From: Clostridiales bacterium | GTDB taxonomy: Bacteria > Bacillota > Clostridia > Oscillospirales > Oscillospiraceae | NCBI GenBank assembly: GCA_021202775.1 | Contig: JAJQCJ010000131.1 | Coordinates: 1-49,175 of the forward strand | Direction: 5' to 3' | Length of the DNA: 49,175 nucleotides | Shown here: positions 1 to 49,175 of the stretch, piece after piece | Layout: every line of letters starts with the position of its first letter | How positions within the stretch are numbered: the stretch's first letter is position 1 | The notes under the pieces: model-generated | Seen by the model: only the letters and a program-made list of their open reading frames with translations | What the model was told of the DNA's origin: nothing | Databases searched by the model: none | Translations under genes and position numbers: made by a program

Positions 1-526
1 GGGCGTCCTGATAGACCTCCACCAGAGAGGTGGCGATATACTTGGCGGCGGAGGCATAGCCGGGGCAGTGGTCAGTGCCGAACAGGTCGTTGTCAATGGT
101 CTTGGGGATGCCCATGACGCGGCAGTCATAGCCCACCCGCTTCATATACTTGGAGATTTTGTTGCAGGTGTCCATGGAGTCGTTGCCGCCGTTGTAGAAG
201 AAGTAACGGACGTCATACTTCTTGAAGATTTCCAGAATTTTCTTGTAATCCGTATCGTCCACATCGGGGTCGGCGATTTTGTAGCGGCAGGAGCCCAGGG
301 CAGAAGAGGGGGTATAGCGCATCAGGGCCAGCTCCTCCGGGTCCTCCTCATCCATGATATACAGCTTGTCTGTCAGGACACCGACGATGCCGTTGGCCGC
401 GCCATACACCTTGGTGATGCATTCGCTGTCCAGGCCGGCCTTGATCGCACCATAGCAGGATGCATTGATGACAGAAGATGGGCCGCCGGACTGACCAACG
501 ATCATTGCGCCTTTTAATTCGTTCAT
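1..526 (-). CDS. pfp: Phosphofructokinase, PPi-dependent type (N-terminal part; runs off the left edge)
   Basis: The reverse strand reads from an ATG at 526 to the window edge without a stop, giving about 175 residues of a phosphofructokinase, which makes fructose 1,6-bisphosphate in the cytoplasm. Visible family motifs are the N-terminal nucleotide/PPi loop GQSGGPSSVINAS, a YNGGNDSMDT segment, and GIPKTIDNDLFGTDHCPGYA around the catalytic TIDND. The Lys in PKTIDND is typical of PPi-dependent enzymes; ATP enzymes carry Gly there. The GGND motif has Asn where GGDG or GGDD is usual, so the phosphoryl donor is inferred, not proven. A strong Shine-Dalgarno (AGGAGG) sits just upstream of the ATG. 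The gene is divergent from fba, the next enzyme in glycolysis, with overlapping promoters between them. The C-terminal half lies outside the window. Confidence 0.9.
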   Translation of the reverse strand, partial: MNELKGAMIVGQSGGPSSVINASCYGAIKAGLDSECITKVYGAANGIVGVLTDKLYIMDEEDPEELALMRYTPSSALGSCRYKIADPDVDDTDYKKILEIFKKYDVRYFFYNGGNDSMDTCNKISKYMKRVGYDCRVMGIPKTIDNDLFGTDHCPGYASAAKYIATSLVEVYQDA

Positions 527-651
527 TGAAAATTCCTCCTAAGTAAATTTGAGGTCCATATCGTTGCCCTGCCCGGTGTTACGCCGGTTTTCATTCATTT
601 TATCATGAGTAAACGTGCAGGGAACCGTATCTCCCTCGAATTTTCACGTAA

Positions 652-680
652 ATCATAGCACAACCTCTTGCATTTTTCAA
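652..680 (-). promoter_or_regulatory. Sigma-A-like promoter of pfp
   Basis: On the reverse strand TTGAAA (675-680) is followed after 17 bp by TATGAT (652-657). Transcription would start near 645, leaving a leader of about 120 nt before the pfp ATG. It overlaps the forward fba promoter. Confidence 0.65.
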
Positions 681-696
681 TCGTTCCTGCTAAAAT
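668..696 (+). promoter_or_regulatory. Sigma-A-like promoter of fba
   Basis: TTGCAT (668-673), 17-bp spacer, TAAAAT (691-696). It lies about 30 bp before the fba ATG, whose Shine-Dalgarno AAGGAG is at 714-719. Its -35 shares bases 668-680 with the divergent pfp promoter. Confidence 0.65.
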
Positions 697-729
697 AATT
701 ATGTAAATTTTATAAGGAGTTGATTTCTT

Positions 730-1698
730 ATGCCTCTGGTTACTACAACCGAAATGTTCAAGAAGGCTTATGATGGCGGCTACGCAATCGGCGCCTTCAA
801 TGTCAACAACATGGAAATCGTTCAGGGCATCACGGAAGCCGCGGGCGAGCTGAACAGCCCTGTTATCCTGCAGGTCTCCAAGGGCGCCCGTGCCTATGCA
901 AACCACACCTACCTGGTCAAGCTGGTGGAGGCTGCCGTGATTGAGAATCCTCAGATTCCCATCGCCCTGCACCTGGACCATGGCGACAGCTTTGAGCTGT
1001 GCAAGTCCTGCATCGACGGCGGCTTCACTTCCGTCATGATCGATGCCTCCTCCAAGCCCTTTGAGGAGAATATCGCTCTGACCCGTCAGGTCGTCGAGTA
1101 CGCCCATGACCACGGCGTTGTGGTCGAGGCTGAGCTGGGCACCCTGGCCGGCGTTGAGGACGAGGTCTCTGTGGAGGCCGGCAAGGAGAGCTACACCCAT
1201 CCCGAAGAGGTGGAGGAGTTTGTCTCCCGCACCGGCTGCGACTCTCTGGCCATTGCCATCGGCACCTCTCACGGCGCTTACAAGTTCACCCCCGCCCAGT
1301 GCACCCGCAATGAGGACGGCATCCTGGTGCCTCCTCCTCTGCGCTTCGACGTGCTGCGGGAGTGCATCAAGCGTCTGCCCGGCTTCCCCATCGTGCTGCA
1401 CGGTTCTTCCTCTGTGCCGCAGGAGTTCGTGAAGATGGTCAACACTTACGGCGGCAATATGCCCGACGCCATCGGCATCCCCGAGGATCAGCTGCGTGAG
1501 GCTGCCAAGCTGGCCGTCTGCAAGATCAACATCGACTCCGACATCCGTCTGGCCATGACCGGCAACATCCGCAAGTACTTCGCGGAGCATCCCGATCACT
1601 TCGATCCCCGCCAGTATCTGAAGCCCGCCCGTCAGGCGGTCAAGGACATGGTCGCCCACAAGATCGTCCATGTGCTCGGCTCCGACAACAAGATCTAA
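730..1698 (+). CDS. fba: Class II fructose-bisphosphate aldolase
   Basis: 322-residue zinc-dependent aldolase that cleaves fructose 1,6-bisphosphate to dihydroxyacetone phosphate and glyceraldehyde 3-phosphate (reversible, cytoplasmic). Class II hallmarks are AFNVNNME near residue 22, HLDHGDS around residues 78-84 (catalytic Asp and zinc His), the VEAELGTLAG strand, IGTSHGAYKF and VLHGSSS (zinc His residues), and NIDSDIR for phosphate binding. Length is normal for the family. The start follows an AAGGAG Shine-Dalgarno by 10 nt. It is divergent from pfp and ends in a clear intrinsic terminator, so it is probably monocistronic. Long antisense open frames across it are codon-bias shadows. Confidence 0.96.
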   Translation: MPLVTTTEMFKKAYDGGYAIGAFNVNNMEIVQGITEAAGELNSPVILQVSKGARAYANHTYLVKLVEAAVIENPQIPIALHLDHGDSFELCKSCIDGGFTSVMIDASSKPFEENIALTRQVVEYAHDHGVVVEAELGTLAGVEDEVSVEAGKESYTHPEEVEEFVSRTGCDSLAIAIGTSHGAYKFTPAQCTRNEDGILVPPPLRFDVLRECIKRLPGFPIVLHGSSSVPQEFVKMVNTYGGNMPDAIGIPEDQLREAAKLAVCKINIDSDIRLAMTGNIRKYFAEHPDHFDPRQYLKPARQAVKDMVAHKIVHVLGSDNKI

Positions 1699-1725
1699 GT
1701 CCCTGAAATCGCTCGTATGAAACAT

Positions 1726-1754
1726 CCCCGGCGGGAGCTTCCCGCCGGGGTTTT
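1726..1754 (+). terminator. Intrinsic terminator of fba
   Basis: Perfect 11-bp GC-rich stem (1726-1736 with 1740-1750), 3-nt loop, then TTTT. It sits directly before the Shine-Dalgarno of the next gene, so the regulator downstream depends on read-through or an unseen promoter. Confidence 0.85.
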
Positions 1755-1771
1755 CCAAATGGAGGTGCGCA

Positions 1772-2137
1772 ATGAAGAAAATAGAACTGGCAGAACAGTG
1801 CGAGACCAATGTGATTCATGAGCAGAATGTGGCGAAAGTGCGCCAGGAAATGCCGGACGAGGACCCGATTTATGAGGTCGCGGAGCTGTTCAAGGTCTTT
1901 GGGGACTCCACCCGCGCCAGGATCATTTGCGCGCTGACCATCTCGGAGCTGTGCGTCTGCGATCTGAGCTGCATTCTGAATATGTCCCAGTCCGCCGTCT
2001 CCCACCAGCTGCGCATTTTGAAGCAGGCCCGCATTGTGAAGAACCGGCGGGAAGGGAAGGTGGTCTATTACTCGCTGGACGATGAGCATATTCAAAAGCT
2101 GTTCAGCCTGGCCTTTGATCACGTGATGGAGGATTGA
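1772..2137 (+). CDS. ArsR/SmtB-family metal-sensing repressor
   Basis: 121-residue winged-helix repressor. The ELCVCDLS stretch is the metal-binding Cys-x-Cys of helix alpha-3 in the CadC/ArsR type, and SQSAVSHQLRILKQA is the DNA-recognition helix, followed by a beta wing. An N-terminal Cys (residue 10) could complete a CadC-like alpha-3N site for soft metals; this is inferred from position only. In the family, metal binding releases DNA. Start is an ATG with GGAGG 5 nt upstream. It sits alone between fba and a convergent comF, with no efflux pump or metal reductase beside it, so its target is not visible. The C-terminus is short and ends before a shared terminator. Confidence 0.88.
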   Translation: MKKIELAEQCETNVIHEQNVAKVRQEMPDEDPIYEVAELFKVFGDSTRARIICALTISELCVCDLSCILNMSQSAVSHQLRILKQARIVKNRREGKVVYYSLDDEHIQKLFSLAFDHVMED

Positions 2138-2157
2138 CCCCTCCTGTTGCCGCGCCG

Positions 2158-2192
2158 CACCGTTTCCTGCCGGAGGCAGGAGGCGGTGTTTT
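2158..2192. terminator. Convergent terminator between the arsR-type gene and comF
   Basis: 14-bp stem (2158-2171 with 2175-2188, two G-U pairs), GGA loop, then TTTTATT on the forward strand. It lies between the two convergent stop codons and touches the comF stop. Confidence 0.75.
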
Positions 2193-2874
2193 ATTCTGCC
2201 CCGGCCTTCGCCTGATACAGACTCCTGGCCAGGGTGAGGCAGACAATCTCCGAAGCGCCGCCTGCCCGCAGCGCTTTGGCGGCATTCTCCAGGGTTGACC
2301 CGGTGGTGATGACGTCATCGATCAGCAGGATACGCTTTCCGGCAACCACGCTGTTTTTCGACAGGCGGTATGCCCCCTGCACGTTGGAATAGCGCTGAGA
2401 CACGTGAGCTGTACCGGACTGCGCTGCGGTGTATCGGATTTTATCCAGAGTTCTCATCAGAGGGAGATCGGAGCGTAAGGTGACTTCCCTTGCCAGAAGC
2501 TCGGCCTGGTCGTAGCCCCGGGACCATCGGCGGAACAGGTGCAGGGGAACCCAGGTGCAGAGGTCAAAGGGGCCCTCGCCGCTCTCCGCCAGGGCTTCGG
2601 CCATCCACTGTCCAAACAGCCGGCTGTAGTGATAGTGCCCGTTGAATTTATAGCGGTGAAAGGCCGGTTTGATGTGATCGGTGTAGAAGCAGTAGGAGAT
2701 GCAGCGGTCAAAGTGGGTTCCGTATTGCACCCGCCGGCTGCCATCTACGACAAGCAGTTTTTCTTTGCAGCTCTGACAAATTGTTCCGCCCTCCAAAATG
2801 GTTCCACAGAGGTAGCATTTTGGAGGATAAAGGGCATCCAGGAGGCTTTTTCCATAGTCTTGCAGGCGTATCAT
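2191..2874 (-). CDS. comF: ComF-family phosphoribosyltransferase-like competence protein
   Basis: 227 residues. The N-terminus carries a four-Cys zinc site (CYLCG ... CQSC, about residues 19-36), and the C-terminal half has the PRPP-binding signature RILLIDDVITTGSTLENAA of type I phosphoribosyltransferases. In the family ComF assists DNA uptake and processing in transformable bacteria; its enzymatic reaction is unsettled. The ATG overlaps the comEC stop by 4 bp (ATGA), so the two are translationally coupled, and with the upstream tyrosine recombinase gene they form one operon. Length is typical. It ends at a terminator shared with the convergent gene. Confidence 0.92.
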   Translation of the reverse strand: MIRLQDYGKSLLDALYPPKCYLCGTILEGGTICQSCKEKLLVVDGSRRVQYGTHFDRCISYCFYTDHIKPAFHRYKFNGHYHYSRLFGQWMAEALAESGEGPFDLCTWVPLHLFRRWSRGYDQAELLAREVTLRSDLPLMRTLDKIRYTAAQSGTAHVSQRYSNVQGAYRLSKNSVVAGKRILLIDDVITTGSTLENAAKALRAGGASEIVCLTLARSLYQAKAGAE

Positions 2875-5138
2875 TCCGATTCCCCCAGTTTCACGAAAAC
2901 GGTTCCGTCCTCATCGGTGCGATAAACAGTGCAGTCCCAGGCCGCAAGCCGGGCCAGGGTTTCCTCTGTGGGGTGACCATAGGTGTTGTAGCCCACGGAG
3001 ATGATGGCGACCTCAGGCGTCAGTGCGGACAGCAGGGCCTCCCCGGTGGCGTACTTGGAGCCGTGATGCCCTACCATCAGATATTCCACATCGGACAGCT
3101 GTTCCCGCTCCAGCAGCGCGGTCTCCGTGGCAATGTCCATGTCTCCCGTGACGAGGAAATCCAGCGTGTCGTAGGACAGGAGCAGGGAGAGCCCTGCATT
3201 ATTGCTGTCGGTGTCCTCCTGGTCCACAGGCGCAAACAGGGTCAGGGTGCCGCAGCCGAAGGATTCCAACCGGTCCTCCGTCACGAATACAACCTCACAT
3301 TGATATGCCTCCGCAAGCGCACAGATGGACTGCTGATTTGTCTCCTCCGACGCGGGCAGGCAGAGGGTTTTGATGGTGATGCGGGAGAGCAGCTCCTCCA
3401 CGCCGTTGGTATGGTCGCTGTCATAGTGGGTCAAAATCAGCGCGTCCAGGCTGCTGCGATTCAGGCCCTGCAGGTAATCCGCCAGGGTGTCGCCGGGATT
3501 GTCCTCGTTTCCGCCGCAGTCAATGGCGATGGCCGCCCCTTCGGAAAAGGCAACGATGCACTGTCCCTGCCCCACATCCAGGGCTGCGATGGTGACCGGT
3601 GCGTTCAGCGTGGTTTGGATGTGAATCACAATGGCGCAGATCAGGGAAATCACGCCAACGGAGCAGGGGAGTGCGGGATATTTTCTCATCGGTTCCCACC
3701 AGACTGCAAGCAGAATCAGGACATAGAGGAACACGAGCCAGATTGCGTAGGCTGTCACATCGGTGGAAAGGGCCGCAAAATTGAAGCTGCCGATGGTACG
3801 GCTCACGCCAACAATGTAAAGGGAAATATATTTACATGGAATCGCAAGGAGCTCCGCAGCGGGCCACCAGAGAAAGCTGCACAGCACGCACAGAAGGGCA
3901 AGGCCAAACAGCGTCCCCAACACCGGCAGCACCAGCAGATTGGTGAGCACCCCCACCAGCGAAACGCTGCCGAAGTAACAGGCGCATAGGGGCGTTGAGA
4001 GCAAAAGTGCGCCGCAGCTGGTGCCAAACAGGTCTATCACACCATAGCAGAACCGGAACAGCTTCCTTTTGCGACGAATCGGCTCCAGCCAGTTTTCCAT
4101 GGCCTGGTGCAGCCGGGGCTGCACCAGTTCGATGCCCAGTACAGACAGGAAGGACAGCTGCAGCCCCACTCCGGCAACGGCATACGGGTTTTGCAGAAGC
4201 AGAATCAGAAGGGCAAAGGACAGGGAAGTGGGGGCGTCATTCTCCCGCCCGAAAACGGGGGCCAATAGAAACAGCGTTTCCATCAGAACCGCACGGACGA
4301 TGGCGGGCCTGCAGCCGGTCAGGAGGGCAAAGAGTACCAGAACCGGGAGGGCCAGAAGCCGTTTTACCCGCTGACTGCCGGGAACCTTCAACAAAATCTG
4401 CGCAAACAGCATGACGTGGAGCCCGGACACAGAGACGATATGGGCGACACCGGCCCGCCGCAAGGCGGTGTACAGGCTGTCAGAGAGCAGATCCTGGTCG
4501 CCGGTCAGCAGGGCTTCCAGCAGCCCCAGGGCATCCCCGGAAAAGAGGGACTGGATTTTTTCCTGGATCGCGGAGGCCCAGACAGCAGGGAGGAGGTACA
4601 GCGGCGTGCTGCTCTTATATGTAACGCCTATCTCCTTTACACTGGAGATGATTGCGTAAATGCCCTTTGCGGCGTTATAATACACCTTTTCGTTGCGGAC
4701 AACGTCCGCGGTTTTAACCGTTCCGGTGGCCGTCACACGGTCGCCGGGGGAAAGGCTCTGATAGTCCGCGTCCAGATAAACCTTTGCTAGAAAGTTCGCT
4801 CCCTCTGCGGAATCCACGGAAAGGGTCACGGAAATCCCATATTCCGTTTCTGTGGGTGTATCCTGCACAATGCCGGAGAAGGCGACGCCCTCTCCGAAAG
4901 CGGCCTCTGCGGGCTGAACGAAAACGGTCTGATAGCAGTGGCACCAGACGAAGCCCAGAACCAGCCCCACAGAGGCCAGGAGCACCCGCGTCCGCAGCTT
5001 TCCGGACCAGTGCAGGGAGGCGAACATGGGAACGAGCGCCAAAACCGCCGCAACCATCCACCACCGGGATGGCAGCAAATAGATCGCCAAAAGGGTTGCA
5101 GCCGCAAAAAATGCGCTAAACCAGGCCAGTTTTCTCAT
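2871..5138 (-). CDS. comEC: ComEC/Rec2-type DNA-uptake channel
   Basis: 755-residue polytopic membrane protein, the channel that carries single-stranded DNA across the membrane in natural transformation. Domains in order: N-terminal membrane segments and a DUF4131/OB-like part (about 1-170), the multi-span competence domain (about 200-500, with VSVSGLHVMLFAQIL near 235), and a C-terminal metallo-beta-lactamase-like nuclease domain from about 515 (DVGQGQ at 521, HYDSDH at 571-576, TGDMD near 665, HHGS at 691, GHP at 721). All expected metal ligands of the nuclease domain are present, so it looks intact. Both ends overlap neighbours by 4 bp (recombinase upstream, comF downstream). No comEA is visible here. 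Competence itself is inferred. Confidence 0.94.
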   Translation of the reverse strand: MRKLAWFSAFFAAATLLAIYLLPSRWWMVAAVLALVPMFASLHWSGKLRTRVLLASVGLVLGFVWCHCYQTVFVQPAEAAFGEGVAFSGIVQDTPTETEYGISVTLSVDSAEGANFLAKVYLDADYQSLSPGDRVTATGTVKTADVVRNEKVYYNAAKGIYAIISSVKEIGVTYKSSTPLYLLPAVWASAIQEKIQSLFSGDALGLLEALLTGDQDLLSDSLYTALRRAGVAHIVSVSGLHVMLFAQILLKVPGSQRVKRLLALPVLVLFALLTGCRPAIVRAVLMETLFLLAPVFGRENDAPTSLSFALLILLLQNPYAVAGVGLQLSFLSVLGIELVQPRLHQAMENWLEPIRRKRKLFRFCYGVIDLFGTSCGALLLSTPLCACYFGSVSLVGVLTNLLVLPVLGTLFGLALLCVLCSFLWWPAAELLAIPCKYISLYIVGVSRTIGSFNFAALSTDVTAYAIWLVFLYVLILLAVWWEPMRKYPALPCSVGVISLICAIVIHIQTTLNAPVTIAALDVGQGQCIVAFSEGAAIAIDCGGNEDNPGDTLADYLQGLNRSSLDALILTHYDSDHTNGVEELLSRITIKTLCLPASEETNQQSICALAEAYQCEVVFVTEDRLESFGCGTLTLFAPVDQEDTDSNNAGLSLLLSYDTLDFLVTGDMDIATETALLEREQLSDVEYLMVGHHGSKYATGEALLSALTPEVAIISVGYNTYGHPTEETLARLAAWDCTVYRTDEDGTVFVKLGESE

Positions 5139-6121
5139 AAATCACCGTTCCTCTCCGTCGGCTTCTTATGTACCGAGGCCAGCGGGTTGGCCCGGGCCGC
5201 AATACGCAGATCATCGTTGTCAATATGGGTATAAATCTGGGTCGTGTTTAAATGGTCGTGGCCCAAAACCTCCTGTAAGGTGCGCACATCCACGCCGTTT
5301 TGCAGCATCAGCGTGGCCGCAGTATGCCGCAGCTTGTGGGAGGAGTACAGGCTGGCGTCCAATCCTGCCTCTGTCAGCCGTTTTTTCACCATTTTGTGTA
5401 CCCCTGCCCGGGTAATTCTCGTTCTGCGGGAGGTCACGAAAAGGGCGTCCTCATCGATCAGCGTCATACCGCTGCGAACGATCAGCCAGTCCTGAATCGC
5501 CAGCTTGCAGGCTTCATTTAAATAGAGTATCCGAACCTTATTGCCTTTGCCCAGCACACGCATGGTATCGTCCTGAATACTTTGAATATTAAGGCTAACT
5601 AACTCTGAAATCCGAACCCCGCAGTTCAAAAATAACGTCAAAATGCAGTAATCCCGCTCCTGATTTGCGCCGTCCACTGACTCCAGAAGCTGAATGCTTT
5701 CATCCAGGGTCAGGTACCGGGGCAAATCTTTTTTGACCTTCGGCGTATCCAAACCTTCAATGGGATTATCCTCCAGGAGATGGGTTTTCGTGGACAGGAA
5801 CTTGAAAAAGGAGCGCAGCGTGGAAACCTTTCTGGCGCGGGACGCGTTGTTCAAATGCCCCTCGCGGGTCAGATAGGACAGGTAATCATAAATCTCACTT
5901 AAGGATACTCTACGCAGAAAGTCAATGTCAATATCCTGAATGGAGATTTTTTCAAATTCCGTGTCGGCAGGCACCAGCCCCCGGCGGAGTTTCATGTAGC
6001 GGAAAAAACTCCGCAGATCCAGAAAGTATTCATCTACGGTGCCTTGTGAGTGGCCTTTCACCGTCTCGTGATAGGAAAGGAAGTCCAGCAGCACCTGTGG
6101 GCTCTCAGCTCTGTAATTCAT
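5135..6121 (-). CDS. Tyrosine recombinase of the XerC/XerD type
   Basis: 328 residues: an N-terminal SAM-like core-binding domain (about 8-110) and a catalytic domain. The catalytic set is complete: Arg170 in NCGVRISEL, Lys about 195 in GKGNKVR, His262 and Arg265 in HKLRHTAAT, His288 in LGHDHLN, and nucleophile Tyr297 in QIYTHI. Such enzymes resolve chromosome dimers or integrate elements by strand exchange at about 28-bp sites. No element genes flank it and it is translationally coupled to comEC, so it looks like a housekeeping Xer protein. A perfectly palindromic 11-6-11 element resembling a dif site lies in its leader, 37 bp before the ATG. Which Xer paralogue it represents cannot be decided here, so no symbol is given. 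Confidence 0.92.
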   Translation of the reverse strand: MNYRAESPQVLLDFLSYHETVKGHSQGTVDEYFLDLRSFFRYMKLRRGLVPADTEFEKISIQDIDIDFLRRVSLSEIYDYLSYLTREGHLNNASRARKVSTLRSFFKFLSTKTHLLEDNPIEGLDTPKVKKDLPRYLTLDESIQLLESVDGANQERDYCILTLFLNCGVRISELVSLNIQSIQDDTMRVLGKGNKVRILYLNEACKLAIQDWLIVRSGMTLIDEDALFVTSRRTRITRAGVHKMVKKRLTEAGLDASLYSSHKLRHTAATLMLQNGVDVRTLQEVLGHDHLNTTQIYTHIDNDDLRIAARANPLASVHKKPTERNGDL

Positions 6122-6157
6122 GTGGTTGCCTCCTGAGGAGCGCGATCCCCTCCCCTA

Positions 6158-6187
6158 AAGTCAACAAAATTTTTATTTTGTTGACTT
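6158..6187. repeat. 30-bp perfect inverted repeat, dif-like, in the recombinase leader
   Basis: Arms of 13 bp (6158-6170 and 6175-6187) are exact reverse complements around TTTT. Read as 11-6-11 (6159-6169, spacer 6170-6175, 6176-6186) it has the size of a Xer dif site. The right arm TTTTGTTGACT shares 8 of 11 bases with the XerD-side arm of B. subtilis dif as I recall it. It could instead be an operator or a leader hairpin. Confidence 0.7.
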
Positions 6188-6267
6188 CTATGCCTTTAAA
6201 AAAATGGCGGCGGGGTGGCTCCCCTCGCCTCCTCTCTTTCCGGTTCCGCATCTGTATCGGTGTCTAT

Positions 6268-6297
6268 AGTTTACCACAACACACCGGGCATCGTCAA
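6268..6297 (-). promoter_or_regulatory. Probable promoter of the recombinase-comEC-comF operon
   Basis: Reverse strand TTGACG (6292-6297), 18-bp spacer, TAAACT (6268-6273). It would give a leader of about 140 nt containing the palindrome at 6158-6187. Confidence 0.5.
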
Positions 6298-6315
6298 GGA
6301 CCAATCTTCGCAAAT

Positions 6316-6356
6316 GCCTGCGCCGCAGCGGCTGTGATAACCGTTGCGGCGCAGGC
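6316..6356 (-). terminator. Hairpin after radA
   Basis: 12-bp perfect GC-rich stem (6316-6327 with 6345-6356), extended inside by CGG/CCG. The U tract on the reverse strand is weak (ATTTG), so termination may be partial. Confidence 0.5.
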
Positions 6357-6373
6357 CCTGTGCTTAAGATTCC

Positions 6374-7729
6374 TCACAAGAGCGCGGCCATAGCCTCTCT
6401 GATATTCTTTACCGGAATCAGTTGCAAGCCAGGTACTTCGGGCAGTTTTCCGCTGTTGCGACTGGGAATCATACACTTGGCAAAGCCCAGCCGATGCACT
6501 TCGCTGAGCCGTTGGGTCAGCGCGTTGACCGGACGCAGCTCGCCGGTCAGGCCCACCTCGCCAATCGCCGCCAAATCCTCCGGCACAGCCTTATTCCGAA
6601 AGCTGGACGCCAGCGCCAGCACCGTCGCCAGGTCGGCAGCCGGTTCCTCCAGGTTCAGTCCTCCGATTACGTTGATGTAAGAATCGCAGTTTCCGATATT
6701 CAAACCGCCCCGCCGTTCCAGCACCGCGATGAGCATGACGGCGCGCCCGTACTCCACGCCGTTGCTTGTCCTCCGGGGATTGGCAAAGCTGGAGGTGGTG
6801 ACCAGGGCCTGCACCTCCGCCAGCACTGGCCTGGCCCCCTCCATGACACAGGTGACACAGGTGCCCGGCGCTCCGGCCGGCCTGCCGCTGAGCAGCATTT
6901 CCGACGGGTTTGGTACCTCGGCCAGCCCCTCATCCAGCATTTCAAAGACGCCGATTTCGTTGGTCGCTCCGAAGCGGTTCTTCACCGCCCGCAGGATACG
7001 GTAGGCCTGCTGCTGCTCCCCCTCGAAGGACAGGACGCAGTCCACCATATGCTCCAGCACCTTGGGGCCTGCGATGGACCCTTCCTTATTGATGTGGCCG
7101 ATCACAAAGACGGTCAGCCCCTCCCCTTTTGCCAGCTCCATCAGCGCCATGGTGCACTGTTTTACCTGGGCTACGCTGCCAGGAATGGAGTCCGACGCAG
7201 CGGAGGAAACCGTTTGAATCGAGTCCACAATGAGGACGTCCGGCTCCACCTGATGCACCGCGTCCGTGATATTTTCCAAAGCGGTTTCGCTGAGCAGGTA
7301 GAGGTTTTCCCCGGAAACGTTCAGCCGGGCCGCACGCAGCTTGATCTGCCGCGCGGATTCCTCCCCGGAGACATACAGCACCGTGTACTGCCTGCACAGC
7401 TCATTGCAGATTTGCAGCATCAGGGTGGATTTGCCGATGCCGGGGGCCCCGCCAATCAGCACCAGGCTTCCCTGGACTGCGCCGCCCCCCAAAACCCGGT
7501 CAAGCTCGTTCACGCCGGTGCGAAAACGCAGTTCCTCCGTCAGAGCCACATCGTCGATGCGCTGAGGCTGCGCTTTCAGCTGCCGGGACCCGTTGACGGC
7601 GGTGTTTTTTTTCGGCTGGGCGGGCTGCTCTACGATGGTGTTCCAGCTTCCGCAGGCAGTACATCTCCCCTGCCATTTCGGATATTCATTGCCGCAGTTG
7701 GTACAGTAAAAGGTGATGCGATTCTTCAT
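6374..7729 (-). CDS. radA: DNA repair protein RadA
   Basis: 451 residues from the ATG at 7729, which overlaps the cwlD stop by 4 bp. An upstream in-frame ATG would add 40 residues of no family likeness and was rejected. Domains: N-terminal C4 zinc finger (Cys9, 12, 23, 26), RecA-like ATPase with Walker A GGAPGIGKST near residue 93 and Walker B LIVDSIQT, the RadA-specific KNRFG motif in VKNRFGATNE, and a C-terminal Lon-protease-like domain that lacks proteolytic function in the family. RadA processes recombination intermediates and helps branch migration, including during transformation, which fits its closeness to comEC. A hairpin follows the stop. Confidence 0.96.
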   Translation of the reverse strand: MKNRITFYCTNCGNEYPKWQGRCTACGSWNTIVEQPAQPKKNTAVNGSRQLKAQPQRIDDVALTEELRFRTGVNELDRVLGGGAVQGSLVLIGGAPGIGKSTLMLQICNELCRQYTVLYVSGEESARQIKLRAARLNVSGENLYLLSETALENITDAVHQVEPDVLIVDSIQTVSSAASDSIPGSVAQVKQCTMALMELAKGEGLTVFVIGHINKEGSIAGPKVLEHMVDCVLSFEGEQQQAYRILRAVKNRFGATNEIGVFEMLDEGLAEVPNPSEMLLSGRPAGAPGTCVTCVMEGARPVLAEVQALVTTSSFANPRRTSNGVEYGRAVMLIAVLERRGGLNIGNCDSYINVIGGLNLEEPAADLATVLALASSFRNKAVPEDLAAIGEVGLTGELRPVNALTQRLSEVHRLGFAKCMIPSRNSGKLPEVPGLQLIPVKNIREAMAALL

Positions 7730-8436
7730 ATTGAAACTTCTCCGATGAAATATTGTAAATAGGCGGAAAAAATCGTCGCCGCCAGGCTGCTTTGGTACCC
7801 ATCGCTCTGCAAAAGCTGATCCTCTCCGGGGTTGGACAGGAAGCCGCATTCCACCAGAATGGCAGGACAGGTGACATGGTTCAGTAAGTAAACGGAATCG
7901 GGAATCTGCGCGGCCACCCGGTCATTCTCCGGGTCAATGGCAGCGCGGAGGGCGGCCTGGGTCAGCATTGCCCAGGACTTCCCTTCCTCCGTGTTCCGAT
8001 AAAAGACCTGGGCCCCGGAGACGGAAGAGCTGGTATAATGATTCTGATGGATGCTGAGCAGGCAGGCGTTGGGGGTTTCGTTCGCCAGGGCGACCCGGTT
8101 GTAAATGTCGCTGCGCTTGCGCTCCTGCAGCGTGTCAGCTGAGTCATCCGCCAGAGAGACGTCCTCCGTGCGGGTCAACACCACCGGCACCCCATACAGG
8201 CCCGCCAGCGCATCGATTTTCAGCGCGATGGAGAGGTTCAGCCCGCTCTCCGCCACGCCGCTGACAGAGACGGCGCCGCCGTCCTCCCCGCCATGACCGG
8301 CATCCAAAATTAAAATATGCGCTCCCGTCCTGCCGGATACCGCCGCCGTCGGCTCCGCCGAGAGCTGTCTTGCCAGGCTCAGTATGGAGAGGAACACACA
8401 ACAGACGGCAAAAATATGGATCGCTGCTTTCCGCAC
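7726..8436 (-). CDS. cwlD: N-acetylmuramoyl-L-alanine amidase, CwlD-like
   Basis: 236 residues from a GTG at 8436 preceded by GGGTGA; another GTG at 8445 is possible. The N-terminus (RKAAIHIFAVCCVFLSIL) is a signal or anchor segment, so the enzyme acts outside the membrane. It is an Amidase_3 domain protein: zinc ligands in LDAGHGGEDGG, Glu in VAESGLN and His in SIHQNHYT, and the catalytic Glu in VECGFLSN. CwlD removes stem peptides from muramic acid on the way to muramic-delta-lactam in spore cortex. The length matches CwlD of Bacillus, as I recall it, and the setting near sporulation genes supports it. radA follows with a 4-bp overlap. Confidence 0.88.
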   Translation of the reverse strand: MRKAAIHIFAVCCVFLSILSLARQLSAEPTAAVSGRTGAHILILDAGHGGEDGGAVSVSGVAESGLNLSIALKIDALAGLYGVPVVLTRTEDVSLADDSADTLQERKRSDIYNRVALANETPNACLLSIHQNHYTSSSVSGAQVFYRNTEEGKSWAMLTQAALRAAIDPENDRVAAQIPDSVYLLNHVTCPAILVECGFLSNPGEDQLLQSDGYQSSLAATIFSAYLQYFIGEVSI

Positions 8437-8472
8437 TTCAATCACCCATACAAGCCTATGCGCCCTGGCAAC

Positions 8473-8501
8473 AATATAGCACAAATACGCTGCCCCGGCA
8501 A
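8473..8501 (-). promoter_or_regulatory. Candidate promoter of cwlD-radA
   Basis: Reverse strand TTGCCG (8496-8501), 17-bp spacer, TATATT (8473-8478), about 28 bp before the GTG start. A GC-rich imperfect hairpin (8493-8520) overlaps its -35. Confidence 0.5.
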
Positions 8502-8533
8502 GGCGCAAACCCTGCCGGGGCGGGAAAATTTTC

Positions 8534-8562
8534 TTGCGAAGCAGCACCTTTTTTAGTATAAT
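8534..8562 (+). promoter_or_regulatory. Promoter of the small membrane protein gene
   Basis: TTGCGA (8534-8539), 17-bp spacer, TATAAT (8557-8562), about 30 bp before the GTG start at 8601. Confidence 0.65.
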
Positions 8563-8600
8563 AACGGTGAGAAACGATGCGCCATAACGGAGGAATTCCC

Positions 8601-9128
8601 GTGAAGAATGATGTCTGCCCCGGAAAACTGCATACCTTCTGCGCAGTGCTTGGCTGTTGCCTTTCCGCTCTCTGTCTCCTTTCTGCGTTGGGCAGTCTGG
8701 AGGACCCGGCAGCGTCTGTGATGTTTCTGCTGGCGGCAGCCGCTGCCAATCCCCTTGTACATCGGAAACTGCCCGAGGCAAAGCTGTGGATGTTTGTGCT
8801 GGCGTTCCTGGTGTGCGTGCTGGCGGCGGGTTCCCTGAAATCCGAGACGGAACCGCTGGCATCGGAGGGCACTGACGCCTCTTCCCTGTCCGGCGAATTG
8901 AGTTCCGAGGCCGATGCTGCTGCGGAATCCGGCGAGGCGTCCGGGTCGGACGTAACCGAAGTGTCCGGCGATTCCGAGGGAGATACCCTGGTCTACATCA
9001 CAGCCAGCGGGGAAAAGTATCACCTGTCCACCTGCCGGTATGTCAAAGACGGAGGCATTGAGATTTCCCTTGCGGACGCGCAAGAACAGGGCTATGAGCC
9101 CTGCAAGGTATGCTGTCCGCCGGAATGA
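8601..9128 (+). CDS. Small membrane protein with Ada-like Cys-rich C-terminal domain
   Basis: 175 residues. I chose the GTG at 8601, 7 nt after GGAGG, over an ATG at 8577 with no ribosome site. Two hydrophobic segments (about 12-40 and 58-82) are followed by a Ser/Glu/Ala-rich spacer and a C-terminal module: VYITASGEKYHLSTCRYVKD, then GYEPCKVCCPP. This His-x4-Cys ... Pro-Cys-x-x-Cys arrangement resembles the Ada-type zinc site found on extracellular nucleases and DNA-handling proteins. Metal binding at the membrane surface is therefore likely; function is unknown. It is divergent from cwlD and convergent with sigE. Confidence 0.75.
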   Translation: MKNDVCPGKLHTFCAVLGCCLSALCLLSALGSLEDPAASVMFLLAAAAANPLVHRKLPEAKLWMFVLAFLVCVLAAGSLKSETEPLASEGTDASSLSGELSSEADAAAESGEASGSDVTEVSGDSEGDTLVYITASGEKYHLSTCRYVKDGGIEISLADAQEQGYEPCKVCCPPE

Positions 9129-9155
9129 CCGCGCCGTGGTATCCCCTTGCGTTCG

Positions 9156-9909
9156 CTATCCGATGCGGCTGAATTCCTTCTTCAGTCGGCCGATGATGCG
9201 TTTTTCCAGGCGGGAGATGTAGGACTGGGAAATCCCCAGAGAATCGGCCACCTCCTTCTGGGTGCGGCTGTCCCGTCCGTCCAGGCCGAAGCGCATGGTG
9301 ATGATGCGCTTCTCCCGCTCGCTCAGCTGATTCAGGGCCAGGTAGAGGAGCCGCCTGTCCTCCCCTGCCTGCACAGGCCGCTCCACCAAATCCTCCTCTG
9401 TGCCCAGGACGTCGGACAGCAGCAATTCGTTGCCGTCCCAGTCGGTGTTCAGCGGTTCGTCAAAGGAAATTTCCGTCCGCTGGTTGGAAGCTTTCCGCAG
9501 GTGCATCAGGATTTCGTTTTCAATGCACCGGGAGGCATAGGTGGCCAGCTTGATATTCTTCTCCGTATCAAAGGTATTCACCGCCTTGATGAGGCCAATG
9601 GTGCCGATGGACACCAGGTCGTCCAGGTTGATGCCGGTGTTCTCAAACCGCCTGGCCAGATAGACCACCAGCCGGAGATTGTGCTCAATGAGCGTATCCC
9701 TGGCCTGTTCGTCCCCCCCCTCGCAGGGCCAGCAGCAGCCGCCGTTCCTCCTGCCTGTCCAGGGGCGGCAGAAGATCGCTGCCCCCCACATAATAGACGC
9801 CGTCCGGGCGTGGCAGCAGTCTGCGCCACGCCTTTTTCAGCGCCTGCCACAGGCCGACCAGATTCCAACCATTGCATGTTCCCCAAACCTTAACACATTC
9901 CTGATACAT
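9156..9909 (-). CDS. sigE: Sporulation sigma factor SigE (apparent frameshift in a G8 run)
   Basis: Two overlapping reading frames together give one complete pro-sigma-E of about 250 residues. The first frame starts at the ATG at 9909 (AGGAGGG upstream) and encodes a short amphipathic pro-sequence and [14 protein letters not shown]. The second continues from [20 protein letters not shown] through region 2 ([20 protein letters not shown]), [19 protein letters not shown] and region 4 ([20 protein letters not shown]) to the stop at 9156. They join at eight consecutive Cs on the forward strand (9713-9720); seven would restore the frame and the family sequence. SigE directs mother-cell transcription after SpoIIGA removes the pro-sequence, and spoIIGA is immediately upstream. 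As written the gene is broken; sequencing error, mutation or a switchable tract are all possible. Confidence 0.9.
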
Positions 9910-9951
9910 GGTCTTTCCCTCCTGTGATGACAGTCCTTGTTCCTATCGTTC

Positions 9952-10776
9952 CTATAACCCAATCAGTGCCTGATAGGCTCCGTCCGACAGCCGAACGGGA
10001 GAAATGGCCACCGGCAGCGCCCCCCGCTCCACGCCGTCCACCGTTGCCTGTTGGGCGGTGAAAGTCAGCAGGAACCCCTCTGCCTGCTGCACCGTGCGGC
10101 AGGGCAGCAGACGAAGCCGGCCCTCCGGCCATGCCGCCGACAGCTCCGCCAAATGCTCTGCCGGAGCGGCGCAGGCCGCCCGGGTGACCGCCTCCGGCAG
10201 ACAGGAGGCCAGCGCATCCCACTGTACCACCAGCACCCCCTTCCCGCTGATGGGGTCCCGCAGGCCGTTGCCGCTGTCCACCAGCGCCGTCAATAGCCGC
10301 CTCCTTCCGTTGACCGCCACCAGCACTGGCACCGTCCTGCCGCCCCTGCCGTTGGTGCTGCGCTCCAGCAGAGAAGCCACCGCCCAAAGGCCGCTGCCTG
10401 CCAGCAGCAGCAGTCCCCCGTCCCAGGCTGTGCCGGGAATCCCGTTGGCGTAGGTCAGGCTGCCCACCAGCTGTTCCAGCAGAAGGAGGGCTCCGCCAAG
10501 GGCGCAGCTCAGGGCCAGCAGCACCCCGCCGGGCCAGAGCAGCCGCCCCCCGAAGGCGGCCAGCAGCATCACCGCCATAGACCCGGCCTGACCTGCCATA
10601 CCGCTTAGGCCGTCCAGCCCGGGCAGGAATACCGCACAGGCGTATCCCCCGCCGATGGCCGCCGCCAGCGCCAGCCGCCCAGGTTTCACCGCCCTGCCCG
10701 TCAGCTTTCCGGCGGCGGACAACAGCAGGGCGTCCAGCGCCGCATTTAAGGCGAATACGCCGTCTAAGTACACCAC
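9952..10776 (-). CDS. spoIIGA: Sporulation sigma-E processing protease SpoIIGA
   Basis: About 274 residues from tandem GTG codons at 10776/10773, where the sequence VVYLDGVFALNAALDALLL aligns with the usual SpoIIGA N-terminus (M-x-YLD); frames extend upstream without family likeness. The N-terminal half holds about five hydrophobic membrane segments. The C-terminal half is the aspartic-protease domain with VDSGNGLRDPISGKGV, whose Asp is the catalytic residue. In the family it dimerises in the septal membrane and cuts the pro-sequence off SigE in the mother cell after a forespore signal. sigE follows 42 bp downstream. The start is the least certain part: the G-rich ribosome site is about 13 nt away. 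Confidence 0.87.
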   Translation of the reverse strand: MVYLDGVFALNAALDALLLSAAGKLTGRAVKPGRLALAAAIGGGYACAVFLPGLDGLSGMAGQAGSMAVMLLAAFGGRLLWPGGVLLALSCALGGALLLLEQLVGSLTYANGIPGTAWDGGLLLLAGSGLWAVASLLERSTNGRGGRTVPVLVAVNGRRRLLTALVDSGNGLRDPISGKGVLVVQWDALASCLPEAVTRAACAAPAEHLAELSAAWPEGRLRLLPCRTVQQAEGFLLTFTAQQATVDGVERGALPVAISPVRLSDGAYQALIGL

Positions 10777-10814
10777 CGCCGTATCCCATCCCCCCTGTTC
10801 GGCTGTGCGGAACA

Positions 10815-10843
10815 AGCATAGCACAGCCCGGCGGCAGAAATGC
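10815..10843 (-). promoter_or_regulatory. Possible promoter region of spoIIGA-sigE
   Basis: Reverse strand has an extended -10, TGCTATGCT (core 10815-10820), inside an 8-bp inverted repeat GGCTGTGC/GCACAGCC (10801-10828). The -35 is poor (GCATTT). A one-mismatch Spo0A-type box (TGTCGGA, near 10888-10894) lies about 70 bp upstream. Confidence 0.35.
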
Positions 10844-10937
10844 GTCATAAGCGGTTTCCCCGGAAAAAAGCGCCGGGAGGCGATTCTCCGACAAGGCTCC
10901 GGCAAATACCGCGTTTGCGATACGGGAAGCTTATCCG

Positions 10938-10977
10938 GAAAGACAACCCCGCCGGGAGAAAACTCTCCCGGCGGGGT
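10938..10977 (-). terminator. Intrinsic terminator of the GH3 gene
   Basis: 14-bp perfect GC-rich stem (10946-10959 with 10964-10977), AAAC loop, then TTGTCTTT on the reverse strand. The rest of the gap 10844-11004 shows no gene. Confidence 0.75.
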
Positions 10978-11004
10978 CCTCTATTTGGGAAGCAGATTTT
11001 TTCG

Positions 11005-13809
11005 TTATTTCGCGGCGTTTGCAGCCTTCCACCGCTTCATCTTGCCGTGGCGGCGGATGAAGTAGAGCACGCACAGGGCCGCCAGGGCCACGTCCACCAC
11101 GCCCACGGTGATGTACAGCCAGTAGGCCACGGGGGTGTAGCTGATCTCCTCGCCCACGCTGTTGGCGGCGGTGTAGAGGATGTTGTGGGTGGCGGTGCGG
11201 AGGGCCTGCTGGCCGGCGTTGGTGCCGGTCAGGGCCTCAGTGGGAGACTGAATGTTGGCCAGGGACAGCATCAGGTCATTCCCGGCAAGGATGGCCCGGT
11301 CGATGTTCACATAGGAGAGCTGGAGGATGCAGTCGGTGACGACGGTGCCCTCGAAGCCCCACTCCTCCCGGAGGACGGTGTTGAGCAGCGCGGAGTTCTC
11401 CGCGGCGCAGACCGCGCCGATCCGGTTGAAGGAGGACATGATGCCACGGGTGCCGCCCTCTTTCACGGCGATCTCAAAGGCTTTGAAGTAGATCTCCCGC
11501 ATGGCCTGCTCGTTCACCCAGGTCAGCAGACCGCCGGAATCCCGGTTGGACTCCTGGTCGTTGACGGCGAAGTGCTTGTAGTAGGTGGTCACGCCCTGGG
11601 ACTGGATGCCCTGCACCTCGGCGGCGGCCATCTTGCCGGAGTGGAGGCCGTCCTCAGAGTAATACTCATAGTTCCGGCCGGAGAAGGGGGAGCGGTGAAT
11701 GTTCATGGCGGGGGCGTACAGGGCGGCCACGTCCATGGCGATGGCCTCCTGGGCGAAGGTCACGCCCATCTCATAGGCCAGGTCGGTATTCCAGGTGCAG
11801 GCCAGGACGGACTGGGCGCAGTACTGGGTGCCGGTGGTGCCTGCCATGATGTTGTTGACGCCGTTGGGTCCGTCCACCTCCACATAGGCGGACTTGCCGA
11901 CAGAGGCCACGGCCTGGGTGGCCCAGCCGCCGTTGGAGACCAGGTTCACCATTTCGTCCACGGAGACCTGCTCCAGCAGCTCATCCCAGGTGGGGTCGTC
12001 ATAGTCCAGACCGGCCACATCTTCCAGGGTCAGGCCGTGGTCGGCCACCACGATGGCCTCAGCGTCCTCGTTGGTGGGGACGGTGGTGTCATTGATAACG
12101 GCCAGGGTCGCCTCGGAGGCTTCCCGGCTGAAGGCAGCCCGCTCGGTGGGGAAGGTGCCCGCCCAGTCAGCCCGGGAGAGGTAGGTGGTGCACTCGCCAA
12201 AGCTGACGTCGTCAAACTGGTTGACAGCGGCCACCGCGTCGGTGGAGCGGGCGCCGTCGTTTGCGTCGTTGTAGATGACATCGGCGTCCACCGTGACGGT
12301 GCGGCTGTCAATGACATCGTGGGAGTTGTTCATGAGCTTGATCTCATAGTCTCCGGCCTCCAGGACGTAAGCGCCGCCCTCGGCCTTGATGCCGGTGTAG
12401 TCATAGGAGGCCATGTCCTCATAGAGGAAACTGATGGTGATGACTTCGCTCTCGCTGGGCTCCAGAGTCTCCGTCTTGTCGAAGTCTGCCAGAACGACTT
12501 CACTCTTCTCAATGCCGCCCAGGGTGTAGGGGGCGGTGTAGTAGACCTGCACCACGTCCTTGCCTGCCACATCGCCGGTGTTGGTGACGGTGACCTCCAT
12601 GGTGATGGTGGTGCCGTCGTCGGTGAAGGAGGTGATCTCCTGGTCAAAGGTGGTGTAGCTCAGGCCGTAGCCGAAGGGGTACTGAACGGTGGTGTCGTAG
12701 TCAATGAAGCCGTCGGCAGCCGCCGTCTCATAGTAGCGGTAGCCCACATAGATGCCCTCGATGTAATCCACATAGTGGTAGTTGTCCGGGTCTGTGCTGG
12801 CGCCGATGGGGTTGGTGTTGGTCCACTCGACGTTGGTGTAGTCATAGTCGCCCAGGCTGTAGTAGCTGGGGGCGCTCTCCACCTCATAGGCGAAGGTGTC
12901 GGAGGTGCGGCCGGAGGGGTTCACGATGCCCGCCAGCACCTCGCCCACGGCGTTGGCGCCGGTGGAGCCCAGACAGCCGATCCACAGGGCGGCGTCAATG
13001 CCGTCCTCTTCCAGCCAGCCCAGTTCCATGGCGTTGGTGGAGTTCACCAGGACGATGACAGTGTCAAAGTTCTCCTTGACCATGTTCAGCACGTCGATCT
13101 CCACCTGCTGAAGCTCCAGATAGTGCTTGCCTGCGTCGCCGCCGCTGACCGTCTGCTCCGTCAGTGCGCCGGAGGCCACGATCTCGGTGACCTTGTCAGG
13201 GTCCATATCCATGGGCAGGTCTGCGCCCTCGCCGCCCAGACGGGAGATGACGAAGATGGCCACGCTGGAATACTCCTTGGCGCTCTCCAGCAGCTCGTCA
13301 GAGTACTCGTCCACGGAGGGCTCGTTGATGTCGAAGTTGTTGCCGGTGTAGCCCACGCCGGTGCGCTCCACATAGTGCTCATCGTAGAAGTCCACCAGGT
13401 CCTGGTTGACGGTGAGGCCGGCGTTCTCCAGACCCTCGGCCAGGGTCACGTTGTTGGTGCTGTCGCCGGAGCCAGAACCGGAACCGCCGTACACGGTGTC
13501 CCGGGAACCGTAGCCGAACAGGTTGACGGCGGTGCCGGAGGCCAGGGGCAGGGTGCTGTCATTGTTCTCCAGCAGGACGATGCCCTCGCTCTCCACCTCC
13601 TGGGTCATGGCCTTGGACGCCTCTGCGGCGGCGGCCGTCTCTTCCTCGTCGGCAGCGGGGGCGAAGAAGGTGTTGATGGTGTCGTAATACTGGGGAACCA
13701 GGGTGACCAGTGCCGCATTCAGCACGATCAGGATGACCAGAAAAATACTCATTAAGATAAATGGTATCTTTCTGGGGCGCCGGGCGACGCCTTTGGCTTT
13801 TTCTTTCAT
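11005..13809 (-). CDS. Membrane-anchored glycoside hydrolase family 3 protein with permuted domain order
   Basis: 934 residues. A transmembrane segment at about 15-39 is followed by the GH3 C-terminal-type alpha/beta sandwich (about 70-310, glycine-rich YGGSGSGSGD near 107), a PFGYGLSYT motif (378-386), an Fn3-like domain (about 400-500), and then the GH3 (alpha/beta)8 catalytic domain (about 610-870) with YAPAMNIHRSPFSGRNYEY, KHFAVNDQE (745-753) and the nucleophile Asp826 in GTVVTDC. A second transmembrane segment (about 893-918) and a basic tail close the protein. Classical GH3 enzymes have the catalytic domain first, so this is the circularly permuted form. Expected reaction: release of terminal beta-linked sugars, probably glucose, on the outer face of the membrane. 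A GHKL/LytTR two-component pair lies upstream on the same strand. Confidence 0.92.
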   Translation of the reverse strand: MKEKAKGVARRPRKIPFILMSIFLVILIVLNAALVTLVPQYYDTINTFFAPAADEEETAAAAEASKAMTQEVESEGIVLLENNDSTLPLASGTAVNLFGYGSRDTVYGGSGSGSGDSTNNVTLAEGLENAGLTVNQDLVDFYDEHYVERTGVGYTGNNFDINEPSVDEYSDELLESAKEYSSVAIFVISRLGGEGADLPMDMDPDKVTEIVASGALTEQTVSGGDAGKHYLELQQVEIDVLNMVKENFDTVIVLVNSTNAMELGWLEEDGIDAALWIGCLGSTGANAVGEVLAGIVNPSGRTSDTFAYEVESAPSYYSLGDYDYTNVEWTNTNPIGASTDPDNYHYVDYIEGIYVGYRYYETAAADGFIDYDTTVQYPFGYGLSYTTFDQEITSFTDDGTTITMEVTVTNTGDVAGKDVVQVYYTAPYTLGGIEKSEVVLADFDKTETLEPSESEVITISFLYEDMASYDYTGIKAEGGAYVLEAGDYEIKLMNNSHDVIDSRTVTVDADVIYNDANDGARSTDAVAAVNQFDDVSFGECTTYLSRADWAGTFPTERAAFSREASEATLAVINDTTVPTNEDAEAIVVADHGLTLEDVAGLDYDDPTWDELLEQVSVDEMVNLVSNGGWATQAVASVGKSAYVEVDGPNGVNNIMAGTTGTQYCAQSVLACTWNTDLAYEMGVTFAQEAIAMDVAALYAPAMNIHRSPFSGRNYEYYSEDGLHSGKMAAAEVQGIQSQGVTTYYKHFAVNDQESNRDSGGLLTWVNEQAMREIYFKAFEIAVKEGGTRGIMSSFNRIGAVCAAENSALLNTVLREEWGFEGTVVTDCILQLSYVNIDRAILAGNDLMLSLANIQSPTEALTGTNAGQQALRTATHNILYTAANSVGEEISYTPVAYWLYITVGVVDVALAALCVLYFIRRHGKMKRWKAANAAK

Positions 13810-13825
13810 AAAATTTCCTCCTTTT

Positions 13826-13860
13826 CCAGAGTTTCTCTGGTTTGCTATGCAAGCATAGCA
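13826..13860. promoter_or_regulatory. Operator-like palindromes in the GH3 leader
   Basis: An 8-2-8 perfect inverted repeat, TGCTATGC AA GCATAGCA (13843-13860), contains an extended -10 (TGCTATGCT on the reverse strand). Next to it CCAGAG TTT CTCTGG (13826-13840) forms a small hairpin just before the AAGGAGG ribosome site. The placement suggests repression at the promoter plus leader structure. Confidence 0.5.
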
Positions 13861-13958
13861 CAGGAGGGAGGAAAAAGGCGGGGAGGCGTCCCAGTTTGCA
13901 CAATTTCCGGCGCAACTTGCATCACTTGAGGAAAAGAAAACGCCAATACTGTTGTACG

Positions 13959-15278
13959 TTATGACGGATAGCGGGGAATGGTCACCCGCAGGAGGAACAC
14001 GTTGTCCTCGCTTTGAATGGTGAGGAATCCGCCGTACTTTTCCGCCGTGTAGCGGATGCTTTTCAGGCCGAAGCCGTGATAGCCCGGCTCCTGGGCCTTG
14101 GTGGTCTCCGGCAAATCGCCCTCCCCGTTCAGGCTGCCGTCATAATAGTTCTCGATCTGGAGAAAGACCAGGTTTGCCCGGGCGAACACCATGACGGCGA
14201 TGGTGCGCAGTTCCTCACTTGCCAGCGTGCTGACCGCCTCGATGGCGTTGTCCAGGGCGTTGCCAAACAGGGCGTAGATGTCCACGGCGTCCATGAAGGA
14301 GAGGCATGCCCCGTCCGCCACGCAGGTCAGAGTGATGCCCCGCTGCTCACAGAGGAGGCTCTTCTCCGTCAGCACGGTGTCCAGCACGTCGTTACCTGTC
14401 TCCACCATGGCGTCGTAAATCATCACCGACTGCTCCAGCTCCTGAATGGACTTGTCCCGCTGGCCCTGGTCGGAGATGCTGCGGAGGGCGGCGATCTGGT
14501 GCTTCAGGTCGTGACATTTGCGGTTGATGAGCTCCACGTTTTCAGCGGACATCTCATATTGCGCCTTGTGCTGGAGCCAGAGCTGCTCCTGCATATCCAG
14601 CTTTCGCTGGTCGTCCAGCCGCCGCTTCTGGTTCACCTGAATCCACAGCACAAAGGAGCAGCAGGCCATGGCGTAGAGCAGGCAGACAGGGTACAGCGTC
14701 CCGTCCACTGTCCGCAGCTCCTGGGCCACGGCGCTGAGCACCAGGGCCACGGACAGGGCGCTGACGGTGGTGGCCAGGGAATAGGCTCCCTTTACCAGAT
14801 ACTCCCCGCCGGTGAGCAGATGTCGGGCAAAGGCGTAATAGGCTACCAGGTAGACCAGTCCGTAAACCAGCAGATAGCCCAGGTTGTAGCTGTCCAGCGT
14901 GTCGTTCAGCGCCTGAGGAAACAGCAGCCGGTGAAAGCAATAAGCAAGGTGCTGGGTCAGATAAGCGCAGGTCGTGCCGTAAAAGGCCTCCCGCAGGGGG
15001 AGCCGGAAGCACAGGAGGGCCAGCCCCGCCACGACAAAGTAAGAGGCAAAGGAGTAAATCAAAGAGGTGCCCATCTCACTCACCCTTGTCATGGACAGCA
15101 ATCCGTTCCCCAAATCGGCCACGCACACAGGCAAAAAGAGTGTGAGCAGCCCGGCCGGCAAAAGCCGGAGCAGGAACCGGCTCCGACGGGGACAGCGGAC
15201 AAAGTAGAGGGCAGCGGCAACCATCAGCTCCGCCGGAAGCATCAGCGACAGCAGGAAATCTCCCCACAGCTCCATCAT
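13959..15278 (-). CDS. GHKL sensor histidine kinase, AgrC/NatK-like
   Basis: 439 residues from the ATG at 15278, which overlaps the regulator stop by 4 bp. The N-terminal half has about six transmembrane helices (residues 5-210) and no large extracellular domain, as in peptide sensors of the AgrC class. A short coiled coil leads to the His box in NRKCHDLKHQIAAL, and the GHKL ATPase follows with NALDNAIEAV (N box) and GYHGFGLKSI (G box). Known family role: autophosphorylation and transfer to a LytTR regulator. The GH3 gene lies 149 bp downstream on the same strand, so sensing may concern cell-surface sugars or a peptide; the ligand is unknown. Confidence 0.9.
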   Translation of the reverse strand: MMELWGDFLLSLMLPAELMVAAALYFVRCPRRSRFLLRLLPAGLLTLFLPVCVADLGNGLLSMTRVSEMGTSLIYSFASYFVVAGLALLCFRLPLREAFYGTTCAYLTQHLAYCFHRLLFPQALNDTLDSYNLGYLLVYGLVYLVAYYAFARHLLTGGEYLVKGAYSLATTVSALSVALVLSAVAQELRTVDGTLYPVCLLYAMACCSFVLWIQVNQKRRLDDQRKLDMQEQLWLQHKAQYEMSAENVELINRKCHDLKHQIAALRSISDQGQRDKSIQELEQSVMIYDAMVETGNDVLDTVLTEKSLLCEQRGITLTCVADGACLSFMDAVDIYALFGNALDNAIEAVSTLASEELRTIAVMVFARANLVFLQIENYYDGSLNGEGDLPETTKAQEPGYHGFGLKSIRYTAEKYGGFLTIQSEDNVFLLRVTIPRYPS

Positions 15279-15985
15279 TGAAACCCACCTCCCAGATAGT
15301 CGGACAGCTGTTGCAGCACTTCCTTCCGCTTGGAGCGGCTCACGGGGATCTCCTGTCCGCCTACCAGCAAGGAGTCCCGCTTTACACCGGAGACGTTGGC
15401 CAGGTTCACCAGATAACTGTGGCTGCACCGGACGAAGGGCAGCCCGGTGAGCTGCTCCTCCATGTCCTGGAGCCTGCCCCGGATGACAAAGGTTTTCTCC
15501 GCCGTGTGGATGTGAAGCTGGTGGCTGATGACCTCAATGTAAAAAATCGTGTCGGAGGCCACCCTCCGGGTGGCCTCCCCGTCCCGGACCATGAGATAGC
15601 GATGGCTGCGTCGCCCAGCGATGTTCAGCGCCTTTTTCAGCTTGAGGGCAAACTGCGGGTACTTCACCGGCTTGAGGACAAAGTCCATGGCGTCCACCTC
15701 ATAGCCTTTGATGGCGAACCGGGCCATGTTGGTGATGAAAATCAGCACCACCGCCGGGTCTTGCGCCCGGATGCGCTGGGCGGCGCTCATGCCGTCCAGA
15801 TTGGGCATTTCAATGTCCATCAAAATCACATCCCACACGGGGCGGTAGTTCTCCACGACGTCCAACCCATCGGGGAACAGGGTGGTTTGGAGTTCTGTAT
15901 CTGACTCCCTGCTGTAGCGCTCCACATAGTCCTGGAGCTGCCGGGCGCAGACGGGGTCGTCCTCCACAATGGCGATACGGGGCAT
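15275..15985 (-). CDS. LytTR-family response regulator
   Basis: 236 residues: a receiver domain (acidic pair EDD at 8-10, phospho-acceptor Asp57 in ILMDIEMP, Lys in LKPVKY) and a C-terminal LytTR DNA-binding domain (FYIEVISHQLHIHT, FVRCSHSYLVNLANV, IPVSRSKRKEV). LytTR proteins bind short direct repeats and commonly control peptide signalling, surface enzymes or virulence-like traits. It is first in an operon with the histidine kinase and has its own sigma-A-like promoter. Its target could include the GH3 gene on the same strand, but I could not identify convincing repeat sites there. Confidence 0.93.
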   Translation of the reverse strand: MPRIAIVEDDPVCARQLQDYVERYSRESDTELQTTLFPDGLDVVENYRPVWDVILMDIEMPNLDGMSAAQRIRAQDPAVVLIFITNMARFAIKGYEVDAMDFVLKPVKYPQFALKLKKALNIAGRRSHRYLMVRDGEATRRVASDTIFYIEVISHQLHIHTAEKTFVIRGRLQDMEEQLTGLPFVRCSHSYLVNLANVSGVKRDSLLVGGQEIPVSRSKRKEVLQQLSDYLGGGFQ

Positions 15986-16016
15986 GGCAATCCCTCCTCG
16001 GTGTTCATCTGAGACT

Positions 16017-16044
16017 ATTATAGCAGGAAATTTGAGAGAAGCAA
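16017..16044 (-). promoter_or_regulatory. Promoter of the LytTR-kinase operon
   Basis: Reverse strand TTGCTT (16039-16044), 16-bp spacer, TATAAT (16017-16022), about 30 bp before the ATG, with a GAGGAGG ribosome site. Confidence 0.6.
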
Positions 16045-16189
16045 ATCAAAAAGGCGGGAAAAGAGCGGAAAGCGGCGGGATGTTGGCAGAGCCGAAGGAT
16101 GGGCCCCCATCCGTCTGAGGATTGAAAAATTTCTCGCAATCGCACAAACCTGCGGGACAGATTGTGGTGGTTTTTGTGCTTTCGTCAAA

Positions 16190-16218
16190 TTGCCGAACCG
16201 ACAAAAAAAGCATATAAT
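16190..16218 (+). promoter_or_regulatory. Promoter of serA
   Basis: TTGCCG (16190-16195), 17-bp spacer, perfect TATAAT (16213-16218). The leader of about 100 nt has an 11-bp direct repeat but no recognisable T-box. Confidence 0.65.
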
Positions 16219-16321
16219 AGAGGGGCTGGATTCAGCAGGGGCGTGAGATTGAAGCGTTCCGGCTCCGGCATGAACTGTGCGGCGAGATTGAAGCCGTAAC
16301 TTTGAAAGGGGTATCCTGAAC

Positions 16322-17485
16322 ATGTATCGCATCCAAACCATGAACAAAATCGCAGCGGTGGGCCTGAACCGTCTGGACAAGAACCACTATGAGGTCTCGG
16401 ACGACTTCGACCGGTACGACGGCATCATCGTCCGCAGCGCAAAGCTCCACGATGTGCCCTTCCCCAAGGAGCTGCTGGCCATTGCCCGGGCCGGTGCAGG
16501 CACCAACAACATCCCCATTGACCGCTGCTGCAAAGATGGCATTGTTGTATTCAACACCCCGGGCGCCAACGCCAACGCGGTGAAGGAGCAGGTGCTGGCC
16601 TCCCTGCTGCTCAGCTCCAGAGACCTGGTGGGCGGCATCCAGTGGGTGAAGGATCAGGTGGCCGCCGGCATCGACGTGACCACCGTTGTGGAGAAGGGAA
16701 AGTCCGCCTTTGCCGGGCCGGAGCTGGCCGGCAAGTCCCTGGGCATCATCGGCCTGGGCGCCATCGGCGCGAAGGTGGCCAATATGGGCATCGCCCTGGG
16801 CATGGAGGTGCTGGGCTATGACCCGTTCCTGTCCGTTGATGCGGCCCTGGGGCTGGATATTCATGTAAAGCATATTACGGAGTTGGACGTGCTGCTCCGG
16901 AATTCCGATTATATCACCATCCATATTCCCTATAACAAGGAGACGGCCAACACCATTGACGCGGAGGCCATTTCCAAGATGAAGGGCGGCGTCCGCATCA
17001 TCAACCTTGCCCGGGGCGGTCTGGTGAACAACCAGGCGCTGATTCAGGGGCTGGAATCCGGCCATGTGGCGTCCTATGTGACGGACTTCCCGGATAACGA
17101 GCTGGTGGGCGTGAAGAACGTCATCGGCACCCCCCACCTGGCGGCCTCCACCCCGGAGAGCGAGAACAACTGCGCGGTCATGGCCGCCAAGGAGCTCAGC
17201 GACTATCTGGAGAACGGCAACATCACCAATGCGGTGAATATGCCCCAGGTCTCCATGCCGCGGTCGGGCCGGTGCCGGGTCTGCGTAATTCACAAAAACG
17301 TGCCCACCGTATTGAACTCCATCCTGAACCTGTTCTCCGCCACTCAGATGAATATTGAGAACATGATCAACCGCTCCCGCAAGGAGATGGCCTACACCAT
17401 TGTCGATCTGGACACCAAAGTGGGTGACAGCGTTGTGGAAAAAATTATGGAGATTCCCAACGTGATTCGCGTGCGGGTGCTGTAA
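16322..17485 (+). CDS. serA: D-3-phosphoglycerate dehydrogenase (short form with ACT domain)
   Basis: 387-residue NAD-dependent enzyme for the first step of serine synthesis, oxidising 3-phosphoglycerate to 3-phosphohydroxypyruvate in the cytoplasm. Motifs: RAGAGTNNIP in the substrate domain, the NAD-binding GIIGLGAIGAKVA, Arg in INLARGGLVNN, and the Glu/His pair with GTPHLAAST. A C-terminal ACT domain (about 310-387, CVIHKNVPTVLNSILNLFSA) could mediate serine feedback. It lacks the extra intervening domain of long SerA proteins. No serC or serB neighbour is present. Other 2-hydroxyacid dehydrogenases are less likely given the ACT domain. Confidence 0.92.
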   Translation: MYRIQTMNKIAAVGLNRLDKNHYEVSDDFDRYDGIIVRSAKLHDVPFPKELLAIARAGAGTNNIPIDRCCKDGIVVFNTPGANANAVKEQVLASLLLSSRDLVGGIQWVKDQVAAGIDVTTVVEKGKSAFAGPELAGKSLGIIGLGAIGAKVANMGIALGMEVLGYDPFLSVDAALGLDIHVKHITELDVLLRNSDYITIHIPYNKETANTIDAEAISKMKGGVRIINLARGGLVNNQALIQGLESGHVASYVTDFPDNELVGVKNVIGTPHLAASTPESENNCAVMAAKELSDYLENGNITNAVNMPQVSMPRSGRCRVCVIHKNVPTVLNSILNLFSATQMNIENMINRSRKEMAYTIVDLDTKVGDSVVEKIMEIPNVIRVRVL

Positions 17486-17513
17486 TCAGCCCTTTCCGCC
17501 TGCGGCGCAGCAG

Positions 17514-17552
17514 AAAGCGTTCCCTTTCCGTGTCGAAAGGGGACGCTTTTTC
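17514..17552 (+). terminator. Intrinsic terminator of serA
   Basis: 15-bp stem with one G-U pair (17514-17528 with 17535-17549), then a run of Ts. Confidence 0.85.
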
Positions 17553-17650
17553 TGCCTTTGCGGAAAATTATCTGCTAAGTCCCACAAAAATTGAAAGAAT
17601 CCGCCGGCAGAAAATCGTCAACTGTCACAACAAAAATTTTTACCGGAACA

Positions 17651-17679
17651 TTGTGTTTTTGATGCTAAAACGGTATAAT
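17651..17679 (+). promoter_or_regulatory. Promoter of the pot operon
   Basis: TTGTGT (17651-17656), 17-bp spacer, perfect TATAAT (17674-17679). The leader is about 60 nt, and GGGGGAGG precedes the potA ATG. Confidence 0.65.
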
Positions 17680-17745
17680 CAACGTAGTCTTGCGCCTTTG
17701 AGAGAGGTGTGAGGGAATAATGACTCACATTGAGGGGGAGGATAA

Positions 17746-18786
17746 ATGTCCAAGGAACTGATTCGGCTAAGCGAGGTTTCCATGATTTTTGACGAAGACC
17801 TCGTGCTTGATCGTATCAATTTGTATATCAACGATGCGGAATTTTTGACCCTGCTGGGCCCGTCCGGCTGCGGGAAAACCACGACGCTGCGCATCATCGG
17901 CGGCTTCCAGACGCCGACCAGCGGCGACGTCCTGTTTGACGGCAACCGGATCAATGACCTGCCGCCCTATAAAAGGCAGATCAATACGGTGTTTCAGAAA
18001 TATGCGCTTTTTACGCATATGAACATCTATGAGAACGTGGCCTTCGGCCTGCGCATCTCCAAGACGCCTGAGGCGGAGATCCGCCAGCGGGTGAAGGAGG
18101 CGCTGGCCATGGTGAACCTTTCCGGCTTTGAAAAGCGAAGTACCACCTCCCTGTCCGGCGGACAGCAGCAGCGGGTGGCCATCGCCCGGGCCATCGTCAA
18201 CCGGCCCAAGGTGCTTCTGCTGGACGAGCCGCTGGGCGCCCTGGATTTAAAGCTGCGCAAGGAGATGCAGACCGAGCTGAAAAAGATTCAGCAGCAGGTG
18301 GGCATCACCTTCATCTATGTGACCCATGACCAGGAAGAGGCCCTGACCATGAGCGACACCATCGTTGTCATGAACGAAGGCAGAATTCAGCAAATCGGTA
18401 CCCCATTGGATATTTATAACGAGCCCAAGAACGCCTTTGTAGCGAACTTCATCGGAGAGAGCAATATTGTGGACGCCATTATGGAGGAGGACTATAAAGT
18501 CACCTTCAGCGGCCGCACCTTTGACTGCGTAGACCGCGGCTTCGCCCGCCGGGAACGGGTGGATGTGGTGGTGCGCCCGGAGGACCTGCTCATCTCCGAG
18601 CCGGAGGACGGTCAAATCGCCGGAACGGTGGAGAACATCGTCTTTAAGGGCATCTACTACGAGATGATGATACGGGCGGCGGACGGCTATGCCTGGAAGG
18701 TGCAGAACACCCACGCCTATGAGGTGGGCACCCGCCTTGGCCTGTCTGTGGAGCCGGAGAACATCCAGGTCATGCACAAGAATTGA
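17746..18786 (+). CDS. potA: Spermidine/putrescine ABC transporter ATP-binding protein
   Basis: 346 residues. The ABC ATPase domain has Walker [10 protein letters not shown] (38-46), Q-loop in [10 protein letters not shown], signature [15 protein letters not shown], Walker [13 protein letters not shown] and the switch His in [10 protein letters not shown]-terminal TOBE/OB-type domain (about 250-346) is usual for PotA and often serves regulation. First gene of potABCD; potB begins 10 bp after its stop. Substrate assignment rests on the whole operon, especially PotD. Spermidine or putrescine is likely, but close relatives take up other small cations. Confidence 0.93.
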
Positions 18787-18796
18787 GGTGGGGCAG

Positions 18797-19642
18797 ATGA
18801 AAAAGAAGCTCCTCGCCATACCTTATGTGGTCTGGATGGCGATTTTCGTCATTGTTCCCCTGCTTTTGGTGGTGGGCTACGCCTTCACCACCCGGGACGG
18901 CGGCTTTTCCGTGGAAAACTTCACCACTATGGCCCAGTACTGGTCTGTGTTTCTGACCTCCTTCCGGCTGGCGCTGATCGCCACCCTGATCTGTCTGCTG
19001 ATCGGGTACCCGGTGGCCTACTGGATTTCCCGGGAAAGCCCCAACGTCCGGCGGATCGCCATGGTGCTGATCATGCTGCCCATGTGGATGAACTTCCTGC
19101 TGCGCACCTACGCCTGGATGAGCCTCCTGGAAAACACCGGCATTATCAACACGTTTCTGCAAAATATCGGCTTCTTCAACCTGATCAACAGCATCTTTGG
19201 CACAGAAATTGAATACTTTCATATGATCAACACCTCCGGCGCCGTGGTGCTGGGCATGGTATACAACTATCTGCCCTTCATGATCATGCCCATCACCACC
19301 GTCATTGAAAAAATTGACCCCAGCGTGGTGGAGGCTGCGGAGGATTTGGGGGCCAGCGGCGTCCAGGTCTTTGGCCGGGTCATTTTTCCCCTGAGTCTGC
19401 CCGGTGTGCTGTCCGGCATCACCATGGTGTTTATCCCGTCCGTATCCACCTTTGCCATCTCCTCCCTGTTGGGCGGCGGCATGACGCTGCTGCTGGGCGA
19501 CCTGATTCAGACCCAGTTCTACGGCAGCGCCTACAACCCCTACCTGGGCTCCGCCATCAGCCTGGTGATGATGGTGATTGTCCTGGTGATGATGGCAATC
19601 ATGAACCACTTCGGTGAGGGAGAGGAGACGGCAATCTATTGA
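18797..19642 (+). CDS. potB: Polyamine ABC transporter permease PotB
   Basis: 281 residues from the ATG at 18797 (GGTGGGG ribosome site); an in-frame ATG inside potA was rejected. Six transmembrane helices typical of BPD_transp_1 permeases start at residue 5. The EAA coupling loop is visible as VVEAAEDLGASGVQVFGRVI. It pairs with PotC to form the membrane channel. The stop overlaps the potC start by 4 bp (TTGA), so the two are translationally coupled in equal amounts. Confidence 0.93.
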   Translation: MKKKLLAIPYVVWMAIFVIVPLLLVVGYAFTTRDGGFSVENFTTMAQYWSVFLTSFRLALIATLICLLIGYPVAYWISRESPNVRRIAMVLIMLPMWMNFLLRTYAWMSLLENTGIINTFLQNIGFFNLINSIFGTEIEYFHMINTSGAVVLGMVYNYLPFMIMPITTVIEKIDPSVVEAAEDLGASGVQVFGRVIFPLSLPGVLSGITMVFIPSVSTFAISSLLGGGMTLLLGDLIQTQFYGSAYNPYLGSAISLVMMVIVLVMMAIMNHFGEGEETAIY

Positions 19643-20496
19643 AAAAGAACGGTGTAGTTTCCCGTCTGGCCCTGCTGCTGACGGCGGTGTTTTTGTACGC
19701 GCCCATTGTGGTGCTGATTGTATTCTCCTTTAACTCCTCCAAAAGCCGGACGGTTTGGACGGGCTTTTCCCTGGAGTGGTACCGGGAGCTGTTTGACGAC
19801 AGCCGGATTCTGAGCGCCCTCGTCACGACCCTGGAGGTCTCCGTCCTGGCCATGATCATCTCCACGATTTTGGGGACGATGGCAGCCATCGGCTTCTTCA
19901 ACATGAAGAAGCGCCCCCGTTCGATCTGCATGGCCATCAACAACATCCCCATGACCAATGCGGATATCATCACCGGCGTCAGCCTGATGCTGCTGTTCGT
20001 CTTTGCCATCGGCGCCTTCAACAACACCCTTGGCAGCGTAACGGGAACGGAATTGAAAATGGGCTTCGGCACCCTGCTGTTGGCCCATATCACCTTTGAT
20101 ATCCCCTATGTGATATTGTCGGTCACGCCCAAGCTGCGGCAATGCGACCCCAACATCGAGGAGGCAGCCCTGGATTTGGGGGCCACCCCCTGGCAGGCCT
20201 TTACAAAGGTGGTGCTGCCGGAGATTCAGCCCGGCGTGGTGAACGGGGCCATCATGGCCTTCACCATGAGCATTGACGACTTTGTGATTTCCTACTTTAC
20301 CGCAGGGTCCAACACCTCCACCCTGGCCATGGAAATCTATTCCATGACCCGCAAGCGCATCAGTCCGGAAATCAACGCGCTTTCCACGCTGATGTTCGCG
20401 GTGGTGCTGAGCCTGCTGGCCATGGTAAACATCCGCTCCGCCCAGCAGGAGCGGGCGGCCGCCAGACGGGAAGCCGAGCTGCGGCAGAAGAACTAA
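19639..20496 (+). CDS. potC: Polyamine ABC transporter permease PotC
   Basis: 285 residues starting at a TTG that overlaps the potB stop, which decides the start. Six membrane segments and the EAA loop IEEAALDLGATPWQAFTKVV mark the second permease half. The charged C-terminal tail (QQERAAARREAEL) is cytoplasmic. potD follows after 23 bp with a strong GGAGG site. Confidence 0.93.
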   Translation: MKKNGVVSRLALLLTAVFLYAPIVVLIVFSFNSSKSRTVWTGFSLEWYRELFDDSRILSALVTTLEVSVLAMIISTILGTMAAIGFFNMKKRPRSICMAINNIPMTNADIITGVSLMLLFVFAIGAFNNTLGSVTGTELKMGFGTLLLAHITFDIPYVILSVTPKLRQCDPNIEEAALDLGATPWQAFTKVVLPEIQPGVVNGAIMAFTMSIDDFVISYFTAGSNTSTLAMEIYSMTRKRISPEINALSTLMFAVVLSLLAMVNIRSAQQERAAARREAELRQKN

Positions 20497-20519
20497 AGAG
20501 AACCAAGGAGGGCACTTCC

Positions 20520-21572
20520 ATGAAAAAGAAGCAACTGATTGCCTTTTGCACGGCCCTGGCGCTGTGCCTGCCCCTGACCGCCTGCGGCAGCTCCGGCAGC
20601 GAGAGCAACGGAGAGGTCAACGTCTACAACTGGGGCGAGTATATGGACGAGGATCTGCTGGATCAGTTTGAGGAGGAGACCGGTATCAAGGTCAACTACT
20701 CCACCTATTCCGACAACGAGTCCCTGTACGCCACCCTGAAAAGCGGCTCCGGCGGCTATGACGTCATCATCCCGTCCGACTATATGATCTCCCGCATGAT
20801 CGAGGAGGATATGCTGCTGGAGCTGGACTTTGACCAGATTCCCAACTACGAGTATATCGATGAGGACTACAAGGGTCTGGACTACGACCCGGACAACGCA
20901 TATTCCGTCCCCTATATGTGGGGCGTGGTGGGCATCGTGTACAACACCACCATGGTGGACTATGCGCCCACCAGCTGGGACATCCTGTGGGATGAGGATT
21001 TGTCCGGTCAGATTCTGATGTTCGACAACAGCCGGGACGCCATCGGCATCGCCCTGAAGCTGCTGGGCTACTCCTACAACACCACCAATGAGGACGAAAT
21101 CGTGGCGGCTGTGGACAAGCTCATCGAGCAGAAGCCCCTGGTGCAGGCCTATGTGATGGACCAGATTTTTGACAAGATGGAGGCCGGAGAGGCGGCGGTG
21201 GGTCCCTACTATGCCGGAGACGCCATCACCATGATGGAGGAAAATCCTGACCTGGCCTTCTTCATCCCGGAGGAGGGCACCAACTACTATGTGGACGCCA
21301 TGTGCATCCCCAAGGACGCCGAGAACGTAGAGAACGCCCTGGCCTTCATCAACTTCATGTGCGACCCGGAGTCCTCCGCCGCCAACGCGGAGTATATCTA
21401 CTACTCCACGCCGGAGAGCGCCGCCAAGGAGCTGCTGTCGGACGAGCTGAAAAACAGCGACATCGCCTACCCCTCCCAGGATGTGATGAGCCTGACGGAG
21501 GTGTACACTAACCTGCCCCAGACGATTCTGGACCTGTACGATTCGGAGTGGCTGCGGCTGAAGGCGTCCTGA
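20520..21572 (+). CDS. potD: Polyamine-binding lipoprotein PotD
   Basis: 350-residue substrate-binding protein. The signal ends in the lipobox LTAC (Cys about 22), followed by a Gly/Ser linker, so the mature protein is lipid-anchored on the outer face of the membrane. The body has the PotD/PotF hallmarks VNVYNWGEYMDEDLLDQFEE, GGYDVIIPSDYMISRM and YSVPYMWGVVGIVYN. It delivers polyamine to PotABC. Last gene of the operon, followed by a terminator. Acidic and aromatic residues in these motifs fit a polycation ligand; the exact polyamine is not decided. Confidence 0.93.
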   Translation: MKKKQLIAFCTALALCLPLTACGSSGSESNGEVNVYNWGEYMDEDLLDQFEEETGIKVNYSTYSDNESLYATLKSGSGGYDVIIPSDYMISRMIEEDMLLELDFDQIPNYEYIDEDYKGLDYDPDNAYSVPYMWGVVGIVYNTTMVDYAPTSWDILWDEDLSGQILMFDNSRDAIGIALKLLGYSYNTTNEDEIVAAVDKLIEQKPLVQAYVMDQIFDKMEAGEAAVGPYYAGDAITMMEENPDLAFFIPEEGTNYYVDAMCIPKDAENVENALAFINFMCDPESSAANAEYIYYSTPESAAKELLSDELKNSDIAYPSQDVMSLTEVYTNLPQTILDLYDSEWLRLKAS

Positions 21573-21616
21573 CCGGCAGAGAGACCGGTTTCCCAATCAA
21601 ATATGCTGCGCAAAAG

Positions 21617-21650
21617 AGGGCGGCCGCTGTAAAGCGGCCGCCCTTGTCAT
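21617..21650 (+). terminator. Terminator of the pot operon
   Basis: 12-bp perfect stem (21617-21628 with 21633-21644), GTAA loop, then TTGTC. Convergent with the sulfotransferase gene, so it may serve both strands. Confidence 0.75.
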
Positions 21651-21720
21651 GCTTTTTGATGCGAATCATGCGCTGCCCCTCCCCTGCTCAGCCGGAATTG
21701 GCGGCCAGAGGGGGCGCGGT

Positions 21721-22740
21721 TCAGGTCCCTGCGCCGGTGGCAAGGCCCACCGCGCCGCCGGAGGACGGCGCAGGCCGACCGCCCCAGACGCTGTGGAGGG
21801 CCCGCCCGGTCAGTTCCTCCGTCCGGCAAATCTCCTCATCGAAGTAGTCCATCAGGTAGGCTCTGGTTTCCGGCAGCACCTTGCTTTTGTCCGTGTCCGG
21901 GGCCAGGCACTCCTTCCGCACCCGCTGGAAATACCGGCGGAACCGCTCGTAGCGCTTTGGCCCCCAATAGGGCATGCCGCAGAGATCATAAAACAGGTAG
22001 TTGAGTCCCTTGACCCAGTACAGCTTTTTCGCGCAGCGCGGGGAAACCGCCCGCTCGTTACCCTCGTTGCTTCTCAGGTTATAGGTGATCTCCGGCGCAT
22101 CGGGAACGCCGATAAACTCGTAAATCTCCTGACAGGCGGCGTGCTGATCCCGGACAAACTCCTCAAAGAGGACAAACTTCATATTTTTCCGGTCAAAGTG
22201 TTCCAGGTATTCGGAAATACAGGTGGCGTAATTGCTCTGGGACAACACGATATACTTCATCTGCCGCTTCATCACCTGCCCCCGCCATCCCGGATGGTCC
22301 AGCACGGAATGGACATAGTAATCGAAGCCCTGAGCGTGGCCGTGTTCCTCATCGTAGCGGATATACCGGGCGGGCAGGAAGCCCCTGGCCAGAAAATAGC
22401 GATAGGCGGAATAGCTGCGGTCCACCGGATTGCGCATCATGAAAATCAGTTTCGTGTCCGGCGACATATCCCGGCTGACCTTTTTCGCGCAGCCGCCATA
22501 GGTCAGCCCGGCGTTGACCTCCCCCGTCAATCGGGTATCTCCCGGCTGGAGGTGCCCGAAATAGCGCCAGTTGTAGAACCGTGTGCCGCCGCAGACGATG
22601 TGCCAGACCGGCACACGGTAATACATCGGCTCCTTCACGTCCCGGCAGAGGGCGATCTGCGGATGCTGCTTTAAAATAGCGTACAGTGTGGTGGTGCCGC
22701 ACTTTTGAAAGCCCAAACAGACAAAATCAGGATACCCCAT
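21721..22740 (-). CDS. PAPS-dependent sulfotransferase
   Basis: 339 residues. The 5'-phosphosulfate loop GFQKCGTTTLY (10-20) and the 3'-phosphate site MMRNPVDRSYSAYRYF (101-116, Arg103 and Ser109) are the two PAPS-binding motifs of the sulfotransferase fold. It has no signal peptide, so it acts in the cytoplasm. It is the last gene after cysD and cysNC, which make PAPS, so the cassette makes and uses its own sulfuryl donor. The acceptor is unknown: a glycan, lipid-linked sugar, steroid or other small molecule are all open. The last 25 residues are Gly/Ala/Pro-rich and probably disordered. Confidence 0.88.
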   Translation of the reverse strand: MGYPDFVCLGFQKCGTTTLYAILKQHPQIALCRDVKEPMYYRVPVWHIVCGGTRFYNWRYFGHLQPGDTRLTGEVNAGLTYGGCAKKVSRDMSPDTKLIFMMRNPVDRSYSAYRYFLARGFLPARYIRYDEEHGHAQGFDYYVHSVLDHPGWRGQVMKRQMKYIVLSQSNYATCISEYLEHFDRKNMKFVLFEEFVRDQHAACQEIYEFIGVPDAPEITYNLRSNEGNERAVSPRCAKKLYWVKGLNYLFYDLCGMPYWGPKRYERFRRYFQRVRKECLAPDTDKSKVLPETRAYLMDYFDEEICRTEELTGRALHSVWGGRPAPSSGGAVGLATGAGT

Positions 22741-22812
22741 GTTCCAATCCTCCCCTGCGGTCAGATGCCGAAAAGGTCGGCAGCGTCCGCAGTTTGTGCC
22801 GCTCCCTGTTCC

Positions 22813-24675
22813 TCAGATGCGCCCCTCGATGCAGTGAAGGATTTCGTCCACGCAGGACTCTATGCTTCTGTCTGCCGTGTTGACCGTCAGGTCCGGGTTC
22901 TGTGGCACCTCAAAGGGGCTGGAGATGCCGGTGAAGTCTGGGATTTCCCCGTTCCGGGCCTTCTGGTACAGGCCTTTGACATCCCGCCGTTCACATTCCT
23001 CCAGGGGCGTGCTGACGTAGACCTCGAAGAAGTCGCTGCCAATCACCTCACGGGCGTTGTTCCGATCCCGCTCGAAGGGGGAGATGAAGGAGGTCATCAC
23101 AATCAGCCCGGCATCGTTCATCAGCTTGGCCACCTCCGCAATGCGGCGGATGTTTTCCACCCGGTCAGCCTCCTCGAAGCTCAGGTTTTTGTTCAGCCCC
23201 ATGCGGATGTTGTCGCCGTCCAGCAGCATGGTGTGCTTGCCCATGGCCACCAGACGCTTCTCCAGCTCGTTGGCCAGGGCGGATTTCCCGGAGCCGGAGA
23301 GACCGGTAAACCACACCGTCAGCGGCTTCTGGTTCTTCTGGGAGGCCCGAAGCTCCTTTGTGATGTCTGTCTCCTGATAGACCAGGTTTTTGTCCCGAAC
23401 CAGGGGGCCCAGCACCGTGCCGCAGGCCGAGGTCATGTTGGTGACCCGGTCGATCAGCAGGAAACAGCCCAGCGCCTTGTCGCACCTGCCGCCGTGCCTG
23501 CTCTGGAAGCGGTTGAAAATCACCCTGTCCGAGGCGGCAATGTCGCAGACCGCCAGCTCGTTCTTTTTCAGCCGGTCCGCAGGGATGCGGGAGCCGGTGT
23601 TGATGTCGATTTTATGCCGAATCTTCAGCACCGTGGCGGGAATCTGCTTGGTGCCCAGCTTTAACGTATAGTTGCGTCCGGCGGAAAGAGAGGTGTCGTC
23701 CATCCAGAGGATGGTGGCGGTGAAGAGTCTCCCCAGATTCAGGTTGGCGTTCTTCATGATGACGTCCCCCCGGGAGACGTCCACCTCCCGGTCCAGCTGA
23801 ACGGTGACGGCCTCCCCTGCCGTGATTTCCTCCGCCGGCTGCCCCGCCATCAGGAGATGGCTCACATGGGCCTTCTCCCCACTGGGCAGGACGATGACCG
23901 CGTCCCCCACCCGGAGCTGTCCACACGCCACCTGGCCCTGGAACCCTCGGAAGGTGCGGTCCGGACGGCAAACCCGCTGCACCGGCAGCACGAAGCCGTT
24001 TTTGATGCTGTCATCCGCCACCGGAACCTGCTCCAGATAGGTCAGCAGCGCAGGACCTTCGTACCAGTACATATTGGTGGAGGGCCGGGTCACATTGTCC
24101 CCCTCCGTGGCGGACACGGGAATCACCGCCACCGAGGCCGGCAGGAATTCCGCCACCAGCCGCCGCAGCTCCCGCTCCAGCTCGTAGAACCGATAGCGGT
24201 TATACTGCACCAGGTCCATCTTGTTGACGGCAAAGACAAAGTGACGAATCCCCATCAGGGCACAGATTCTGGTGTGCCGCCGGGTCTGGGTCAGGATGCC
24301 CTGGGTGGCGTCCACAAGGATCACCGCCAGGTCGGCAAAGGACGCCCCCACAGCCATATTCCGGGTATATTCCTCATGGCCCGGCGCGTCCGCCACAATA
24401 AAGCTCCTGTGCTCCGTGCTGAAATAGCGGTAGGCCACGTCAATGGTGATGCCCTGCTCCCGCTCGGCCATCAGGCCGTCCAGCAGCAGCGAATAGTCGA
24501 TTTTGCCGCCCCGGCTGCCCACCTTGCTGTCCAGCTCCAGTGCCTGCACTTGGTCGGCATACAGCAGCTTGGCGTCGTAGAGCATATGGCCGATCAGCGT
24601 GGATTTTCCGTCGTCCACGCTGCCGCAGGTGACAAATTTCAAAAGCCCGCCGGCTTCCTTCGTGTCGTTTTTCAT
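22813..24675 (-). CDS. cysNC: Fused sulfate adenylyltransferase GTPase subunit and APS kinase (CysNC/NodQ-like)
   Basis: 620 residues. An EF-Tu-like GTPase comes first (P-loop GSVDDGKST 18-26, DAPGHEEY 96-103, NKMD 151-154), then two beta-barrel domains (about 225-430), then an APS kinase domain (P-loop GLSGSGKS 458-465, and FISPFERDRNNAR). The GTPase half drives APS formation with CysD; the kinase half phosphorylates APS to PAPS. Such fusions are the NodQ type, often tied to sulfation rather than sulfide assimilation. No PAPS or APS reductase is nearby. It follows cysD after 3 bp and precedes the sulfotransferase by 72 bp. Confidence 0.95.
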   Translation of the reverse strand: MKNDTKEAGGLLKFVTCGSVDDGKSTLIGHMLYDAKLLYADQVQALELDSKVGSRGGKIDYSLLLDGLMAEREQGITIDVAYRYFSTEHRSFIVADAPGHEEYTRNMAVGASFADLAVILVDATQGILTQTRRHTRICALMGIRHFVFAVNKMDLVQYNRYRFYELERELRRLVAEFLPASVAVIPVSATEGDNVTRPSTNMYWYEGPALLTYLEQVPVADDSIKNGFVLPVQRVCRPDRTFRGFQGQVACGQLRVGDAVIVLPSGEKAHVSHLLMAGQPAEEITAGEAVTVQLDREVDVSRGDVIMKNANLNLGRLFTATILWMDDTSLSAGRNYTLKLGTKQIPATVLKIRHKIDINTGSRIPADRLKKNELAVCDIAASDRVIFNRFQSRHGGRCDKALGCFLLIDRVTNMTSACGTVLGPLVRDKNLVYQETDITKELRASQKNQKPLTVWFTGLSGSGKSALANELEKRLVAMGKHTMLLDGDNIRMGLNKNLSFEEADRVENIRRIAEVAKLMNDAGLIVMTSFISPFERDRNNAREVIGSDFFEVYVSTPLEECERRDVKGLYQKARNGEIPDFTGISSPFEVPQNPDLTVNTADRSIESCVDEILHCIEGRI

Positions 24676-24678
24676 GGC

Positions 24679-25569
24679 TTAGAAATACCCTTCCCTTTTT
24701 CTGCGCTCCATGCTGCCGGCGGCCTCATGGTCAATGACCCGGCTGGTGCGCTCGGATTCCACAGCCCCCAGCGTCTCCGCCACAATGGCCTCCAGGGTGT
24801 CCGCCTCGGACTCCACCGCGCCGGTCAGCGGGTAGCAGCCCAGTGTGCGGAACCGCACCTTTTTCCACTGGATCTCCTCACCGGGGCGGAGCCTCATCCG
24901 GTCGTCGTCCACCATGATGATGTTGCCGTCCCGGTAGACCACAGGCCGCTCCTTGGCGAAGTACAGGGGAACGATTTCGATGTTCTCCCGCATGATGTAC
25001 TGCCAGATGTCCTTTTCCGTCCAGTTGGACAGGGGGAACACCCGGATGCTCTCGCCTTTGTGGATTTGGGTATTGTAGAGCTGCCACATCTCCGGCCGCT
25101 GCTTCTTCGGCTCCCAGCCGTGGGCGCTGTTGCGGAAGGAGAACACCCGCTCCTTGGCCCGGGACTTTTCCTCGTCCCGCCGTCCGCCGCCAAAGGCCGC
25201 CGTAAACCCATACAGGTCCAGGGCGTCCCGCAGGGCCTTGGTTTTCATAATGTCCGTATAGGCCGCACCATGGTCAAAGGGATTGATACCCTGGCGCACA
25301 CCTTCCATATTGGTGTACACCAGCAGTTCAATCCCCTTTTCACGGGCAACGCGGTCCCGGAATGCGATCATCTCCCGGAACTTCCAGGTGGTGTCGATAT
25401 GCAGAAAGGGAAACGGAGGCTTCTCCGGGTAGAACGCCTTCAGCGCCAGGTGCAGCATCACGGAGCTGTCCTTGCCGATGGAGTACAGCATCACCGGCTT
25501 TTCACACTCCGCCGCCACCTCCCGCATGATATAGATGGATTCCGCTTCCAATTCATCTAAGTGTGACAT
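24679..25569 (-). CDS. cysD: Sulfate adenylyltransferase small subunit CysD
   Basis: 296-residue PP-loop ATP sulfurylase subunit. The pyrophosphate loop is [16 protein letters not shown], and [17 protein letters not shown] with [15 protein letters not shown] are CysD signatures. With the CysN half of the next gene it makes adenosine 5'-phosphosulfate from sulfate and ATP at the cost of GTP. First gene of the three-gene cassette, with a consensus-like promoter 100 bp upstream. The C-terminus (RKREGYF) matches the family end, so the gene is full length. Confidence 0.95.
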
Positions 25570-25672
25570 TTCAATCTTGCCTTCCTCAGGTTTTTCCGCC
25601 GGAGCATGCGCAGCCCGGCGGTGCGAATTGTCGCTGCAGCCGCATCATGGGCGGTCGATTGCAGATGTTAAA

Positions 25673-25701
25673 ATCATATCCGCTTCGCTATTCGTTGTCA
25701 A
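25673..25701 (-). promoter_or_regulatory. Strong promoter of the cysD-cysNC-sulfotransferase cassette
   Basis: Reverse strand TTGACA (25696-25701), 17-bp spacer, TATGAT (25673-25678). The -35 is inside a palindrome TCGTTG T CAACGA. Two copies of TGCATATG lie upstream (25706-25713 and 25755-25762), a possible activator or repressor site. Confidence 0.7.
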
Positions 25702-25832
25702 CGACTGCATATGTCCAAAGAGTTAAAAATTTGTAAATTTCGCTGCCGTTCTTGTGCATATGCAAAAGATGCGATACGGTTTCACGCTATTTGTTGCTTT
25801 CTGCCGGCTTCCGGCGCTCCGCCGGAGGCCCC

Positions 25833-25859
25833 GAAAACCGACCCGACAAAGGGCCGGTT
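25833..25859 (-). terminator. Terminator of the BMP lipoprotein gene
   Basis: 8-bp stem with one U-G pair (25837-25844 with 25851-25858), 6-nt loop, then TTTTCGG on the reverse strand, directly after the stop codon. The rest of 25570-25858 holds only the cysD promoter region and a second GC-rich hairpin. Confidence 0.6.
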
Positions 25860-26938
25860 CAGTTTTCACTGGCCGATACCACCTGTAAGGTGGGCTCCTG
25901 GCTGATGCTGTCGGAAATGGCGATATAGCCGTCTACGATGTCCTGCACCAGCAGGGTATAGTCGCCATAGCCCAGCCCGGTAAACGGCCAAGTATCTTCC
26001 GCCGCATCCAGGCCCACGCAGCCCTCCGCCAGCCCCACTGTGGCCGTTTGGCCCGCCGCCGCGGTACTCCACTCCCAGTCGTTCTTTTCCAGGCTGTCCA
26101 GCGACAGGGCGATGGCCGTGTCAAACCGCTTCACAGCAGACGTAAAGACCCGGTCGTCCTGCCGGGAGAAGTCAGAGAGGATCACCAGCCCGTTGCCGGA
26201 CGCCGCTGCGCTGAGCACATTTTCAACCCCATCGCCGCAGGCGGAGAAGATTGCCCTGACCCCTTTGCCGTACCACGCTTCACAGGTGCCGGCCACGCTG
26301 TCGCTGGCGTCAAAGGTGTCGGAATAGGTGTAGCGCACCGTCACGTCGCCCTTCTCCAGCCGCAGCTCATAGGCCGCCTGGTCGGCCCCCTGGAGGAAGC
26401 CGTACAGGTACTGAATCACCCCGGTCAGCTTCACGCCGCCCACGAAGCCCAGACTGCGGTACCCTTCCGCCACGGCGGCATAACCGGCCAGGAACCCGGC
26501 CTGCTCCTCCTGAAAGAGGACGCAGTGCACATTTTCCGCCGTTTCATAGTTGTAGTCAATGTCATGGGGCTCCCCATCCAGCAGCAGGATCTGGAGGCTG
26601 CTGCGCTGGGACTGGATCTCATAGACCGGCTGCTCAAAACTGCTGCCCGCCACCACGATCACCCGGACGCCGTCCTCATACGCCTGCTCCATGCTGTCGT
26701 ACAAATCCTCTGCGGCGCTGCCCTCCGGTTCGTAGCAGGCCACCTCATAGCCCGCCTCCTCACACCAGTCCCGAACGCCCTCGTAAACCGCCTGGTTATA
26801 CCCGCCGTCCTGGAGAGAGCCGCCGTCCGTCACCACGGCGATGGTGCGGGCGCTTTCCGTCTGTTCTCCGCAGCCGGCCAGCCCCACCGTCAGCAGCAGG
26901 GCCAGCAGGACGCAAATCCCTTTCCCACGGTATCTCAT
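25859..26938 (-). CDS. BMP-family (PnrA-like) substrate-binding lipoprotein
   Basis: 359 residues from the ATG at 26938, chosen because it begins a proper lipoprotein signal (CVLLALLLTVGLAGCG, lipobox Cys about 23). The body is the two-lobed periplasmic-binding fold of the Bmp/Med family: TIAVVTDGGSLQDGGYNQAV at the ligand-facing start, LGFVGGVKLTGVI, and VRAIFSACGDGVENVLSAA. Known relatives bind nucleosides and work with an ABC transporter. No transporter genes are adjacent, so it is an orphan receptor here or shares a distant transporter. It follows the CYTH gene with a 1-bp gap, an operon of two. Confidence 0.85.
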   Translation of the reverse strand: MRYRGKGICVLLALLLTVGLAGCGEQTESARTIAVVTDGGSLQDGGYNQAVYEGVRDWCEEAGYEVACYEPEGSAAEDLYDSMEQAYEDGVRVIVVAGSSFEQPVYEIQSQRSSLQILLLDGEPHDIDYNYETAENVHCVLFQEEQAGFLAGYAAVAEGYRSLGFVGGVKLTGVIQYLYGFLQGADQAAYELRLEKGDVTVRYTYSDTFDASDSVAGTCEAWYGKGVRAIFSACGDGVENVLSAAASGNGLVILSDFSRQDDRVFTSAVKRFDTAIALSLDSLEKNDWEWSTAAAGQTATVGLAEGCVGLDAAEDTWPFTGLGYGDYTLLVQDIVDGYIAISDSISQEPTLQVVSASEN

Positions 26939-26939
26939 G

Positions 26940-27422
26940 TTACTCCGCTTTTCCTCCCGGCACGGTGCGCTGAAGCCAATAGCTGTGCATTTTGAAGCCC
27001 TTTTCGTAAGTGGTCTCCCGGCCCAGGAAGGGCAGCGGCTGCCATGCGGCGGCCGCCTCCTCAGAGGGAAACTCCACCTCCGCATAGGAGAAAACGCCTC
27101 CGTCCACAATGGAGCATTCCAGTGTGTACCCGTCCTCCAGCCGGTAGGCCCGGTAATCCTTACAGATCATGGGCCGATCCAGCAGCCCTTTCAGCTCCTC
27201 ATACTGCTGCGCCTCCAGGGCGGTTTCCACCTCGTGCCGGGCCAGGTCGCCCTGGCTCTTGATAGTCAGGCGATAGGTGTATTGCCCGGTGGCGCAGTCC
27301 TCGCTTTTGCGGATGCGCACCTCGAAAGGCGCAATGCTCAGGTAGCCCTGCTCCGTCTTTTTGTGGACGAGACAGGGCAGCTCCGGGAAACGGTCTATCC
27401 AAAATTTACGCTCAATTTCCAT
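26940..27422 (-). CDS. CYTH-domain protein (triphosphate tunnel metalloenzyme)
   Basis: 160 residues from the ATG at 27422 (AAGGAGG upstream). The N-terminal MEIERKFWI is the E-x-E-R-K signature; further tunnel residues are spread through YTYRLTIKSQGD, RHEVETAL, YRAYRLEDGYTLECSIVD and SYAEVEFPSEEAAAAW. Family members hydrolyse inorganic triphosphate or related triphosphates with a divalent metal. The substrate is unknown. Operon with the BMP lipoprotein, a pairing I cannot explain. Confidence 0.88.
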   Translation of the reverse strand: MEIERKFWIDRFPELPCLVHKKTEQGYLSIAPFEVRIRKSEDCATGQYTYRLTIKSQGDLARHEVETALEAQQYEELKGLLDRPMICKDYRAYRLEDGYTLECSIVDGGVFSYAEVEFPSEEAAAAWQPLPFLGRETTYEKGFKMHSYWLQRTVPGGKAE

Positions 27423-27470
27423 TTGAAACGGCCTCCTTATGCCGGTGATACGTTTCTTTTTCACACAGCA

Positions 27471-27499
27471 ATCATACCATTTTTGCGGGGGATTGTAAA
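27471..27499 (-). promoter_or_regulatory. Promoter of the CYTH-BMP operon
   Basis: Reverse strand TTTACA (27494-27499), 17-bp spacer, TATGAT (27471-27476), about 40 bp before the ATG. Confidence 0.65.
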
Positions 27500-27568
27500 G
27501 ATGCCTTCGGAATAATCCCGGGCGTCCGGGCCCTTTATCCAGGCGGAGGAAACGGCCCAACCTCTTAC

Positions 27569-27598
27569 TTGACAGAAAGCCCTATCATAGGGTACAAT
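27569..27598 (+). promoter_or_regulatory. Promoter of the DUF3048 lipoprotein gene
   Basis: TTGACA (27569-27574), 18-bp spacer, TACAAT (27593-27598). The leader of about 120 nt (27605-27724) has a short GGGGCGCCCC hairpin near its end and no recognised riboswitch. Confidence 0.65.
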
Positions 27599-27724
27599 AT
27601 TCTCAGCAATCCGGGGACTTATCAAACAAATATGCACAAATATCGTTGGAATCATACAAATTTCGCCTATGCGTATTGTTTGGGGGCGCCCCGGAACCAT
27701 TCTATTGAGAGAGGACGCAAAAAC

Positions 27725-28858
27725 ATGAAACAGTTATTCTGCCTTCTGCTGGCTGTGGCGGCGGTGCTTTCCCTGTCCGCCTGTCAGAAAAACGAGAAAG
27801 CGGAATCGGCTTCTTCCGTCGTACCGGATGAGTCCGGCGCTGCGGCCATGTCAGAGGCTTCGTCAGAGACATCTCCCGCCCTGGAGCCGGAGGCCGCCGT
27901 TGCCTTCATCAATCCCCTGACCGGAGAGGCCACGGAGACCGATATTTCCAACAATCGCCCCTACGCCGTGATGCTGAACAGCCTGCGCAAGGCCATGCCC
28001 CAGTCCGGCAACGCCCAGGCCGACCTCTACTATGAGGTGCCGGAGGAAGGCGGCATCACCAGAATCATGGCGATCTATCAGGACATCACCGATGTGGGCA
28101 AGCTGGGCTCCATCCGCTCCACCCGACCCTATTTCGTCTATCTGGCCTACGCCCTGGACAGTATCCTCATCCACGCCGGAGGCAGCAGTGCCGCTTATGA
28201 CGTTTTGGATCAGACGGCGCTGTATGAGGTGGACAGCATGGGGGCCGGTTCCGAGGTGTTTTACCGCGACCAGACCCGCCTGAACGCAGGCTATGCCACA
28301 GAGCACACCCTGTATCTGGACACCTCCACCCTGCTGGACTGGATCAACACCTCCTCCGGCTACGACCTGTCCCATGACGAGGGCTATCTCGCCGCCCACG
28401 GCCACACCTTTGTGGAGGACGGGACGCCGGAGGGCGGCACCTCTGCTGCCACAGTCACCGTTCCCTTCTCCGGATACAAGACCGACATCTTCACCTACCA
28501 AGAGGACACCGGGCTTTACACCATCACCGATGTGTATACCGAGTCCGGAACCAGATACACCCTGGACTATGTGGACGAGCAGACCGGCGAGGCCATCACC
28601 GTGACCAACGTGATCGTCATTCAGACCGCCATCTCTGAAATTGCGGGCGACGCCTATGGGCGGCTGGATGTGACGCTGGTGGGCAGCGGTCAGGGCTACT
28701 ACGCCTGCAACGGACAGTATATCCCCATTTTGTGGTCCAAGGACAGCTATTCCGACAGCTTCACCTTTACCACCACCCAGGGGGAGGAGATCTCTCTGGG
28801 CGTCGGCAAGACCTATATCAGCATCGTTTCCACTGAAAGGGAGATTGCCTTTACATAA
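27725..28858 (+). CDS. DUF3048 (YerB-like) lipoprotein
   Basis: 377 residues from the ATG at 27725, which opens a lipoprotein signal (LLLAVAAVLSLSACQ, Cys about 20). After a Ser/Glu-rich linker come DUF3048 N-terminal motifs (NPLTGEATETDISNNRPYAV, YYEVPEEGGITRIMAIYQD, KLGSIRSTRPYF, ILIHAGGSSAAYD) and the C-terminal half with PILWSKDSYSDSFTF. The fold is found in Firmicutes as a membrane-anchored surface protein (YerB); its function is not established. Single gene with its own promoter and terminator. Confidence 0.9.
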   Translation: MKQLFCLLLAVAAVLSLSACQKNEKAESASSVVPDESGAAAMSEASSETSPALEPEAAVAFINPLTGEATETDISNNRPYAVMLNSLRKAMPQSGNAQADLYYEVPEEGGITRIMAIYQDITDVGKLGSIRSTRPYFVYLAYALDSILIHAGGSSAAYDVLDQTALYEVDSMGAGSEVFYRDQTRLNAGYATEHTLYLDTSTLLDWINTSSGYDLSHDEGYLAAHGHTFVEDGTPEGGTSAATVTVPFSGYKTDIFTYQEDTGLYTITDVYTESGTRYTLDYVDEQTGEAITVTNVIVIQTAISEIAGDAYGRLDVTLVGSGQGYYACNGQYIPILWSKDSYSDSFTFTTTQGEEISLGVGKTYISIVSTEREIAFT

Positions 28859-28876
28859 GACAATCTCCCCGCAGAC

Positions 28877-28919
28877 GCAGCACGGACGCCCAAACCGTCG
28901 GCGTCCGTGCTGCTTTTTT
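28877..28919 (+). terminator. Terminator of the DUF3048 gene
   Basis: 14-bp perfect stem (28877-28890 with 28900-28913), 9-nt loop, six Ts. Confidence 0.9.
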
Positions 28920-28940
28920 GGGATTCTTTTCATTTTTCCA

Positions 28941-28969
28941 TTGTGCTGAGGCACAATTTCCGCTATAAT
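28941..28969 (+). promoter_or_regulatory. Promoter of the LRR-VWA-GNAT-MoxR module with overlapping palindrome
   Basis: TTGTGC (28941-28946), 17-bp spacer, perfect TATAAT (28964-28969). The -35 is the left half of TTGTGC TGAG GCACAA (28941-28956), a candidate operator. Confidence 0.6.
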
Positions 28970-29002
28970 AGAAAGCTGTGGAACAGAAGGGAACGATGGC
29001 GG

Positions 29003-30154
29003 ATGGCATGGACGATTTATTACAGGCTGAATCAGGGAGAGGCCGAGGTGCTGCGCTGCATGGGGACGGATGCCGCCCTGACGCTGCCCAACGCCATTGA
29101 CGGCCACCCCGTCACCCGGCTGGGCGCGGGCTGCTTCGGAGGAACCGGCACGGAGGAGGCCCTCCCCGGAGAGGGGATGCGCTTCCTGGAGACACAGCCG
29201 CCCAAACCTGCGGCCCGATATAACGACACCCTCAGACGGGTGCATCTGCCGGAGACGGTGCGGGCCCTGGGGGACCGCTGCTTCGCCTCCTGCCGCGCCC
29301 TGCCCCGGTTGGAGCTGCCGCAGAGTGTGACGGAGCTGGGGGAGCGGGTCTTTGAGGGCTGCGGACGGCTGACCCATCTGGAGCTGCCCGGAGGCATCCG
29401 TGCCCTGCCTGCCTATACCTTTGCGGAGTGCCGCAGTCTGGAGCGGGTGCAGCTCCCCCCCTTCGTGGAGACGCTGGGCCGCTGCTGCTTCTATAACTGC
29501 ACCCATTTGAAGGGGCTGGACCTGCCGGACAGCGTCGCCGCCATCGGCGACCGGATGCTGATGAACTGCTTCGCCCTGGAGCGGCTGTCCTTCCGCATCG
29601 GGCTGAACGCCGGTGCGCTGCTGGATGAAATCGAGGGGGTCGTCCGGGTCACCGCCCGGGACGACCAGGGCACCGTGACCCTGGTGCTGCCGGAATACTC
29701 CTACGAATATGACGAGCTGATTCCCGCCCGGCAGTTCCGGGCCGTTACCTACGGCTCCGGCGGCCTGTACCGGGGCTGTTTCAGTGACCGGGACATTGAC
29801 TTCTCCCTGTACGACACCTATTTTTACGAGTGTAAGCGGGACGACCCGCCGGAGCTGGCGGCAGAGCTGGCCCTCTGTCGGCTCCGCAGCCCCCGGGACC
29901 TGCGCCCTGGGCCAGAGGCGGAGTACTGGGCCTTCCTGCTGGAGCATCCCGCCGTTGCGGCGCAGGTGCTGCTGAATGCCGACGATTTGACGGGGCTGGA
30001 CTTCCTGCTGTCCGCCGGAAAGCTGGAGCGGGGGCAGATGGACGCCATGCTGGACGCGGCGGAGCAGGCGGGGAATATCCGCTTCGTCTCCCGGCTGCTG
30101 GACGCCACCGGCGGAGGGGCTGCCTCCGGCGCGGACAAGTCCTTTGACCTGTGA
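29003..30154 (+). CDS. Leucine-rich-repeat (LRR_5/BspA-like) protein
   Basis: 383 residues from the ATG at 29003; no signal peptide or membrane segment is visible, so it is probably cytoplasmic. After a short N-terminal part (YYRLNQGEAEVLRCMG) come about five tandem repeats of about 23 residues between residues 25 and 195, of the type LPESVTELGERVFEGCGRLT (consensus style), the LRR_5 pattern. The C-terminal part (about 200-383) is unlike LRRs and ends in an ankyrin-like helical stretch (LLNADDLTGLDFLLSAGKLE). It leads an operon with a VWA-like protein and a MoxR ATPase, so it may be a binding or specificity subunit; this is inference. Confidence 0.83.
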   Translation: MAWTIYYRLNQGEAEVLRCMGTDAALTLPNAIDGHPVTRLGAGCFGGTGTEEALPGEGMRFLETQPPKPAARYNDTLRRVHLPETVRALGDRCFASCRALPRLELPQSVTELGERVFEGCGRLTHLELPGGIRALPAYTFAECRSLERVQLPPFVETLGRCCFYNCTHLKGLDLPDSVAAIGDRMLMNCFALERLSFRIGLNAGALLDEIEGVVRVTARDDQGTVTLVLPEYSYEYDELIPARQFRAVTYGSGGLYRGCFSDRDIDFSLYDTYFYECKRDDPPELAAELALCRLRSPRDLRPGPEAEYWAFLLEHPAVAAQVLLNADDLTGLDFLLSAGKLERGQMDAMLDAAEQAGNIRFVSRLLDATGGGAASGADKSFDL

Positions 30155-30176
30155 ACCCCGGTAAGAAGGAGCTGCC

Positions 30177-31538
30177 ATGCACGAAAATAAGGAAAAACTG
30201 ACCCGCATCGGGGAGGCCATTCTGACCAGCGCACGGAATGACATCTACCTCTCCATGCGGTTTCTGGACATCGCCCTGGCCGGTCTGGGATATCAGATGA
30301 ATCTGAACACCGCCCGGGTGGGCACCGACGGCATCAACATTCTCTACCACCCCACCTTCCTGATGAAGCTCTACCGGGAGGATCTGGTGCTGCTGAACCG
30401 GTATTACCTCCATATGGTGCTGCACTGTATGTTCCGCCACGAGCTGAACCGGGGCAGCCGTGACCCGGTTCTGTGGGACATGGCCTGTGACATCGCCGCG
30501 GAAAATGTGCTGGACGGCATTGACAACCGGGCAGTGAACCTGATGCAGTCCTCCTTCCGGGAGGAGATTTATGACCGGCTCCACGAGGACGCCAAGGTGC
30601 TGACCGCCGAAGCGGTCTACCGCTCCCTCTCCCGCTGGCACGTCTCCTATGAGGAGCAGCTGCGCATCCGGCAGGAGTTCTTCCGGGACGATCACCAGTT
30701 TTGGCCCAAAGACCCCAACCAGGAGCCCCAGGAGCAGGAGCAGGAGGGCGACGCCTCCGGTGAAGGGGACCGCCGCCAGCTGGAGGCGCAGTGCCAGGAG
30801 ATCGAGGGAAAGTGGAAGCACATCGACCAAAAGACCCAGACCAATCTGGAGACCTTTTTTGCGGAGCACGGCACCGAGGCCGAAGGGCTGTTAAAGACGA
30901 TCCGCATCGAAAACCGGGAGCGGTATGATTACGCCCGATTCCTGCGGCGGTTCGTCTCCCTGCGGGAGGAGCTGCGGGTGGACCCGGACAGCTTTGACTA
31001 TGCCTTTTACTCCTACGGGCTGGAGCTGTACGGCGACATTCCCCTGATCGAACCGCTGGAATATCAGGAGAGCCAGAAGATTCAGGACTTCGTCATTGTC
31101 ATCGACACGTCGGATTCCTGCTCTGACGGGGTTATCGAGGCGTTTCTGGGGGAGACAAGGGCCATCCTCCGCCAGCAGGACGCCTTTTTCCAGCACATGA
31201 ACCTCCACATCATCCAGTCGGATGCCGCCGTGCAGATGGACACCGTCCTCCACTCCCCCGCCGAGTTTGACCGGTTTGTGGACTCCTTCACTGTAAAGGG
31301 ATATGGCGGCACAGACTTCCGCCCCGCCTTTGCCTATGTGGATCGGCTGCTGGCCCAGGGCCAGCTCCGGGAGCTGAAAGGGCTGCTCTACTTCACCGAC
31401 GGGTTTGGGGATTATCCCCAGCGGAAACCGGCCTATGAAACGGCTTTCGTCTTTTTTGAGGACGACTACACCGACCGGGAGGTGCCGCCCTGGGCCATCA
31501 AGCTGGTGCTGGGGCCGGAGGAACTGCGGATTCTGTAG
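30177..31538 (+). CDS. VWA-like protein with N-terminal metallopeptidase-like domain (DUF2201 type)
   Basis: 453 residues, start after AAGGAG. The N-terminal domain (about 5-170) resembles the putative metallopeptidase domain that precedes VWA in this family, with HMVLHCMFRHEL at 79-90. A zincin would read HExxH, so the catalytic Glu is Met here. A Gln/Glu-rich linker (about 180-245) leads to a VWA domain (about 300-453) with a complete metal-ion-dependent adhesion site: DTSDS (310-314), Thr379 in GYGGTDFRPA and Asp408 in YFTDGFGDYP. VWA-MoxR pairs act as ATP-driven remodelling machines; the MoxR gene lies downstream in the same operon. Confidence 0.87.
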   Translation: MHENKEKLTRIGEAILTSARNDIYLSMRFLDIALAGLGYQMNLNTARVGTDGINILYHPTFLMKLYREDLVLLNRYYLHMVLHCMFRHELNRGSRDPVLWDMACDIAAENVLDGIDNRAVNLMQSSFREEIYDRLHEDAKVLTAEAVYRSLSRWHVSYEEQLRIRQEFFRDDHQFWPKDPNQEPQEQEQEGDASGEGDRRQLEAQCQEIEGKWKHIDQKTQTNLETFFAEHGTEAEGLLKTIRIENRERYDYARFLRRFVSLREELRVDPDSFDYAFYSYGLELYGDIPLIEPLEYQESQKIQDFVIVIDTSDSCSDGVIEAFLGETRAILRQQDAFFQHMNLHIIQSDAAVQMDTVLHSPAEFDRFVDSFTVKGYGGTDFRPAFAYVDRLLAQGQLRELKGLLYFTDGFGDYPQRKPAYETAFVFFEDDYTDREVPPWAIKLVLGPEELRIL

Positions 31539-31560
31539 CCGGGAAAGGGGTACGATTCCT

Positions 31561-32091
31561 ATGAAAAAACCGCTGGCCGTCCCGCTGGAAACACGGCGGC
31601 TGATTTTGCGGCGCTTTCACTCGGCAGACAGCGGGGATTGCTTCTCCTTCCTGTCGGACGCTGAGACCTGCCGGAACAATGGGTTCCTGCCCTTTGACGC
31701 CATGGATGAGGAGTATGGCCTCCTGATGGAGCGCTTCGCCGCCCAGACGGGGCGGTGCATGGTGGTGTGCCGGGAGACGAATCGGGTTATCGGCACCATC
31801 GTCCTCTTTCCGGCGGAGGAAGGCGCTGCCGTGGAGCTTGGATTCACCATCAGCCCTGCCCATCGCAGGCAGGGGTATTGTACGGAGGCGCTGGACAGGC
31901 TGATGGACTGCTGCCGGCAGGTCGGTGTCCGCCGTTTTATCGCGGATACCCTTCCCGACAACGCTGCCGCCCAGGCCGTACTGACCGGGCTGGGATTCCG
32001 GCAGGCAGGCACCGTCTCCATTGACTGCGACCTGGCACAGGGACAGCGGATGCTGCGCTGTCTGCGGGACGAAGCCGCCCACATCCGTTGA
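31561..32091 (+). CDS. GNAT-family N-acetyltransferase, RimJ/RimL-like
   Basis: 176 residues from the ATG at 31561, 22 bp after the VWA stop. The start LAVPLETRRLILRRF, middle VIGTIVLFPA, acetyl-CoA loop SPAHRRQGYCTEAL and late NAAAQAVLTGLGFRQAG are the ordered GNAT motifs. It would move an acetyl group from acetyl-CoA to an amine such as a protein N-terminus. The insertion between the VWA and MoxR genes is notable: the acetyltransferase may modify a component of the module or may simply be a passenger. Confidence 0.88.
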   Translation: MKKPLAVPLETRRLILRRFHSADSGDCFSFLSDAETCRNNGFLPFDAMDEEYGLLMERFAAQTGRCMVVCRETNRVIGTIVLFPAEEGAAVELGFTISPAHRRQGYCTEALDRLMDCCRQVGVRRFIADTLPDNAAAQAVLTGLGFRQAGTVSIDCDLAQGQRMLRCLRDEAAHIR

Positions 32092-32134
32092 ACAGAGAAC
32101 CTTGATTTTGAATAGACAGAGGGTAACACAGGTT

Positions 32135-33631
32135 ATGAACATCAAACAGGCGAAAGAACAACTGAAACATTCCATCCGGGCCTATCTGGCCAGGGACGAG
32201 TATGGGGACTGGGTGATTCCCGTCCTGTCCCAGCGCCCGCTGCTGCTGATGGGCCCGCCGGGCATCGGCAAGACCGCCATCGCCCATCAGGCCGCCCAGG
32301 AGTGCGGCGTGGCGATGGTGGCCTACACCATCACCCACCACACCCGACAGAGCGCCATCGGCCTGCCCTCCATCCAGACGGGCACCTTTGACGGCCGGGA
32401 GCAGCGTGTGACGGAGTACACCATGAGCGAGATCGTCGCCAGCGTCTACCGGGAGATGGAGAAAACCGGCCTGAAAGAGGGCATTTTGTTCTTGGACGAA
32501 ATCAACTGCGTCTCGGAGACCCTGGCCCCCGCCATGCTCCAGCTCCTCCAGTGCAAGACCTTTGGCAGTCATCAGGTGCCGGAGGGGTGGATCATTGTGA
32601 CGGCAGGCAACCCGCCGGAGTATAACCGCAGCGTCAAGGAGTTTGACATTGTGACCCTGGACCGGGTGCGGAAGATCGACATTGAAGCGGACTATTCCGT
32701 TTGGAAGGAATACGCCTACAAACAGCAGGTGCATCCCGCCATCCTCTCCTATCTGGACATCAAGCAGCAGAACTTCTACCAGATTGAAACCACGGTGGAC
32801 GGCAAACGCTTCGTCACCGCCCGTGGCTGGGAGGACCTTTCCCGGATGATTTTCGCCTGCGAGCGGCTGGACCTGCCTGTGACGGAGACGGTCATCGGGC
32901 AATACCTCCAGCAGCCCGTCATCGCCAGGGACTTTGCCAATTATCTGGAGCTGTATCGGAAGTATCAGACCGACTACAACGTGGATGACATTCTGGCCGG
33001 ACGCATCGGTGACCGGACCGTTCGCCGCCTGCGGGAGGCTCCCTTTGACGAGCGGCTGTCCGCCCTCTCCCTGCTGCTGAGTGCGCTATTCACAGCCTGT
33101 GGAAAGGCCAATGAGGAGGACGCCTATGTCACCGAACTCCACGGCACACTGAAAGGTCTGATTGCCGGCTTGTCCGGCGGGGCTGACATGGAAGAATGCT
33201 TTACAGATACGATTGCCGCAAAACAGGCCGTTCTGGACGCCGCCCTCCGGGCGGGCACCCTGGAGAAGACCGGTGAGCGCCACAAACGCCGGGTGCTGGA
33301 CACGCTGCACCGCTATCACCAGAGCGTCCTGACCCAGGAAATTCAGGACGGCAGAGCGGCCGCCGATGCGGTTCGGCGGGACTTCGCCCAGGCGGTGGAG
33401 CGGCGGCGTACCATGATTCTGGACACTTCCGCGAAGCTGGACGCAGCCTTCACCTTCCTGGAGACCGTGTTCGGCGAGAGTCAGGAGATGGTGATTTTCC
33501 TGACCGAGCTGACCATGAACTACTATTCCATGCAGTTCATCCGGGACAACGGGTGCCAAAAGTACACGGAGTACAATCAGTCCCTGCTGCTGGGCGGACG
33601 GCAGAGGAGTATTCTGGACGAACTGGGGTGA
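32135..33631 (+). CDS. MoxR-type AAA+ ATPase
   Basis: 498 residues from the ATG at 32135. Walker A GPPGIGKTA (40-48), Walker B GILFLDEIN (116-124) and sensor 1 Asn159 in VTAGNPPEYN are intact, so it should hydrolyse ATP. The helical lid contains KRFVTARGWEDLSRMI. A long helical C-terminal region (about 300-498), partly coiled coil, is specific to this subfamily. MoxR proteins work with VWA partners as chaperone-like remodelling pairs, and the VWA gene is two genes upstream. It ends at a strong terminator facing the reverse operon. Confidence 0.9.
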   Translation: MNIKQAKEQLKHSIRAYLARDEYGDWVIPVLSQRPLLLMGPPGIGKTAIAHQAAQECGVAMVAYTITHHTRQSAIGLPSIQTGTFDGREQRVTEYTMSEIVASVYREMEKTGLKEGILFLDEINCVSETLAPAMLQLLQCKTFGSHQVPEGWIIVTAGNPPEYNRSVKEFDIVTLDRVRKIDIEADYSVWKEYAYKQQVHPAILSYLDIKQQNFYQIETTVDGKRFVTARGWEDLSRMIFACERLDLPVTETVIGQYLQQPVIARDFANYLELYRKYQTDYNVDDILAGRIGDRTVRRLREAPFDERLSALSLLLSALFTACGKANEEDAYVTELHGTLKGLIAGLSGGADMEECFTDTIAAKQAVLDAALRAGTLEKTGERHKRRVLDTLHRYHQSVLTQEIQDGRAAADAVRRDFAQAVERRRTMILDTSAKLDAAFTFLETVFGESQEMVIFLTELTMNYYSMQFIRDNGCQKYTEYNQSLLLGGRQRSILDELG

Positions 33632-33687
33632 GGGAGACGTGCCTGCCTGTGCGCGTCTTTCCTGTGCGCCCGATCCACAAACGTGAG

Positions 33688-33738
33688 AACGGTTCCTGTT
33701 CCAGCGTATGCTGGGGCAGGAACCGTTTCCTTTTCTGC
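33688..33738 (+). terminator. Terminator of the LRR-VWA-GNAT-MoxR module
   Basis: 18-bp stem with two G-U pairs (33688-33705 with 33710-33727), GTAT loop, then TCCTTTTCT. It also separates this module from the convergent reverse operon. Confidence 0.85.
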
Positions 33739-33779
33739 GTAGTTTTTTCACAAATTTCAATGCCGTTCGGGCGCTGACC

Positions 33780-34952
33780 TCAACGATTCCCTGTTTCGGG
33801 AACGGCAGAAAGTTCCTCTTCCGTCTCGGGAATGGGAGCGGATTCCGTTTCCGCAGCATTTTGCGTGGCGTTCATGCTGGCCTGCTGTGCCTGCTGCACC
33901 TCCGCCACCAAAAGGTTGGCCTCTTCTGCGTTGCCAAAAAGATCGGCAACCAGTTCTTTCACGGGCTGCGCTTCTACAGAAGCCCTCTGGTCGTCCTCTT
34001 TCATCGTACTATAGTCCGGAGACAGCGCCCCGGTCTGCGGGGACAGCTTCTCGCCCTGCTCCTGATGTACCTCTACCGGCGTTCCGCCGCTAAAGGAGGC
34101 GTTTTTCAGCAGCGCAGGCAACTCATCTGCCAGATGGATCAGCCGTTCCTCCAGAGCTGCCCTTCGGCGGACAGATTGGGCGGCGGGCGTTTCCTCCCGC
34201 TGATCCTCGACCAACTGTTCCAGCTGCTCCCGGCTGACCAGCGCATCGTTCTTAGACGTGATTAGCATCTGCAGATCCCGCGCCAGATCCATCAGCTGAG
34301 CATAGGTGAAGCCCTCAGTATACGCCGCACAGTCGTCCAACGAGACAAATCCGGCTAAACCCTCTCTGCTTTCCAGAAAACAGTTGCGGTGTTCCAGGTC
34401 GGGCAGCGTCATCCGACACCGTTGAAGCTGTTCCCGAAGCAGACTGGGGATGCCCCGCCCGCTGTCAATGAGGATGAGAAACAGGCGGGAATCGGCTCCT
34501 TCCTTCCGCACAAGCCAGTAATCCCACAGGAGTTTCCCCAGATAGGACAGCAGCTCTTTCCGGCCGGAGCGGCCCTCCAGCTGCTCGATCACCAGGCAGA
34601 GGCACTTCTCGTGTTCATTAAAGTCGTCTAACAGTGCGTTCAGTTTCTCTCTGGCCTCAGAGACGTTTCCCTCCTCCAGCAGATCGTCGCCGGAGAGCCA
34701 TATGCTGCCAAAGTTCTGCTCCTGAAGGAACCGAACCATATGGGCCGCAGCCGTATGTCGGCCGCAGCCCTCCGGGCCGGTCAGCAGCAGGCCGGAGGGG
34801 CGGGTGGTTGCTTCTTCTGTCCACCAGAGGTTTTTCAATAACGCACCCCAGCCGCAGGAGTCGTCCGTCCAATGGGTTTCAAGGCATTTCTCGAAGGCGC
34901 TCGACCTGCGTTCCATTTCCTCCGCCCATTGCTTCGCCGCTTCCGCTGTCAT
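33780..34952 (-). CDS. Degenerate AAA ATPase-like protein (last gene of the reverse operon)
   Basis: 390 residues. A P-loop-like segment LLLTGPEGCGRHTAA (about 55-69) has Arg-His where Walker A needs Lys-Ser/Thr, and the Walker B position reads CLCLVIEQLEG, without the DE pair. It therefore keeps the AAA shape but probably cannot hydrolyse ATP. After a helical lid-like part (about 200-300) comes an acidic, Gln-rich tail with PVKELVADLFGNAEE, a motif also found at the end of the 353-residue protein at 39996-41057. It lies 17 bp after a second AAA gene. I do not recognise the family; a regulatory ring subunit is the simplest idea. Confidence 0.75.
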   Translation of the reverse strand: MTAEAAKQWAEEMERRSSAFEKCLETHWTDDSCGWGALLKNLWWTEEATTRPSGLLLTGPEGCGRHTAAAHMVRFLQEQNFGSIWLSGDDLLEEGNVSEAREKLNALLDDFNEHEKCLCLVIEQLEGRSGRKELLSYLGKLLWDYWLVRKEGADSRLFLILIDSGRGIPSLLREQLQRCRMTLPDLEHRNCFLESREGLAGFVSLDDCAAYTEGFTYAQLMDLARDLQMLITSKNDALVSREQLEQLVEDQREETPAAQSVRRRAALEERLIHLADELPALLKNASFSGGTPVEVHQEQGEKLSPQTGALSPDYSTMKEDDQRASVEAQPVKELVADLFGNAEEANLLVAEVQQAQQASMNATQNAAETESAPIPETEEELSAVPETGNR

Positions 34953-34969
34953 GATTCCGCCCCCTACTC

Positions 34970-36247
34970 TTACTGCACCCCATCGCCGGCGCGGATGCTC
35001 CGTTCAAATTCCTCCAGCTCCAGTCGAATTCCCGTCTTATCAGAGGGAGGAAGTTCTTTTTGCGTGTCATGGAACAGCATCCGGGACAGGCGGACCCTCC
35101 CGGTTTTCAGTGCCTCTCCGGCGGCGATAGCAGTCTGTTCCAGATCTTCCGTCCCATCAGCGGCGCAGAAGCGGCAGGTTTCGATCGCCTGCCGCTTCAG
35201 CTGGGCGGCAATGGCAGAACAAAGTCTGTTCAGATCCTGATAGTTGTAGTTGTCCGTGGCCTCCGCCATTTCTCTGAAGGTAAAGCCATCCTCCAGCGTC
35301 AGCGAGGCACACTTGCGGGCAAAATATGCCTCTTTGGCATCCTCTCCGGGAAACGAAAACCGAATCCTTGCGTTTATATGGTCCATCCACACCGCATCGA
35401 TCTGGCCGGGATGGTGAGTGGCCCCCATAAAAACCACCGTTTTGCCGGAGGCGCTGAGCCTGCTGTAGGCCTGCAAAAACGTGCTGGTCAACCGCATCTG
35501 ACAGACTTCTGCGTTTTTACCCCTTCCAAAACAAACAGCTTCAATGTCGTCAATAAAAAAGATGCACGGGGCGTTGTCAATGACCTCCTGGAAGGCAATA
35601 TTGACCGTCTTTTCCGCCACGCCCGCCGGATCGGCATGGATGTCACCGCCGTTGAGCCGGATAAATTTGAAGCCATGTTTCTCCATCAGTTCCCTGGCAA
35701 ATGCCTCGATGACGAAGGTTTTTCCGGAGCCGGGAGGGCCGTATAGCAGATAGCTTTGCAGCGGAGCGATCTGAAGAGCGGCGTCTGTCCGGGTCCAGCC
35801 AATGTATGCCGCCACATTGATCAGGCTCTCTTTCAGTTCATCCATCCCCACCACATCGTCAAACCCATGATTGGGCATGGGTTTGTACCATTTTTCAATG
35901 GTCTCGGCGGGAACATCCTTGACCGCATTTTTTGTGGTGAATCCGGAAGGGGCCTGCTTCTTTGGGGACAGCGGCTCCGGGTCTGCCGGCGGAACCGGAG
36001 CAATGATGCCGGCGATCTCTTCGGCACGTTCCTCGCACTCCAGCCGATGCATTTCCCATTCCGTATAAACAGCCTGCCGGGAGCGGTTCTGGTCCCGGAT
36101 TTCCTGGCAAACCCTGGCTGCCTCTACATAGAGCAGACATTCCTCTTTAGAGGGAGCCCCTCCCCTTTCCCGGTTGATACGTTCAGCTTTCCGAATCAGG
36201 CTCACGTACAGGGTGTTCCTTTCGAACTGCCATTCCATACAAGTCAT
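34970..36247 (-). CDS. AAA+ ATPase, second tandem copy (Walker B and sensor 1 altered)
   Basis: 425 residues. A short helical N-terminal hairpin (about 10-80), a Pro-rich linker, then a classic AAA module: FDDVVGMDELKESL, Walker A GPPGSGKT (170-177), Walker B CIFFIDDIEAV and sensor 1 GATHHP (275-280). Compared with the paralogue just upstream, the Walker B Glu is Asp (DEID to DDIE) and the sensor Asn is His, so ATP binding is likely but hydrolysis may be slow or lost. The C-terminal lid has REMAEATDNYNYQDLNRLCS. Start alternatives lie 3 codons apart (ATG at 36247 or 36238). It probably forms mixed rings with its paralogue. Confidence 0.85.
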   Translation of the reverse strand: MTCMEWQFERNTLYVSLIRKAERINRERGGAPSKEECLLYVEAARVCQEIRDQNRSRQAVYTEWEMHRLECEERAEEIAGIIAPVPPADPEPLSPKKQAPSGFTTKNAVKDVPAETIEKWYKPMPNHGFDDVVGMDELKESLINVAAYIGWTRTDAALQIAPLQSYLLYGPPGSGKTFVIEAFARELMEKHGFKFIRLNGGDIHADPAGVAEKTVNIAFQEVIDNAPCIFFIDDIEAVCFGRGKNAEVCQMRLTSTFLQAYSRLSASGKTVVFMGATHHPGQIDAVWMDHINARIRFSFPGEDAKEAYFARKCASLTLEDGFTFREMAEATDNYNYQDLNRLCSAIAAQLKRQAIETCRFCAADGTEDLEQTAIAAGEALKTGRVRLSRMLFHDTQKELPPSDKTGIRLELEEFERSIRAGDGVQ

Positions 36248-36271
36248 ATAAGAGAGCTCACCGCCTTAACC

Positions 36272-37666
36272 TTACTGCGCTCCAACATTGGCGCAGATGT
36301 TGCGCTCATACTCCTCCAGCTCCAGACGAATCTCCGTCTTGTCAGAGGGGGTAAGCTTTTTTTGCGTGTCATAGAACAGTGACCGGGTCAGGCGGATTTT
36401 TCCGGTCGTCAGCGACTCGCTGGCGGCAATATCAGCCTGGTCTTGTTGGCCCTGGTCTGCACAAGAGGCGCCACCGGTGGCCTGTTTCTTCAGCTGCCCG
36501 GCAATCGTGGACATCAGATGCTCCATATCCCGATAGCTGTAATTGTCGGTGGCCTCCGCCATTTCTCTGAAGGTAAAGCCGTCCTCCAGCGTCAGCGAGG
36601 CACACTTGCGGGCAAAATATGCCTCTTTGGCATCCTCTTCGGGAAGCGGAATCCGAATCCTTGCGTTCATACGGTCCATCCACGGCCCATCGATCCGGCC
36701 GGGATGATTGGTGGCCCCCATAAAAACCACCCGCTTTCCAGAGGCGATGAGCCGACCGTAGGCTTCCAAAAATGCCGCGGTCAACCGATTCTCATGGCCC
36801 TCCGCCTTTTGGTTCCGTCCAACACAAACACCGTCAATCTCGTCAATAAAGAAGATACACGGGGCGTTGTCGATGGCCTCCTGGAAGGCGATGTTGACCG
36901 TCTTTTCCGCCACGCCCACCAGGCTGGCGTGGATGTCGCCGCCGTTGAGCTGGATAAATTTAAAACCGTGCTTCTCCATCAGTTCCCTGACAAACGCCTC
37001 GATGACGAAGGTTTTTCCGGTGCCGGGAGGGCCATAGAGCAGATAGCTTTGCAGTGGTGGAATCTGAAGAACGGCATCTGTCCGGGTCCAGCCAATGCTG
37101 GCTGCCTCATCGATCAGGCGCTCTTTCAGCTCCGCCATTCCCACTACATCGTCAAACCCGTGATTGGGCATGGGTTTGTACCACTTCTCGATGGTCTCGG
37201 CGGGAACATCCTTGACTGCGTTTTTGGTGGTGAACCCGGAGGCGGTTTGTGCCGTCTTTGCGGATTTAGTGGGGGCGGCGGTACTCTGCGGCTTTGGCTG
37301 CGTTTTCACCGGCCCCTTCGGTTCCGCCGGTTCCGGTTCCGCCGGCCCCGGCATCGGCTCCTCCGGCTCCGCCGACGGAGCAGGAGGAACCGGCGCAAGT
37401 ATGTCGACAATCTCTTCGGCACGCTCCTCGCACTCCAGCCGGCGCATTTCCCATTTCGTATAAACGGCGCGCTGGGAGAGGTTTTGGTCCCGGATTTCCT
37501 GGCAAACCTTGGCAGCCTCCAAATAGGCATTACACTCCTCTTTAGAGGGAGCCCCTCCCCTTTCCCGGTTGATGCGTTCAGCCTTCCGGATCAGGTTGAC
37601 GTACTGGCTGTTCTTTTCGGACATTTGATCCAGGTAAGAGGTTCCGCTGATGTCGTATTTGCGCAT
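36272..37666 (-). CDS. AAA+ ATPase, first tandem copy (catalytically complete)
   Basis: 464 residues: N-terminal helical hairpin with NLIRKAERINRERGGAPSKE nearly the same as its downstream copy, a long Pro/Glu/Ala linker (about 90-145), and a classic AAA module with Walker A GPPGTGKT (212-219), Walker B CIFFIDEIDGV, sensor 1 GATNHP (317-322) and arginine-rich RMNARIRIPLP. All residues for hydrolysis are present. The layout, a small helical N-domain plus one AAA domain, recalls Vps4/katanin-like remodelling ATPases; relationship is by organisation only. It and the 425-residue copy arose by tandem duplication. Confidence 0.88.
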   Translation of the reverse strand: MRKYDISGTSYLDQMSEKNSQYVNLIRKAERINRERGGAPSKEECNAYLEAAKVCQEIRDQNLSQRAVYTKWEMRRLECEERAEEIVDILAPVPPAPSAEPEEPMPGPAEPEPAEPKGPVKTQPKPQSTAAPTKSAKTAQTASGFTTKNAVKDVPAETIEKWYKPMPNHGFDDVVGMAELKERLIDEAASIGWTRTDAVLQIPPLQSYLLYGPPGTGKTFVIEAFVRELMEKHGFKFIQLNGGDIHASLVGVAEKTVNIAFQEAIDNAPCIFFIDEIDGVCVGRNQKAEGHENRLTAAFLEAYGRLIASGKRVVFMGATNHPGRIDGPWMDRMNARIRIPLPEEDAKEAYFARKCASLTLEDGFTFREMAEATDNYSYRDMEHLMSTIAGQLKKQATGGASCADQGQQDQADIAASESLTTGKIRLTRSLFYDTQKKLTPSDKTEIRLELEEYERNICANVGAQ

Positions 37667-37678
37667 AGTATCCCCTCC

Positions 37679-38434
37679 TTAAACGTCATCCTCAGGTGGA
37701 TAAATGTCCTTCATGGCATCCATGTTATCTCCCATGTCATCGTCATTCAAAACGGAAGCATCGTCCGGTATACTGTTAGCCCGGGCGGAGAGGTCCTCCC
37801 ATTTGGACTTGCCTTTGCCTTTGGAACTGGTCTTTCCCGTATACTGGCTGCGTCGATCCGCAGTCACTTTTTCCGGAGAATGGCTGTTTTTCAGGCACGC
37901 TTCAATATCGCCTGTCTGCTTCAATTCATCAAAAAATCCGTCCAGCACCTCCTCCTTCTCTTTCAGGGTGCTCTCAGCGCTGAGATAGCCGTACTCGTCC
38001 CGTTCCTTTCCCGGGTTCCACCCGGTCAGCCGGAAGGGATTACTTCCTCTGTTGGTAATTTGCCGGGTGGCGGCCTCCAGCAGCTCATAGGCATGGGCGA
38101 TGCTGTCATATTCCGGCACTGTTCCCAGGGCAAAAATCGCGTCCTTTACCAGCATATAGCCCAGTGCCGCATCCCACAGGATCTGTTCGTTGACTTGGGT
38201 GTCCATACCGTCCTGCGTTCCCGCAGTGATGTTCCGGCTCTGCTGCTGAATCGTGCGGTTGAAATCCTTCTTACAGACTTCCAGTTTTCCTGCGCAGTTC
38301 AGCAGGGAATATTGCAGCTCTGCCGCCTCTTTCCGGTTCTTGTTTGCTTTCCGAAATTTGAATTTTCGCTTCATATCGTTCAGCTGATTCTGGACATCCT
38401 CCAGTCTGCCGGTCATGCTGCTCCAAATTGACAT
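37679..38434 (-). CDS. Unrecognised 251-residue helical protein of the reverse operon
   Basis: Starts at the ATG at 38434 with AAAGGAG 6 nt upstream; a longer frame upstream lacks a ribosome site. The N-terminal third is basic and coiled-coil-like (RLEDVQNQLNDMKRKFKFRK). A middle helical part (LWDAALGYMLVKDAIFALGT) follows, and the C-terminus is Lys/Ser-rich and then very acidic (NDDDMGDNMDAMKDIYPPED). No membrane segment or known catalytic motif is seen. It sits between the coiled-coil pair and the AAA pair, 12 bp before the latter. Function unknown; an adaptor between scaffold and ATPase is a guess. Confidence 0.75.
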   Translation of the reverse strand: MSIWSSMTGRLEDVQNQLNDMKRKFKFRKANKNRKEAAELQYSLLNCAGKLEVCKKDFNRTIQQQSRNITAGTQDGMDTQVNEQILWDAALGYMLVKDAIFALGTVPEYDSIAHAYELLEAATRQITNRGSNPFRLTGWNPGKERDEYGYLSAESTLKEKEEVLDGFFDELKQTGDIEACLKNSHSPEKVTADRRSQYTGKTSSKGKGKSKWEDLSARANSIPDDASVLNDDDMGDNMDAMKDIYPPEDDV

Positions 38435-38481
38435 ATGATGTCTCCTTTCTGCACGGATTGCTGTGCCGCTGCGCAGCAATC

Positions 38482-39762
38482 TTAATTGAAGTTCTGCTCG
38501 ACTTCCTCTTCGGCCGCTTCCTCCTGATGGAAGGCGTTCTGCTCCTGTTCCTCTGCCTGCCTGCGGAGCTCATCCAGTTCCTCCTGGGATTTGAGGCCCA
38601 GCTTCTTCAACCGCTCACTGTTCCGGCGCTGCGCCGATTTCACATATTCCTCATCTTCATGTTTGATCTGCTCCAACGCTTTTTTCGCCTGCTCCGCAGC
38701 CACTTCTCTGGCCCGAACCGCACCGGGGGCCTTCTCCAGCATCTTGAGCCGCCCTTCGATCTCGTCAGCGGATTTCAAAATCTCATCGATCTCCGCATCG
38801 CTCTCAGTCAGCTCCTGGAACAGTTCGTCCATCATCTCGTTGTATTTGTTCATCAGGTCAGGATCTTCCACCACGGGCAAAGTGGTCAACTTGGCCTGGA
38901 TCGCTCTCAATTCGTTTTCCTTGGCGCTCAGCTTCATCTGATAAGATACAAGCCGCTGACCGCTCAGATCCATCTTGATCTGGCTCAGCCGCAGATCAAC
39001 GAGCATTTTGTGTACCTCCCGCTGGGTCTGCGTCCAATGGGCTCTGTCCTCCTGGGTGTCGTGATTGAGGATATGCTGAAACGCTTCTCCTTTTTCCAGG
39101 TCATCCTTCAGCATGGACTTGATCTCTGCCAGTTTTTTCTTGTTCCGCTCCTCCGCCTTTTGCTGGTCAGCCTGCAGATTCTCCGCATCCTTTTCCAAAT
39201 GATCCACCGATTGGGCAAAATTTACCAGGGTGATCCATTCCTCCAGATATTTAGCGTTCAGCTCCACGAACTGCTTGGCCAGTTCCGGTTGATTTTGAGG
39301 AATGCGGGTGCGGATGTCCATCAGTCCACGCGCCAGTGCGCCTTTGGCGGCGTAAGCCATATGTTTGTCGCCCTGTTCCACTGCCTGCCGGAAGAGCGTG
39401 GCCAAGGTGATCAGTTTCTGATCGATCTCGCGGATGTCCATCTGAATAATCTGCGGGTCTTTGAGCAGCACCTGCTGCAGGTATCGCGCCGCATATTCCA
39501 GGTCGCCGCAGGGCTGCTTGGAGTTGGACTTGTACTCCAAATCCTTTTGAGGCAGACGGCTGTGGGCAAAATCAATGCTGCTGAGTTCTTCGATAATGAG
39601 GGACTCATTATGCGCCGTATCGTCTGTGACCTTTCTGGCCACCGACTCCTCCATCTCCCATTGCTGCTCCTTGCGGCGCTCCCTCCATGCGGAAAAGGGA
39701 TTTACACTCTTTTTTGATGAGCCTGCCCTCCAGGCGTCTGAACCGGGTCTTCCGTTTGCCAT
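38482..39762 (-). CDS. Unrecognised coiled-coil protein, second paralogue (426 residues)
   Basis: Starts at the ATG at 39762 after a GAAAGGAGA site inside a repeated leader. The N-terminal region is basic. Residues about 55-300 are clearly homologous to the 353-residue protein upstream: shared blocks include ELSSIDFAHS, QPCGDLEY-ARYLQQ, LFRQAV-QGD-MAYAA and the W-T-Q stretch near residue 240. From about 180 the chain is mostly charged coiled coil, ending QEELDELRRQAEEQEQN with an acidic tail. No nucleotide-binding motif is present. Structural scaffold is the likely role; family not recognised. Confidence 0.78.
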   Translation of the reverse strand: MANGRPGSDAWRAGSSKKSVNPFSAWRERRKEQQWEMEESVARKVTDDTAHNESLIIEELSSIDFAHSRLPQKDLEYKSNSKQPCGDLEYAARYLQQVLLKDPQIIQMDIREIDQKLITLATLFRQAVEQGDKHMAYAAKGALARGLMDIRTRIPQNQPELAKQFVELNAKYLEEWITLVNFAQSVDHLEKDAENLQADQQKAEERNKKKLAEIKSMLKDDLEKGEAFQHILNHDTQEDRAHWTQTQREVHKMLVDLRLSQIKMDLSGQRLVSYQMKLSAKENELRAIQAKLTTLPVVEDPDLMNKYNEMMDELFQELTESDAEIDEILKSADEIEGRLKMLEKAPGAVRAREVAAEQAKKALEQIKHEDEEYVKSAQRRNSERLKKLGLKSQEELDELRRQAEEQEQNAFHQEEAAEEEVEQNFN

Positions 39763-39910
39763 ATGGTTCTCCTTTCTCTTCGGGGGTCTCCCGTCGGCGG
39801 CAGAGGTGCTGCCGCCCCTTGATGTGTATCCGGGAAGGGGTGCGGCTGATCTGATTGGCCTGCCTCTTTCCTGTGATGATGTGTGCAGTGCGTGTGCGCT
39901 GACGGGTATC
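39760..39910 (-). repeat. Duplicated leader, copy 1
   Basis: 151 bp that matches 41055-41205 at 140 positions by eye with no gap, running from the start codon upstream. It contains an 8-bp stem-loop (GGCGGCAG ... CTGCCGCC) and the ribosome site. The remaining gap to 39995 shows no gene. Confidence 0.85.
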
Positions 39911-39995
39911 GCTGCCCGTTAGCGTTCCGTCATCCGTTTCTATTGCTCCGGCGCAGACGGCGCCTGCTGCGGCTGCTTTATCAGTTCTAACAAAT

Positions 39996-41057
39996 TTAAG
40001 AATCCTCACCAAAAAGATCTGCAGCCAGTTCGCTGACACTCAGCGCTTCCAGAGAATCTCTGGTAACGGAGGCGGGCGCTTCCTGTGTTAGCACGCCATC
40101 CTGTACGCCTTCCGCTTCGGTATCTTCCTCCTGCTGGGAGCCACTCTGCTCCTGTTCCTCTGCCTGTCTGCGGAGCATATCCAGTTCCTGCTCCTTTCGG
40201 AGCTGGTCCAGCATACTTTGTGCCTCCCCACTGCATTTGTTCAACAGATTGGAATCCGCCACCACTGGCAGAGCAGCCAAGTTGGCCCAAATCGCTATCA
40301 CCGCCTCTTCCTCATCGCTCTGCCTCCCAAGACAGTCCCTAAGTCGCCGACCGGTCAAATCTATCTGACGTCGGCTCAGATGATGATCAACGAGCAACCT
40401 GTATACATCCATTTGCGCCTTCGTCCAATGGCCCATATCCTCAGGACTGTCGTGTTCCAGGAAGTGCTGAAAGGCTTCAACCTTTTCAACATCGTTATAA
40501 ATTATAAACTTTAAATTTTCCAGCGATTTATGATACTGCCTTGTCTCCTCATCATAGATTGCGCTCAGATTTTTTACGTCCCTTTTCAGATGATCTACCT
40601 CACAGGCAGAGTTTACCAGTGCGATCCAATTCTCCAGATGTCTGGAATACAGCTCCACAAACCGCTGGGCCAACTCCGGATTCTTCTGGGGAATGCGGAC
40701 ACGGATGTCCCTCACCCCCTGCGTCAGAGCGCTCCTGGCGGCGTAAGCCATATATCTGTCGCCCTGATCCACTGCCTGCCGGAAGAGCCTGGCCAGGGTA
40801 AGCAGCCTCTCATCAAGGCTGTGGGTACTTATTTGAGTGATCTGCGGGGCTCCGCGCAACAGCTGCTGCAGGTATCGCGCCGTATACTCCAGGTCGCCGC
40901 AGGGCTGATTGGGATCGGTCTTGCGCTCCAAATCCTCCGCGGGCAGGGAGCTGTGGGCAAAATCAATGCTGCTGAGCTCTTTGATAATGCGGGCCACCCG
41001 CTGCTGTGCCTTGCCGCGCTCCATCCGTGCGGAAAATAGGGTTACTATTTTCCGCAT
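39996..41057 (-). CDS. Unrecognised helical protein, first paralogue (353 residues)
   Basis: Begins at the ATG at 41057 behind copy 2 of the duplicated leader. Homologous to the 426-residue protein downstream over most of its length (IIKELSSIDFAHSSLPAEDL, QPCGDLEYTARYLQQLL, RLFRQAVDQGDRYMAYAAR), but with a shorter coiled-coil half. Its C-terminus, LSVSELAADLFGEDS, repeats a motif at the end of the degenerate AAA protein (ELVADLFGNAEE) and is missing from the 426-residue paralogue. No enzymatic motif seen. Tandem duplication with later divergence is the simplest history. Confidence 0.78.
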   Translation of the reverse strand: MRKIVTLFSARMERGKAQQRVARIIKELSSIDFAHSSLPAEDLERKTDPNQPCGDLEYTARYLQQLLRGAPQITQISTHSLDERLLTLARLFRQAVDQGDRYMAYAARSALTQGVRDIRVRIPQKNPELAQRFVELYSRHLENWIALVNSACEVDHLKRDVKNLSAIYDEETRQYHKSLENLKFIIYNDVEKVEAFQHFLEHDSPEDMGHWTKAQMDVYRLLVDHHLSRRQIDLTGRRLRDCLGRQSDEEEAVIAIWANLAALPVVADSNLLNKCSGEAQSMLDQLRKEQELDMLRRQAEEQEQSGSQQEEDTEAEGVQDGVLTQEAPASVTRDSLEALSVSELAADLFGEDS

Positions 41058-41205
41058 ATGGTTCTCCTTTCTCTTCGGGGTTCTCCCGTCGGCGGCAGAG
41101 GTGCCGCCGCCCCTTGATGTGTGTCCGGGAAAGAACGCGGATGATCTGATTGGCCTGCCTCTTTCCTGTGATGATGTGTGCGGCGCGTGCGCGCTGACGG
41201 GTATC
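41055..41205 (-). repeat. Duplicated leader, copy 2
   Basis: Partner of 39760-39910, 140 of 151 positions the same by eye, no gap. Contains the GGCGGCA/TGCCGCC stem-loop and the AGAAAGGAGA ribosome site. Confidence 0.85.
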
Positions 41206-41258
41206 TCCTTCAGGCTCCTCGCTGCAGGTAATTATCCATGCCCGGCCTGATAACGCCC

Positions 41259-42835
41259 TCAGTCCGGTGGCAGGTAATCATAGAGACTGTCATCAAATTC
41301 AAACGTTTCCGGATCTTTATCTGTCTCCGGTTCCTGCTGGAACTCCTCCGGTCCGTTCGTCTGCTGACCAGCCTCAGCTTCGCTCAAAATGTCATCCAGC
41401 GCCTTCTTCAGATCACGAACGTCATCGGAATCGTTGTTTGACGACAGGCCGATGATCGTGCTGCTCATTGCGTCCTCAAGCTGGTTCAGCATACCTTTCC
41501 GGAGCTCCAGCAGCTGTGTTTGCTGCTGTATTTTTTTTCGGTCAGCTCGTTCTTTCCCTTTTGCAGCGTTTGACGATCAACTGCCAGACGTTTCTGACGC
41601 TGGCTGTAGTCTGCCGAGAGCTGAATGATTTGTTTGAGCGTTTTGATGGTCTGTAAGATTTTTTCTTCCTGCCCCTTGTCCACATACACCCACTGAACGC
41701 AAAACAGAATCGCATACAGGGCGCGCCGATAAGTATTGCCGTCCTCGCTGCTCTTTGCTGTGTCCAATTCGGTAAACAAATCCTCGAATTCCGCGACGAT
41801 ACTGTCGTTTTCAAACCGGTTCTTTGGGGTTCGAACAGCTCCCCGGATTTGATCCAGAATCACCCTGCATTGCTCCGCATCTGCCATCGTTTCCGGTACC
41901 GTCAGCTGCAGGCACCGCTCGGCATAGCTGCCTTTCTCCCGCAGGATGCCTGGCGGCGCATCTTCCTGCCACTGCTGCAGGAAACCGCTCTGCCGCGCCC
42001 GCCGGCTCTGAAGAAGCAGCCGCTCCAGAACTTCGCCCTTTTGAAGGCGCTCGTACAGATCCCGGTACTTGAAATTCCAGGTCAGCCTGCCTCCGTCAAA
42101 GAGCGGCTGCGCCTTCCGCAGCGCAGCGCAATTCAAATAGCGGGTCAGGTAGTCCGCTGCGCCATCCAGCTGATCCCGCGGGAGGATGCGGCCCTCATCG
42201 AAGGAGAGGCGGCACAGCAGATCCTGAATCCGATCCCTGCGGAAGGTGTTGAGATAGAGCATGCTGTCCCTTTTTTTCTCCTGGATGGAGGGGTACAGGG
42301 GCCGCACGCCGCCATTCCTGGCACCGGTGACGGCGGTTTCGTTCAGTTGCTTGAACACGCGGCTATGCAGGAGCAGCTTTTGAGATCCCTCTGCCGTCAC
42401 CGGGGCGGTCAGGACAAAAATCCCTGTTCTCCGTTTCAGGTTGGCAAGAGAGGTCAACGTACTCTCCCATTCCTCTGCCTCCAGAAGCCGACAAAAATCG
42501 TCCAGAGGGCAGACAAAGGCAACCTTGTTGTATGTGTCTGCTTCCAACTGGCTGCGCAGCCAGTCCCCCTGTTGTTTCTCTTCTGTTTCAGTGCCGAAAA
42601 TCCTGCTCCACCAGGATGACTTGACGGCGAGGGTGTCGCTTTTGATATTGTCATAGGTTTGGATGGAAAAGGTATGCGCATCGGAGCGGCTGAGGAAATA
42701 GACCGTATGGTAGCGCTCCTCGTGAAGCTTCATACACAGGTATTGATTCAGCTTCAGCCGGAGCAAACCACCGCAGTAATAGTCATCATCATCGTTGGCA
42801 AACACGAAGTGAATCAGTTCACTGGATGAAAACAA
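41259..42835 (-). CDS. Unrecognised protein joined across a -1 frameshift at A8 (about 525 residues; 449 without it)
   Basis: The zero frame runs from the ATG at 42835 to a stop at 41486 (449 residues). Just before its end it reads GAA AAA AAA TAC; slipping back one base continues as EKKIQQQTQLLELRKGMLNQ, a regular coiled coil, to a stop at 41259. The second part read alone is a 77-residue acidic frame (start 41492, ending DDSLYDYLPPD). Content: an N-terminal domain starting FSSSELIHFVFANDDDDYYC, a middle GIFVLTAPVTAEGSQKLLLH and a helical C-terminus. Family unknown. The A8 run could be an error, a mutation, or a programmed site, because a canonical A_AAA_AAA heptamer is followed by a 7-bp stem-loop. 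Confidence 0.8.
41508..41538 (-). promoter_or_regulatory. Candidate programmed -1 ribosomal frameshift site
   Basis: Reverse strand: slippery A_AAA_AAA in the zero frame within A8 (41531-41538), 2-nt gap, then stem CAGCAGC / GCTGCTG (41522-41528 with 41508-41514) around a 7-nt loop, followed by the palindrome GGAGCTCC. The short gap is unusual; dnaX-type sites have a longer one. Confidence 0.5.
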
Positions 42836-42861
42836 TGGTGTTCACTCCTTTCCGGCGTTGC

Positions 42862-43371
42862 TCAGTCCTTCCCCAGCAGCGCTATCCCATCAGAGGCTAC
42901 AGGCCCTTCTGTGCTGTTGCGCAGCAACAGCACGAGCTTACACTCCAAATCAGCCATTACGACCTTCATGCCCAGCTCCTGCAATTCCCTGCCCATGAGA
43001 TTGGGCAGATGCACCTGCACCTCCCGGTGGCGCTCAGCGTTGTCAATATAGACCCTGACCTGCAGCTCCGGCACATCCGGGATACGGGCAAATTTCTGAG
43101 GCAGCCAAACCTCCCCGTTCATCAGCTCCGCTCCGGTTCCCACGGGGATGCGCTCCTCCCGATCCAGAACCAGTTTGCCATCCCTGTCCTTCCAGTAACA
43201 GGCCGTCACACCTACCTGGAACCGGTTCAGGAACTCCTTCCGATGCGCCTTGATCATCGGCTGGAGCGTTTTCAGCCCCGCCTCCGGGTCGCCGGGGAAA
43301 TTGACCACAGGAAATCCGCACCTGGGACATTCATTGCCTTCAAAAATTTCACCGCATACCAGACATCTCAT
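42862..43371 (-). CDS. Zinc-ribbon protein of the reverse operon
   Basis: 169 residues from the ATG at 43371, which overlaps the coiled-coil gene stop by 4 bp; this coupling decides the start. The N-terminus is a four-Cys zinc ribbon (CLVCGEIFEGNECPRCGFP, Cys residues 3, 6, 14 and 17). The rest (about 30-165) looks like a beta-rich domain with GVTACYWKDRDGKLVLD, VRVYIDNAERHREVQVHLP and a C-terminal VMADLECKLVLLLRN, a little like a chaperone substrate-binding or Hsp70-associated module. It lies two genes after the Hsp70-like gene, so a co-factor of that protein is a fair inference. Confidence 0.8.
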   Translation of the reverse strand: MRCLVCGEIFEGNECPRCGFPVVNFPGDPEAGLKTLQPMIKAHRKEFLNRFQVGVTACYWKDRDGKLVLDREERIPVGTGAELMNGEVWLPQKFARIPDVPELQVRVYIDNAERHREVQVHLPNLMGRELQELGMKVVMADLECKLVLLLRNSTEGPVASDGIALLGKD

Positions 43372-45545
43372 TTCATAGTTCTCCAATTCAAGCGATTTTT
43401 GCATTTTTCCGCACAAATCAGCAGTTCCTGCTGAATTTGTTCCATAGACGTGCGCAAGGCATCCAAATCTGCTTCCAGGCGGTTCAAATCAGATTTTTCC
43501 GCTTCGCTCTGGCCCAGCGCATTCCCCAGTGTACGGATGGCTGCGGCCAGCGCCTTACGGGTATCCTCCAGCGTAAGCAGCCGCTGACTAGCATCCGCCA
43601 CCCGCTGACGCAGCTCAGGCGCGGTCATAGGCGTCAGCGCGGTTATCTCCGCATCGATTTCCTGCGTTTTTTTGTTTAGTTCTTCGAGCTGCCTTTTTTT
43701 ATCATTTCGCTCCTGCTCGGCGCTTTGCAGTTCAGCCTGCCCGGTTTCGAGCAGCGCTTCTGCCTCACGAGTCTCCTGCCGGATTTTTTCCAGTTTAGCG
43801 ATTTCATCATTTAGCTGCTGGTGATAGATGTTCAGCTTTTCGGCGTCCGTCTTGTCCTGCAATTCTGACAGGCGGCGCCTCAGCGATTTCAGCTCTGCAG
43901 TGTTTGTTTCATATCGGGCCGTCAATTCCTGATAGGCTGCGTTCTTTTCGTTCACATCTGCTTCCAGCTCCGCCAGCTCATGCTTGCGCTTTTCATTCTC
44001 TGCCTCAATCTCTGCCTTCTTCCGGGTCAGCGTCTCAAGGGCCTGTTCCTGTTCCTGCTTTCGCTTCTCTTCCGCCTGCAAATCGGCGTTCATATCCGGG
44101 ATGTCCTGATCCTGCAGGTTGTTCACCCTGGTCTGCAGGGCGCCCAACTCATCCGTCAACGCTGTCAGGGTGGTCTCCAGCTGACGGACCTGCTCCTTCA
44201 GAGCGTCCCGCTTCTGCGCCCTGCCCGTTCGCTCCTCATCCTTAATGTGCAATTTCACGGTTTCTGCTTCAATTTCATCATTGATGAGGGCGATTTCCAC
44301 CACCGCGTTGCTGCGCTTCGTCCTTAGTTCCGTCAGAATCTGCTCTTTCGCCGTTTTCTGTTGCAGCACCTGGTCATATTCGTCAGTGGCTTCTTGAAGC
44401 TGCGCCTCCACCGGAGCAAGCTCTTTTACGCGGTAGTCCGCTGTCTGCGCCTGCTGCGCGGCAATGTCATTTTTCTTCCGCTCACAGGTGATGATGAGCG
44501 TCTCGTATTCCTGTTGAAGCGTTTCGTACTGCATTTTGAATTGTTCGATGTCGGCCTCGATTTTGCGCTTGTCGGATTGCAGGGTTGCCGCATGATCGTC
44601 CTCTGCCTGCTTTTCCTGCTCCTTTTCCAGGAGCTGGTTTTGCAGCGCCTCCAGATGTGCGCGCAGGTCGGCGATCTCTGCATTTACGGTGGCAATCACT
44701 TCGTTTTGGGCGGAGATTTGGCCATCCAGATCCGCTTTTTTCGCGTTCAGCCTGTCCAATTTTGTTTGTGCGTCTTGTACAGACTGCTGCCTGCTGTCCC
44801 GCTCCGCCTGCGCCTGGTCGATTTCTTCCCGGAGCCGGGGCTCCCGTTCCTTTAACTGGCTGATTTCGGCGTTCAGTTTGTCAAGGCTTCCTTGCAGGGC
44901 TGTCACCTTCCCGGCCCGTTCCGCCTTCTCCTGCTCCAGCTTCTGGATGTCCGATGCCAACCCTGCGACTTTTGCGCGGAGCGGTTGATTCTTGCTTTCC
45001 TGTTCTATGCACGCTCTGGTCAGATCGGTTTGCGTTTGGGTCAGTTCAGCGGCCTCTGCCCTCAGCCTGTCCAGCGTCTCCTGGGATTTCTCCGGGTCAT
45101 ACTGGCGGAGGCGCTCGATCTCCTGCCCCACTTGCCTGCACTCGTCGTCCAGCGTCTGACAGGTTTTCCGGGCCTCCTGCCGGCGGGCCAGTTCTGCTTT
45201 GGCTGCGTTCAGTTTTTCCTGCGCTTTGGAGAGTTCCTCATATATACCAGAGAGTTCGTCCAACTTCTGCTCCGTGCCGGCCAGCTGCTGCATCATCTTG
45301 TCCAGCCGGGCGCGGTCACGCTCCAGTTCGTCTTTGTTTTTGTCATAGATTTGGTTGATAATCCGGCACAGCCACGCCAGCTTTGTGGGCAGTGTCTCGT
45401 CCCCCACCGGGCAGTTGTAAATAAATGTGCCAGATTCATCCCGGATATCACGAAACAGGGAGTCCACCATGCACAGCGCCATATAAATGGTGGGTTCACG
45501 TTCGGCATTGTTCCGGATGGCGGCGTTGAGCTGTTGAAATTTCAT
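43368..45545 (-). CDS. 725-residue SMC-like coiled-coil protein without ATPase motifs
   Basis: Start ATG at 45545, 1 bp after the Hsp70-like stop. A small globular head (about 1-72: NNAEREPTIYMALCMVDSLF and LAWLCRIINQIYDKNK) is followed by about 640 residues of nearly unbroken heptads rich in Glu, Gln, Leu, Lys and Arg. There is no Walker A, signature or Walker B, so it is not an SMC or Rad50 ATPase; it resembles only the arms. It would form a rod hundreds of angstroms long. Coupled to the zinc-ribbon gene by ATGA. Probable scaffold or tether of the operon's complex; database hits to SMC or myosin would be expected by composition alone. Confidence 0.85.
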   Translation of the reverse strand: MKFQQLNAAIRNNAEREPTIYMALCMVDSLFRDIRDESGTFIYNCPVGDETLPTKLAWLCRIINQIYDKNKDELERDRARLDKMMQQLAGTEQKLDELSGIYEELSKAQEKLNAAKAELARRQEARKTCQTLDDECRQVGQEIERLRQYDPEKSQETLDRLRAEAAELTQTQTDLTRACIEQESKNQPLRAKVAGLASDIQKLEQEKAERAGKVTALQGSLDKLNAEISQLKEREPRLREEIDQAQAERDSRQQSVQDAQTKLDRLNAKKADLDGQISAQNEVIATVNAEIADLRAHLEALQNQLLEKEQEKQAEDDHAATLQSDKRKIEADIEQFKMQYETLQQEYETLIITCERKKNDIAAQQAQTADYRVKELAPVEAQLQEATDEYDQVLQQKTAKEQILTELRTKRSNAVVEIALINDEIEAETVKLHIKDEERTGRAQKRDALKEQVRQLETTLTALTDELGALQTRVNNLQDQDIPDMNADLQAEEKRKQEQEQALETLTRKKAEIEAENEKRKHELAELEADVNEKNAAYQELTARYETNTAELKSLRRRLSELQDKTDAEKLNIYHQQLNDEIAKLEKIRQETREAEALLETGQAELQSAEQERNDKKRQLEELNKKTQEIDAEITALTPMTAPELRQRVADASQRLLTLEDTRKALAAAIRTLGNALGQSEAEKSDLNRLEADLDALRTSMEQIQQELLICAEKCKNRLNWRTMK

Positions 45546-45546
45546 A

Positions 45547-47271
45547 TCAGGGTGTCACCTCCGTTATCTCAAACATCTGCGCATAGCGCTCCAGCGGGAT
45601 CGCATACTTTGGCCCCGACATCCCCTGGTGGGGCACCGCATGAAATGTGACGATTTCGTTCTCGTCCATGGAAAAACCGCAATCACAGAGGTCGATATCC
45701 GGCAACCTGGCCAACCGCTCCCGCATCTCCTGCTTAAGGACCATCTTCACGCTGCCCTGATATCCGGGAAACTCAATGACAAATGTATCGATATTCTTCT
45801 TCAATCCACTGTAAGCCAGGCGATTGGCAGGTGTATCCGGCTTGCTCTCATCAAAGAGGAGGAAATAGATCCAGTCTGTCTTTACGGGTTGATGGCACCG
45901 AATGGCAAAGCGGCTCTTGCCGACACCGTCCTGCGAGAATGTGTAAAGGCCGATGGAGTACCTGGCAGTCTTTTGCAGGACGACCTTCCCTTCCGCCAGC
46001 AGCGCCGCCCCCAGAGAAATGGCCAGCTCCCGTCTGTCCGCCGCAATATTTTGGGTGCGTGGGTCGATGCGCTCGTTGGCGTCCAGTTTGTAAATCTCCG
46101 CGATTTGTTTCCGTACCAGGTAAAAGGAGCCGAAGCCCCCCACCAGGGCAATTTTAAAGTTGTCCTGCATACCGGAGTTGGGGTCACAGGGGTCGACCTG
46201 GATATAGTCCTTTACCGACCGGTTGATTTTCCCAATCTTCTCCGATACAACACCTTCGATGGTCTCCCGGTAAGCGGCAAACAACTGCTGGTAGGTCACA
46301 GGAACTTCTTCGCCGTTATATTCCAGACAAAGCAGCTCCTCTGGTTCAGCCTGGAGAATCTCCTCCAGATCACGATAAGAGCCGTAGAGTTCAAATTCGT
46401 CCTCGATGTCCTTGATACGCTCCGCAGTTTTGAGCTGGTTCTCCAGATCCCGCACCGCGGAAAGGAATGCCGGGCTGGTGTATGCGGGCGTCTCGTCTTT
46501 GCCCAGCGCGCCGCAATCCCGCATGGCGCGGATGGCCAGCGTCTGCATATAGGCAATGCCGGCCTTGCCGATGGTGTACTCGCCCCGTGCGTTGGGGTGG
46601 TTCTCACCCTCGCCGTCGCTGTCCACCTGCCGGATTTCCATCGTTCCGTTCTGGTTGGGGCAAACCCTGGTCAGCGTGATATCCAGTGTGCCGCCGCCGT
46701 AGTCGATGAGCAGCAGATGACCGTCAAATCGTTTTCCTGTTGTCTTTTCGTAGTTGTAAGCAAAAAAGGCGCTGGCCGCATCCGGTTCGTTGACCACCTG
46801 AACAGTTCCCACCGGAACATCCAGATCGTTTTGCAGGATGTCCCTCAGAATGACCCGGCCATCCAGCGTCCGCAGTTTCTTGCTCCAAATCTCCGGAACG
46901 CAGATACAGACCTTTTCCAGCCCCCTGCCGTCGTCATACCGGTTCAAAATGCCCTGCAGCATATTATTCAGGAAGCATTTGGTAATGTACCGGGGGGTGT
47001 ACTGTTCGTCATATCCGTGGCTGCGCAAAACGGCCTGATTCTGCTCCGTCAGGAGCATTTTAAAGGCTTCATAGATTTTGACGGTTGATTTTCCCACCTG
47101 ATTTTTCGCCGCCTGGCCGCAGGTGATCTGCCCACGCCTGCTGATGCTGACTACAGAGGGGATGCTGGCCGGCTCCCCTTCCGTCAGCGTCAGCGGCTCC
47201 ACGCGGTCGTCCACTCTGTTATAGCCAGAACCCGTTGAATAGGTGCTTCCAAAATCGATCCCAAGCTTCAT
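45547..47271 (-). CDS. Hsp70/DnaK-like ATPase with divergent C-terminus
   Basis: 574 residues. The actin-like ATPase core is clear: phosphate-1 GIDFGSTYST (4-13), connect-1 VNEPDAASAFF (160-170), phosphate-2 LLIDYGGGTLDIT (187-199) and adenosine loop IALVGGFGSF (374-383). The C-terminal part (about 435-574) is short and beta-rich, without the usual helical lid, so it is not DnaK itself. No grpE or dnaJ is adjacent. It follows the SWIM-HerA gene by 27 bp and abuts the coiled-coil gene. It may act as an ATP-driven switch that binds its own operon's partners; this is inference. Confidence 0.9.
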   Translation of the reverse strand: MKLGIDFGSTYSTGSGYNRVDDRVEPLTLTEGEPASIPSVVSISRRGQITCGQAAKNQVGKSTVKIYEAFKMLLTEQNQAVLRSHGYDEQYTPRYITKCFLNNMLQGILNRYDDGRGLEKVCICVPEIWSKKLRTLDGRVILRDILQNDLDVPVGTVQVVNEPDAASAFFAYNYEKTTGKRFDGHLLLIDYGGGTLDITLTRVCPNQNGTMEIRQVDSDGEGENHPNARGEYTIGKAGIAYMQTLAIRAMRDCGALGKDETPAYTSPAFLSAVRDLENQLKTAERIKDIEDEFELYGSYRDLEEILQAEPEELLCLEYNGEEVPVTYQQLFAAYRETIEGVVSEKIGKINRSVKDYIQVDPCDPNSGMQDNFKIALVGGFGSFYLVRKQIAEIYKLDANERIDPRTQNIAADRRELAISLGAALLAEGKVVLQKTARYSIGLYTFSQDGVGKSRFAIRCHQPVKTDWIYFLLFDESKPDTPANRLAYSGLKKNIDTFVIEFPGYQGSVKMVLKQEMRERLARLPDIDLCDCGFSMDENEIVTFHAVPHQGMSGPKYAIPLERYAQMFEITEVTP

Positions 47272-47298
47272 TCCGGTCCCTCATCTTTCTTTATCTGC

Positions 47299-48972
47299 TC
47301 AGGAAATCCCCCACTCACGGCACAGCTGCCAGAACGCCAGATCCCGGATGGCAAAGGGCGCTTCTTCAGAGAATTTGACAATGCCCTCATGTTTGGACAG
47401 GCCCTTGATGGCCCCATAGGTGGCGGCGATTTCAGGACTCTTGGGCTGGAGCTTAAAGACATACTCCACGTCCCGCTGCCGCAGGTCGCTGACGTTGTGC
47501 ACCACCCAGGTGAGCACATATCTGGAATAGTCATCGTCGCCGCCCACAAAATGGGATAAGCTCTGGGTGGACAGAATCACGCCCACGCCGAACTCCCGGC
47601 CCTCCTTCATGATTTTCCGCAGGGACGGGAACCCCTGGCTCATGAAGTTGTCCGCCTCATCCACCAAAATCAGGCTGCGCAGCTGCCGATACCTGCCGTC
47701 GGTTTTGCTGGAACCATACGTCTGCATCTGGGCATAGAACTGATCCAGGGTGATAGCCACCACCAGGTTCTGGATATCCTCATCGTCCCCGGACAGATCC
47801 ACCACCACGACGCCGCCGCTCAGCACATTGGCCAGAGACTGGGCCTTTGCCGAGTCAGATTCAAAAATATGGAACCCCTGGAGCTTGTTCATGGCCGCCG
47901 TCAGAGAATCCGGCATCCGCCCCTCCGTCTCCCGCTCGAAGATTTGATAGACCTGTGCGAAGGTGGGGGGCTTTCTGCTCCAGGTGGCTTCGTTTTCCGG
48001 GTCGATCCCCTGCGCTTCGTAGGCTTTCATGATGCAGTCCAGCAGGGTCTGCTGCTGCTTATGGCCCAGGCCGTAGATTTTGGAAACGGTGTCTTTAAAC
48101 ACATTGGCCGTATGCAGCGGCAGCAGCGGCCTGAACTTCCGCGTCCGGTTGAGGGCCAGGGGATTATAGGGCAGCATATAAGGGGTCAGCACGCAAGCAG
48201 GAACGGCCTTGCAAAAGTCCGTCTTTGTCCCGTTATAGTCCCCCTTATAGTCGAAAATCAACAGGCCCAGCGGATGCCCGTCAAAGTTGTTCTTCTGCTG
48301 GCGGTACATCTGGGCGATGAGAGATTTGGTGAACTGAGTTTTGCCTGTCCCCATTGTGCCGATAATGCCCATATTGGTGTGAAACACCTGTTCCGTGTCG
48401 TTGGGCCGCCAGTAGACCGCCTCCCCGTTCTCCATCCGCTGACCGAACAAAACCTCCATGGAACGAGGGGGCTGCCCATCATCGTTCGCGTCCGCCCCGT
48501 CCGGGAGGGGCGCCTCTGAGGGCGTGTCGTCGTCCTCGAAAACGAAGGGTTCCTCCTCTGGCGGTTCTTCATCGTTCACATCCGCCCCATCTGTGAAGGA
48601 CGCCTCTGAGGGCGTGTCGTCGTCCTCGCAATCGAAGGAGTCCTCCTCCGGCGGCGCTTCCTCCGGTTCCTCTGCGGCGGGTGAGGCGGCAAGAGCCTCA
48701 TCGAAGTACAGGAGCAATGCGGCAATATGCTGGCAAAAGTGGTGCTTTCTCCCGCTGGGGCAGTCACAGTGGAAGTCGGAGATCGCGCCATCGGACACGG
48801 TGGCCGATGCGTGGCTGACAAAGTGGAAAAAATCAAGCACTTTTGCTGACACGCAGGTACTTCCGTCCACCAGACGCTCCAGCTTCTGGTGGGTAACGCC
48901 CTGCAGGAGCTGTTCTCCCTCTCTTACTGTTTCCTCGCTGCAATAGCGGCGCAGGTCGATCTTCCGGTTCAT
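47299..48972 (-). CDS. SWIM zinc finger fused to a HerA/FtsK-like ATPase
   Basis: 557 residues, first gene of the reverse operon. The N-terminal SWIM finger is CDCPSGRKHHFCQH (Cys69, Cys71, Cys80, His82), a DNA- or protein-binding module. A very acidic linker (about 95-170) contains two copies of DDDTPSEA with a 30-residue period. The ATPase has Walker A GTMGTGKTQ (205-213), GLLIFDYKGDYNG, VVVVDLSGDDEDI, Walker B SLILVDEADNF (433-443) and Gln470 in LSTQS, as in HerA/DUF87 hexameric motors that move DNA. Intact ATPase. HerA proteins are common in DNA-handling and phage-defence systems; no nuclease partner is visible here. Confidence 0.88.
   Translation of the reverse strand: MNRKIDLRRYCSEETVREGEQLLQGVTHQKLERLVDGSTCVSAKVLDFFHFVSHASATVSDGAISDFHCDCPSGRKHHFCQHIAALLLYFDEALAASPAAEEPEEAPPEEDSFDCEDDDTPSEASFTDGADVNDEEPPEEEPFVFEDDDTPSEAPLPDGADANDDGQPPRSMEVLFGQRMENGEAVYWRPNDTEQVFHTNMGIIGTMGTGKTQFTKSLIAQMYRQQKNNFDGHPLGLLIFDYKGDYNGTKTDFCKAVPACVLTPYMLPYNPLALNRTRKFRPLLPLHTANVFKDTVSKIYGLGHKQQQTLLDCIMKAYEAQGIDPENEATWSRKPPTFAQVYQIFERETEGRMPDSLTAAMNKLQGFHIFESDSAKAQSLANVLSGGVVVVDLSGDDEDIQNLVVAITLDQFYAQMQTYGSSKTDGRYRQLRSLILVDEADNFMSQGFPSLRKIMKEGREFGVGVILSTQSLSHFVGGDDDYSRYVLTWVVHNVSDLRQRDVEYVFKLQPKSPEIAATYGAIKGLSKHEGIVKFSEEAPFAIRDLAFWQLCREWGIS
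48511..48628 (-). repeat. 90-bp-period direct repeat in the SWIM-HerA linker
   Basis: A 28-bp stretch is identical at 48511-48538 and 48601-48628, and similarity continues over a 90-bp (30-residue) unit. It encodes the acidic linker and is a likely site of length change. Confidence 0.85.
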
Positions 48973-49014
48973 AACTCATCCAACCTTTCCAAAGATGTAT
49001 CCTCTTTCTAACTA

Positions 49015-49049
49015 CAGGAAACGCCAAATGCCCATCGCCGCGTCTCCTG
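49015..49049 (-). terminator. Possible weak terminator after the edge gene
   Basis: 10-bp stem with one mismatch or wobble (49015-49024 with 49040-49049) and a 15-nt loop; no U tract. The stretch 48973-49068 otherwise shows only the upstream region of the SWIM-HerA gene. Confidence 0.3.
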
Positions 49050-49068
49050 TGCGCTGTGATTGATCGGT

Positions 49069-49175
49069 TTACGCCCAGCGGGTGCCGGCGTACATATTTG
49101 TTGTGTCCGCGTTGGCGGTGTTCAGTCGGCGCGGGTTGAAGTTGCTCAGAGATTTGCAGCCGTAGAACATTTTTT
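49069..49175 (-). CDS. 3' end of a BspA/DUF285-type repeat protein (runs off the right edge)
   Basis: The reverse strand is open from the edge to TAA at 49069-49071. The visible residues are MFYGCKSLSNFNPRRLNTAN followed by ADTTNMYAGTRWA. The pattern MFYGC-SL ... NTAN-T-MY is the DUF285/BspA surface repeat, so this is the last repeat of a longer protein. The second LRR-like gene of the region, 29003-30154, is of the different LRR_5 type. Only about 34 codons are available, so assignment rests on the repeat pattern alone. Confidence 0.6.
   Translation of the reverse strand, partial: KMFYGCKSLSNFNPRRLNTANADTTNMYAGTRWA

Follow-up and report, generated by a model that had tools for sequence, protein, structure and literature searches.

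A clostridial operon encoding Hsp70-like, zinc-ribbon and AAA proteins co-occurs with a cohort of N-terminally tagged proteins

Introduction

IetS is a serine protease and the partner of IetA, an AAA protein. DndH and DptH of the DndFGH system carry a C-terminal HerA domain, preceded in DndH by about 1300 residues with nuclease and other domains (PMC10853773). EAD-linked NTP-dependent conflict systems pair core NTPase or chaperone genes (MoxR-vWA, GTPase, VMAP or STAND cores) with a scattered cohort of proteins sharing a small adaptor region (PMC7159879), and CoCoNuT type III-A includes Hsp70-like, coiled-coil, zinc-ribbon, CDC48-like AAA and HerA-like ATPase components alongside McrB GTPase, McrC, CnuH helicase, HEPN and TerY-P (PMC11090510). 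Here, we describe an operon of 11 genes, all on the (-) strand, at positions 33780-48972 of contig JAJQCJ010000131.1 (the window, meaning the whole 49,175-nt stretch analysed), which encodes a SWIM-HerA, an Hsp70-like protein, a coiled-coil protein, a zinc-ribbon protein, a protein whose frame is broken, a pair of paralogous helical proteins, a protein of 251 aa and three AAA proteins (Table 1). New here is a cohort of tagged proteins in the genomes that bear the operon.

Table 1. Features of the operon, with positions in the window
Feature	Position	Strand	Evidence or remark
p1, SWIM-HerA, 557 aa	47299..48972	-	Pfam DUF87 1.7e-10, SWIM 0.0064; PADLOC DndH 1.6e-178
p1 SWIM zinc finger	~48706-48771	-	E 0.0064, under Pfam cut-off; CxC...CxH present
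p1 DndH-type HerA ATPase	~47323-48489	-	PADLOC DndH match
p2, Hsp70-like ATPase, 574 aa	45547..47271	-	Pfam HSP70 1.8e-8; PDB DnaK 2.1e-16
p3, long coiled coil, 725 aa	43368..45545	-	NCBIfam SMC/Rad50-type matches, stretches within 62-715
p4, zinc ribbon, helix and predicted SBD-beta-like domain, 169 aa	42862..43371	-	Conserved ATG, 4-bp overlap with p3
p5, frame-broken protein	41259..42835	-	Break near 41531-41538, A8 run
Leader between p5 and p6, GC-rich hairpin	41058..41258	-	Element recurs before p7
p6, helical protein, p7 paralogue	39996..41057	-	53% identity to p7, alignment
Leader between p6 and p7, GC-rich hairpin element as in p5/p6 leader	39763..39995	-	
p7, helical protein	38482..39762	-	Alignment; p6/p7 type single-copy in L006 and L010
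p8, 251 aa, no known family	37679..38434	-	ATG at 38434; Pfam among scans
p9, classical AAA ATPase (Cdc48/CdvC-like)	36272..37666	-	Pfam AAA 1.1e-29; PDB Cdc48 1.6e-60
p10, AAA paralogue of p9	34970..36247	-	Pfam AAA 5.3e-24; alignment
p11, degenerate AAA	33780..34952	-	PDB profile 1.5e-5 to AAA ATPases; alignment

Operon organization and conservation

From p1 to p11, the genes are separated by 27 bp, 1 bp, a 4-bp ATGA overlap, 26, 201, 233, 47, 12, 24 and 17 bp, a tight packing interrupted only at p5/p6 and p6/p7. The preliminary description, made from the letters and reading frames, had about ten co-directional genes with short gaps or 4-bp overlaps; its frames, strand and order stand, and the spacing is close apart from the 201-bp and 233-bp gaps. 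It had also proposed comparing gene order around the HerA and Hsp70-like genes across Clostridia, and other genomes do hold these genes together, with their order kept in loci of five other clostridial MAGs and in a fragment in a sixth. The p2-p3-p4-p5 block is together in all six related loci, p3 always adjoining p2, and p7, p8, p9 and p11 follow in that order wherever the contigs go on. Because of this conserved order, and because dN/dS against L006 is 0.10-0.46 (nine genes compared), the operon goes beyond chance. Lesions were seen in both L006 and the window. Hydropathy found no transmembrane segment in the operon proteins, and domain scans (Pfam, NCBIfam and PADLOC among them) found no nuclease or toxin domain in them, nor did Pfam in nine flanking ORFs.

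The system is rare, with a remote p2 relative (E<=1e-40) in just one of 390 other genomes of the class. Two loci, one in G057 (L012/L022) and one in G564 (L017/L021), are remote cousins. They resemble the operon in having an Hsp70-like protein (27% identity), coiled-coil, AAA and zinc-ribbon proteins, and differ from it by a radical SAM gene and by a lone double-AAA protein of 1.1 kaa that carries a trypsin-like domain at its C-terminus; one of the two adjoins a HerA-type gene. No p4 match was found in the class sample containing G564, and no full YPTL tag (below) in G057 or G564. Carriage on plasmids or phages was considered and rejected: p2 has no close plasmid match (seven records, the best, at ~25% identity, being Rhodococcus/Gordonia Hsp70 genes) and none in phages or viral contigs. 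The best "phage" match of HerA, MT836308.1, reads as a mobile element with DndFGH-like genes (gene names assigned by inspecting its frames).

Operon proteins

The SWIM-HerA, Hsp70-like and AAA calls made at the outset were borne out, with DUF87, HSP70 and AAA (p9, p10) above Pfam cut-offs and SWIM below its cut-off, though the cysteine-histidine pattern is there. In p1, the SWIM zinc finger is followed by an acidic linker and the HerA ATPase, whose residues 162-550 correspond to DndH 1301-1685 of 1686 (PADLOC), share 46-49% identity with the best DptH-type matches and also exceed the Pfam cut-off for the type IV coupling-protein domain TrwB_AAD_bind (1.3e-8). Present in the window, HerA had been listed as a member of the system; in L009 and L010 it neither adjoins p2 nor was found elsewhere in their genomes, and it is therefore an optional part.

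The p2 nucleotide-binding domain keeps phosphate and adenosine motifs, with ATP-site motifs conserved in the alignment, and its best PDB stretches lie within positions 2-226, the nucleotide-binding part only (best 60 of 112 matches). Matches of p3 to SMC, Rad50, LmuB and JetC (NCBIfam, PADLOC) are taken as coiled-coil matches. The predicted structure of p4 includes a domain resembling the Hsp70 substrate-binding beta domain (SBD-beta), a fold it may thus share; profile comparison of p4 with p2 gave no link.

The p5 N-terminal domain is possibly a degenerate AAA domain lacking Walker A, with helices after it; its comparison with the AAA N-terminus of a cousin (hhalign E 0.066, probability 0.8%) is no proof. 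What had been read as a frameshift-joined protein does have a frame break in the A8 run, but a conserved programmed frameshift is ruled out because p5 is one intact frame of 528-558 aa in L007, L009 and L010 and L006 has no A run at that place; the break in the window may stem from mutation, slippage or misassembly. The remaining early calls, of two paralogous helical proteins (p6/p7), a 251-residue protein (p8) and three AAA proteins, hold, the last by Pfam for p9 and p10 and by profile against PDB for p11. Both ATP motifs are conserved in p9 (Walker A GPPGTGKT, Walker B FFIDEID), which is 75% identical to p10, where Walker B reads FFIDDIE (Glu to Asp). In p11, Walker A is GPEGCGRHT, Walker B is not clear and the Pfam AAA match (E 0.032) is below cut-off, PDB Msp1-/Vps4-type matches lying close behind the best AAA ones. 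An N-terminal MIT domain on p9 is not supported, the region being MIT-like by eye only with no Pfam or PDB profile match.

Comparison with named systems

The gene set matches none of the named systems tested, in line with the preliminary description: PADLOC matches are to single parts only, namely the DndH HerA end (p1), the AAA protein IetA (p9/p10) and coiled coils (p3), and partner genes were not found. Close as p1 is to DndH, it has SWIM in place of the long N-terminal region, PADLOC gave no match to DndF or DndG among p1-p10 or in p11, and an Hsp70/AAA core is present in addition. IetA is matched by p9 and p10 at 1.3e-20 and 7.1e-18, p9 covering IetA 57-293 of 330 more weakly than it matches CDC48 (7.8e-31) and CdvC (1.1e-29) in NCBIfam, and no peptidase family matches p1-p10 (Pfam). 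For all the components shared with CoCoNuT type III-A, the operon has no matches to its McrB GTPase, McrC, CnuH, HEPN or TerY-P, scans of the operon proteins with Pfam, NCBIfam and PADLOC having given neither an McrB-like NxD GTPase nor McrC. MoxR and DUF2201 vWA genes adjoin the operon in convergent orientation and so, unlike in the MoxR-vWA ternary system, are not in the same operon; MoxR was not found in L010 (~1.2 kb of sequence past p11), and the contig of same-genus G260, looked at for an empty site, ends 190 bp after MoxR. As EAD logic asks, a small region shared by dispersed proteins correlates with the operon (in few, partly related genomes), but the operon has none of the EAD-linked cores, and the tag here is a zinc ribbon plus a linear motif. 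No description of this gene set was found in titles, abstracts or passages of the literature searched, most subscription journals being outside that search.

Tagged proteins

The tag, an N-terminal zinc ribbon followed by GFDxSxxYxxYPTL, stands ahead of unrelated modules (RCC1, RHS, DUF285, LRR_5, PASTA, Sel1). Full tags occur in six of the seven operon-bearing genomes (best profile match per genome 69.9-83.7 bits) and adjoin the operon in L007, L009 and L010. G1102 and G1107, outside the tag profile, yet have four and five matches (one of the latter partial), and G1103 has five frames with D-x-S-T-x-x-L-x-YPTLM and no ribbon. In 390 other genomes of the class, where scoring covered 18 candidates or fewer per genome, no full tag was found and the best profile match, 28.7 bits, lay in the ribbon half. 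A single-sequence query of 60 other genomes of the family, including G260, in which all candidates were scored, reached E 3.4e-4 at best. Hydropathy places one transmembrane segment in 10 of 29 collected tagged frames, in most with Lys/Arg just before it. A homotypic relation between the ribbons of p4 and the tag was considered: the two align at 93.8% by hhalign, but with the tag profile, the p4 ribbon falls under 17 generic zinc-ribbon frames, themselves from loci picked by that profile. One tagged protein (C19/L081) has a peptidase-like pattern by eye only, and Pfam found nothing in it.

Discussion

Since tag and operon co-occur, the cluster may build a machine that handles the tagged proteins. 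We tentatively favour, at close to an even chance, a soluble Hsp70/AAA remodelling machine for tagged polymorphic clients, with HerA as an add-on. Clients would be the genome's own polymorphic proteins bearing an N-terminal address tag (ribbon and motif, or YPTL alone), captured by p2 and p4; a hetero-oligomeric AAA assembly, with p9 active and with p10, p11 and maybe p5 as its impaired or degenerate members, would pull or unfold them, p3, p6/p7 and p8 would serve as scaffold, and HerA, where present, would be an extra motor. Gene content, kept order, rarity, the optional HerA and the joint occurrence of tag and operon are observed; the SBD-beta fold of p4 (from its predicted structure), a single complex, tag reading by p2/p4 and the fate of the clients are what we infer.

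Defence, DNA handling and remodelling were all left possible in the preliminary description; in our view the tagged cohort favours remodelling over DNA handling, with defence and export still live rivals. PASTA, DUF285/BspA-type LRR and RHS modules are usual outside the cell. Several tagged proteins carry them, and the transmembrane frames with their Lys/Arg would put the tag inside and the remainder outside, so the tag could be a secretion or assembly address, with HerA/FtsK-type and AAA proteins powering export or surface display and Hsp70 keeping clients export-competent. The TrwB_AAD_bind match agrees with such a role, but the membrane-free operon proteins, the genomes where HerA was not found and the RCC1 and S1 modules, which suit the cytosol, speak against it and leave it rather unlikely. 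Anti-phage or anti-plasmid defence, in which a DndH-type HerA translocase would act and the tagged proteins would serve as its sensors or effectors by EAD-linked logic, is slightly less likely again: the HerA type, the IetA matches, the patchy distribution, lesions that fit a dispensable accessory locus, and the trypsin-like and radical SAM proteins of both cousins, one beside a HerA-type gene, speak for it, against which stand the optional HerA, the lack of nuclease or toxin domains in the scans above and tagged modules that are mostly structural repeats. A general protein quality-control cluster, its tag co-occurrence due only to shared ancestry, would suit the chaperone-type domains and the partly close kinship of the genomes (p2 67-81% identical to L006/L007), but is improbable given that the genomes of L009 and L010, which stand further off by p2 (55-57%), have tags and that the 60 family genomes, G260 included, showed none.

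Taken further, and with more doubt than the remodelling reading itself, this could be an undescribed address-tag system whose Hsp70/AAA machine reads a portable zinc-ribbon-YPTL or YPTL tag and assembles, extracts or activates unrelated repeat proteins, some membrane-spanning. The tag offers a direct handle for testing this. If true, bacteria would have a dedicated chaperone/AAA machine that uses a protein address code of its own, with a logic like that of adaptor-tagged effectors, yet based on Hsp70 instead of known NTPase switches, and the DndH branch of HerA ATPases would gain a role outside restriction.

Operon and relatives

The operon examined here, on contig 6 of a 2.5-Mb assembly of 174 contigs, is real, rare and conserved, and is unmatched by named systems among those tested. 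The preliminary description of it proved accurate: eleven genes (p1 to p11) are separated by 1-47 bp, with one 4-bp overlap and two wider gaps (201 bp before p6 and 233 bp before p7), and Pfam matches above cut-off identify HerA/DUF87 (p1), HSP70 (p2) and two AAA proteins. The description could match the gene combination to no system familiar to its author, and this holds within that tested set. The SWIM match in p1 is sub-threshold in Pfam, p11 is assigned as AAA by profile comparison against PDB (E 1.5e-5), and p5, p6, p7 and p8 gave no convincing family match in Pfam, NCBIfam and PADLOC scans. No transmembrane segments were found in p1-p11 by hydropathy, and no Pfam peptidase family matched p1-p10.

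Features in and beside the operon
Feature	Position	Strand	Description
Operon, p1 to p11	33780-48972	-	eleven genes
Acidic linker of p1	about 48475-48657	-	sequence around EDDDTPSEA...DGADxND duplicated in tandem, as noticed by eye
Leader before p6	41058-41258	-	~150 bp, GC-rich hairpin
Leader before p7	39763-39995	-	~150 bp, GC-rich hairpin
Motif in p6	residues 341-349		V-x-E-L-x-A-D-L-F, near the end
Motif in p11	residues 331-339		V-x-E-L-x-A-D-L-F, near the end
Convergent module adjoining operon	28907-33631	+	LRR_5 protein, DUF2201 vWA protein, MoxR-type AAA

When 84,980 species genomes were scanned once for the Hsp70-like protein p2, by a search built to find close relatives only, six loci emerged (L006-L011; 54-81% identity), all from clostridial MAGs. 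By tblastn with the window proteins, five of these keep the gene order, as does the sixth, which is a fragment of 3.5 kb. Genes p2-p3-p4-p5 stand together in every locus as far as its contig extends, followed by p7 in the four whose contigs reach that far (L006, L007, L009 and L010) and by p8 and p9 in three (L006, L007 and L010, with p9 truncated at the contig end in L007); p11 is present in L006 and L010. Because p7 and the AAA gene are each single in L006 and L010 and double in the window, p6/p7 and p9/p10 are read as local duplications. HerA lies immediately upstream of p2 in L006, L007 and L008 and not in L009 or L010, and was not found at E<=1e-10 in the genomes of L009, L010 and L011, which are MAGs of unstated completeness. 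The L008 operon lies next to what we take to be housekeeping genes, recN and spoIVB by reading of frames.

Leaders like those in the table occur upstream of p7 in L006 and L007 and were not seen in L009 or L010. The motif shared by p6 and p11 is a possible docking peptide; p11 of L006 has a close form of it. For the convergent module, the part of MoxR that L006 includes is 96% identical, and a same-genus genome, G260, has a 72% relative, with p2 not found there.

The locus is constrained yet at times damaged, like accessory systems. In comparison with L006, the nearest relative (genome G1102), nine operon genes show dN/dS of 0.10-0.46, and 238 codons of the neighbouring MoxR gene give 0.10. 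A frame break interrupts p5 in the window; L006 has stops in p5 and p8 and a frame break in p7, and its operon looks partly inactivated, or else affected by MAG errors.

Relatives of p2 were found, within the order, in one of 294 other genomes (E<=1e-20) and, with at most three candidates scored per genome listed, in one of 390 other class genomes (profile, E<=1e-40) and none of 397 others in the phylum sample (profile, E<=1e-30). No p4 relative was found at E<=1e-5 in the 390 other class genomes, among the candidates scored under a similar cap. Both genomes with p2 relatives, G057 and G564, hold a remote cousin locus (27% identity; L012/L022 and L017/L021, respectively) encoding an Hsp70-like protein, coiled coils, a radical SAM protein (labelled by reading of the sequence and weak PADLOC viperin matches) and a double-AAA protein of 1.1 kaa, whose trypsin-like end also matches PADLOC protease models. 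A HerA-type gene lies near the G564 cousin locus.

Comparison with known systems

For the ATPase domain of p1, the PADLOC match is DndH (1.6e-178), with the alignment confined to the final 385 of 1686 residues. By tblastn, p1 HerA is 47% identical to genes annotated dptH on plasmids and 49% identical to a gene of a Dnd-type element. Presumably, MT836308.1 (L023) is a mobile element that carries a relaxase together with DndFGH- and DndC-like genes, named by reading of frames; the record, from human faeces, is labelled Bacteriophage sp. HerA/FtsK capture by DndH is described in PMC10853773, whose main text does not contain the words SWIM or Hsp70. Proteins p9 and p10 match PADLOC IetA (1.3e-20 and 7.1e-18) and, less well, TRIP13, and p9 matches CDC48 (7.8e-31) and CdvC (1.1e-29) in NCBIfam.

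Tagged proteins

The strongest new result is the link between the operon and a protein tag. Genes adjoining the operon in L007, L009 and L010 encode proteins whose N-terminal region carries a Zn ribbon together with a D-x-S-x-x-Y-x-x-YPTL-type motif; in a tandem array in L007, three of four genes lack the ribbon and retain the motif. The window's genome has four tagged genes, all on other contigs. The modules that accompany the tag vary (RHS repeats plus TM, RCC1, DUF285, LRR_5, S1, which precedes the tag, PASTA and Sel1). Of 29 distinct tagged frames gathered at loci in six genomes, some of them truncated where the locus stops, 10 have a single TM segment, with basic residues ahead of most.

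The full tag occurs in six of seven operon-bearing genomes and was not found in the seventh (G1104). The profile was built from four of the six (G000, G1103, G1105 and G1106); G1102 and G1107 are tagged though outside it, and both look like close kin of the window's genome, G000. Searching 61 genomes of the family with a single sequence, and scoring all candidates, gave strong matches (E<1e-6) in the window's genome only and marginal ones (E 3e-4 to 0.007, some with internal stops) in four others. In the class, 391 genomes were searched by profile, with up to 18 candidates scored per genome, and 65 matched at E<=0.001; the 64 besides the window's score at most 28.7 bits, and their matches stop at profile position 31 or earlier, G398 and G373 excepted. 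The YPTL motif is absent at the eight non-operon matching loci read, including those two, and the full tag was not found in the 390 other class genomes among the candidates scored. A ribbon-only match in G564 was seen by a separate search and is missing among the class-profile matches listed. Fisher's test of tag against operon gives 1e-12 versus the class and 7e-8 versus 60 family genomes, treating as independent genomes that are not. As a candidate cognate adaptor in the core, the p4 ribbon falls below generic ribbons when scored with the tag profile, by which those comparison ribbons were themselves picked.

Proposed function

For the mechanism, we infer an ATP-driven machine, ATP use being likely because the Hsp70 (p2) and p9 motifs are conserved. 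HerA, where present, could contribute DNA or membrane coupling. The pairing of operon and tag resembles the EAD systems, in which, according to PMC7159879, scattered adaptors correlate with a core. Co-occurrence of the tag with the operon, together with its Hsp70-type parts, suggests that tagged proteins would be handled, whether by folding, extraction, assembly, export or destruction, by the encoded machine.
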